Positions 1-31,574 of a stretch of DNA of 31,574 nucleotides are shown piece by piece. The notes beneath the pieces are model-generated. The model had not been told where the DNA came from. It searched no databases and saw only the letters and a list, made by a program, of their open reading frames with translations. How positions within the stretch are numbered: the first letter of the stretch is position 1; each line of letters begins with the position of its first letter. Source of the DNA: a virus. The translations under genes and the position numbers were made by a program. The DNA lies in the IMG/VR virus record IMGVR_UViG_3300023174_003203, positions 1 through 31,574 of that record; one strand, written 5' to 3'.

Positions 1-78
1 AACCCCGAGTATGTTAAGATTGCGGAAGACCGAATTCGTGAAGAAGTGGCAAACTCATTACAAGGATTTTTAGCATGA
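1..78 (+). CDS. C-terminal end of an unidentified gene (5' partial)
   Basis: Reading frame 1 is open from the first base to a TGA at 76-78 and gives 25 residues ending in NSLQGFLA. The tail is helical and charged (EDRIREEVANSL). It overlaps the next start by four bases (ATGA at 75-78), the same coupling seen at several later junctions, which supports a real gene end. Too little is present to name a family. In T4-like phages polymerase accessory genes often lie near here, but nothing visible shows that. Confidence 0.55.
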   Translation, partial: NPEYVKIAEDRIREEVANSLQGFLA

Positions 79-338
79 ACAAGTTGAGACCGATTGGTAA
101 GTGGATTGAAGTGCAGACTGTTGGTGGTGGTGAAAAGAAGACCTCGGAAGGTATCATCTACACCGAGAAGATTAACTCACAATTGGTGTGGAGCACGGTG
201 ATTTCTGTTGGTGATAAACTCACCGAAGATGTCAAGGTTGGCGACAAGGTGCTGTGGGATATTTCTAAGATTCGTGGACAAGGATACGGCAGAAACAATC
301 TGATTCATCAGGATTGGATTTCTATGGTTGAACGATGA
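75..338 (+). CDS. GroES/Cpn10-like co-chaperonin
   Basis: The 87-residue protein matches the GroES family in length and layout. It opens with KLRPIGKWIEV, like the KLRPLGDRVIV start of GroES. A flexible stretch follows (about residues 17-32, GGGEKKTSEGIIYTEK) in the place of the mobile loop that docks on GroEL; its IIY occupies the position of the GroES hydrophobic tripeptide. VISVGDKL and VKVGDKVLW (residues 43-61) match the GroES V.aVG and vkvGDkVlf strands. Phage co-chaperonins (T4 gp31 is the known case) pair with host GroEL to fold the major capsid protein; that role here is inferred. The start overlaps the preceding stop (ATGA) and the stop overlaps the next start (ATGA). Confidence 0.75.
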   Translation: MNKLRPIGKWIEVQTVGGGEKKTSEGIIYTEKINSQLVWSTVISVGDKLTEDVKVGDKVLWDISKIRGQGYGRNNLIHQDWISMVER

Positions 339-940
339 TAAGTGAGAGGCTGAAACAAGTTTTGGTTGATAGAGCAACAGGTAAATCTGTTGTTCTTGAT
401 CCTCTTCTTGAAGAAACTCTAAACTTATACATGACCGATTTAAATTCTTCCTCGTTAAGAGAATACATTACAACTTGGATTTGTGGGTATGAGCCTGTAT
501 ACGGCAAATTAGGAAGAGATGCTTATGATCGTGTTACAAATAAACCTAAAGAAATAAAGCCAAAGGGATACACAGGTAAGCAAAAAACCAATGGTGGTGG
601 ATGTTTCAACGATTATACTAGAAAGAGATTGGAAAAGGATGTTCAAGAAGATGTAGATATCGTCCACTCTCTTTTTATTAAAGAACGATTGGTTTACATC
701 GTTGAATTTAATATCACAGCAATCAAGAGTAAACTTGAAGAACAGATAGTTAAGAAATGTGAAACGCAACAGAACGCTTATGTTAGATGTGCGTATTGGA
801 CATATCTTGATTGGCGTTCACATCCCTCTCTGAAAATTCATTATGTTGATAAAAATCTGCTGTCTTCTAATCCTGATTGTGTGAACAAGTCTCTACATAA
901 GATATTAGTTCCTCCGAATCCTAGTGAACTGTTATTCTAA
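335..940 (+). CDS. Candidate PD-(D/E)XK restriction-like endonuclease
   Basis: This 201-residue protein is not confidently named. Residues 62-75 (D62, D65 and EIK at 73-75, in NKPKEIKPKG) look like the acid...ExK core of PD-(D/E)XK nucleases. A following NGGGCFNDYT (86-95) and the strand LVYIVEF (119-125) resemble parts I associate with small phage and bacterial type II-like nucleases. It overlaps the co-chaperonin stop (ATGA) and ends directly against the methyltransferase start (TAA then ATG at 938-943), so the two are probably translationally coupled. The pairing suggests a restriction-modification-like unit, or a nuclease attacking unmodified host DNA while phage DNA is methylated. The function is inferred; the fold assignment rests on a short motif only. 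Confidence 0.5.
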   Translation: MISERLKQVLVDRATGKSVVLDPLLEETLNLYMTDLNSSSLREYITTWICGYEPVYGKLGRDAYDRVTNKPKEIKPKGYTGKQKTNGGGCFNDYTRKRLEKDVQEDVDIVHSLFIKERLVYIVEFNITAIKSKLEEQIVKKCETQQNAYVRCAYWTYLDWRSHPSLKIHYVDKNLLSSNPDCVNKSLHKILVPPNPSELLF

Positions 941-1942
941 ATGAGCATCATAAACAATTTTTTAAACAAGAGATATTCAACTCGTAATTTGACAGATGCC
1001 GAGTTTGATGGTATACTTCCTGTGTTGGCGGAAGAATTGTCTACTGTGAATTTTATTCCTTCTTACACAGAGCAGGAACTTCGGAGGGATTGGGTAAATC
1101 TTTGTGCTTGGAATTCAAGCGGCAATAGAATCAACAGTACAAGCCGAATTGGAATGAAATTGTGTGAACACTTCTTTCCTAACTTTTGGGATATTGAAGA
1201 TAACCGAGGTAATTCGTTTAGAAAACTTTGGGGTGATCCCAAGTTCTTGGAAAAGGTTATCAGATGGAACAGAAACTCTCATTCAACTCCATACCTTTCA
1301 GAACTAAGACGAGGTGTGTATTTCTGTAGTAGGTTATGCAAATCAACCATGTATCGTCCTCAAATGTCAAAACTAGTAACCAAGGATGCCAAGCGGGTTC
1401 TTGATCCGTGCATGGGATGGGGTGGACGATTGCTTGGTGCAATTGCAAGCGGAGCCGAGTATGTTGGCTTTGATCCCAATACAGAAACTTACAGCCATCT
1501 AAATGAACTTGTTGATTTTTTGGGTGTACAATCTAAGGTTCGGTTAATTTGTGATGACGCTTTAAACATGAACGATTACGGTATCGGAAATTTTGATGTA
1601 GTATTGACTTCTCCTCCGTATTTTGATTTAGAGATATACTGCAAAGAGTCTACGCAATCAGTTTCCAACACATCAAATTATGCACAATGGAATGAGAAGT
1701 TCCTTAATCCTTTGATACAGAAGTGTGTGTCTCATCTCAATCCCAACGGCAAGTCTTGTTGGAATGTTGCCAAAGTTGGAACTAACGATATGTGGGAGAG
1801 TGTTCGTACAGCACATCAAGATTTAGGATTCACGGTTGTTGATGAATATGAAGTTTGTTCTTCTGCAAGACAAGTACATCAGACAAAAACAAAGAACAAG
1901 AAGTCTGTTGATAGAACAGTTGTATACGCAAAAGCGAATTAA
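941..1942 (+). CDS. DNA methyltransferase (amino-methylating, TSPPY motif)
   Basis: The 333-residue protein carries S-adenosylmethionine-binding motif I in VLDPCMGWGGR (153-163), with the acidic end of the next strand in YVGFDPN (174-180). The catalytic motif IV is TSPPYFDLEIY (223-233). SPPY is typical of N4-cytosine methylases and also occurs in some N6-adenine enzymes, so the target base is open. Motif I precedes motif IV. The N-terminal 140 residues are helical, carry no motif I recognise, and could hold target recognition. It starts immediately after the nuclease-like gene's stop and ends 2 nt before the polymerase ATG, with no strong Shine-Dalgarno of its own, so coupled translation is likely. 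It may protect phage DNA from the neighbouring nuclease or host enzymes (inference). Confidence 0.82.
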   Translation: MSIINNFLNKRYSTRNLTDAEFDGILPVLAEELSTVNFIPSYTEQELRRDWVNLCAWNSSGNRINSTSRIGMKLCEHFFPNFWDIEDNRGNSFRKLWGDPKFLEKVIRWNRNSHSTPYLSELRRGVYFCSRLCKSTMYRPQMSKLVTKDAKRVLDPCMGWGGRLLGAIASGAEYVGFDPNTETYSHLNELVDFLGVQSKVRLICDDALNMNDYGIGNFDVVLTSPPYFDLEIYCKESTQSVSNTSNYAQWNEKFLNPLIQKCVSHLNPNGKSCWNVAKVGTNDMWESVRTAHQDLGFTVVDEYEVCSSARQVHQTKTKNKKSVDRTVVYAKAN

Positions 1943-1944
1943 GA

Positions 1945-4482
1945 ATGAAATTTTACACCCATGTTGCTGTTAGAGGTTCTCATATTCTGTATCGTGGATA
2001 CGAGAACGGCAAGCGGATAGCCGAAAAGGTTCCGTTCATGCCTACTTTGTTTGTGCCTGCAAAAGGCAAGAAGACGGAGTGGCAGACTCTTGACGGCAAG
2101 TATGTTGAGCCTTTCAAGCCGGGTTCCATTCGTGATGCCAAAGAGTTTATCAGCGAATACAAGGGAGTGGTTGGATTTGAAATATTTGGAAATACGGAAT
2201 GGTTGTATCAATACATTGGTGAAGCGTTTCCGAATGAAGTGGAATACGATCCATCTAAACTAAAGGTGGCTTTTATTGATATTGAGACGGAATGCGAGGG
2301 AGGCTTTCCGTCCATCAAGACTGCAACCGAACGAGTGAATGCCATTACTCTCAAGGTAGGCAACAAGGTTTTGGTGTTTGGATTGGGTGAGTTTACGATT
2401 CCTGATGCGAAGTGTTTTCAATACGACGACGAGAAGCACATGTTGCGAGACTTCCTTGCAGCATGGGAAGCAATGGACATAGACATTGTGACAGGATGGA
2501 ATGTTAACTTCTTTGATATTCCGTATCTTGTGAATCGTATCACTCGCCTGTTTGACGAGAAGGAAGCCATGCGCCTTTCTCCTTGGCGAGAGATTCGTTC
2601 CCGCGAAGTGGAAGTGATGAACAAGAAGAACGAGGTGTATGACCTGTTAGGCATCGCTACCTTGGACTACTTTGACCTGTATCGTAAGTTCACTTATGTG
2701 ACCCGCGAAACCTATAAACTTGACCATATCGTTTGGGTGGAATTGGGCGAGCGTAAAAAGCACTACGATGGAACTCTAGCAGAATTCTACAAGAATGATT
2801 TTCAAAGATTCATGGAGTATAATCACCACGATACTCTGCTTGTAGGAATGCTTGAGAACAAACTTAAACTGATGGAACTTGCTCTAGCACTTGCTTATTC
2901 CGCCAAGGTAAATCTTAACGATGTGTTCTCGCAGGTTCGCACATGGGATGCCATTATCTACCATCACCTAACCAAGAAGCGAATTGCGATTCCTATGAAG
3001 GGAAATGCAGAAGACAAGGAAGATAAGTTTGAAGGTGCGTATGTGAAAGACCCTATCGTTGGAGCGCACGATTGGGTTGTGAGTTTTGACTTGGACTCGC
3101 TGTATCCGCATCTCATCATGCAATACAATCTGTCGCCTGAAACCAAGACTAATGCAGGAACTCGCAACAAGTTTAGTGTGAATGACTTCCTCGCGGGCGC
3201 GGGTGCGAGCGCAGGCGCGAGAGATTATCTTGATAACATGCGAGTCAAGAATCTTAGTGTAGCAGGAAACTGTGTAGCATTTCGCAAGGACATACAGGGG
3301 TTCTTGCCGAAACTCATGGAAACCATGTATGAGGAACGCAAGGCTTTCAAGAAGAAGATGTTGGAAGCCAAAGTCGCTCTAAAGAAACTTGTGAATCCTA
3401 CACCCGAGCAGGAAGCACAACTAAAACTTGATATTACAAAGTTCCACAACTTTCAGTTGGTTCGCAAGATTCAATTGAATTCGGCATTCGGTGCTTGCGG
3501 CAATCAATACTTCCGCTATTACGATCAAGAGATTGCCGAGGCTATTACCATCTCGGGACAGGTATCCATTCGTTGGATTGAGAACGGATTGAATGGTTTC
3601 TTGAATAAAACCCTGAAGACAGCAGGAGTGGATTATGTGATAGCATCGGATACAGATTCGGTGTATTTGAGATTAGGTTCGCTTGTAAAGCAAGTGCTTC
3701 CAAAAGAAACCGATCCACAAAAGATTACAAAGTTCTTGAACAAGTTCTGCAACGAGGTATTGCAGCCGTTCATTGATAAGCAGTACGCTGTTCTTGCAGA
3801 ACAACAGAACGCCTACGCTCAAAAGATGAGAATGAAGCGAGAAGGTATTTCATCCAAGGGTATTTGGACAGCCAAGAAGCGGTACATGTTGAGCATTTGG
3901 ATGGGCGAAGATGATGTTCTTTTGAGTAAGCCTGAAACTAAAATCATGGGTCTTGAAACCGCGAAGAGCAGTACTCCTGAGATTGTGCGTGAAGCCTTGA
4001 AGAAGTCTATCTCCATCATCATGGAAGGTAACGAATCTGAATTGCGAGAATATGTTGCAGAGTTTAAGACCGACTTCTTTGCTCGTTCGGTGGAAGAAAT
4101 TGCGTTCCCGCGTGGATGCAACGGGTTGAAGGAATATCGTGATGATACCACCATCTATCGCAAGTCTACTCCGCTTCATGTTAAGGGAGCCTTGCTGTAT
4201 AACCATTGGCTTCGTGAAAAAGATTTAGCAAAGCGATATCCTAAGATTGGCGATGGTGAGAAAATTAAGTATGTGTATTTACGAGTTCCCAATCCGATTC
4301 GTGATAAAGTAATTTCATTCTCTGCGGGAATTCCAAAGGAATTTGGATTGGAAGCCAAATACATAGACTATGACACTCAATTCCAAAAAGCATTTGAGGA
4401 ACCTCTGAATGCTATTCTTATGGTTATTGGGTGGCATATGCGAGAAGTTAGCAGTCTTGAGGGATTGTTCACATGGACATGA
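1945..4482 (+). CDS. 43: Family B DNA polymerase with 3'-5' exonuclease (T4 gp43 type)
   Basis: The 845 residues approach the 898 of T4 gp43 and all core motifs are present. Exonuclease: ExoI FIDIETE (D112, E114), ExoII WNVNFFDIP (D191), ExoIII YNHHDTLL (D296). Polymerase: motif A SFDLDSLYPHLI (D382), motif B KIQLNSAFGACGN (508-520), motif C ASDTDSVYL (acids at 569 and 571). It is therefore expected to be an active replicase with proofreading, acting with the UvsX, gp41 and gp61 found downstream. Residues 417-426 (LAGAGASAGA) are a low-complexity insert between motifs A and B encoded by unusually GC-rich DNA near 3191-3222. The gene begins 2 nt after the methyltransferase stop, and its stop overlaps a small membrane-protein gene (ATGA at 4479-4482). 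Confidence 0.97.
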   Translation: MKFYTHVAVRGSHILYRGYENGKRIAEKVPFMPTLFVPAKGKKTEWQTLDGKYVEPFKPGSIRDAKEFISEYKGVVGFEIFGNTEWLYQYIGEAFPNEVEYDPSKLKVAFIDIETECEGGFPSIKTATERVNAITLKVGNKVLVFGLGEFTIPDAKCFQYDDEKHMLRDFLAAWEAMDIDIVTGWNVNFFDIPYLVNRITRLFDEKEAMRLSPWREIRSREVEVMNKKNEVYDLLGIATLDYFDLYRKFTYVTRETYKLDHIVWVELGERKKHYDGTLAEFYKNDFQRFMEYNHHDTLLVGMLENKLKLMELALALAYSAKVNLNDVFSQVRTWDAIIYHHLTKKRIAIPMKGNAEDKEDKFEGAYVKDPIVGAHDWVVSFDLDSLYPHLIMQYNLSPETKTNAGTRNKFSVNDFLAGAGASAGARDYLDNMRVKNLSVAGNCVAFRKDIQGFLPKLMETMYEERKAFKKKMLEAKVALKKLVNPTPEQEAQLKLDITKFHNFQLVRKIQLNSAFGACGNQYFRYYDQEIAEAITISGQVSIRWIENGLNGFLNKTLKTAGVDYVIASDTDSVYLRLGSLVKQVLPKETDPQKITKFLNKFCNEVLQPFIDKQYAVLAEQQNAYAQKMRMKREGISSKGIWTAKKRYMLSIWMGEDDVLLSKPETKIMGLETAKSSTPEIVREALKKSISIIMEGNESELREYVAEFKTDFFARSVEEIAFPRGCNGLKEYRDDTTIYRKSTPLHVKGALLYNHWLREKDLAKRYPKIGDGEKIKYVYLRVPNPIRDKVISFSAGIPKEFGLEAKYIDYDTQFQKAFEEPLNAILMVIGWHMREVSSLEGLFTWT

Positions 4483-4646
4483 ATGGAATAGTTTTAATAA
4501 CCAGTTTATGTTTTACCATAGGTTTGATTCTGCATATATCGGTTGAACGACACCGAGACAAGAAAGAGCGTGAACAGCAACTCCGAGAAAAACGAAAAAG
4601 AGTGAAAGACGCTCTTAAAAGACTTGACTGGCAGCGAAAAAAGTGA
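4479..4646 (+). CDS. Small single-pass membrane protein with a charged tail
   Basis: This 55-residue gene begins at the ATG overlapping the polymerase stop (ATGA at 4479-4482); an in-frame ATG at 4473 is an alternative start. Residues 4-21 (IVLITSLCFTIGLILHIS) form one hydrophobic membrane segment. The rest is almost entirely charged, rich in Lys, Arg, Glu and Gln (ERHRDKKEREQQLREKRKR), and likely an alpha helix on the cytoplasmic face. Without it the stretch between polymerase and uvsX would be a ~190-nt gap. Its last codons contain the -35 box of the uvsX promoter. No family is recognised; membrane anchoring is inferred from composition alone. Confidence 0.6.
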   Translation: MNGIVLITSLCFTIGLILHISVERHRDKKEREQQLREKRKRVKDALKRLDWQRKK

Positions 4647-4652
4647 TATACT
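4624..4652 (+). promoter_or_regulatory. Sigma70-like promoter for uvsX
   Basis: TTGACT (4624-4629), a 17-bp spacer, then TATACT (4647-4652). Predicted transcription start is about 4659, giving a leader of roughly 14 nt that contains a GGAG ribosome binding site at 4661-4664 before the ATG at 4673. The -35 box lies inside the end of the small membrane-protein gene. The 13 bases at 4645-4657 recur exactly at 29075-29087. Confidence 0.8.
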
Positions 4653-4672
4653 AACAAAATGGAGATTACACA

Positions 4673-5743
4673 ATGAGTGACTTTTTAAAGAATATGATTC
4701 GTGCATCGGGTAATGAGTTTGCCTCACTTGCAGAGGATGGAGTTGAGGGAGATGTTACAGGATTTGTGAATACAGGTTCCTATTCTCTCAATGCTCTACT
4801 TTCAGGTTCTCTGAACGGTGGAATTGCCAACAATAAGATTCTTGGTATCGCAGGCGAGAGTGCCACAGGCAAGACTTATTTTGCTCTTGGTATTGCAGCA
4901 CAGTTCTTGGCTGACAATCCTGAAGGTGCGATTCTTTACTTTGATTCCGAACAGGCTGTCACTAGCGATATGATTAAGTCACGAGGTCTTGATCCTAATC
5001 GTGTAGCAGTATTTCCTGTTGCTACCGTTGAAACTTTCCGTCATCAGTTGCTGCAAATCATTGACAACTACGGCAAGTTGGACGAGAAGAAGCGTAAGCC
5101 TTTCTTTGTTGTTCTTGATTCGCTAGGCATGTTGAGCACCTCCAAGGAAACCAACGATACCCTTGAAGGTAAGGAAGTGCGAGACATGACTCGCGCTCAA
5201 GTCATCAAGGGAACCTTCCGCGTTCTCACCATGAAGTTGGGTCTTTACAATATTCCAATGGTTATGACCAATCATACCTACGATGTGGTGGGTGCGTATG
5301 TTCCAACCAAGGAGATGGGTGGCGGTACGGGACTCAAGTATGCAGCATCTACCATTGTGTATCTCTCCAAGAAGAAGCACAAGGTTGACGATGAGATTGT
5401 TGGTAATATCATTCATTGCAAACTGTACAAGGGTCGTCTAACCCGAGAGAACAAGATGGTGGATGTTCTTCTGACCTTTGATAAGGGACTTGATCGCTAC
5501 TACGGTTTGGTTGATCTTGCTCTCAAGCAGGGAGTCTTCAAGAAGGTTTCCACAAAGATTGAATTGCCTAACGGCACTACCGCTTTTGAAAGTCAGATTG
5601 TTAAGAACCCAACCAAGTTCTTTACTCCTGAAGTGATGTCGGCTTTGGAAGCCGCTGCTGCCAAAGAATTCAAGTATGGTTCTGATATGACGGAAAGCGA
5701 GGCAACCAATGAATCCACGGAAACCATTGAAGCGGAAGGATGA
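4673..5743 (+). CDS. uvsX: UvsX, RecA-like recombinase
   Basis: A 356-residue RecA-fold ATPase. The Walker A motif is GESATGKT (61-68), a canonical GxxxxGKT. YFDSEQA (89-95) carries the acid corresponding to the RecA catalytic glutamate. The Walker B strand is FFVVLDS (144-150), followed by MVMTNHTYD in the position of the RecA switch segment. The protein ends in an acidic tail (TESEATNESTETIEAEG), as in many T4-type UvsX proteins. It forms filaments on single-stranded DNA for recombination-dependent replication and repair. GGAG 8 nt upstream and the strong promoter at 4624-4652 define the start. In T4-like phages the helicase gene is often close; here the glycan island separates them. Confidence 0.93.
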   Translation: MSDFLKNMIRASGNEFASLAEDGVEGDVTGFVNTGSYSLNALLSGSLNGGIANNKILGIAGESATGKTYFALGIAAQFLADNPEGAILYFDSEQAVTSDMIKSRGLDPNRVAVFPVATVETFRHQLLQIIDNYGKLDEKKRKPFFVVLDSLGMLSTSKETNDTLEGKEVRDMTRAQVIKGTFRVLTMKLGLYNIPMVMTNHTYDVVGAYVPTKEMGGGTGLKYAASTIVYLSKKKHKVDDEIVGNIIHCKLYKGRLTRENKMVDVLLTFDKGLDRYYGLVDLALKQGVFKKVSTKIELPNGTTAFESQIVKNPTKFFTPEVMSALEAAAAKEFKYGSDMTESEATNESTETIEAEG

Positions 5744-6008
5744 GATAATCGTCTATCCTGAATTTCAAGAAGCCTTTCTCGGAAGTCTTCGTAAGTTTGG
5801 ACAGACTGTTCCTGTGGCTGTCTACGACTACGAGAAGTGTTTAGACATTCTAGTAAAACAAGGCATGGATGTTATTGATGCTTACGAGTGGCTTGAAGTG
5901 AATACACTCGGAGGTTATCTTGGAGAAGGAACTCCTGTGCTTTTGAATCGCTGCACCATAGAAGAATTCAACGAGGAGGCGGAATTACATGGCGAAATTA
6001 CTGATTAA
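5709..6008 (+). CDS. Small phage protein of unknown function
   Basis: A 99-residue protein whose start lies 35 nt inside uvsX in another frame. The ATG at 5709 has GCGAGG just upstream (about 5697-5702), and no other ATG precedes the well-formed region that begins DEIIVYPEFQEAF. The core (EFQEAFLGSLRKFGQTVPVA, then DVIDAYEWLEVNTLGGYLGE) is rich in helix-forming and aromatic residues and has the look of a folded domain. It resembles short proteins I associate with the uvsX neighbourhood of T4-like phages, but I cannot name a function. It overlaps the following glycosyltransferase by 20 nt. Confidence 0.65.
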   Translation: MNPRKPLKRKDEIIVYPEFQEAFLGSLRKFGQTVPVAVYDYEKCLDILVKQGMDVIDAYEWLEVNTLGGYLGEGTPVLLNRCTIEEFNEEAELHGEITD

Positions 6009-6678
6009 GTTACCAAGCAGATCGCGTCCGGCTAAGTTCATGGAGGTGTTCAATCTCTACAAGAATATGGCATCCGGCAAGCACGATGTTCGGTTTTTGT
6101 GCTCGTTTGATCTTGACGATGCCACCATGAATAATGCAGGTATGCGTAACTGGATTGCCAAGCAAGGTGATTCTGTTAAGGCGTTTTGGGGCAATTCAAA
6201 AACTAAGATACAAGCCATCAATGCTGATTTGGAACACGCAGGCGATTACGATGTTCTCCTGCTTGCATCAGATGACATGATTCCTCAGATGCAAGGATAC
6301 GATGATATCATCATGCAGGATATGCAGACCTACTATCCTGATGGCGATGGTGTGCTTCACTACAACGATGGCAAGCAAGGCGAGCGTTTGAATACTCTTT
6401 GCATTTTCGGCAAGAAGTATTTTGACCGTTTTGGTTATATCTACAATCCTGAATACATCAGCGTATTCCCCGACAACGAGTTCACGGATGTCAGCAGGAT
6501 TCTAGGAAAAGCAACTTACATTGACAAGGTTATCATTCGTCACTTTTGGATAGAGATTGGTGTGGATGCTCTATACATGCGTAACGAGAACCGCGAACTC
6601 TACGCCCGTGACGGTGCGTTATATCAACAAAGAAAGGCAGCAAACTTCGGTTTGTCACAACATGCCAACGCCTCCTAA
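5989..6678 (+). CDS. Glycosyltransferase-like protein (GT-A fold)
   Basis: A 229-residue protein that begins the glycan island. LLIKLPSRSRPAKFMEVFN (4-22) resembles the start of GT2-type nucleotide-binding domains. KTKIQAINADLEHAGDYDVL (71-90) followed by LLASDDMIPQ, with SDD at 94-96 in the DxD position, fits a metal and nucleotide-sugar binding site. RFGYIYNPEY and DNEFTDV further on resemble the acceptor-side region. A GGAGG site about 10 nt upstream supports the start despite the 20-nt overlap with the preceding gene. The N-terminal half of the fusion at 7263-8846 is a clear paralog. Donor and acceptor sugars are unknown. Confidence 0.75.
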   Translation: MAKLLIKLPSRSRPAKFMEVFNLYKNMASGKHDVRFLCSFDLDDATMNNAGMRNWIAKQGDSVKAFWGNSKTKIQAINADLEHAGDYDVLLLASDDMIPQMQGYDDIIMQDMQTYYPDGDGVLHYNDGKQGERLNTLCIFGKKYFDRFGYIYNPEYISVFPDNEFTDVSRILGKATYIDKVIIRHFWIEIGVDALYMRNENRELYARDGALYQQRKAANFGLSQHANAS

Positions 6679-7276
6679 TGAAATCTTACTCAGCGTTCTG
6701 ATTCTTTCAATTCCTTCTCGTCTTGAGAAGTGTTTGATTCCAACCTACAATCGTTTGTTGGAGCAGATTGGAAACGAGACTTGTGTTGAGGTTCTAACTC
6801 TTGTAGACAACAAGAGCATGAGCATCGGCGAAAAGCGTCAGGCTTTGATTCAATCGGCTAGAGGCAAGTGGATTGCCTTTTTGGATGATGATGATGCGGT
6901 ATCTGAAGATTACATCTCAACCCTGATTGAAACCTTGAGAACTAAGCCTGCGGATGTGATTACCTTTGAACAGCATTGTTCAGTAAATGGCAAGGAGTTC
7001 AAGGTTAATTTCCGTATGGGTAATCCCCACGAAGGACTTAAGCAGAATCCTGATGGAAGTCTAGGCGATATTAAGCGTCCTCCGTATCATATGTGTGTAT
7101 GGGCAACAAAGATCGCAAAGAATATTCCATTTCGTGCTGTTTCATACGGAGAAGATATTGATTGGTGTATGAGAATGTATCCGTTTGTGACAAGCGAGAC
7201 TCACCTAGATAAAGTACTTCACTACTATCAATATGATGACAGAACATCGGAAAGTATACAATATGCAAAGCGATAA
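6662..7276 (+). CDS. Family 2 glycosyltransferase
   Basis: The frame is open from 6557, but the family-like sequence begins at the ATG at 6662 (MPTPPNEILLSVLILSIPSR), which overlaps the previous gene by only 17 nt, so I choose that start (204 residues). EVLTLVDNKSMSIGEKRQAL (43-62) and KWIAFLDDDDAVSEDYI (69-85) are the classic GT2 sequence with the DxD-type motif at 75-78. YGEDIDWCMRMYP near the end matches the ED region that carries the catalytic base in GT2 enzymes. There is no strong Shine-Dalgarno, so translation probably depends on the upstream gene. Substrates are unknown. Confidence 0.82.
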   Translation: MPTPPNEILLSVLILSIPSRLEKCLIPTYNRLLEQIGNETCVEVLTLVDNKSMSIGEKRQALIQSARGKWIAFLDDDDAVSEDYISTLIETLRTKPADVITFEQHCSVNGKEFKVNFRMGNPHEGLKQNPDGSLGDIKRPPYHMCVWATKIAKNIPFRAVSYGEDIDWCMRMYPFVTSETHLDKVLHYYQYDDRTSESIQYAKR

Positions 7277-8846
7277 GAAGCATCTTCTTTTAAAGTATCC
7301 AACTCGTCAGCGTCCATCCAAGTTCATGGCGAACTTGAATTCTTACCTTGAGAAATTGTCAGGTAAACATCAGTTAACTTTAGTTGTAAGTATGGATACT
7401 GATGATATACTGTGCAACAACGGTGCTATACAAAGATTCCTAGACATCAAGAGAAGTGACACGGTTAATGTAATTTACTCTTACGGGGAAAGTAAGGGTA
7501 AAATTGCTGCCATCAATCGTGATATCCCAAACACTCCTTGGGATATTCTTGTAGCCACAGCCGATGATATGGAACCTGTTAGTGATGGTTGGGATGATAT
7601 TATAGTTCAAGATATGATGCGTGAGTTTTCTGATCTGAATGGAGCGTTGAACTACAATAATGATCCAAGGCTAGAGGAAAAGGGCAAAGAAGGATTTAAG
7701 ACTCTGATTACCCTACCCGTCATTGGACGCAAGTTGTATGACCGTTTTGGGTACATCTATCACCCTGCATACAAGTCAGAATGGTGTGACAATGAGCAGA
7801 CCGAGGTTTTTGAAAAGTTGGGAGTACTTCGTCATATTGATCGCAGACCTATCGTCCACAAGTGGGACGAAAATCAGGATGCACTGATGCAGCGCAATAT
7901 GCAAATTGGAATTACCGTAGACCGTGATACCTACACTAAAAGAAAAGGATTGGGGTTTGACGGTGTTATTGCGTCTTCGGATACCAAAATGAATGGTGTT
8001 GTACAGATTGTTCGTACAAGAGATGAACTATACCTAATTAAGGAGATGCTACCTATTTGGCAAAAGTATGCAGATGCTTTTATCTTTATGGATGATTGTT
8101 CAATTGATGGTACTGATAAATTCTTAACCGAAAACGCTGCAAAATTCAATATCCTTAAGGTGATGCGTGTTGACAGAGTTGAGGGTGAAGAATTACCTAT
8201 AGAGTCGGAGTATCGTCAACAACTTTACGACGAAGCACTTAAGTATTCCCACAAAATCATTTGTTTGGATTCCGATGAGTATCTTGACGGTACTATGAAT
8301 AAGCAGCAGTTTAATGAAATGCTCGATGCAAATCCCGATACGCTGTTCTATACTCAATGGATACAGTACACAGGCAAGAATGAAATTAGAGTTGATGGCA
8401 AATGGGCAGGACATCCCGTAGATAGGGTGGGGTCTTATGCCAATCGCGCAACCTTTAAGACTAGGCAAATGCACGCAGAGCATCTACCTATGCCCACAAA
8501 ATATACAAATATCAACTATCCTCATTTATTTGTTGCACATCTTCAATGGTTGGACAAAAAGTTTGTGGCAACAAAGCAATATTACTATAAGATAGAAGAC
8601 TATGTAAATCGCCTGAAGTTCAATGCTGATGTTATAGTGCCAGTTGAATATGACAAATCTGTAGATTGGAATAATTGGAAATGCGTGTCTTTTAACTTTC
8701 CTCTGAAGATTCGTGCGAATATCTATGGAGACCGCGATATAACACAAACGCACAAGTATAAGTTTATGAAAGAACAGATTAAGAAACACAACATCCCCAA
8801 TTTAAATGATTGGGGTATGGGAATACACAATCAATTCGTAGATTGA
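7263..8846 (+). CDS. Two-domain glycosyltransferase fusion
   Basis: The frame begins at 7233; I prefer the ATG at 7263 with GGAAAG upstream and a 14-nt overlap (527 residues). Residues 1-235 are a paralog of the 5989-6678 protein: both have LxKxPxRxRPxKFM, INxD, an A/SDDM motif (here ADD at 100-102), and DRFGYIY(N/H)P. Residues from about 243 form a second glycosyltransferase-like domain: VVQIVRTRDELYLIKEMLP, then FMDDCSIDGTDKFL (about 274-287) and CLDSDEYLDG (about 333-342), as in proteins annotated as glycosyltransferase family 2 or GT92-like. The two domains could add successive sugars. Donors and acceptors are not evident. Confidence 0.78.
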   Translation: MQSDKKHLLLKYPTRQRPSKFMANLNSYLEKLSGKHQLTLVVSMDTDDILCNNGAIQRFLDIKRSDTVNVIYSYGESKGKIAAINRDIPNTPWDILVATADDMEPVSDGWDDIIVQDMMREFSDLNGALNYNNDPRLEEKGKEGFKTLITLPVIGRKLYDRFGYIYHPAYKSEWCDNEQTEVFEKLGVLRHIDRRPIVHKWDENQDALMQRNMQIGITVDRDTYTKRKGLGFDGVIASSDTKMNGVVQIVRTRDELYLIKEMLPIWQKYADAFIFMDDCSIDGTDKFLTENAAKFNILKVMRVDRVEGEELPIESEYRQQLYDEALKYSHKIICLDSDEYLDGTMNKQQFNEMLDANPDTLFYTQWIQYTGKNEIRVDGKWAGHPVDRVGSYANRATFKTRQMHAEHLPMPTKYTNINYPHLFVAHLQWLDKKFVATKQYYYKIEDYVNRLKFNADVIVPVEYDKSVDWNNWKCVSFNFPLKIRANIYGDRDITQTHKYKFMKEQIKKHNIPNLNDWGMGIHNQFVD

Positions 8847-8864
8847 TAGCAACAAGGATAAAAG

Positions 8865-10625
8865 ATGAAAGTTAGCGATGCTATTGTTGATATTCTACTG
8901 AGACACAATATCAAGGTTGTTTTTGGTATTATTGGCTCTGCCAATTCTCATATTTTTAATTCACTTATTAACCATCCTGAGATTAAAGTTGTTCCTGTTC
9001 ATCACGAACAAGTTGCTGTAATGGCAGCAGGAGCATACTATAGAGTCACAGGAAAATTGGAAGCGGTTGCTTTAGTTACCGCTGGTGGTGGTTCTTCAAA
9101 TGCGTTTACAGGAATTCTTTCCAATTGGGCAGATTCAATCCCAAGCGTAATCATTTCAGGACAAGAACAATCGTATTACATCAATGAATACGATGGAATG
9201 AGAATGTATGGGATTCAGGGATATGATTCCGTTACCACATATAAAACACATACCAAATTATCAGAGCGGGTAACTAATACAAATGTTTGTTCTCTATTTG
9301 AGACCGCCTTCAGAGTGGCACAAGAAGGTCGTCCTGGTCCAGTTTTCTTGGAAGTACCTTTTGATGTACAGTATCAAAACACAGAAGTGTCGATAGACTG
9401 TGATATATCAGAGCGTTCTGTGGAAGTAACAACATCTAATACCGATGTAGACTATATTATTGATCGCTTAAACAATGCATCAAGACCTGTGATTCTCGGT
9501 GGTCATGGAGTAAAGTTGTCGAACTCTGAAGACTTGTTCAAAAAGTTTGTTGCAAAGCACAACATACCAACACTTCTTACTTGGTCTGCGGTTGATCTAT
9601 TAGAGACTAGCAACAGCAACAACTTTGGTAGACCTGGAGTTCAGGGTCAACGAGCAGCAAACTTTATAACGCAGAATAGTGACTTACTTATTGTTATGGG
9701 AAGCAGGTTATCTCTATTGCAAACTGGATATTCAAGGAAAGACTTTGCTCCCCACGCACATATCATTCATATTGATATAGATCCATCAGAAACCAAGAAA
9801 TTCAATGGAAAGAATATCAATACGGATATATCCGTTATTCTGAAAGAACTATTGACTCGTTCATCAGACATTCATGTAAATGCGGATAATTGGCGAAACT
9901 ATTGCATTAAAATTCGTGATCGTTACCCAATAGTAATGCCTGAACATTTAAACGATCCAACAAACTCATACACCTTTATGGATTGGTTTTCCAATAAAGT
10001 ACCAGACAACTATACTATTGTTACGGATATGGGAACTGCATTACTAAGTGGTTTTTATGGATTTAACCTCAAACCAAATCAAAAAATGTTTACTTCTCTT
10101 GGATTGGGAGAGATGGGATATGGAATTGCAGCGGCAGTAGGTGCAGGATGTGCAGGTAAGCCTGTTATGTGTTTGAATTGTGATGGAGGCATGATGCTTA
10201 ATCTACAAGAGTTGCAAACTATCAAAACACAGGATCTTCCTGTAAAGATTGTTATCTTTAATAATGATGGATATCTGATGATTAAGCACACACAAAACTT
10301 GCTATTTGGTGGAATAAAAACTTGCGTAGATAAGAAAACTGGAGTAGAATTACCTGACTACAAGAAGGTAGCAGATGCATTTGGATATGAATATTATACG
10401 GTAGAGTCTATTGATTCATTCTTTACTTCAGCAAAGCAGTCAATATTGGAGATATTCATGTCGCCAGATCAAGAATTTATACCAAAGGTAAGAGGAATTA
10501 AGAACATAGACAATACAATTCAGTCGGGATTGTTAGAAGAACTATCTCCGTTCTTGCCGCTCAACGAAATTAAGGATGCTATGATTTCCGGTATAAATGA
10601 ACGAAGCCTAGGTATACAGAGATGA
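8865..10625 (+). CDS. Thiamine diphosphate-dependent enzyme, acetolactate synthase-like
   Basis: The 586 residues match the three-domain ThDP family of acetolactate synthase and its relatives. The N-terminal pyrimidine-binding domain has the conserved catalytic glutamate E48 in VHHEQVAVMAAGAYYR. The C-terminal domain has the ThDP/magnesium motif NCDGGMMLNLQELQT (D440) ending in FNNDGYLM. Such enzymes decarboxylate a 2-keto acid and transfer the two-carbon unit; sugar-branching members such as YerE of yersiniose synthesis use pyruvate. An AAGGA site lies just upstream of the ATG. The stop overlaps the dehydrogenase start (ATGA at 10622-10625), tying it to the aldolase/dehydrogenase pair. The exact substrate cannot be read from sequence. 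Confidence 0.88.
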   Translation: MKVSDAIVDILLRHNIKVVFGIIGSANSHIFNSLINHPEIKVVPVHHEQVAVMAAGAYYRVTGKLEAVALVTAGGGSSNAFTGILSNWADSIPSVIISGQEQSYYINEYDGMRMYGIQGYDSVTTYKTHTKLSERVTNTNVCSLFETAFRVAQEGRPGPVFLEVPFDVQYQNTEVSIDCDISERSVEVTTSNTDVDYIIDRLNNASRPVILGGHGVKLSNSEDLFKKFVAKHNIPTLLTWSAVDLLETSNSNNFGRPGVQGQRAANFITQNSDLLIVMGSRLSLLQTGYSRKDFAPHAHIIHIDIDPSETKKFNGKNINTDISVILKELLTRSSDIHVNADNWRNYCIKIRDRYPIVMPEHLNDPTNSYTFMDWFSNKVPDNYTIVTDMGTALLSGFYGFNLKPNQKMFTSLGLGEMGYGIAAAVGAGCAGKPVMCLNCDGGMMLNLQELQTIKTQDLPVKIVIFNNDGYLMIKHTQNLLFGGIKTCVDKKTGVELPDYKKVADAFGYEYYTVESIDSFFTSAKQSILEIFMSPDQEFIPKVRGIKNIDNTIQSGLLEELSPFLPLNEIKDAMISGINERSLGIQR

Positions 10626-11506
10626 AAAAACTGAAAGTAGCAATTCTCGGAACAGGAAACATAGGAACAGATTTGTTATTGAAGTCGCTGAAGAAGGACT
10701 TTATCCAAGTTGTTGCTTTTGTTGGTAGAAGATTAAATTCCCCTACGATTAAAATTGCAGTTGATAGAGGGATAACCGTATCAGATAGGGGTATATGGTA
10801 TTTCATCGATAATCCAAATACTTGTGATGTTGTGTTTGATTGTACAAATGCAATTGATGCTTTAGAACACTCATCCGTATTTCGTCAGCAAGGCATACGA
10901 GTTATAGATCTTACCCCTTCCAAAGTAGGAAAACTATGCGTACCTGATATCAATGGTGATCTTATCTTGAATACGGACAACATCAACATGATAACCTGCG
11001 GAGGGCAAACTTCTATTCCTATGCTACGGTTGTTATCAAATCGTTGTAGCGGGATAGAGTATATTGAAGTTGTTTCGCAGATTTCATCAAAGAGTGCAGG
11101 AATGGCAACCCGAATAAACATCGATGAGTACATCAGAACTACTAGGGACGCAATTACACAGTTTACAGGATGCGGTAGCACTAAGGTCATTTTAAATTTA
11201 AATCCAGCGGAACCCTGCGTTGATATGCAAACAACAATGTTTATTAAAACTAAGCATATCAATGATAGCAATTTGACAGAAGAAATTGCCGACAAGATAG
11301 AGGAGTTAAAAACATACATTCCTCACTACGAAATGGTTCTTTCACCCACAATAAATGAAAACGGAGTATTGGTTTTGAGTATTCGTGTAAGGGGATCAGG
11401 AGATTATCTTCCAGAGTATGCAGGAAATCTTGATATTATAAACTGTGCCGCAATAAAATCAACAGAGAATCTGTGGGGAGCCATCAATGAAAATCACAAT
11501 AACTGA
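10622..11506 (+). CDS. Acetaldehyde dehydrogenase (acylating), DmpF/MhpF type
   Basis: The 294 residues follow the DmpF/MhpF family closely. There is an N-terminal NAD-binding loop (AILGTGNIGTDLLL, 7-20), the catalytic cysteine C126 in NMITCGGQTSIPM, then INIDEYIRTTRDAI, LNLNPAEPC and, near the end, YLPEYAGNLDII. The reaction in the family is acetaldehyde plus CoA plus NAD+ to acetyl-CoA and NADH. Family members form a channelling complex with the aldolase encoded by the next gene (DmpFG, BphJI). The start overlaps the ThDP enzyme stop by 4 nt and the end overlaps the aldolase by 20 nt. In bacteria the pair normally serves aromatic meta-cleavage; its place in a phage glycan island is unusual. 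Confidence 0.88.
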   Translation: MKKLKVAILGTGNIGTDLLLKSLKKDFIQVVAFVGRRLNSPTIKIAVDRGITVSDRGIWYFIDNPNTCDVVFDCTNAIDALEHSSVFRQQGIRVIDLTPSKVGKLCVPDINGDLILNTDNINMITCGGQTSIPMLRLLSNRCSGIEYIEVVSQISSKSAGMATRINIDEYIRTTRDAITQFTGCGSTKVILNLNPAEPCVDMQTTMFIKTKHINDSNLTEEIADKIEELKTYIPHYEMVLSPTINENGVLVLSIRVRGSGDYLPEYAGNLDIINCAAIKSTENLWGAINENHNN

Positions 11507-12485
11507 CTCCAGCCTACGAGATGGAAATCATAGCGTAAAGCATACTATTAGTCTTGATAGTATTGAACGATATTGTAGATTTGCAGACAAGGCAGGAATC
11601 CCAATCGTGGAGGTCGGACATGGTAATGGATTGGCGGCATCTTCTTTACTGATTGGAAAGGCAGTAAACAGCGACAAAGAGATGCTGTCTGTTGCTCGTA
11701 AATCTTTGAAAACCTCAAAACTAGGAATCCACAGCATTCCTGGATTATCTACTCTTGATGACATCAAGATGGCATTGGATTGTGGCGTTGATGTTGTCAG
11801 AGTTGCTACCCATTGCACCGAGGCAACCTTATCAAAGTCTCACATAGAGTGCCTATCAAAAGCAGGAAATATAGTATTTGGCGTTTTGATGATGAGTGCA
11901 TTGATAGATTCAGATACATTGACAGAACAGGCAAAGATCATGCAGGATTATGGAGCAAACGCGGTGATCGTGATGGATTCTACAGGATCGTATTTACCAG
12001 ACGATGTAGAAGAAAGAATCACCAAACTCAAAAACAGCCTAAAAATCGGTGTAGGGTTTCATGCCCATAACAATTTAGGTTGTGCAGTTGCAAACAGCCT
12101 TAAGGCAGCAGAGTGTGGTGCTGAGTTTATTGATGTGTGTATTCGTGGTTTTGGTGCAGGTGCAGGAAACGCACCACTTGAGATTATGATTCCTGTGATG
12201 GAGCAGAGCGGATTTCAAATGGGAATAGACTTTAAGGAGACCATCAAAGAAGCAGATAGAGTCATGTCATATCTTGTGCCTTCGCAGCCTATTTCTGCGC
12301 CCATCAACATACTCACGGGCTTAAAGAAACTGTTTAGTGGGTTTGAGAAACCAATAATTTCAGCATCTCAACTTCATGGGATTGAATACTCATCCCTAAT
12401 TTTTGAACTCGGTAACAGAAAGTTGGTTGCAGGTCAAGAGGATTTGATTCTAGAAGTAGCGCAAACTCTAAAGAACAAACGATAA
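11487..12485 (+). CDS. 4-Hydroxy-2-oxovalerate aldolase, DmpG/MhpE type
   Basis: The 332 residues have the DRE-TIM aldolase signature LRDGNH with R11, D12 and H15, equivalent to BphI R16, D17 and H20. EVGHGNGL (42-49), VATHCTEA (106-113) and the metal ligands H192 and H194 in GFHAHNN follow, then GAGAGNAPLEIM (223-234). The family makes pyruvate plus an aldehyde from 4-hydroxy-2-oxo acids, or the reverse aldol addition. GGGGAG upstream of the ATG supports the start despite the 20-nt overlap with the dehydrogenase. The terminal TAA shares its last base with the next ATG. Retained catalytic residues imply an active enzyme; its phage substrate could be a sugar-derived aldehyde (inference). Confidence 0.88.
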   Translation: MKITITDSSLRDGNHSVKHTISLDSIERYCRFADKAGIPIVEVGHGNGLAASSLLIGKAVNSDKEMLSVARKSLKTSKLGIHSIPGLSTLDDIKMALDCGVDVVRVATHCTEATLSKSHIECLSKAGNIVFGVLMMSALIDSDTLTEQAKIMQDYGANAVIVMDSTGSYLPDDVEERITKLKNSLKIGVGFHAHNNLGCAVANSLKAAECGAEFIDVCIRGFGAGAGNAPLEIMIPVMEQSGFQMGIDFKETIKEADRVMSYLVPSQPISAPINILTGLKKLFSGFEKPIISASQLHGIEYSSLIFELGNRKLVAGQEDLILEVAQTLKNKR

Positions 12486-13402
12486 TGAAGATACTGATAA
12501 CGGGCGGAAATGGATTTTTAGGTTCAACTCTATCCAAGCATCTATTGATGCAAGGGCATGATGTCTGCATTTCCTCTAGAAACTCTTGCAGAATACAGGA
12601 TATCTTGGAGCGAGTTACTTTCTTTCAGACATCAGATTTATGCATTACTCACACAGAAGAACTGATTCGTTTCTGTCCGAACATAGTGATTGATTGTGCA
12701 TGGAATGGTGGCAATAACTATAGTCAAGTCAATTCTTTAGACCAGTTTAGATTGAACATGGATAGGAGTATTGATTTACTTGAAACCACAAAGAAGATGG
12801 AGAAGAAACCTATGTTTATAGGGTTTGGATCGTTTGCAGAATACGGAATGATACGAACAAGAGCAGAAGAGCATCAAACAGAAACGCCTGTAACTTTCTA
12901 TGGATTGGCAAAGACATCAGTTAAAGAGATGTCAAGACTATTTTGTGAACAGAATGATATCAAATGGACATGGATACGACCTTGTTACATTTATGGGCCA
13001 AATGATGTTCCAACTCGCCTAATACCAAAAGTGATCCATCATTTGCTCAACAAGCAGCCTTTAGTTCTCAATAATTGCAATACTACAATTGATTATCTTC
13101 ATGTATACGATTTCTGTACCGCAATTTCTGCACTCATTGAAACCCAAAAGACTGGAGTGTTCAACATCTGTTCTGGCAACGAATACAGACTTCTTGATGT
13201 AATATCAATGATTCAAACAGAATTGGGATTAGGAGAAATCTCTTACGATGAATCATTTTCTAGAGACTATTCTCCAAAATACATTTGCGGTTCTAATCGC
13301 AAAATTAAACAAGAAACAGGATGGAATTCTACTATAGATTTGCATCAAGGCATTATAGATACAATCTGTAAGACTAATCTATTATATGAAAGAAAGGATT
13401 AA
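12485..13402 (+). CDS. NAD(P)-dependent sugar epimerase/dehydratase/reductase (extended SDR)
   Basis: A 305-residue extended short-chain dehydrogenase. The Rossmann dinucleotide loop is GGNGFLG (7-13), the catalytic pair is in FYGLAK (Y139, K143), and RPCYIYGPNDV plus TIDYLHVYDFC match the substrate-binding half of nucleotide-sugar epimerases and reductases. The one-base overlap with the aldolase stop (TAATG) puts it in the same operon as the ThDP, dehydrogenase and aldolase genes. A reductase acting on the branched product of the ThDP enzyme, as YerF does in yersiniose synthesis, is one possibility; sequence alone does not separate epimerase from reductase. Confidence 0.85.
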   Translation: MKILITGGNGFLGSTLSKHLLMQGHDVCISSRNSCRIQDILERVTFFQTSDLCITHTEELIRFCPNIVIDCAWNGGNNYSQVNSLDQFRLNMDRSIDLLETTKKMEKKPMFIGFGSFAEYGMIRTRAEEHQTETPVTFYGLAKTSVKEMSRLFCEQNDIKWTWIRPCYIYGPNDVPTRLIPKVIHHLLNKQPLVLNNCNTTIDYLHVYDFCTAISALIETQKTGVFNICSGNEYRLLDVISMIQTELGLGEISYDESFSRDYSPKYICGSNRKIKQETGWNSTIDLHQGIIDTICKTNLLYERKD

Positions 13403-13403
13403 T

Positions 13404-14057
13404 ATGACTATCAAAGATTTAGTAACTGTTACTCCCGAAGGATTAATTTGGCCTATCAATGGAGATGTAACTTATAACTGGCTATCACAGGAAACCAAAG
13501 AGCAAGGTGGGCATCTATCTGTACTTTCAAAGTACCTAAAGAAAACGAATGTAATGATTCAGGCTGGCGGAAATTGCGGCTTAACCCTCATTCCATTCAT
13601 GGACACATTTGACCAAATCTATACCTTTGAGCCAGATCCACTAAATTTTTACTGCTTGGTTAACAATCTTCCCAAGAAAAATGTATATAAGATTCAGGGC
13701 TGCTTGGGGGAAGACAATAGAATGGTAGATATTGTCAATCCTGCCACTAATAACGATGTTGGTGCATTTCATATCAACTCTCTAGGTGGAGCAATACCAA
13801 AGTTCAAGATAGACGATCTTCAGTTGGAACAATGTGATTTGATTATGTTGGACATTGAGGGATACGAATACAACGCATTAATGGGCGGCATTCAGACAAT
13901 AGCAAAATATAGACCTGTGGTGTGTGTAGAGTGTTACTGGTTGCCTAGATTTGGGGCCTCTACGCAACACATTGACACCCTTCTAGCACGATTTGGATAT
14001 AAGTATGTCGAGTCATATTTTCAAGATAGAATTTATGTCTCTGAAGCCAACGATTGA
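13404..14057 (+). CDS. FkbM-family methyltransferase
   Basis: The frame is open from 13386, but the ATG at 13404 has AAGGA in front and avoids overlap, giving 217 residues. SAM-binding motif I appears as MIQAGGNCGLTLIPF (51-65), then YTFEPDPLNFYCL (73-85) and LIMLDIEGYEYNALMGG (143-159), the order typical of FkbM proteins. These O-methylate sugars or secondary metabolites and are common in polysaccharide clusters. Here it could methylate a sugar of the glycan made by the surrounding genes. The acceptor is not identifiable. Confidence 0.85.
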   Translation: MTIKDLVTVTPEGLIWPINGDVTYNWLSQETKEQGGHLSVLSKYLKKTNVMIQAGGNCGLTLIPFMDTFDQIYTFEPDPLNFYCLVNNLPKKNVYKIQGCLGEDNRMVDIVNPATNNDVGAFHINSLGGAIPKFKIDDLQLEQCDLIMLDIEGYEYNALMGGIQTIAKYRPVVCVECYWLPRFGASTQHIDTLLARFGYKYVESYFQDRIYVSEAND

Positions 14058-14073
14058 TTTGAAGAAAAATTAA

Positions 14074-14811
14074 ATGTCAGAAACTTTTGGCAGCAAAATA
14101 TTATTAATGACGGGCGTTTCTGATATTCTTCCTCCGAAGACTAATGATGTGTCAATGGAGGAAGTATTCAAATTGACTCTACCATCAAAGCAAAGGTATG
14201 CCGAAAAGCACGGATATGATCTTCTGACGATGAGATCTTTTGGCAGCGGCAAGGAATACGGGTTTAAGGATACGAATGTAGGATTACTTCGTATGGTACG
14301 AGCATTTGAGATGCTGAAGCATTACGATATTGTGATGTGGATAGATGCAGATGCAATTATAACAAACGATAAATTTACAATAAAAGACTCATTTAATCTG
14401 AATCAAGATCATTGCTTTTATGCGTCATACGAGTGGGCTGAATGGTGCGTACCTCATCAGACATTTAGTACAGGCAATTTTATACTTCAGCGAACTAAAG
14501 ATACCGAAACTTTATTCTCTACTTTTCTTGAAGTAGGCAAGAATCACATTGAAGGGTTTGGTGAGGAACAAAACGCAATGAACTGGATCTACAAAAACAC
14601 TAATCTAGTAAGTATAATGAAGATTCTTGACCATCTATATCTAAACGCAGTTCCTTACGCTATGTACATGGATAGGATAAGATGTTATAATGACATACAT
14701 CAGAAAATATACAGTCCGTGGAAAGATACTGATTTCTTAGCACATATTGGCGGTCTTCCAAACAAGAACAGAATAAACATACTGAACACGCATTTTAAGA
14801 ATTACTTGTAA
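14074..14811 (+). CDS. Glycosyltransferase resembling the GT34 (GMA12/MNN10) group
   Basis: The 245-residue protein has KQRYAEKHGYDLLTM (39-53), then LLRMVRAFEMLKHYDIVMWI with DAD at 91-93. That combination (a K..YA..HGY element before WIDADAI) marks galactosyl or mannosyl transferases of the GT34 type. HQTFSTGNFILQR and GFGEEQNAMN further on match the middle of this group, and HIGGLPNKNR lies close to the end. The gene begins 16 nt after the FkbM methyltransferase stop with no clear strong ribosome binding site. The transferred sugar is not known. Confidence 0.75.
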   Translation: MSETFGSKILLMTGVSDILPPKTNDVSMEEVFKLTLPSKQRYAEKHGYDLLTMRSFGSGKEYGFKDTNVGLLRMVRAFEMLKHYDIVMWIDADAIITNDKFTIKDSFNLNQDHCFYASYEWAEWCVPHQTFSTGNFILQRTKDTETLFSTFLEVGKNHIEGFGEEQNAMNWIYKNTNLVSIMKILDHLYLNAVPYAMYMDRIRCYNDIHQKIYSPWKDTDFLAHIGGLPNKNRINILNTHFKNYL

Positions 14812-14830
14812 AACATATCACGAGGAACCA

Positions 14831-15625
14831 ATGACATTACCTTCTTATAGCATCACAATTCAAACCTATGTTCATCGTTTTGAACCATATTTCAAGCCGC
14901 TATTGGCTAGAGTACACAAGCAAAGACCAAACATCGAGAAATTGGTTTTTGTCAATGGGCAACATAAAGAAAAGTTTGATGACGGATATCGCAGAGAAAT
15001 ACTGCAATATGCATCGTACTTTTCAAACACTTTTCTGCTGATGTCTCCGATTGTGCGCGGATGTGCGTTCATGTGGAACAACTCAATAAATTATACTAGT
15101 AGTGAATATGTGTTAGTCTTGAGTGATGATGTAATTATTCTTGATGGATTTTTTGACGAGTTTGAAGCCATGCTTGCAAAGAATCACGAACTAGGGGACG
15201 AGTCATTCCGAATTAATTATCATTGGGGGCATTTCTGCATCTATAGGCAGGATGTTCTTGACAAGGACAACAGGGTTGGTTATTTTGATGAGCGTTTGAT
15301 TGGATTTGGAGAAGAAGATGGCGATTGGATGTGGAGGTATCAGGATCGCTACAATAGACACATGAGAAACTACCTCACAGACAAGTTGCCATACAACACA
15401 GATGAAAAATGCTTGCCAGGAAAAAATACAAGGACTCATAGCGATACAAAATACAGCGCATTTAACCGCGAATTCATGGGAACAAAATTAGAACACGATC
15501 CAACTGGTACTAATGACGGGTGCGGTATATCCAGAGGATTTGCATTAAAATTGAAACCGGGAATGCAAACACCTAATTTCTATCCTGGTGAAAATTGGTA
15601 TAGAGAAAACATTGATAAACTATGA
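14831..15625 (+). CDS. Family 2-like glycosyltransferase
   Basis: A 264-residue GT-A type protein: SYSITIQTYVHRFEPYF (5-21), VFVNGQHKEKFDDG, then YVLVLSDDVIILDGFF (93-108) with the metal-binding acids at 99-100, and FGEEDGDWMWRY (about 162-173) in the region of the catalytic base. CGISRGFALKLKPG follows. GAGG lies about 8 nt before the ATG. The stop overlaps the next start by 4 nt (ATGA at 15622-15625). Donor and acceptor are unknown. Confidence 0.75.
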   Translation: MTLPSYSITIQTYVHRFEPYFKPLLARVHKQRPNIEKLVFVNGQHKEKFDDGYRREILQYASYFSNTFLLMSPIVRGCAFMWNNSINYTSSEYVLVLSDDVIILDGFFDEFEAMLAKNHELGDESFRINYHWGHFCIYRQDVLDKDNRVGYFDERLIGFGEEDGDWMWRYQDRYNRHMRNYLTDKLPYNTDEKCLPGKNTRTHSDTKYSAFNREFMGTKLEHDPTGTNDGCGISRGFALKLKPGMQTPNFYPGENWYRENIDKL

Positions 15626-16449
15626 TATCAGTTTATGGTTCAACTGGATTTATTGGTAGTCGATACACAAAAATGTATTCGGACATTACTATGCCCATAA
15701 CGAGATCCGAAGATGCCCCTCAAAGCAAAGATATATTATATTTCATTAGTACTACGCACAACTACCACATTTTCGATGACCCGCATAGAGACATCGAAAC
15801 GAATCTGAATAAGTTGATATCTGTTCTTGAGGCTAGCAGGAAATCCTACTTCAAAGACATTACTTTTAACTTCATAAGTTCATGGTTTGTTTATGGCAAA
15901 AACTGCTCTCTTAATACTAGGGAAACCGATCTGTGCGACCCTACAGGATTCTATTCAATCACAAAAAGAGCAGCAGAACAAATGCTGATATGTTATTGTC
16001 AGACCATGAATATGAACTATAGAATTCTTCGTCTTACAAACATTATAGGTGAATCCGACAATAGAGCATCTGCAAAGAAGAACGCATTACAGTACATGAT
16101 AGGGCTTCTTAAAAGAAACGAAACGGTGAAGATATATGACGGCGGATCTAATATTAGAGACTTCATGTATGTGGATGAGGCGTGTAGAGCAATAAATGCT
16201 TGTATGCATAATGCCCCCACAGGACAGATAGTCAACATAAGCAATACGCAGCCAATAACAATAGGTGAAGTCATTCGATATTGCAAGAAGAAGTTGGGTT
16301 CATCGTCAGAAATAGTATCAATTGATGCTCCTGATTTTCATAAAGTGGTTCAAGTGAAAGATGTTTGCTTGAATAGTGATAAACTTCGTTCTTATGGCTA
16401 TCAATCAAGCATAGATACATGGCAAGCCGTAGACAGACTTCTTAGGTAA
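15622..16449 (+). CDS. NAD-dependent epimerase/dehydratase-like SDR
   Basis: A 275-residue extended SDR with the cofactor loop GSTGFIG (6-12), catalytic FYSITKRAAEQ (Y111, K115), LRLTNIIGESD and VKIYDGGSNIRDFMYVDEAC in the substrate domain. It is somewhat shorter than the usual 300-340 residues, with little between the cofactor loop and the first helix. It is most similar in style to nucleotide-sugar epimerases and reductases. The start overlaps the upstream glycosyltransferase (ATGA). It may supply or finish the activated sugar used by its neighbours (inference). Confidence 0.8.
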   Translation: MISVYGSTGFIGSRYTKMYSDITMPITRSEDAPQSKDILYFISTTHNYHIFDDPHRDIETNLNKLISVLEASRKSYFKDITFNFISSWFVYGKNCSLNTRETDLCDPTGFYSITKRAAEQMLICYCQTMNMNYRILRLTNIIGESDNRASAKKNALQYMIGLLKRNETVKIYDGGSNIRDFMYVDEACRAINACMHNAPTGQIVNISNTQPITIGEVIRYCKKKLGSSSEIVSIDAPDFHKVVQVKDVCLNSDKLRSYGYQSSIDTWQAVDRLLR

Positions 16450-16463
16450 TTGAAAGGTATATT

Positions 16464-17357
16464 ATGAACATAGTTACAACAGGCGGTAGAGGTTTTATTG
16501 GTAGTCACTTTGTAGAGAAGGCATTAGAGAACGGTCATTTTGTGGTCGATATAGACTGCATGAGTTACTGCTCCCGCGAATCTCTGCCATTCGATTCGCA
16601 TCCAAATTACAAGCATCAGAAGATGGATATATGCGAAGTAAAGCATCTACCTTCTTGTGATGTTGTTGTGAATTTTGCAGCAGAAACCCATGTTGATAAC
16701 TCCATTAATGACACAAATCCGTTCATGCACAGCAATGTGATTGGAGTCCATAATTTGCTAGAGATCATTCGCGGAAAGCAAACCCATGAGCGACCTCTTT
16801 TCATTCAGATAAGCACCGATGAAGTTTACGGAGATCGTGCTCATGGTGGGTTTACTGAAACTGATAGACTCACACCAAGCAATCCGTACTCCGCATCAAA
16901 GGCAGCAGCAGAGATGTTCGTGCTGTCCTATCATCGTACATACGGACTGAACTATTTGATTACTCGCAGTTCCAACAACTACGGACCACGACAGTATTAC
17001 GAAAAACTGATCCCCAAGACATTAAAGTGTATTGACACAAACAAGAAGATTCCTCTGCACGGAGATGGTTCTTATGTCCGAGACTGGATTTATGTAAAGG
17101 ACAATGTTGATGCCATATACTCCCTGATTGAATCAGGTGTCAAGAATGATGTGTTCAATATTGGAGCAAACAATCACCTTACCAACCTTGATGTGGTTAC
17201 TGATCTTCTACATTCGTTTGGAAAAGAAACCGATCAGATTCAGTTTGTATCTAATCGTTGGGGTCAGGATTTGCGGTATTCTCTTGATACATCCAAGATC
17301 AATTCCTTGGGTTGGACACCAAAGCATACGAAAGGTATATTCAAGTGGTGGAACTAA
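16464..17357 (+). CDS. dTDP-glucose 4,6-dehydratase-like enzyme (RmlB family)
   Basis: 297 residues, shorter than the about 350 of RmlB. GGRGFIG (7-13) binds NAD. NFAAETHVDNSI (70-81), STDEVYGD (117-124) with the acid pair D119-E120 used in dehydration, and NPYSASKAAAE (140-150) with Y142 and K146 are all RmlB hallmarks, as is RSSNNYGPRQYYEKLIP. The enzyme converts an NDP-glucose to the 4-keto-6-deoxy form. STDE rather than the TSDK seen in CDP-glucose 4,6-dehydratases favours the RmlB branch, yet the nucleotide is not certain. GAAAGG lies upstream of the ATG. The product would feed the RfbH-like gene that overlaps its 3' end. Confidence 0.85.
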   Translation: MNIVTTGGRGFIGSHFVEKALENGHFVVDIDCMSYCSRESLPFDSHPNYKHQKMDICEVKHLPSCDVVVNFAAETHVDNSINDTNPFMHSNVIGVHNLLEIIRGKQTHERPLFIQISTDEVYGDRAHGGFTETDRLTPSNPYSASKAAAEMFVLSYHRTYGLNYLITRSSNNYGPRQYYEKLIPKTLKCIDTNKKIPLHGDGSYVRDWIYVKDNVDAIYSLIESGVKNDVFNIGANNHLTNLDVVTDLLHSFGKETDQIQFVSNRWGQDLRYSLDTSKINSLGWTPKHTKGIFKWWN

Positions 17358-18685
17358 AAATACATGATGCCGACAAGAAGGCTATGCTTGAACAACTCGT
17401 CACCGAACTCGTGGCTTCCAAGAAGAAGCCTTGGGTTGCAGGGCAAGATTGGGTTCAGTATGCTGGTTCGTATTTGGACGAGAAAGAGTATATTGCAGCA
17501 ATAGGATGTTTGCTTGACGGTTGGTTTGCATTGGGAGAGAATGGGATTCGGTTTGAGAACAAGTTTCCGCAGAGACTCGGAAAGGATCACGGTTGCCTTT
17601 CAAATAGTGGTTCTAGTGCAAACTTGCTTATGGTGTCTTCTCTGACATCCCGTAAACTACATTTTCTTCCCAAGGGGTCTAAAATCATCACTCCCGTTGC
17701 AGGATTTCCTACAACAATAAACCCAATTATACAGAATGGGTTTGTGCCTGTCTTTATTGATATTGAACTTGATACGCTGAATCTGAATATTGAACAGTTG
17801 GAAGCAGCGGCAAAGGCTGGTGCATCTGCTTTGATTTTTGCCCATGTTTTGGGAAATCCTCCAAATATGGATGCAGTCATGGACATTGTGAAGCGATATA
17901 ATCTCATCCTGTTGGAAGACTGTTGTGATGCTCTTGGCAGCACCTACAAGGGAAAGCCACTAGGATCATTTGGTGAGATGGCTACTTGTTCGTTCTATCC
18001 TGCACACCATATGACTATGGGAGAGGGTGGATTTGTTGCTACTCGTACCAAAGAGCAAGAAATGGTAGTAAAGAGTATGAGGGAGTGGGGTCGTGGCTGC
18101 TATTGCTCGGGAAAGGCAGCGTCATGCTTGAAGAACGGAATGTGTAAGAAGCGGTTCAGTAATTGGCTTCCCGCTCTTCCTGATGAGGTGTTTGACCACA
18201 AGTATGTGTATGAAGAGATTGGATACAATCTTAAACCACTTGACCTACAGGCTGCTATTGGATTGGTTCAGATGGAGAAACTTGATGCCATCATTCTAAA
18301 GAGAAAGCACAACTATAATCGGTTGATGGAAGTGTTTTCCCGATACGAAGATAAGTTTGTTTTGCCACGAGCAACAGAGGGTGCAGATCCCTCTTGGTTT
18401 GCTTTTCCTGTTACCGTTAAAGATGGAGCAGGATTTAAGAGAACAGAACTAACTATGTTTATGGAAGACAACAAAATACAGACGCGCAACTACTTTGGTG
18501 GAAATATTCTGTTGCAACCGGGATACGCTCACTTGTCTGATGGTGATCCTGTTAAGATGTATCCAAACGCAACCAAGGCAACCACAAATACTTTCTTCTT
18601 TGGAACAAGCCCTGTGATTACAGATGAGCAGTTGGATTATGTTGCTACTGTTGTAGATAAGTTCTTTAGCACTATTTTAGTATGA
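17312..18685 (+). CDS. rfbH: RfbH-like NDP-4-keto-6-deoxyglucose 3-dehydrase (DegT fold, iron-sulfur)
   Basis: 457 residues of the DegT/DnrJ/EryC1 fold. SFYPAHHMTMGEGG (227-240) has histidine (H232) where aminotransferases have the PLP lysine, the signature of E1/RfbH 3-dehydrases. C205, C263 and C265 reproduce the C-x57-C-x-C spacing of the E1 [2Fe-2S] ligands; the fourth is C272 or C278. The family removes the 3-hydroxyl of a 4-keto-6-deoxy sugar using PMP and electrons from a reductase; no reductase is seen here. The ATG at 17312 overlaps the dehydratase by 46 nt. GTG codons at 17345/17348, preceded by a GAAAGGTATATT that also lies before 16464, and an ATG at 17384 are alternative starts. 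Confidence 0.88.
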   Translation: MDTKAYERYIQVVELKIHDADKKAMLEQLVTELVASKKKPWVAGQDWVQYAGSYLDEKEYIAAIGCLLDGWFALGENGIRFENKFPQRLGKDHGCLSNSGSSANLLMVSSLTSRKLHFLPKGSKIITPVAGFPTTINPIIQNGFVPVFIDIELDTLNLNIEQLEAAAKAGASALIFAHVLGNPPNMDAVMDIVKRYNLILLEDCCDALGSTYKGKPLGSFGEMATCSFYPAHHMTMGEGGFVATRTKEQEMVVKSMREWGRGCYCSGKAASCLKNGMCKKRFSNWLPALPDEVFDHKYVYEEIGYNLKPLDLQAAIGLVQMEKLDAIILKRKHNYNRLMEVFSRYEDKFVLPRATEGADPSWFAFPVTVKDGAGFKRTELTMFMEDNKIQTRNYFGGNILLQPGYAHLSDGDPVKMYPNATKATTNTFFFGTSPVITDEQLDYVATVVDKFFSTILV

Positions 18686-19611
18686 AGGCATTGATTACTG
18701 GAGCGGCAGGGTTTATTGGGTCAAATCTAGTTGACCATCTGATTGGTATTGGTTGGGATGTTGTTGGTATAGACAATGAATCTAGTCTGGCTCACGATCA
18801 ATTCTACTACAATCCAAAGGCTTCATATGTTCCCAAAGAAGAAGCAGACATTTCTACAGAAAAGCCGTGGAAATCACTAGCCAAAGAAAAGTTTGATTAT
18901 GTGTTTCACATGGGTGCTGAGTGTAGTATTCAGCAATGCATAGAAAATCCTGCCCTGTGTATTTCTACCAATATCTTGGGCACTGTTAACACACTAGACT
19001 ATGCGGCAAAAAATGGAGTTAAAAGATTTGTCATGTCTTCCACATCATCTGTGTATTCTGGTTGTGATTACATGGCGGATGAAAATGAAGAGCCTATTTG
19101 TATAAATCCATATTCTTCAACTAAACTTTCGGGAGAAGTTTTCTGTAAGCAGTATAGTATGACAACAGAGTTGGATACTGTTATTCTTAGATACTTTAAT
19201 GTATATGGAGAGCGACACACTGTTCGTGGATCGTATGCTCCCGTAATAGGAGTCTTTCAGCGTCAACTAAAAGACAACTCTGCATTTACAATAGTTGGTG
19301 ATGGTGAACAGAGAAGAGACTTCGTTCATGTTTTGGATGTTGCTAAAGCAAATGTTCTAGCCGCTCAAAATTCCATAATAAACAATCGGTTAAACGCTGA
19401 AGTTTTTAATATTGGAACTGGGGTTAATTATTCGGTAAATGAAGTGGCTGATCTAATTTCCACAAAAAATACTAGAGTTAATCTTCCTTCTCGTTCAGGT
19501 GAGGCGAGAATAACACTATGCGATTATCGTAAGGCACGCGATTGGCTTGGTTGGAGCCCAAGTATTAAACTTTCAGATTGGATAGTTTCTGTTGACAACA
19601 TGCTAATTTGA
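18682..19611 (+). CDS. Nucleotide-sugar 4-epimerase-like SDR
   Basis: 309 residues with GAAGFIGSNLVDHL (7-20), VFHMGAECSIQQCIENP (74-90), MSSTSSVYSG (118-127), NPYSSTKLSGE (142-152, Y144 and K148), LRYFNVYGERH and DGEQRRDFVHVLDVA. The pattern fits UDP-glucose and UDP-N-acetylglucosamine 4-epimerases (GalE/WbpP-like). The start overlaps the RfbH-like stop by 4 nt (ATGA). It is the last gene of the glycan island; the gp41 promoter -35 box (19592) lies inside its final codons. Confidence 0.82.
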   Translation: MKALITGAAGFIGSNLVDHLIGIGWDVVGIDNESSLAHDQFYYNPKASYVPKEEADISTEKPWKSLAKEKFDYVFHMGAECSIQQCIENPALCISTNILGTVNTLDYAAKNGVKRFVMSSTSSVYSGCDYMADENEEPICINPYSSTKLSGEVFCKQYSMTTELDTVILRYFNVYGERHTVRGSYAPVIGVFQRQLKDNSAFTIVGDGEQRRDFVHVLDVAKANVLAAQNSIINNRLNAEVFNIGTGVNYSVNEVADLISTKNTRVNLPSRSGEARITLCDYRKARDWLGWSPSIKLSDWIVSVDNMLI

Positions 19612-19620
19612 TGTTATACT
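19592..19620 (+). promoter_or_regulatory. Consensus sigma70-like promoter for gp41
   Basis: A consensus -35 TTGACA (19592-19597), a 17-bp spacer and TATACT (19615-19620). Counting the -10 end as -7 puts the transcription start at 19627, the A of the gp41 ATG, so the mRNA would be leaderless. Confidence 0.8.
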
Positions 19621-19626
19621 TAGATA

Positions 19627-21048
19627 ATGACTAGCGACAGAACAGAAATTCTCATTCTGCGAACCTTACTCCATGATGAAGAGTACGGGCGCAAGGTTCT
19701 TCCGTTTTTAAAGCCTGAATACTTTACAGAACGGGATGAGCGAGTCATCTATGATTGCATCAGTACTTTTTATACCAAGTATAACAAGCAGCCAACTGTT
19801 GAGAGTTTGCTTATTGATTTGAGTAAGCGGGATAACTTGAGTGAAACTGAATTCAAGACAATTAAGGATATCATCAAATCATTCAAGACTCACGACAAGT
19901 TGGAAACTCAATGGTTGCTAGACAATACCGAAGAGTTCTGTAAAGAAAAGGCACTATACAATGGCATCATGGAATCCATTCAAATTATTGATGGAAAGTC
20001 CAAAGACAAAACGAAGACTGCTATTCCAAGTATTCTTTCTACTGCTCTTGCAGTTAGTTTTGATACTCATATCGGTCACGATTTTATTGAAGACGCAGAC
20101 AAGCGATACGACTTCTATCATACCGTAGAGAAGCGTATTGCTTTTGATATTGATCTGCTGAACAAGATTACCAACAACGGTACTCCCTACAAGACTCTAA
20201 ATGTGTGTCTCGCGGGCACGGGCGTGGGTAAGTCTCTGTTCCTCTGTCACCATGCAGCCAACTGTCTTATGCAAGGCAAGAATGTGCTGTACATCACCTG
20301 CGAAATGGCGGAAGAGCGTATTGCAGAACGAATTGATGCTAATCTCATGGATACAAGTTTAGATGATCTGAAGGCTTTGCCCAAGGATATCTACGACCGA
20401 AAATTGAAGCGTATCATGGATCAGACTACAGGCAAACTGATTATCAAAGAGTATCCCACCGCCACAGCAAGTGTCATGCACTTCAAGCACCTTCTTGATG
20501 AACTGAGATTGAAGAGAAACTTTACTCCTGAAATCATCTTTATTGATTACCTGAACATCTGTGCGTCATCTCGCATGAAGCAGAGTGCCACGGTGAATTC
20601 GTATACTTTCATCAAGGCGATTGCAGAAGAGTTGAGAGGTCTTGCAGTTGAGACAGGTGTGCCGATCTTTACGGCTACTCAAACCAATCGCTCAGGATTC
20701 TCTAGCACTGATGTAGAGTTGACGGATACTAGTGAATCATTTGGTTTGCCACAAACTGCGGACTTCATGTTTGCATTAGTTTCAACCGAAGAACTTCAGG
20801 GGCTTGGTCAAATTATGATTAAGCAGTTGAAGAACCGATATGCCGATCCTGCATCCAATCGTAGATTTGTGGTTGGTATTGATCGTAGCAAAATGAAACT
20901 TTTTGACTTGGATGAATCGGCTCAACGAGGCATTATTAATATGCCTGAAGTTAAGGATGAAGATGAAGAAGATGCCGGTGAATTTAAAAGTTTTCGTGAA
21001 CGCATGAACGATAAATTTAAAAAAAGAGATTTCGCTGATTGGTCTTGA
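19627..21048 (+). CDS. 41: Replicative DnaB-type helicase (T4 gp41)
   Basis: 473 residues. The N-terminal helical domain starts EILILRTLLHDEEYGRKVLP, like gp41 and DnaB relatives. The RecA-type motor has Walker A AGTGVGKS (196-203), the E of YITCEMAEE (222-230) and Walker B EIIFIDYLNIC (302-312). TATQTNRSGF (about 350-359) matches the DnaB H3 region. It unwinds DNA at the fork and works with the primase at 30444. There is no ribosome binding site: TATACT ends only 6 nt before the ATG. No in-frame start with an SD sequence precedes the conserved N-terminus, so leaderless translation is likely. Confidence 0.93.
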   Translation: MTSDRTEILILRTLLHDEEYGRKVLPFLKPEYFTERDERVIYDCISTFYTKYNKQPTVESLLIDLSKRDNLSETEFKTIKDIIKSFKTHDKLETQWLLDNTEEFCKEKALYNGIMESIQIIDGKSKDKTKTAIPSILSTALAVSFDTHIGHDFIEDADKRYDFYHTVEKRIAFDIDLLNKITNNGTPYKTLNVCLAGTGVGKSLFLCHHAANCLMQGKNVLYITCEMAEERIAERIDANLMDTSLDDLKALPKDIYDRKLKRIMDQTTGKLIIKEYPTATASVMHFKHLLDELRLKRNFTPEIIFIDYLNICASSRMKQSATVNSYTFIKAIAEELRGLAVETGVPIFTATQTNRSGFSSTDVELTDTSESFGLPQTADFMFALVSTEELQGLGQIMIKQLKNRYADPASNRRFVVGIDRSKMKLFDLDESAQRGIINMPEVKDEDEEDAGEFKSFRERMNDKFKKRDFADWS

Positions 21049-21072
21049 CGAATTGCGAGTATAGGATATAAT
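21045..21072 (+). promoter_or_regulatory. Sigma70-like promoter for the 85-residue gene
   Basis: TTGACG (21045-21050), a 16-bp spacer and a consensus TATAAT (21067-21072). The -35 overlaps the helicase stop codon. The predicted start site is 21079, the A of the next ATG, which again implies a leaderless message. Confidence 0.78.
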
Positions 21073-21078
21073 ATACAC

Positions 21079-21336
21079 ATGTTCCGACTTCACATTGATA
21101 TTCCCATGAACTCTGATGAAACAACCGCTGCTGCTCTATCAGAAATGGTTATTTCAAAGTTGTCTGAACAGATTGCTAATTGTCTTCGTGAGAAGGGAAT
21201 TGAAGAAATTAATTACCGATTAGGTCACGATGATGATCGTCAAAAAAGCAACTATCTCATCAAGACGGAATCGGGTCATGTTGCAAACAAGAAGTCTCGC
21301 GTGGTTCTTGTGATGGAGAATACAGAGAACGAGTAA
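21079..21336 (+). CDS. Small acidic phage protein of unknown function
   Basis: An 85-residue protein with its own promoter and no room for a leader. It begins MFRLHIDIPMNSDETTAAAL, then SEMVISKLSEQIANCLREKG as a probable amphipathic helix, and ends in strand-like RVVLVMENTENE. No known family is recognised. The gene lies between the helicase and a tRNA gene (21338) that may be co-transcribed with it. Confidence 0.65.
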   Translation: MFRLHIDIPMNSDETTAAALSEMVISKLSEQIANCLREKGIEEINYRLGHDDDRQKSNYLIKTESGHVANKKSRVVLVMENTENE

Positions 21337-21337
21337 T

Positions 21338-21411
21338 GGGAGTGGGGGGTCTTTGGTTGGCCCAGATCGGTTTATACCCGGTTGGAACAGGTTCGAATCC
21401 TGGCACTCCTA
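21338..21411 (+). tRNA. Probable tRNA-Ile, anticodon UAU
   Basis: A 74-nt cloverleaf can be drawn by hand. Acceptor stem 21338-21344 with 21404-21410 (7 pairs, first G-U); D stem GGGT with GCCC around a loop containing GG; anticodon stem ATCGG/CCGGT (21366-21370 and 21378-21382) enclosing TTTATAC, so the anticodon is TAT (21373-21375); T arm with loop TTCGAAT (21392-21398) and one mismatch at the outer T-stem pair; discriminator A at 21411. CCA is not encoded. Weak points are G instead of U at position 8, an extra base near position 26 and the T-stem mismatch. UAU would read the AUA isoleucine codon. Confidence 0.65.
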
Positions 21412-21445
21412 CTAGATACTAACAACACTTTAAAGGAGATACACA

Positions 21446-21808
21446 ATGATTATTCCAAACAGCAGTTACATTGTAGTTAAGGTTGATGGAGACAACAAGA
21501 ATATGGTTCCACACGAAAGTTTTGAAGGAACTGTTTATTCTGTTGGAGCAACACAGTTTTCAACTAATCCTGTTGGAGGTAACGGGCAGCAATTTACCTT
21601 TGCTCGCTTGCCTGAGGCGTTTCCTTTGAAGAAGGGTGATCGTGTAATTGTTGGTTCTTTTGTTCACCTCACAAAGGAACATGATACAACTTATGCAATT
21701 TGTTTCAAGGATGAAGTTTACGCTTGCATCAAGGATGATGAAGAGGAACTAAATCTCTTCAATCAGGAAATGCAGCAGGAAACAAACCCGCAACTGCTGA
21801 AGGGCTAA
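21446..21808 (+). CDS. Cpn10/GroES-like small protein
   Basis: A 120-residue protein with an excellent AAAGGAG ribosome binding site. YIVVKVDG (8-15), GTVYSVG (28-34), LKKGDRVIVGSF (61-72) and YAICFKDEVYACI (83-95) follow the order of strands in GroES-family proteins (GxVxxVG, kxGDxVxxG, and the late DEV.ai strand). The region of the mobile loop (about 13-27) is short, and a Gly/Gln/Thr-rich insert follows. It could be a second co-chaperonin or a protein that only shares the beta-barrel. It is clearly distinct from the protein at 75-338. Confidence 0.5.
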   Translation: MIIPNSSYIVVKVDGDNKNMVPHESFEGTVYSVGATQFSTNPVGGNGQQFTFARLPEAFPLKKGDRVIVGSFVHLTKEHDTTYAICFKDEVYACIKDDEEELNLFNQEMQQETNPQLLKG

Positions 21809-21811
21809 TCC

Positions 21812-22321
21812 TTGAAGGTTCTCCTCCTAAACGCTAGCGAGGAAGTGTTAAATGTGATTGATTGGAAGCGGGCGGTTAATCTCCTGTGTTCAGGAAAAGC
21901 CGCCAAGCCTTATGGTCACGACGACTTCTATCGTATTCCTACACCCCGAGGGCACTATGAACTACCCACCGCAATCGTGTTGGTGGAGTATATTAATTTG
22001 CCGTATCGGATCAAGGGAGCCACTCGCAAGGGTGTGTTTAGGCGAGACAAGTACGAATGCCAGTATTGTGGGTGTTCTTTGAATGCCGCTAATGGTACTA
22101 TTGACCATGTGATGCCTGCTAGCCGTGGTGGTAAATTTGAATGGAAGAATGTAGTGGCTTCTTGCCGAAAGTGCAACTACAAGAAGGCAAACCGAACCCC
22201 ACAAGAAGCCAAGATGCCGCTAGCCAAGCCTCCTATTGTGCCTAACAGGAAGATGCTTGTAATGACTATCATTGACCATATGGGGCCGAAAACTTGGTCA
22301 AGATGGGTAGAGGAGGAGTGA
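21812..22321 (+). CDS. HNH endonuclease
   Basis: The frame begins with TTG at 21812, 3 nt after the preceding stop, with AAGGGC upstream, so TTG is the likely start. The 169 residues open with KVLLLNASEEVLNVIDWKRA, as in many phage and bacterial HNH proteins of this kind. The HNH core is CQYCG (C83, C86), TIDHVMPASRGG (D98, H99), WKNVV (N113), SCRKCNYKKANRT (C118, C121, N127). Two CxxC pairs suggest a structural zinc. It may be free-standing (homing-like) or have a role in phage DNA metabolism. No intron is visible near it. Confidence 0.88.
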   Translation: MKVLLLNASEEVLNVIDWKRAVNLLCSGKAAKPYGHDDFYRIPTPRGHYELPTAIVLVEYINLPYRIKGATRKGVFRRDKYECQYCGCSLNAANGTIDHVMPASRGGKFEWKNVVASCRKCNYKKANRTPQEAKMPLAKPPIVPNRKMLVMTIIDHMGPKTWSRWVEEE

Positions 22322-22328
22322 AGTTTAG

Positions 22329-22336
22329 CATAAATA
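22329..22336 (+). promoter_or_regulatory. Late promoter-like motif (CATAAATA)
   Basis: CATAAATA differs at one base from the T4 late consensus TATAAATA and sits inside the inverted repeat 22327-22340 (arms AGCATA/TATGCT). By T4 spacing the transcript would start at about 22342, next to the ATG at 22343, so it is essentially leaderless. Confidence 0.6.
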
Positions 22337-22342
22337 TGCTAT

Positions 22343-23572
22343 ATGCTGAACTTTTCATCCTTTTCAAAACCACAATCTATAACAGAAGCCGTTAAAGAAA
22401 ACAAAGGTGGGCACATTAGCCACCTTGAAGACGGTATGTTTGAACAGGGATTTGCGGGATTACAGGCATCCATTAAAATTTTAAAAGATGTTGTTAGCGG
22501 TGTTTCCTCGTCAGGAAAGTCTGTTCCATCTTTGAATGTATCCACAAAATGGGATGGTGCTCCTGCTCTTATTGCAGGCATCCATCCTGAAACTAAAAAG
22601 TTCTTTGTGGCTACCAAGTCTTTCTTTTCTAAGACTTCAAAAGTTAACTATACAGAAGCAGATATCAAAGCCAACCACGAAGGTGGTGTGGTTGCTAAAC
22701 TGATAGATGCTTTAAAGTATCTGAAGCCGCTAAACATCAAGGGCATGGTTTGGGGAGACTTGCTGTTTACACAAGGCGAGAAGAAAAAAGAAACTATTGA
22801 CGGTAAGAGTTACATCACCTTCCGTCCCAATACCATTACCTACGCTGTTCCTGCGGATAGTCCCACAGGCATGGAAGTAGCCTCTGCTAAGTTTGGTATT
22901 GTGTTCCATACTAAATGGAGCGGTAGTGGCGATCCTAAAGAGCGCGGATCATGGTCGCCTGGTGTTCCTTCAATGGGAACATCTACAGGAGTATGGGTTG
23001 TGGATGCCAAGGTTCCAACTCTACCAAAAAATCTTTTGCTTCAAACCGCAGAAGAAAAACAGATTGCTGTTCTCACAAAACAGATTGAAGCAGAAGCCAA
23101 GAACTTGAAGTCTGCACTAGACTCATTTAACAAGAGCGAAGCATCCGAGTATGTGTCGCAGTACATCAATTCTACAGTACGAGCAGGACTTTCAAACAAT
23201 ACTACAAACGGTCTTGCAACATTCATTCAGGCTCGTCTTGCTACAGAAGCAGACGCACTAAAGACTGAAGCAAAGAAAAAAGAGAAGCAGGAAAAAGGCG
23301 CAAGAATTACCAAGTATCTCAAGGCTTACGCTTCTCAAATTGATAAACTATTTGCACTTCACGCACTTATAGCCAAGGCTAAGAGTTTGGTTATTTCTAA
23401 ACTTTCTCTTACCCAAAGTGTCTCAACCTTTATTGCAGACAAGGATGGATATCGTCCAACTGCACCTGAAGGTTTCGTGGCAGTTTGTGGTAAGACATGT
23501 AGTATTGTGAAACTTGTTGATCGCAACGAGTTCTCCAAGAACAACTTCAATCTAGCAAAGGAATGGAAGTGA
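22343..23572 (+). CDS. Ligase/nucleotidyltransferase-like protein with KxDG motif
   Basis: 409 residues. VSTKWDGAPALIAG (66-79) contains K69-W-D-G72, the motif I lysine signature of ATP-dependent DNA and RNA ligases and capping enzymes. GMVWGDLLF (134-142) lies where motif III is expected, and FGIVFHTKW (184-192) could be motif IIIa or IV. A Lys/Ala/Glu-rich helical region (about 235-360) follows and may be a coiled coil. It resembles a protein family of unknown function in T4-like cyanophages. The N-terminus MLNFSSFSKPQSITE then A looks like a T4 head-targeting leader with an ITE|A cleavage site. The late-type motif at 22329 and lack of an SD point to late, leaderless expression. Activity is inferred. 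Confidence 0.6.
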   Translation: MLNFSSFSKPQSITEAVKENKGGHISHLEDGMFEQGFAGLQASIKILKDVVSGVSSSGKSVPSLNVSTKWDGAPALIAGIHPETKKFFVATKSFFSKTSKVNYTEADIKANHEGGVVAKLIDALKYLKPLNIKGMVWGDLLFTQGEKKKETIDGKSYITFRPNTITYAVPADSPTGMEVASAKFGIVFHTKWSGSGDPKERGSWSPGVPSMGTSTGVWVVDAKVPTLPKNLLLQTAEEKQIAVLTKQIEAEAKNLKSALDSFNKSEASEYVSQYINSTVRAGLSNNTTNGLATFIQARLATEADALKTEAKKKEKQEKGARITKYLKAYASQIDKLFALHALIAKAKSLVISKLSLTQSVSTFIADKDGYRPTAPEGFVAVCGKTCSIVKLVDRNEFSKNNFNLAKEWK

Positions 23573-26559
23573 AAAAACTCTCACAGATCATCACCGAAGC
23601 ACCCAAGAAAGAAAAGTCAATTGTTATTGGCGTTGGACGCTTTAACCCACCAACCACAGGACACGAAGTTCTTGTAAACAAGGTGTTGGAAGAAGCCCAA
23701 AAGATTGGTGCTGAGTTTTGCATTTACGCTTCCTACTCGCAAGATCCAAAGAAGAATCCGCTAGACTCAAAAACTAAACTTGAGACTTTAAAGAAGTTTT
23801 TCCCCAAGATGAAGTTCCAACTGATGCCAAAGCCTTTTTCAAACAAGGACGGCAAGACGGTTGCAGGGCCTTATGCTATTGCACAAAAGTTAAGCGATGC
23901 GGGTTATACCAAAGTACGCATCGTGACTGGTGCAGATCATACGGCAGAATACAACAAGATTAAGCAATACATTGATCTTGATCCAAAGAGTACCGAGGGC
24001 TACAAGTTCTCAGACTTCAAAGTGATTAGTGCTGGCGACCGCGATCCTGATTCAGAAGGTGTGCAGGGCATGTCAGCATCCAAGATGCGTAAAGCCGTAT
24101 TTGACGGAGACTTTGATGCGTTTCGCGCAGGTGTACCCGCGCATGTGAAGGATGCTGAAGCCAAGAAGATTTTCATGGCTGTGAAAAAGGGAATGCAACT
24201 AAAGGAAGAATGGTTATGGGAAGAGAAGTCATCTAATGTAACTTTACTTTGTTTGACTTCTGCTGAAGGCAGCACAGACGGCTCAAGTATTGAAAAGATG
24301 GAAAAGTCTTGCAAGAAAAAGGGCATAGAATTTCATGTAATCAAGATGAAGTATGCTCATATTAATTCAATGGAAGCCAGCGGCGAAAAGGTTACAATTC
24401 AAATTACTGAAGGCGAAGACACCAAGAAGGTTGTGATTAAGCCTCAAAATACCCTATGCTTTGTGCGTGGTGGTGTAATGAACTCGGAACTTGGAATTGG
24501 TCTCGCCACAATTCTACAAAACAATGGTGTGTTCATGGTTAACGAAAAGGGTGCTATGGAGATCTGTGCAAACAAGTTGCAGACTGCTCTAGCCCTTCAG
24601 AAGTATAACCTACCACACCCACGAACTGCATTTGTTTCCGATGAAGATTCGGTGGCAAATGCTATGAAGTCTATTGGTGGAAAGTATCCTGTTGTTGTGA
24701 AGACTGTTACAGGCGCAGAAGGTATCGGTGTTTCAATTATTGAAAGCGAGAAGTCTTTGCGTTCTGTGCTTCAGTCTCTATGGAAGTTTGGTGCAGAAGT
24801 TATCCTCCAAGAGTTTTTGCCAGGATTTAAGAACGATGTTCGCTCAATTGTTCTTAACGGCAAGATATTCGCCTGTGCAAAGCGTGACAAGGCTAAAGGC
24901 GATTTCAGAACTAATATTGCTAGGGGTTCCTCAGGGGGAGCATTTAAACTAAGTCCAGAAGAGATTGAACTTGTGGAAAAGGTTGCACTTGTAAGCAAGT
25001 GCTATTATGTTGGTGTTGACCATGTTGTGGTTGACGGCAAACCTTATGTTATTGAAATGAATGCCTCACCAGGTAGCGGTAATGTTTATACACTCTACAA
25101 GGACGGCAAGGCTACTGAAGAAGTAGAAGGTCAAGGATTGATGGATGCTTTGATTGAGCATGTCAGCAATAAGTCAAACTGGAAACTGTTTAGTAATGTA
25201 GCAGTCAGCGAAAATATTACTGTTGATGGCATTGAATACAACGCAAAAATTGATACAGGCAACAGCGGTTACAATTCTATTGATGCTACAGACATAAAGA
25301 TTAATGAAAAGAATCACACAGTCTCGTTTAAGATAAACGGTAAGAGTTTAACCAAACCTATTGTTAGTCGCATCAAGATTAAGCGTGGCGGAACTGAAGA
25401 ACGAGAAATTCGTCCAATAGTTTTGATGGATGTGGAATTTGCTGGTCGTGAATACAAGAATGTAAAATTCTCTCTTGCTAATCGTAGCCATATGGAATAC
25501 AAGGTTCTGATTGGTTTGCGTTTCTTGCGTCAAACTGGAATGCAAGTGGATCCTAAAGAAATGTCTGCGGCAAAGCCAGAACCAAAAACTGAAGAGGTTG
25601 CATTGGGTGAAGCGGCAGCACAGGCAAGTCCAAAGGATAAAGAAACTGGTTTGCCAAAGAAATATGTTTCAGGACTAAGCAAAGCAGATGCCAAGGCTAG
25701 AGTTCAGCAGTTTGCTGCACGAAAGGCTCGTTCTGATTCTGATCCTAAGGCTTGGGAAAAACTTCCCGGCGATCCAGAAAAAACTGCAAGACGCTCCAAG
25801 TATTCAATAGCATTTGCTAAAAAATTCGGAACAAAGGCGGAAGCCTTTGAATTACAGGATATTTTAGATCAAGCGGTAGAATTGGATGAAGGACGAAAGT
25901 ATAGTGATCGTATTGAACGAGCACGCCAAATTCAGACTAAAGCATACAGTAAAGAAGAAAAGGATGCTTGGGATGTGTACATCCAAGAACAGAAGTATCA
26001 GATGTATTCAGATCATACAACAAATACCCCATCAACTCTAGATGAGGATTTTGAGTGGATGTTATACGAGAATACCGACGAGAATAGTTTCTCAAGAAAA
26101 ATATTTAAAGAAATTTTAGAGATTGGTACAAACAAAATTCGTAAAACTTACGCTAAAGATACTCCAGGTCAAGATGCTATTGCTGAAGAAATGGATGATG
26201 AAGAGAAAGATCGTATCTACAAAGAATGGTCTAAACTTATAAATATGGGAGCCAAAGAACTTCAGAATTTTATAGATTCAGAAGACGGCAAAGAAGCAGG
26301 ATTGTCTCGTAAAGAAGCAGGCAAAGCAGGAACTAGTGGAGGTAAAATCACCTCAGGTCGTGATTCGGCTCGTGCTATTGTCCGAATGCTTGGAAAGAAG
26401 AAAGATGATTGGCAGGCTGGCGATTGGAAATGGGCCAATAAACAAATCTCATTTATCAGCCGAATGAAGGGAGCAAAAGGCCCACTTCGTGATGATAAAG
26501 GCGAACCAACTCGTAAACTACTAGCCCTAAAGATTTGGGGACACAATCCGGAGAAATGA
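23563..26559 (+). CDS. Multi-domain fusion: HIGH nucleotidyltransferase, RimK-like ATP-grasp, RimB-like retropepsin, phage C-terminal domains
   Basis: 998 residues from the ATG; a GTG at 23569 is better placed behind AAGGA (23558-23562) and gives a 4-nt GTGA overlap. Domains: 20-215 cytidylyltransferase-like (GRFNPPTTGHEVLV as HIGH box, late GMSASKMRKAV in place of ISSTxxR); 295-545 ATP-grasp of the RimK type (KYPVVVKTVTGAEGIGV, ILQEFLPGFKNDVRSIVLNG, VIEMNASPG); 545-665 RimB-like retropepsin (AKIDTGNSGYNSIDA, REIRPIVLMDVEF, YKVLIGLRFL); 695-750 basic Asp/Pro-rich domain (SDSDPKAWEKLPGDP); 905-998 ending LALKIWGHNP. RimK adds glutamates to proteins such as S6, and RimB-type partners act in the same system. 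The N-terminus has an ITE|A site. The combination suggests protein or peptide modification, possibly of host targets (inference). Confidence 0.75.
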   Translation: MEVKKLSQIITEAPKKEKSIVIGVGRFNPPTTGHEVLVNKVLEEAQKIGAEFCIYASYSQDPKKNPLDSKTKLETLKKFFPKMKFQLMPKPFSNKDGKTVAGPYAIAQKLSDAGYTKVRIVTGADHTAEYNKIKQYIDLDPKSTEGYKFSDFKVISAGDRDPDSEGVQGMSASKMRKAVFDGDFDAFRAGVPAHVKDAEAKKIFMAVKKGMQLKEEWLWEEKSSNVTLLCLTSAEGSTDGSSIEKMEKSCKKKGIEFHVIKMKYAHINSMEASGEKVTIQITEGEDTKKVVIKPQNTLCFVRGGVMNSELGIGLATILQNNGVFMVNEKGAMEICANKLQTALALQKYNLPHPRTAFVSDEDSVANAMKSIGGKYPVVVKTVTGAEGIGVSIIESEKSLRSVLQSLWKFGAEVILQEFLPGFKNDVRSIVLNGKIFACAKRDKAKGDFRTNIARGSSGGAFKLSPEEIELVEKVALVSKCYYVGVDHVVVDGKPYVIEMNASPGSGNVYTLYKDGKATEEVEGQGLMDALIEHVSNKSNWKLFSNVAVSENITVDGIEYNAKIDTGNSGYNSIDATDIKINEKNHTVSFKINGKSLTKPIVSRIKIKRGGTEEREIRPIVLMDVEFAGREYKNVKFSLANRSHMEYKVLIGLRFLRQTGMQVDPKEMSAAKPEPKTEEVALGEAAAQASPKDKETGLPKKYVSGLSKADAKARVQQFAARKARSDSDPKAWEKLPGDPEKTARRSKYSIAFAKKFGTKAEAFELQDILDQAVELDEGRKYSDRIERARQIQTKAYSKEEKDAWDVYIQEQKYQMYSDHTTNTPSTLDEDFEWMLYENTDENSFSRKIFKEILEIGTNKIRKTYAKDTPGQDAIAEEMDDEEKDRIYKEWSKLINMGAKELQNFIDSEDGKEAGLSRKEAGKAGTSGGKITSGRDSARAIVRMLGKKKDDWQAGDWKWANKQISFISRMKGAKGPLRDDKGEPTRKLLALKIWGHNPEK

Positions 26560-26560
26560 T

Positions 26561-26821
26561 ATGAAGAGTTTTAAAGATTTTAAAAATGAAATAGAACTGC
26601 AAGAGACTATTAAGGCTGTAAAGAATAAAGCCAAACAGTCTGGCATTTCGTATGGAATTTTAAAACAAGTTTATGACCGTGGTATGGCGGCTTGGAAGGG
26701 TGGGCACAGACCTGGTGCTACTCCCCAACAATGGGCTTTAGCACGAATTAACTCATTTTTAACAGGTGGTAAAACCCGAAGAACCGCAGACGCTGATCTT
26801 TGGAAGAAAGCCAAGGGATAA
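26561..26821 (+). CDS. Small DUF5824-like phage protein with a T4-type leader
   Basis: An 86-residue protein starting 1 nt after the fusion gene, with GGAG at 26550-26553. The core SGISYGILKQVYDRGMAAWK (27-46), GHRPGATPQQWALARINSFL (48-67) matches my memory of the cyanophage family DUF5824, which also occurs fused to larger phage proteins. The first ten residues, MKSFKDFKNE, resemble the T4 internal-protein targeting sequence MKTYQEFIAE. The function is unknown; the W/R-rich core suggests nucleic acid or protein binding. The family name is from memory and unverified. Confidence 0.7.
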   Translation: MKSFKDFKNEIELQETIKAVKNKAKQSGISYGILKQVYDRGMAAWKGGHRPGATPQQWALARINSFLTGGKTRRTADADLWKKAKG

Positions 26822-26827
26822 TTTTAA

Positions 26828-26834
26828 CTAAATA
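26828..26834 (+). promoter_or_regulatory. Late promoter-like CTAAATA
   Basis: CTAAATA lies 38 bp before the ATG at 26872. The predicted start is about 26840, leaving a ~32-nt leader with AAGGAG shortly before the ATG. A small hairpin TACC-TAGC-GGTA follows at about 26836. Confidence 0.5.
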
Positions 26835-26871
26835 CTACCTAGCGGTAAGAGTATAAAAACAAGGAGCAGCA

Positions 26872-27402
26872 ATGCATAACTCACCAATCAGCAAAGAACT
26901 TTACAATCAAATCACCGATGTTTTGGTCGGAAAAACCACCAAAAAGATTGAACTTCCTGAGTCGCTGAAAGAAGCAGCAAAGGCTGCTAAAGCAGAATTT
27001 GCAACCCTCACCGAAGGTGTTATGGTTGCTGAAACCAAGCGCGATATCCTTCGCAAGCATCTCAAGGAAGGTGTAGCCAAGTGTGGTTGTCAACTAACAC
27101 CAGAAATGGTTGTTCGTTTTGAAGAAACAGTAAGTGAGGCTGATGTAAAGATGCCTACTCAAAAGGCTGCATTGGCTACTCCCGCTGAAGTAAAGAAGAA
27201 AACTACTCCTCCTTCAACTAAACCATCTGCTGAACCAACCATGTTGGCTACTCCCGCTAAGGCTACTGCTAAAACCAACTCAGGTGTAAAGAAGGAAGAA
27301 GCACAACCATCAGAAATTGAAATGGGTCTAAGAGAATTTTTGACTCAACTTTCTGAAGAAGAAGTAACAACCCTTCGTAACATCATCAACGAAAATCGCT
27401 AA
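26872..27402 (+). CDS. Unknown late protein with Ala/Lys/Pro-rich middle
   Basis: A 176-residue protein behind an AAGGAG site. Residues 1-90 are helical (SLKEAAKAAKAEFATLTEGV) with a CGC pair (GVAKCGCQL). Residues 95-145 are low complexity with two LATPA repeats separated by 24 codons, encoded by an exact 15-nt DNA repeat. The C-terminus (IEMGLREFLTQLSEEEVTTL) is again helical and acidic. No family recognised. Position between late-type motifs suggests a head or virion component, and the charge-rich profile is similar to scaffold or internal head proteins, but that is inference. Confidence 0.6.
   Translation: MHNSPISKELYNQITDVLVGKTTKKIELPESLKEAAKAAKAEFATLTEGVMVAETKRDILRKHLKEGVAKCGCQLTPEMVVRFEETVSEADVKMPTQKAALATPAEVKKKTTPPSTKPSAEPTMLATPAKATAKTNSGVKKEEAQPSEIEMGLREFLTQLSEEEVTTLRNIINENR
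27172..27258 (+). repeat. 15-nt direct repeat within the gene at 26872
   Basis: TTGGCTACTCCCGCT occurs at 27172-27186 and again at 27244-27258, exactly 72 bp apart and in frame. It encodes the LATPA motifs and suggests internal duplication of a linker. Confidence 0.7.
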
Positions 27403-27405
27403 ATA
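27399..27405 (+). promoter_or_regulatory. Late promoter-like CTAAATA
   Basis: CTAAATA overlaps the stop codon of the preceding gene. The predicted start is about 27411, with AAGGAG immediately downstream and the ATG at 27428. Confidence 0.5.
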
Positions 27406-27427
27406 GGTAGCACAAGGAGAACTAGAA

Positions 27428-28246
27428 ATGCCCGTATGGAACAATAACGATAGAGAAGAATCCAAGCCAACATGGTTGACTACTCCACAAAAGCGTTTTT
27501 GTGTTCGCACCAATAGAGGATGGGAACTTCCTCAAGCAGATGGTATTGCTAACCTCGCTGGTCAATTTGAGGGAACTAAAACTTTGGGGGTTACAGCCAA
27601 TGTTCCTATGATGGAACTTTTGGTTTGTATGCCATACGACCCAAGCACTACAGGAACGACTTCCTCGTTTTTTGCAAATCGCACATCTCCTGGTGGTTCA
27701 TTGAATGCTGGTGTAACAGGAGCCGGTGGCATATCTGGCGATACTAATGCTCCTTTTGCTCCTTATATAACATGTCCATTTGCTGGAGATAGTTCCACTG
27801 CTGGTGGCATATCTTCTCTAGGAGTATCACACGATTACAACACCAACTTCGGTGTAAACTTTTACGGTGTATCAACCTTGAAATGGGGAGTAACAGGTCT
27901 TGGTCTAACTGGTGGAACAGGTTATATTAAAGTTAAAGCCAACGATGTTAACTTCACAAACACCTTAACAATTAGTATTACAGGTAATGTTGCAGGGCCG
28001 GGATCAGCAAACGGATGGGGCGGTACAGCAGGAATAGTTCTTTACACCACCACAAATCTCTTGACCACATCAAATGTTCCTGCCGCAGTATACGATACAT
28101 TCTTCGGCCCAACATCAACCTATAATAATGATATTGCTGTGATTGTACTTCCAAGAGGTACAACCTCAGGAACATACGGTTTAACCGCGCAGGTTAGTGA
28201 TGGTTCTTTAACAGGAACTTCCAAGTTCTCTTTCACAGTACTATAA
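27428..28246 (+). CDS. Putative virion structural protein (Gly/Thr/Ser-rich)
   Basis: A 272-residue protein with an AAGGAG site and a late-type motif upstream. The N-terminus MPVWNNNDREESKPTWLT, then KRFCVRTNRGWELP, resembles virion proteins I associate with T4-like cyanophages. From residue about 75 it is rich in Gly, Thr, Ser and Asn with beta-strand spacing (GVSTLKWGVTGLGLTGGTGY, TLTISITGNV) and ends with an Ig-like strand pattern (TYGLTAQVSDG, SKFSFTVL). There is no signal peptide. A surface decoration, neck or fibre-associated role is likely but not specific. Confidence 0.6.
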   Translation: MPVWNNNDREESKPTWLTTPQKRFCVRTNRGWELPQADGIANLAGQFEGTKTLGVTANVPMMELLVCMPYDPSTTGTTSSFFANRTSPGGSLNAGVTGAGGISGDTNAPFAPYITCPFAGDSSTAGGISSLGVSHDYNTNFGVNFYGVSTLKWGVTGLGLTGGTGYIKVKANDVNFTNTLTISITGNVAGPGSANGWGGTAGIVLYTTTNLLTTSNVPAAVYDTFFGPTSTYNNDIAVIVLPRGTTSGTYGLTAQVSDGSLTGTSKFSFTVL

Positions 28247-28258
28247 TAGAAAGTGAAA

Positions 28259-29074
28259 ATGCCAATGCGTTTCAAGCAATTGAGAAGTAAACTAAAGGAG
28301 CATTGGGACACTCCAGCCGGGACAGGATTTAGTAATCTAAACCCGGCTGTAGGCCCATTCAATCCTGCTGGTGGTGTTGATACTACTGAAATTAGTATTG
28401 CACAATTAACAGGCGAATCTTTAAATCGCTTGAATGGATTTCTTGGAGCAGCATTTAAGAAATCCTATATTGTTCCATCAAATGTTTTAAATCAAATTAG
28501 AAGCAGACTTCAAAGTGTTGGATTAATGTTTGATTACAGATTACCACCAGCAAAAACTGGTGCTGATAATACCACTCAACTTACCAGCACAACAAGTAAG
28601 CGTGGACCTATAGACGAGATGGGTGAAGGAGTTTATGAATTTCCTCTAACCTATCTTGGTGGATCATACGGAAGACTTCCTACAGATCCTGGTTATGAGC
28701 CATATCATTCAGATAACATTTCAAACAAGGTTGGAACTTCACTAGTACTCTGCGTTGAAGTTATTCGTAACGAAAACGGCACTTTCTCAGTCAACCCACG
28801 GATCGTGCAGAGTTCTGTTAAAAATTCTCCTATGGAACAAACTGAAGTTGATGGAGAAGATATCGTTGAGGTTCAAACTCCACTTCGTTCCAAAGAAATG
28901 AAAATGAAGTATAATGATGCTTGGCTTCAAGGAGACACGGAAGCGCGTAAAGTTAAGAAACAAGACAATTCCGAAAAGGCCGACAAAAAGTTCCTATATC
29001 TAAAGGGTGGAAAAAAGGTAAATTATTCGGCTCAGAATCGTCCTCTGGAACGCTGGAGTGAAGCCGATGAATAA
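28259..29074 (+). CDS. Unknown late phage protein, probably virion-related
   Basis: The frame opens with GTG at 28253; ATG at 28259 is my choice (271 residues) and ATG at 28265 is also possible. Residues include MRFKQLRSKLKEHWDTPAG at the start, KSYIVPSNVLNQIRSRLQSV in the middle, FPLTYLGGSYGRLPTDP, and a charged C-terminal tail rich in Lys, Asp and Glu. Located between a putative virion protein and a strong terminator, it is probably part of the same late transcript. No family is recognised. The weak ribosome binding site suggests read-through coupling from the upstream gene. Confidence 0.6.
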   Translation: MPMRFKQLRSKLKEHWDTPAGTGFSNLNPAVGPFNPAGGVDTTEISIAQLTGESLNRLNGFLGAAFKKSYIVPSNVLNQIRSRLQSVGLMFDYRLPPAKTGADNTTQLTSTTSKRGPIDEMGEGVYEFPLTYLGGSYGRLPTDPGYEPYHSDNISNKVGTSLVLCVEVIRNENGTFSVNPRIVQSSVKNSPMEQTEVDGEDIVEVQTPLRSKEMKMKYNDAWLQGDTEARKVKKQDNSEKADKKFLYLKGGKKVNYSAQNRPLERWSEADE

Positions 29075-29130
29075 GATATACTAACAAGAGAAGATAAGGG
29101 CGTTCCCTAAAATCCGCATTTCACCGCCCG

Positions 29131-29157
29131 AAAGAGAGCCGAAAGGCTCTCTTTTTT
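29131..29157 (+). terminator. Rho-independent terminator
   Basis: AGAGAGCC (29133-29140), GAAA tetraloop, GGCTCTCT (29145-29152), then a run of T ending at 29157; two further A-T pairs extend the base. It ends the late block. Confidence 0.92.
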
Positions 29158-29192
29158 ATTATAGATACTTGTGTTAACATGACCACAGTATT

Positions 29193-29579
29193 ATGACATT
29201 TAAATCTCTAAACAGCGAAAACTTCTCTTTGTATGCCGTGAAACACTATGATAATCCTCAGTGTCATAGCATGCAGGAATTTGAAGAAGATGTTACACGA
29301 ATAGTGTACTTGAAAAGACTTTTTAGAAAGTATAAGCGTTCTGGTGAATTGAGGGATCGTCTTATTCTTAATCACCTTATAACATTTTATAATGTGTTTG
29401 GCATAGAACCAGCAACACGAATGCTGTTCTATAAAATGGATAATGATCTTCTTCCTCTTCTGAAAACTTTTCTTGTTTTTCTGAATTATTTGCCTGAAAC
29501 CACAAAAAATGTTGAGGGCATAGATATATTAGCAATCCCTCTTGAGAATGAGGTAATACCCAAATTGAGGAAAATCTGA
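29193..29579 (+). CDS. Conserved-looking T4-like phage protein, function unknown
   Basis: 128 residues: FSLYAVKHYDNPQCHSMQEF, then EDVTRIVYLKRLFRKYKRSG, ELRDRLILNHLITFYNVFG and ATRMLFYKM. I recall similar small proteins in many T4-like cyanophages with no known role. It is mostly helical with a basic middle. No clear promoter or ribosome binding site precedes it. The stop shares its last base with the next ATG (TGATG at 29577-29581), so the two genes form a unit. Confidence 0.7.
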   Translation: MTFKSLNSENFSLYAVKHYDNPQCHSMQEFEEDVTRIVYLKRLFRKYKRSGELRDRLILNHLITFYNVFGIEPATRMLFYKMDNDLLPLLKTFLVFLNYLPETTKNVEGIDILAIPLENEVIPKLRKI

Positions 29580-30253
29580 TGAGTATAGATCAGCGAGTTG
29601 AAGAAATTATGTCGGAGTACAGATTCCTTCAGATGTTAACAACACCTTGGAAAAAATTACCTGCATATAAATTGGGTATAATTGACGAACACGGGAAAGT
29701 ATTGCGTAACAGAAGAGATTTAACAGAACTACATGAAAAACAAGCGTATCCTGATCTATTTTACACATTATGCTGGAATGTAAAGCGTTTAGTAGAGCAA
29801 TACATGAGTAAGGCTCGTGATACTGATGGACTGATTAAATCTATATGGACTTTGAAAAGTAAATATGGCGGATTAAATCCACAGAAGTACGAAACTCATA
29901 TAAGAGAATATTTCGGTAAGCACAATGTTTCTTTAAATTCTATAAAGAATTCATCCAATCTATTAGGCGATTTCAAATCAATTGGAGAAGTTTTTGGTAT
30001 TGCACTATATCGGGTTGACGGAAAGATTCTTACAATTAATGAATTGAAAAAAGTAACCGAGGATGGTGCAGCAGTTGCCGCTCCCGCAAATAATGTGGGT
30101 GGAGGACAAATGGCAGGAGTATCTCCAGGTCAAGAGCCTCCAATGCCTAAAAGTATAAAAACTACACAGAAGCGTAAGAAGATACAGCGCAGACAGCAAG
30201 ATCGTATACAAAAAGATATCCAAACCTTGAACATCATAGATCCCAAGAAGTAA
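29579..30253 (+). CDS. Conserved-looking T4-like phage protein, function unknown
   Basis: 224 residues. The beginning YRFLQMLTTPWKKLPAYKLG followed by IIDEHGKVLRNRRDL (35-49) matches a pattern I associate with a family in T4-like phages. CWNVKRLVEQY and SIWTLKSKYGGLN are helical. The C-terminal 65 residues hold an Ala/Gly/Pro linker and a strongly basic end (QKRKKIQRRQQDRIQKD) that could bind DNA or RNA. It is translationally coupled to the 128-residue gene by a one-base overlap. Function is unknown. Confidence 0.7.
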   Translation: MSIDQRVEEIMSEYRFLQMLTTPWKKLPAYKLGIIDEHGKVLRNRRDLTELHEKQAYPDLFYTLCWNVKRLVEQYMSKARDTDGLIKSIWTLKSKYGGLNPQKYETHIREYFGKHNVSLNSIKNSSNLLGDFKSIGEVFGIALYRVDGKILTINELKKVTEDGAAVAAPANNVGGGQMAGVSPGQEPPMPKSIKTTQKRKKIQRRQQDRIQKDIQTLNIIDPKK

Positions 30254-30283
30254 GCGTCTATATAGTCGGTATTTTTGCCAAAA

Positions 30284-30329
30284 CGACAGGTTCGTGAAAT
30301 AAATTTTTACTACACAAAGATTTCTGTCG
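30284..30329 (+). other. Inverted repeat in the 190-nt spacer before primase
   Basis: CGACAG (30284-30289) can pair with CTGTCG (30324-30329) across a 34-nt AT-rich loop. The rest of the spacer 30254-30443 holds no ORF I can support, a weak GGTGG/CCGCC pairing at 30361-30385, and the primase promoter. Confidence 0.3.
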
Positions 30330-30408
30330 GTTTGATTAAAAGTTGAATATAAGTTAACTTGGTGGAAGTGTGTTTGAAAACCGCCTGGGCTCTTGATCCT
30401 TATTTTGC

Positions 30409-30436
30409 TTGACTTCCCCTAAATACTAGGTATACT
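30409..30436 (+). promoter_or_regulatory. Sigma70-like promoter for primase
   Basis: TTGACT (30409-30414), a 16-bp spacer and TATACT (30431-30436). The predicted start is about 30443, one base before the primase ATG, so no leader or ribosome binding site fits. Confidence 0.75.
30419..30425 (+). promoter_or_regulatory. Late promoter-like CTAAATA nested in the primase promoter
   Basis: CTAAATA lies in the spacer between the -35 and -10 boxes. By T4 late spacing its start would be about 30431, giving a ~13-nt leader. Confidence 0.4.
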
Positions 30437-30443
30437 TTCGGCT

Positions 30444-31466
30444 ATGAGTTACTTGGATGTGAAATATATCAATATGATAGCGGCACGGCTAGCCCGCTTT
30501 GCTTGGAAGAAAACCAACCAACTAGCAGTTTGTAGGTGTCCGATATGTGGCGATTCCAAGAGAAACAAGTCCAAAACTCGCTTCTACTTATACGAGAAGA
30601 AGGGCGGATTTTTTGTAAAGTGCCACAACTGTGACTTCGGAACTACCCTTTCTAAATTCCTTGAACAGTTTGACCGGAGATTATATGATGAATACACTCT
30701 TGAAAAATACCGAAGCGGTCTTACCAGCAGAAACGAAGCCGAGCCTACCTTCGTCTTTGAACAGCCAAGATTTAGAAGAACTGAAGTATCTGGTGAATCA
30801 TCCACGGGAGACTATGGAATCGGGCTTCCCACCGTATCGTCGCTTCAGGAGATTCATCCTGCGAGGCAGTTTTTAGAGTCTCGTAAAGTTCCCAAAGATA
30901 AATTTTCTCTGCTGTATTATGCCGAGAACTTTGGTGAGTGGGCAAAGACTATTGATCCTAGTAAAGAATTAGGCGATGAACCTCGTCTAATTATTCCTAT
31001 CATTCAGAACGGCAAACTTATTGGAGCCAACTGTCGTTCGTTTAATCCTAAAAGCATTCGTTACATTACTCTTCGTAAAGAGCAAACTGAAGATCGTCTA
31101 TGGTTCGGATTAGAGCGAGTTGATCCTAAACAACCTGTGATTGTGGTTGAAGGGCCTCTAGACTCTCTGTTTCTTCCAAACGGTGTGGCTATGGCAGGAT
31201 TAGGTAGGTGTTCTTCTTTGCCACATGAACTAGGAGCAAAACCCATCTTTGCGCTAGACAACGAACCCCGAAATAAAGAACTCGTAAAGGTTATGGAAGA
31301 TCTTATAGGTAACGGAAGAACCGTATGCATTTGGCCCTCGTCCGTTCATCAAAAGGATATTAATGATATGGTTCTTGGAGGTTTAAATCCCCATCAGATC
31401 ATTCTTGAAAATTCCTGTAGTGGTGCGGCTGCTAAATTGAAACTAATGAGTTGGAAACGATGTTGA
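30444..31466 (+). CDS. 61: DnaG-type primase (T4 gp61)
   Basis: 340 residues, the size of T4 gp61. The N-terminal zinc-binding domain has CPICGDS (C32, C35) and KCHNCDFG (C60, C63). The TOPRIM catalytic core follows: VVEGPLDSLFLPN with E236 and D240, then FALDNEPRN (D272, E274) and HQKDINDMV with its acid. IIPIIQNGKLIGANCRSF resembles the RNA-polymerase-like basic subdomain. It makes RNA primers for the gp41 helicase and gp43 polymerase in this window. The start overlaps the predicted transcription start, so it is leaderless or nearly so. Confidence 0.93.
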   Translation: MSYLDVKYINMIAARLARFAWKKTNQLAVCRCPICGDSKRNKSKTRFYLYEKKGGFFVKCHNCDFGTTLSKFLEQFDRRLYDEYTLEKYRSGLTSRNEAEPTFVFEQPRFRRTEVSGESSTGDYGIGLPTVSSLQEIHPARQFLESRKVPKDKFSLLYYAENFGEWAKTIDPSKELGDEPRLIIPIIQNGKLIGANCRSFNPKSIRYITLRKEQTEDRLWFGLERVDPKQPVIVVEGPLDSLFLPNGVAMAGLGRCSSLPHELGAKPIFALDNEPRNKELVKVMEDLIGNGRTVCIWPSSVHQKDINDMVLGGLNPHQIILENSCSGAAAKLKLMSWKRC

Positions 31467-31467
31467 C

Positions 31468-31474
31468 CTAAATA
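31468..31474 (+). promoter_or_regulatory. Late promoter-like CTAAATA
   Basis: CTAAATA immediately follows the primase stop. T4 late spacing puts the start at 31480, the A of the next ATG. Confidence 0.5.
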
Positions 31475-31479
31475 AAGGT

Positions 31480-31574
31480 ATGAAACCATTCCGCAAATTT
31501 CTAGAAGCCATCACCAACGATATTGAAATCGTTAAAAAGGGTGGCGGAACCTACCAAGATCGTGGTGTGGAATT
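31480..31574 (+). CDS. Start of an unidentified late gene (3' partial)
   Basis: The frame stays open to the end of the window for 31 codons. The first residues, MKPFRKFLEAITNDIE, resemble the T4 internal-protein leader MKTYQEFIAEA. The late-type motif 6 bp upstream predicts a start at the ATG itself; AAAGG at 31474-31478 is too close to act as a normal ribosome binding site. The protein is not identifiable from this fragment. Confidence 0.6.
   Translation, partial: MKPFRKFLEAITNDIEIVKKGGGTYQDRGVE

Follow-up and report, generated by a model that had tools for sequence, protein, structure and literature searches.

Why would a virus encode an acylating dehydrogenase and an aldolase of the kind known from aromatic degradation, coupled to a ThDP-dependent enzyme and surrounded by sugar genes? 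We addressed this question in a window of 31,574 nucleotides (the whole stretch of DNA that was analysed), a fragment of a T4-like virus (gp43 polymerase ~50% identical to Synechococcus phages). The ThDP, DmpF and DmpG genes form a single coupled unit on the plus strand: the ORFs overlap by 4 bases (ThDP/DmpF) and 20 bases (DmpF/DmpG), and the SDR gene 3' of DmpG overlaps it by 1 base. The three coupled ORFs lie exactly where the original prediction placed them, the DmpF and DmpG catalytic residues that it listed are all kept (see below), and the trio does lie in a sugar cluster with SDR and glycosyltransferase genes, to which we add an RfbH-type 3-dehydrase and a 4,6-dehydratase that it had not named. 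The trio probably supplies on its own both the donor and the transfer step for a deoxy sugar branched at C4, with a C10 product of the erwiniose type; we infer its chemistry, nucleotide and destination.

Table. The trio and neighbouring genes of the sugar cluster in the window.
Coordinates	Strand	Feature	Details
6557..7276	+	Glycosyltransferase family 2; listed from TTG, start unsure	PF00535
7233..8846	+	Probable glycosyltransferase	Weak GT2-type match, PF13704 under gathering cut-off
8865..10625	+	JanthE/YerE-like ThDP-dependent carboligase (predicted); E48; CDG motif C439-D440-G441	586 aa; Pfam TPP_enzyme_N/M/C
10622..11506	+	DmpF-type acylating acetaldehyde dehydrogenase; C126	294 aa; AcetDehyd-dimer + Semialdhyde_dh; TIGR03215
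11487..12485	+	DmpG-type 4-hydroxy-2-oxoacid aldolase with communication domain	332 aa; HMGL-like + DmpG_comm; TIGR03217
12485..13402	+	SDR (NAD-dependent epimerase/dehydratase family); may reduce the ketone of the new branch	PF01370
13386..14057	+	FkbM-family methyltransferase	PF05050, TIGR01444
14074..14811	+	Glycosyltransferase 34-like protein	PF05637
15622..16449	+	SDR paralogue	PF01370 from profile position 81 onward
16464..17357	+	NDP-glucose 4,6-dehydratase, dTDP-glucose (RmlB) type; TDEVY, YSASK	TIGR01181 328.5 bits, below cut-off 365.1
17345..18685	+	RfbH/AscC-type NDP-4-keto-6-deoxyhexose 3-dehydrase; His replaces PLP lysine	NF011936 479.1 bits vs 423
18682..19611	+	SDR (epimerase/reductase)	PF01370; galE-like at low score

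The closest PDB sequence to the ThDP protein was JanthE (8rph; 450 bits, the runner-up reaching 256), with 41% identity across 579 columns, and JanthE chains were also the top fold matches. In a tree, the enzyme fell on JanthE's side (55 rows, support 100/100). All 31 viral members there and 21 of the 23 bacterial ones have a CDG motif, which none of the 16 GDG-side rows has. The catalytic Glu and the residues corresponding to JanthE Y297 and K567 are retained. At the FAD-holding positions Y268 and P293 of JanthE, the window enzyme has Q and L; 11 viral rows out of 31 retain the Tyr and Pro, and we did not treat them as family-defining because GDG-side rows also vary there. The ThDP fold, the catalytic Glu, the nearest sequence kin and the CDG motif are all those of the YerE/JanthE-like family, and on this evidence we predict the protein to be a JanthE/YerE-like carboligase. 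An acetolactate synthase identity was rejected (best NCBIfam model at 312, cut-off 738; nearest structure JanthE). Among characterized relatives, YerE uses pyruvate (PMC12247030), JanthE accepts 4-hydroxy-2-oxovalerate as well as pyruvate (PMC12188165), and ErwE prefers 4-hydroxy-2-oxo acids, its product being erwiniose (PMC12247030), a branched sugar of 10 carbons (PMC8657720).

DmpF was identified as an acylating acetaldehyde dehydrogenase by its NCBIfam score (TIGR03215, 306.1 for a cut-off of 282.25) and by the catalytic C126, invariant across 66 aligned sequences; its fold matches were PheF and DmpF. Similarly, DmpG scored as a 4-hydroxy-2-oxovalerate aldolase (TIGR03217, 335.1 for a cut-off of 286) with a DmpG_comm domain (53.8 bits vs 27), and its catalytic residues R11, D12, H15, H192 and H194 correspond to R17, D18, H21, H200 and H202 in the 1nvm structure of DmpG; all five are unchanged in 69 further sequences. 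Other positions differ from the catabolic enzymes. In DmpF, strand 28-34 of the predicted model (m79ee5aa32fce) lies directly ahead of R36-R37, part of G35-R36-R37 where catabolic relatives show Gly-Ile/Val-Asp; after strand 2 of its nucleotide fold the window DmpF has Arg37 instead of the Asp of catabolic relatives, a residue typical of NAD enzymes. This shift from Asp37 to Arg/Asn may create an NADPH pocket. In DmpG, H82 and F283 occupy the positions of BphI L87 and Y290, the catabolic Leu/Tyr pair being absent, and the position of BphI Leu89 is Ile. Positions 87 and 290 control stereoselectivity in BphI, Leu87 lying near the C4 substituent, and the substitutions that inverted selectivity put Asn or Trp at 87 (PMC3962088) rather than the His that all 38 viral DmpG members have there. 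Judged by sequence, these two shifts away from catabolic DmpFG would suit a builder role, as would the CDG motif, which JanthE also has.

The two DmpG positions also covary with gene neighbourhood. We surveyed 36 DmpG loci out of 657 drawn genomes and grouped them by their DmpF and ThDP neighbours. When a ThDP gene was at most 1.5 kb away (9 loci), BphI 87 was never Leu and BphI 290 never Tyr, whereas in the 24 loci with DmpF and without ThDP, Tyr290 was found in 24/24 and Leu87 in 23/24 (Fisher p 2.6e-8 for Tyr290). In a DmpG tree, sugar-cluster members stood apart from catabolic ones (99% SH-aLRT).

The original prediction would have fallen had the neighbourhood proved random in homologous genomes; it proved conserved instead. 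Of 39 viral contigs with this DmpG gene, 38 have the trio in identical order and strand and one begins within DmpG; all 23 contigs found independently by the ThDP protein were among these 39. The 4-base ThDP/DmpF overlap was present in 31/31 non-identical parsed viral copies, in 29/31 the ORF behind DmpG has a glycine-rich start of SDR type and the TDEVY dehydratase overlaps the ThDP gene by 7 bases in 27/31. The RfbH-type 3-dehydrase expected for 4-C branching of CDP-3,6-dideoxyhexoses is present in the window (479.1 vs 423), and its His at the PLP-lysine position was kept in 49/49 aligned sequences (the ORF listing begins at TTG 17312, GTG 17345 or 17348 being the likely start). Against the branched-sugar reading, RfbH exceeded its cut-off in only 13 of 20 viral records and the Cys set was missing from 9 of 24 aligned viral 3-dehydrases. 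RfbF and the CDP-glucose 4,6-dehydratase RfbG were over cut-off in none of the 14 viral records searched (the window itself is a fragment); given that negative result, we did not class the cassette as a CDP pathway and rejected a CDP route inside the phage. No viral locus contained a match to a Marinomonas reductase that we take to be E3-like.

The bacterial version of the module adjoins the CDP-3,6-dideoxyhexose genes RfbF-RfbG-RfbH. Among 22 bacterial genome loci of the ThDP protein, 17 contain DmpF and/or DmpG and 12 contain RfbF, RfbG and RfbH together, all three over NCBIfam cut-offs in the Marinomonas locus (L080). JanthE aside, DmpFG was present in 49/54 CDG-side rows and absent from 15/16 GDG-side YerE-like rows. 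Counting against the favoured reading, two loci (L064 and L065) combine a CDG ThDP enzyme with RfbF-G-H and lack DmpFG within 10 kb, and in two others DmpFG adjoins other ThDP enzymes (GDG in L119, a 37% match in L176).

How could such a module operate? From their families, the 4,6-dehydratase and the RfbH-type 3-dehydrase would provide an NDP-4-keto-3,6-dideoxyhexose. DmpF, running reductively, would convert acetyl-CoA and NAD(P)H to acetaldehyde, which would pass to DmpG and be joined to pyruvate, yielding 4-hydroxy-2-oxopentanoate; the activity is that of the family, and the synthetic direction and 4R configuration are predicted. The JanthE-like enzyme would then decarboxylate this acid and, in line with the proven chemistry of its family, add the resulting four-carbon acyl anion to the sugar's ketone at C4, leaving a tertiary alcohol. 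Reduction of the new branch ketone by an SDR would give a ten-carbon branched sugar resembling erwiniose, which the glycosyltransferases and the FkbM methyltransferase of the cluster may place on a host or virion glycan.

Could the pair instead work catabolically, cleaving 4-hydroxy-2-oxovalerate so that acetyl-CoA and pyruvate feed phage metabolism, with the ThDP protein as an acetolactate synthase? DmpF and DmpG do pass the cut-offs of catabolic families, and general ThDP profiles report acetolactate synthase. However, the scanned window proteins include no meta-cleavage or hydratase enzyme, in contrast to annotated plasmid dmp/mhp operons, the best acetolactate synthase model falls short of its cut-off (312 of 738), Asp37, Leu87 and Tyr290 are all replaced and the DmpG tree splits at 99% SH-aLRT, which makes this reading highly improbable. 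The original prediction had offered both a branched sugar made from pyruvate or an aldehyde and a supply of acetyl-CoA. The former gained support because the ThDP enzyme is JanthE/YerE-like, its bacterial kin lie beside CDP-3,6-dideoxyhexose genes and RfbH is in the phage cluster; the latter is disfavoured because no gene leading from aromatics to 4-hydroxy-2-oxovalerate was seen and the cofactor and stereochemistry positions of DmpF and DmpG differ from the catabolic ones.

Two variants keep a branched sugar and change the donor. Pyruvate, used by YerE (PMC12247030) and accepted by JanthE (PMC12188165), might itself be the ThDP donor for a yersiniose-like two-carbon branch, DmpFG making another product (such as the acyl substituent of an amino sugar); but DmpFG accompanies the CDG side (49/54 rows) and is missing from the GDG side (15/16 rows), and the 4-base ThDP/DmpF overlap is invariant, so that we find this unlikely. 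We are similarly doubtful, and put little weight on the idea, that the aldehyde reaching DmpG derives from an acyl-CoA other than acetyl-CoA, with a different branch length or oxidation state: the invariant viral His at the Leu87 site, near the C4 substituent (PMC3962088), would fit, yet both proteins exceed their family cut-offs (TIGR03215 and TIGR03217), Ile still occupies the BphI Leu89 position and erwiniose requires a C4 unit.

Beyond the four-carbon donor module that we favour, a broader and more tentative proposal is that T4-like viruses carry a complete C10-sugar cassette running through a dTDP-type, not CDP-type, keto sugar, in which DmpFG could be an NADPH-driven, (4R)-selective builder feeding the ThDP enzyme, the bacterial module being the hydroxy-keto acid source for erwiniose-type sugars. 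If so, viruses themselves would produce a sugar from a class that is among the rarest, a channelling complex known from textbooks for catabolism would gain a second, anabolic role, and the 4-hydroxy-2-oxo acid required by longer-branched sugars would have a concrete origin. The signature at DmpF 37 and DmpG 87/290 (BphI numbers) could then help to spot genes in viromes and sugar clusters that have been wrongly annotated as "aromatic degradation", and the physiological substrates of JanthE would be open to direct testing.

Pathways of this kind have bacterial precedents, of which the phage cassette with its donor module may be a novel version. Among the open-access papers listed in the literature searches, none described DmpFG in sugar clusters or phages, bar one groundwater virome paper, which names 4-hydroxy-2-oxovalerate aldolase among auxiliary genes (PMC13303688). 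Blastn found no close relatives among isolated phages. T4-like cyanophages do carry RfbH homologues (~41%, one annotated as CDP-4-dehydro-6-deoxy-D-glucose 3-dehydratase), but tblastn against 50,697 phage records found DmpG relatives in 6, none above 37% (best 36.9%, a Salmonella draft record), and ThDP matches in 45, all below 60%, with none close among the 15 matches listed (27-30%). The ThDP enzyme resembles JanthE of Janthinobacterium sp. HH01 and its YerE-like kin, including ErwE, in sequence, predicted fold, CDG motif and an RfbH gene in the cluster, and differs from JanthE in being virus-encoded and in the Q/L at the two positions said to hold FAD. The DmpF-DmpG pair shares with DmpFG, BphIJ and HsaFG of aromatic and steroid breakdown the families, catalytic residues, communication domain and F-G order, and is set apart by its biosynthetic neighbourhood, the D37 to R/N change and the L87/Y290 to H/F change. 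Finally, as in erwiniose- and caryophyllose-type pathways, a C6 keto sugar and a C4 unit from a 4-hydroxy-2-oxo acid would combine into a C10 sugar, with the difference that the phage records have an RmlB-type dehydratase in a setting without RfbF.

The original prediction placed a ThDP enzyme, a DmpF-like dehydrogenase and a DmpG-like aldolase in one coupled trio; the three ORFs are borne out, with -4, -20 and -1 bases at the successive junctions, the last being the one to the SDR gene, and the catalytic residues it named (DmpF C126; DmpG R11, D12, H15, H192 and H194) are retained, as is the catalytic E48 of the ThDP enzyme. The trio sits in a one-strand sugar cluster bounded by RecA-like and helicase genes, within a virus record of 31,574 bases that carries replication genes of T4-like type (a family B DNA polymerase, a DnaB-type helicase and a primase), the polymerase being ~50% identical to that of Synechococcus T4-like phages. 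Gp23, the T4 major capsid family, was present in 4 of the 20 viral records (all four 131-162 kb) and absent from one 136 kb record; the remaining records without Gp23 among the 20 are shorter fragments.

Coordinates of features in the window and in compared bacterial loci
Sequence	Feature	Position	Strand
Window	GroES/Cpn10-like protein	75-338	
Window	RecA-like	4673-5743	
Window	ThDP enzyme	8865-10625	+
Window	DmpF	10622-11506	+
Window	DmpG	11487-12485	+
Window	SDR	at 12485	
Window	RfbH	17345-18685	
Window	Helicase	at 19627	
Window	tRNA-Ile, anticodon TAT	21338-21412	
Window	998-aa protein: cytidylyltransferase-like, RimK-type ATP-grasp and retropepsin-like RloA3 parts	23563-26559	
L064	CDG ThDP enzyme	7902-9772	
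L085, Paraburkholderia phenoliruptrix plasmid	DmpFG locus	11108-16321	
L086, Streptomyces plasmid	DmpFG locus	7099-11663	

A DmpG scan of viral contigs gave 39 loci, 38 of which hold ThDP-DmpF-DmpG in this order and strand, the exception (L037) beginning within DmpG; all 23 viral loci from a separate ThDP scan lay on contigs of the 39. The 4-base ThDP/DmpF overlap recurs in 31/31 non-identical parsed copies. A TDEVY dehydratase overlaps the ThDP gene by 7 bases in 27/31, lies 206 bases from it in L004 and is absent from the position beside it in L001, L034 and L036, and in 29/31 DmpG is followed by an ORF whose start is SDR-like (none within 400 bases past DmpG in L034; the L039 contig stops there). 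The trio is one unit.

The window RfbH scores 479.1 against an NCBIfam cut-off of 423, and RfbH exceeds the cut-off in 13/20 viral records. All 49 aligned RfbH sequences carry the His that replaces the PLP lysine, and the Cys set is retained in 15/24 viral and 22/25 bacterial ones. No RfbF or RfbG passed its cut-off in the 14 viral records searched. For the viral dehydratases the best-scoring model was dTDP-glucose 4,6-dehydratase, yet scores (328.5 in the window, 293.9-306.7 in four relatives) stay below its cut-off of 365.1. 3,6-dideoxy-4-keto chemistry is thus well supported; the nucleotide may be dTDP.

The top PDB sequence match of the ThDP enzyme was 8rph (JanthE), at 450 bits vs 256 for the runner-up, and JanthE chains were the first fold matches of its AlphaFold model (mean pLDDT 79.9). 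Acetolactate synthase was rejected, the NCBIfam models scoring far under their cut-offs (best 312 vs 738). JanthE is described in PMC12188165 as a YerE-like enzyme that joins alpha-keto acids to ketones, carries a rare CDG motif and can use 4-hydroxy-2-oxovalerate together with benzaldehyde. In a tree of 71 non-identical rows (short row L083 dropped, distant L085 left out), a 16-row GDG side split from a 55-row side with 100/100 support. The former comprises 15 rows without DmpFG and one with; the latter comprises JanthE, 49 rows with DmpFG and five without. CDG occurs in 31/31 viral rows, in 21/23 bacterial rows of the 55-row side (one Thr, one gap) and in 0/16 on the other side. Three of the five DmpFG-less rows (L070, L079, L081) lie at contig ends, L081 showing a DmpG tail; in L064 and L065, DmpFG is truly missing within 10 kb of the CDG ThDP gene. 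At both, the JanthE-like CDG enzyme adjoins RfbF-G-H, and in L064 it is preceded by a split pair, presumably transketolase-like from its sequence, which is possibly a different donor module. In the Verrucomicrobial-phylum loci L119 and L176, DmpFG adjoins ThDP enzymes that do not clearly fit the CDG/JanthE pattern (the L119 enzyme lies on the GDG side), so the pairing of DmpFG with a ThDP enzyme is not confined to the CDG clade.

The DmpG selectivity positions shift with this context. BphI 87 and 290 are taken to correspond to 88 and 291 of DmpG 1nvm, an offset of one that fits the Leu and Tyr found there. The pair is Leu/Tyr in eight chosen catabolic DmpGs from plasmids and His/Phe in 20/21 bacterial sugar-cluster and 38/38 viral DmpGs (near-copies included); L119 has Phe/Val. 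In a less selected set of 36 loci out of 369 + 288 drawn genomes, the nine with ThDP within 1.5 kb have Phe (8) or Val (1) at 290 and His (6), Phe (2) or Tyr (1) at 87. Loci with DmpF and without ThDP have Tyr290 in 24/24, with Leu (23) or Ile (1) at 87 (Fisher p for Tyr = 2.6e-8, uncorrected for shared ancestry), and three loci without DmpF have Phe/His. The DmpG tree parts the ThDP-linked from the catabolic-type set at 99% SH-aLRT. According to PMC3962088, BphI takes only (4S)-4-hydroxy-2-oxopentanoate, Y290F abolishes this control, and the double variants L87N/Y290F and L87W/Y290F are restricted to the (4R) form.

DmpF changes as well. Asp37, found in 7/7 plasmid catabolic and 24/24 genome-drawn sequences and in five PDB chains, is Arg in 37/38 viral members (one gap) and Asn (18) or Arg (1) in 19 bacterial members; eight of the nine ThDP-linked genome loci read Gly-Arg-Asn, L171 being unaligned there. 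The predicted model places strand 2 at 28-34, immediately ahead of R36-R37. Replacement of Asp by Arg after strand 2 typically marks NADP(H) use in nucleotide-binding folds, and the change fits a reductive, building direction.

One scan of bacterial genome contigs gave 22 ThDP loci, 17 with DmpF and/or DmpG and 12 with RfbF, RfbG and RfbH all present; L084 matches at 25% and is probably unrelated in function. Marinomonas pontica L080 reads RfbF, RfbG, RfbH, DmpF, DmpG, SDR, ThDP, SDR, the first five each exceeding the NCBIfam cut-off. A Flavobacteriaceae MAG contig (L063) reads RfbF-RfbG-RfbH-ThDP-DmpF-DmpG, its trio ordered as in the phage; its DmpG falls inside the viral clade and its ThDP among viral rows, which suggests either that Bacteroidota and the viruses recently exchanged genes or that a viral contig was binned with that group. 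Matches at E<=1e-110 in 6/369, 53/288 and 2/395 drawn genomes (identity 33-42% for the majority of the 53) show the ThDP protein to be rare. Elsewhere, L085 pairs DmpF-DmpG (His/Phe, Gly-Arg-Asp) with a distant ThDP protein nearby and no annotated sugar genes, and DmpFG (Phe/Phe) in L086 adjoins KAS III, acyl carrier protein and CoA ester lyase, which is another setting apart from aromatic breakdown.

The analysis shows which genes are present, how they are coupled and conserved, which residues shift, how the trees split and what surrounds the genes in bacteria; each viral reaction, its direction, cofactor, stereochemistry and nucleotide, and the SDR role are inferred. Six sugar carbons and the four left of 4-hydroxy-2-oxopentanoate would give ten, in a sugar of erwiniose type that might be destined for host LPS, the virion or elsewhere. 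In the full name of erwiniose, the carbon expected from donor C4 is presumably D (= R), in agreement with a (4R) donor. Erwiniose is described as a 10-carbon branched sugar (PMC8657720), C4-branched (PMC9912281), made from CDP-4-keto-3,6-dideoxyglucose by ErwE, whose preferred substrates are 4-hydroxy-2-oxo acids, the pentanoate among them (PMC12247030). The open-access literature searched describes neither a phage version nor DmpFG supplying the donor; branching of YerE type and the use of 4-hydroxy-2-oxo acids as donors are known from bacteria. The window enzyme shares CDG, Y297 and K567 with JanthE but differs from it at Y268 and P293.

Follow-up and report, generated by a model that had tools for sequence, protein, structure and literature searches.

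Phage genes for RimK-like ligases have been noted since 2008, their target not being known. Monier et al. described RimK homologues of phages on marine contigs, several of them with the ATP-grasp domain followed by DUF785 (PF05618), and suggested for them a role like the phage modification of translation proteins (PMC2530865). In bacteria, the RimBK hybrid of Desulfotalea psychrophila holds a RimK ATP-grasp and a RimB retropepsin in one polypeptide; studies of this hybrid and of the separate RimB and RimK of Pseudomonas fluorescens found that purified RimB needs contiguous glutamates, cuts when given at least six of them, also cuts within an internal linker of eight, and stimulates RimK (PMC11957791). 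The third relevant system is the cytidyltransferase-DUF5824 protein of the Kyanoviridae (PHROG 3041), of which gp130 of phage HTVC008M is an example.

We analysed a virus contig of 31,574 bases (the window) that carries T4-like replication genes (DNA polymerase gp43, UvsX, gp41 and gp61) and encodes a 998-residue fusion protein with features of all three systems. Like the D. psychrophila hybrid, the fusion unites RimK and RimB in one polypeptide, whereas that hybrid has RimB first, is cellular and lacks the nucleotidyltransferase, DUF5824 and DUF3140; activity was measured for the bacterial proteins, while the fusion is known from its sequence. The marine phage RimK proteins (PMC2530865), gene 5 of Pelagibacter phage Mosig and gene 66 of Yersinia phage YerA41 share with the fusion the order RimK then RimB-type domain. 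The Mosig and YerA41 proteins are 28-30% identical to it over this module but stand alone (461-473 aa) at other genome places, that of Mosig near gp43 and gp45. HTVC008M gp130 has the same nucleotidyltransferase, DUF5824 and DUF6267/gp41 neighbourhood, but is devoid of RimK, RimB and DUF3140, and its DUF5824 is undivided.

Domain architecture of the fusion protein

The features of the locus are as follows.

19627..21048, +: gp41-like replicative helicase, context marker (phrog_19, 5e-123)
22343..23572, +: DUF6267 partner gene (409 aa) with a K69-W-D71-G72 motif, overlapping the fusion gene by 10 bases (PF19782, 6e-93; synteny)
23563..26559, +: 998-aa fusion, in the order nucleotidyltransferase, RimK ATP-grasp, RimB retropepsin, half DUF5824, DUF3140/DUF6321 (ORF, Pfam, PHROG, synteny)
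23563..24228, +: HIGH-superfamily (NMNAT-like) nucleotidyltransferase domain, residues 1-222 (PHROG 3041/395, Foldseek NadD, conservation)
24238..25197, +: RimK-family pre-ATP-grasp and ATP-grasp, residues 226-545, with K380, R441, GDFRTN 446-451, D486, E498 and N500 (PF08443, TIGR00768, PDB 7qyr, invariance)
25198..25566, +: RimB-type retropepsin, residues 546-668, catalytic D564-T-G (PF05618, solved relatives 9g58/9g59, DTG 68/68)
25567..25632, +: linker after the protease, in sister lineages the site of 5-8 consecutive Glu, in the window EE only (sequence comparison)
25633..25827, +: N-terminal half of DUF5824, PKKYVSGLSKADAKAR... (BLASTP to HTVC008M gp130 residues 405-487; Pfam profile 1-62 in relatives)
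26224..26538, +: DUF3140/DUF6321 C-terminal domain, residues 888-992 (Pfam; DUF3140 in 27/27 members)
26561..26821, +: separate 86-aa ORF, C-terminal half of DUF5824 (PF19141, 3.4e-19, profile 55-123)
30444..31466, +: gp61-like DNA primase, context marker (phrog_47, 1.7e-69)

A sequence-only reading of the window had proposed a single 998-residue protein joining a nucleotidyltransferase to RimK and RimB, and this is confirmed: the ORF has an ATG start and is intact, and all three domain calls hold. Since the same domain order recurs in about 68 distinct aquatic viral proteins found in scans of viral contigs, with invariant motifs and a dN/dS of about 0.03-0.09 in the three catalytic domains within the window's lineage, we exclude chance or misassembly as the origin of the fusion. 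No phage record in a database match search covers 80% of its length. The same reading had called the architecture unusual, which stands for the whole fusion, while the joining of RimK to RimB has precedents: a paper of 2008 described phage RimK proteins that end in a RimB domain (PMC2530865), and a bacterial hybrid with the two domains the other way round was purified in 2025 (PMC11957791). AlphaFold gave a weak full-length model (pLDDT 63), from which the domain arrangement cannot be read.

For the RimK domain, PF08443 matches residues 337-506 with E=2.9e-29 and 102 bits (cut-off 21), NCBIfam TIGR00768 reaches 145.6 bits, just above its cut-off of 143.4, and the solved RimK 7qyr matches at 2.1e-26 (Foldseek 2.3e-10). 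The motifs for ATP, Mg and substrate (Lys, Asp, E-x-N, Arg, DFR[ST]N) are all present, placing the domain in the RimK family; K380, R441, R449, N451, D486, E498 and N500 are each conserved in 70/70 distinct rows of an alignment that takes in two stand-alone relatives. These results bear out the proposed ATP-grasp together with its Mg ligands; its border needed correction, in that a pre-ATP-grasp domain occupies residues ~226-336. We infer that the domain would be active and would use glutamate.

The RimB-like retropepsin, also called correctly, follows in the same chain, which makes the protein a RimB-RimK hybrid of the order RimK-RimB. PF05618 matches residues 556-668 with E=6.8e-12 and 45.9 bits (cut-off 27), chains 9g58, 9g59 and 2pma are its solved relatives, and D564-T-G is invariant in all 68 sequences that cover it. 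The reading had named two findings that would count against it, namely no ATP-grasp or retropepsin fold in the predictions, and loss of metal- or nucleotide-binding residues across homologues. Neither was made, and Mg ligands and DTG are conserved.

The N-terminal domain carries GRFNPPTTGH at residues 25-34 and SASKMR at 171-176. It matches the 'cytidyltransferase' families PHROG 3041 (4.8e-52) and PHROG 395 (2.7e-46), and by Foldseek nicotinate-nucleotide adenylyltransferase (NadD; 3.1e-5, TM 0.56 by target), a fold match that does not fix the substrate class (NMN, choline-P, glycerol-P or other). The Pfam CTP_transf_like match stays under its cut-off (17.4 vs 21 bits). Among the distinct fused proteins that cover these positions, G33 and H34 are invariant in 66/66 and R176 in 67/67. 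With the T/HxGH motif, a second motif containing Arg and a matching fold, the domain belongs to the HIGH superfamily, as had been claimed from its HIGH box. In L027 (6001-9603) the first motif is kept and the second is degraded (ESTDAR for SASKMR), and in this subclade the RimK-RimB module is intact despite that change.

At the C-terminus, DUF3140 matches at 8e-8 and DUF6321 below its cut-off. Between protease and C-terminus lies only the N-terminal half of DUF5824; the C-terminal half is the next ORF in the window's lineage, both halves form one protein in HTVC008M, and the short downstream ORF is present in nearly all complete loci. Because the domain is split between two genes, their products probably bind each other.

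Gene context and origin

Wherever a contig covers the place just upstream of the fusion, DUF6267 is found there. The KxDG motif noticed in this neighbour proved conserved, K69, D71 and G72 being invariant in 29 sequences. Its predicted fold is confident (pLDDT 83); the best Foldseek match, RNA ligase 5d1o, is not significant (E=1.0), and a Pfam search found no ligase family in it. The fusion gene sits within the replication block (gp43, UvsX, gp41, gp61), and there is no excess of T4-type late promoter motifs (1 found vs 1.5 expected), so its description as a late phage protein is not supported. Elsewhere in the window, a large block of glycosyltransferase, sugar epimerase, aminotransferase and methyltransferase genes lies between UvsX and gp41 (5989-19611), and a tRNA-Ile (anticodon TAT; 21338-21412) is followed by an HNH endonuclease ORF (21812-22321).

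In Kyanoviridae, among them HTVC008M, Melnitz and C48C1, the genes just after gp41 encode DUF6267 and a nucleotidyltransferase-DUF5824 protein that has neither RimK nor RimB. HTVC008M gp130 aligns on both sides of the RimK-RimB module, with fusion residues 1-224 and 691-772. By these alignments and the shared synteny, the fusion is best described as a core nucleotidyltransferase gene of the Kyanoviridae into which a RimK-RimB module was inserted. In HTVC008M, DUF6267 and the nucleotidyltransferase are separated by a gene for a zeta-toxin/AAA_33-like P-loop kinase (L138:6748-7410).

A first genome scan returned no bacterial relatives of the fusion and a second mainly distant RimK-like matches. 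The two best of the second scan, L112 and L113, carry RimK-RimB genes; we rejected a bacterial origin for them, as both look like phage contigs binned in MAGs (Izimaplasma, Alphaproteobacteria). A PADLOC search for anti-phage defence gave no match. A diverged copy of the fusion on a 145-kb contig (L030:5995-9282) is in many broken frames, from sequencing errors or decay.

Poly-glutamate runs in the linker and in gp22

Just after the retropepsin, within 45 aa, 34 of the 66 distinct fused proteins carry 5-8 consecutive Glu (32 runs of at least six), and several of those without a run end before the linker site. No other run of at least five was found in these proteins, and none of at least six in 159,040 aa of neighbouring ORFs. 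The runs are coded by mixed GAA and GAG, which disfavours codon slippage as their source. On the tree, the linker run is widespread in sister lineages, some of which have it shortened; the window's lineage is without it.

Across 33 contigs of the phage group (2.2 Mb), every site of six successive Glu codons (GARx6), its position checked by hand against ORF coordinates, lies either in the fusion linker or in one other gene. The latter, with the gp21 protease gene on one side and the gp23 capsid gene on the other, matches the prohead scaffold gp22; the gp21 protease gene is still present in these phages. Our search found three contigs with both fusion and gp22: G001 and G014 carry both tracts, and G002, a lineage-mate of the window and the one such contig with gp22, carries neither. 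The window record is a fragment in which gp22 was not seen. Joint occurrence of the two tracts at the level of metagenomes, inspected by eye, is left out of this evidence. Close-clade gp22s (at least 62% identity) have E7-E11 in 17/17 distinct sequences, two of them partial, while more distant ones have no Glu run above E4. Examples of gp22 with runs of 7-8 Glu are L141:1677-2774 (-) and L142:2910-4022 (+), and runs reach 11 in the relatives L157-L161.

Controls outside the group differ. The gp22s of 11 T4-like phages there reach at most E4, and we found no PF05618 domain in those 11 genomes. Altogether, 18 named phage genomes (7 + 11) hold two GARx6 sites, one of which starts outside any annotated gene, and we found none in the genomes of Mosig and YerA41. 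The local setting is alike in linker and gp22: Lys-rich, then the Glu run, then Leu/Ile/Val. In summary, the sister-lineage tracts would be protease targets or docking sites, a correlation drawn from three contigs, one gp22 clade and the controls; the pattern leans towards phage proteins as targets of the protease.

Proposed function and alternatives

Our preferred, still tentative reading, somewhat short of an even chance, is that a nucleotidyltransferase core protein has been equipped with a glutamate writer-eraser, whose protease in sister lineages would cut its own linker and the scaffold gp22. At the expense of ATP, the RimK domain would add amino acids, glutamate most likely, onto a protein C-terminus, and the RimB-type retropepsin, acting as a dimer, would cut runs of glutamate; with the two tethered, a poly-Glu tag would limit its own length. 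In the sister lineage, a cut at its own linker would release the DUF5824/DUF3140 part, and the second likely target would be the N-terminal part of gp22; the retropepsin would then assist head maturation, or be carried into the prohead on the scaffold. These targets do not apply directly to the window's own protein. In the window's lineage, where neither tract was seen, it would fall to the RimK domain to produce the tag. The missing linker run in that lineage and the missing run in the gp22 of G002 argue against the writer-eraser reading, as do the gp21 protease gene, which is retained, and the formation of amide bonds of other kinds by RimK-like domains; the same-contig evidence comes from three contigs, the presence and absence of the tracts may reflect few evolutionary events, and a scaffold may have poly-Glu for its acidic charge alone.

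The live rival, itself rather unlikely, is host takeover, with the RimK-RimB module adding glutamates to host ribosomal protein S6 and trimming them in favour of phage translation. In 2008 such a role was put forward for the RimK proteins of phages (PMC2530865); the location of the gene among those for replication would fit an effect exerted in the course of infection. The structures nearest to the RimK domain by Foldseek are S6-modifying RimKs, one bound to RpsF, and the TIGR00768 score is just over the subfamily cut-off. Yet PRK10446, the equivalog model specific for S6, gives 83.6 bits where its cut-off is 331, so the domain is not of the S6 type by that model, and host takeover would not account for the poly-Glu tracts that relatives have in linker and gp22.

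Less likely still, the poly-Glu runs would be binding sites through which the RimB domain docks on gp22, the enzyme being enclosed in the head and injected. Docking predicts the same tract pattern as cleavage, and the stand-alone RimK-RimB protein of YerA41, a phage whose particles were analysed by LC-MS/MS (PMC7354516), is annotated as structural, but that particle proteome included many enzymes, which makes presence there weak evidence, and pure docking would not need the invariant DTG.

Equally improbable is small-molecule synthesis, with nucleotidyltransferase and ATP-grasp making an aminoacyl- or peptidyl-nucleotide or an NAD-related metabolite under regulation by the retropepsin: the nucleotidyltransferase fold is nearest to NaMN/NMN adenylyltransferases with motifs kept, and ATP-grasp enzymes often produce small molecules, but a protease of the poly-Glu type would be unexpected, the L027 subclade has kept RimK-RimB beside a degraded second motif, and the nucleotidyltransferase occurs without RimK-RimB in the phages compared and RimK-RimB without the nucleotidyltransferase in Mosig and YerA41, so that neither needs the other.

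The writer-eraser reading extends to a bolder one, which we consider unlikely as a whole: in a tailed phage, a poly-Glu retropepsin within a multi-enzyme protein would process both itself and gp22, with a tethered ligase able to write the same signal, which would be a counterpart in a prokaryotic virus to the maturation of retroviral polyproteins. The retroviral protease is likewise a retropepsin inside a larger virus protein whose possible targets are itself and a capsid-building protein. This would be an analogy only: cleavage by the fusion is predicted, its expected specificity is poly-Glu, and a T4-type gp21 protease is also present.

The poly-Glu tracts offer a concrete and cheap way to ask whether the RimB domain cuts its own linker and gp22. 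If it does not, the fusion would still be a new conserved multi-domain enzyme. If it does, some T4-like phages would have a second protease, of the retroviral class, in head assembly, and protein polyglutamate chemistry would be at work in a virus.
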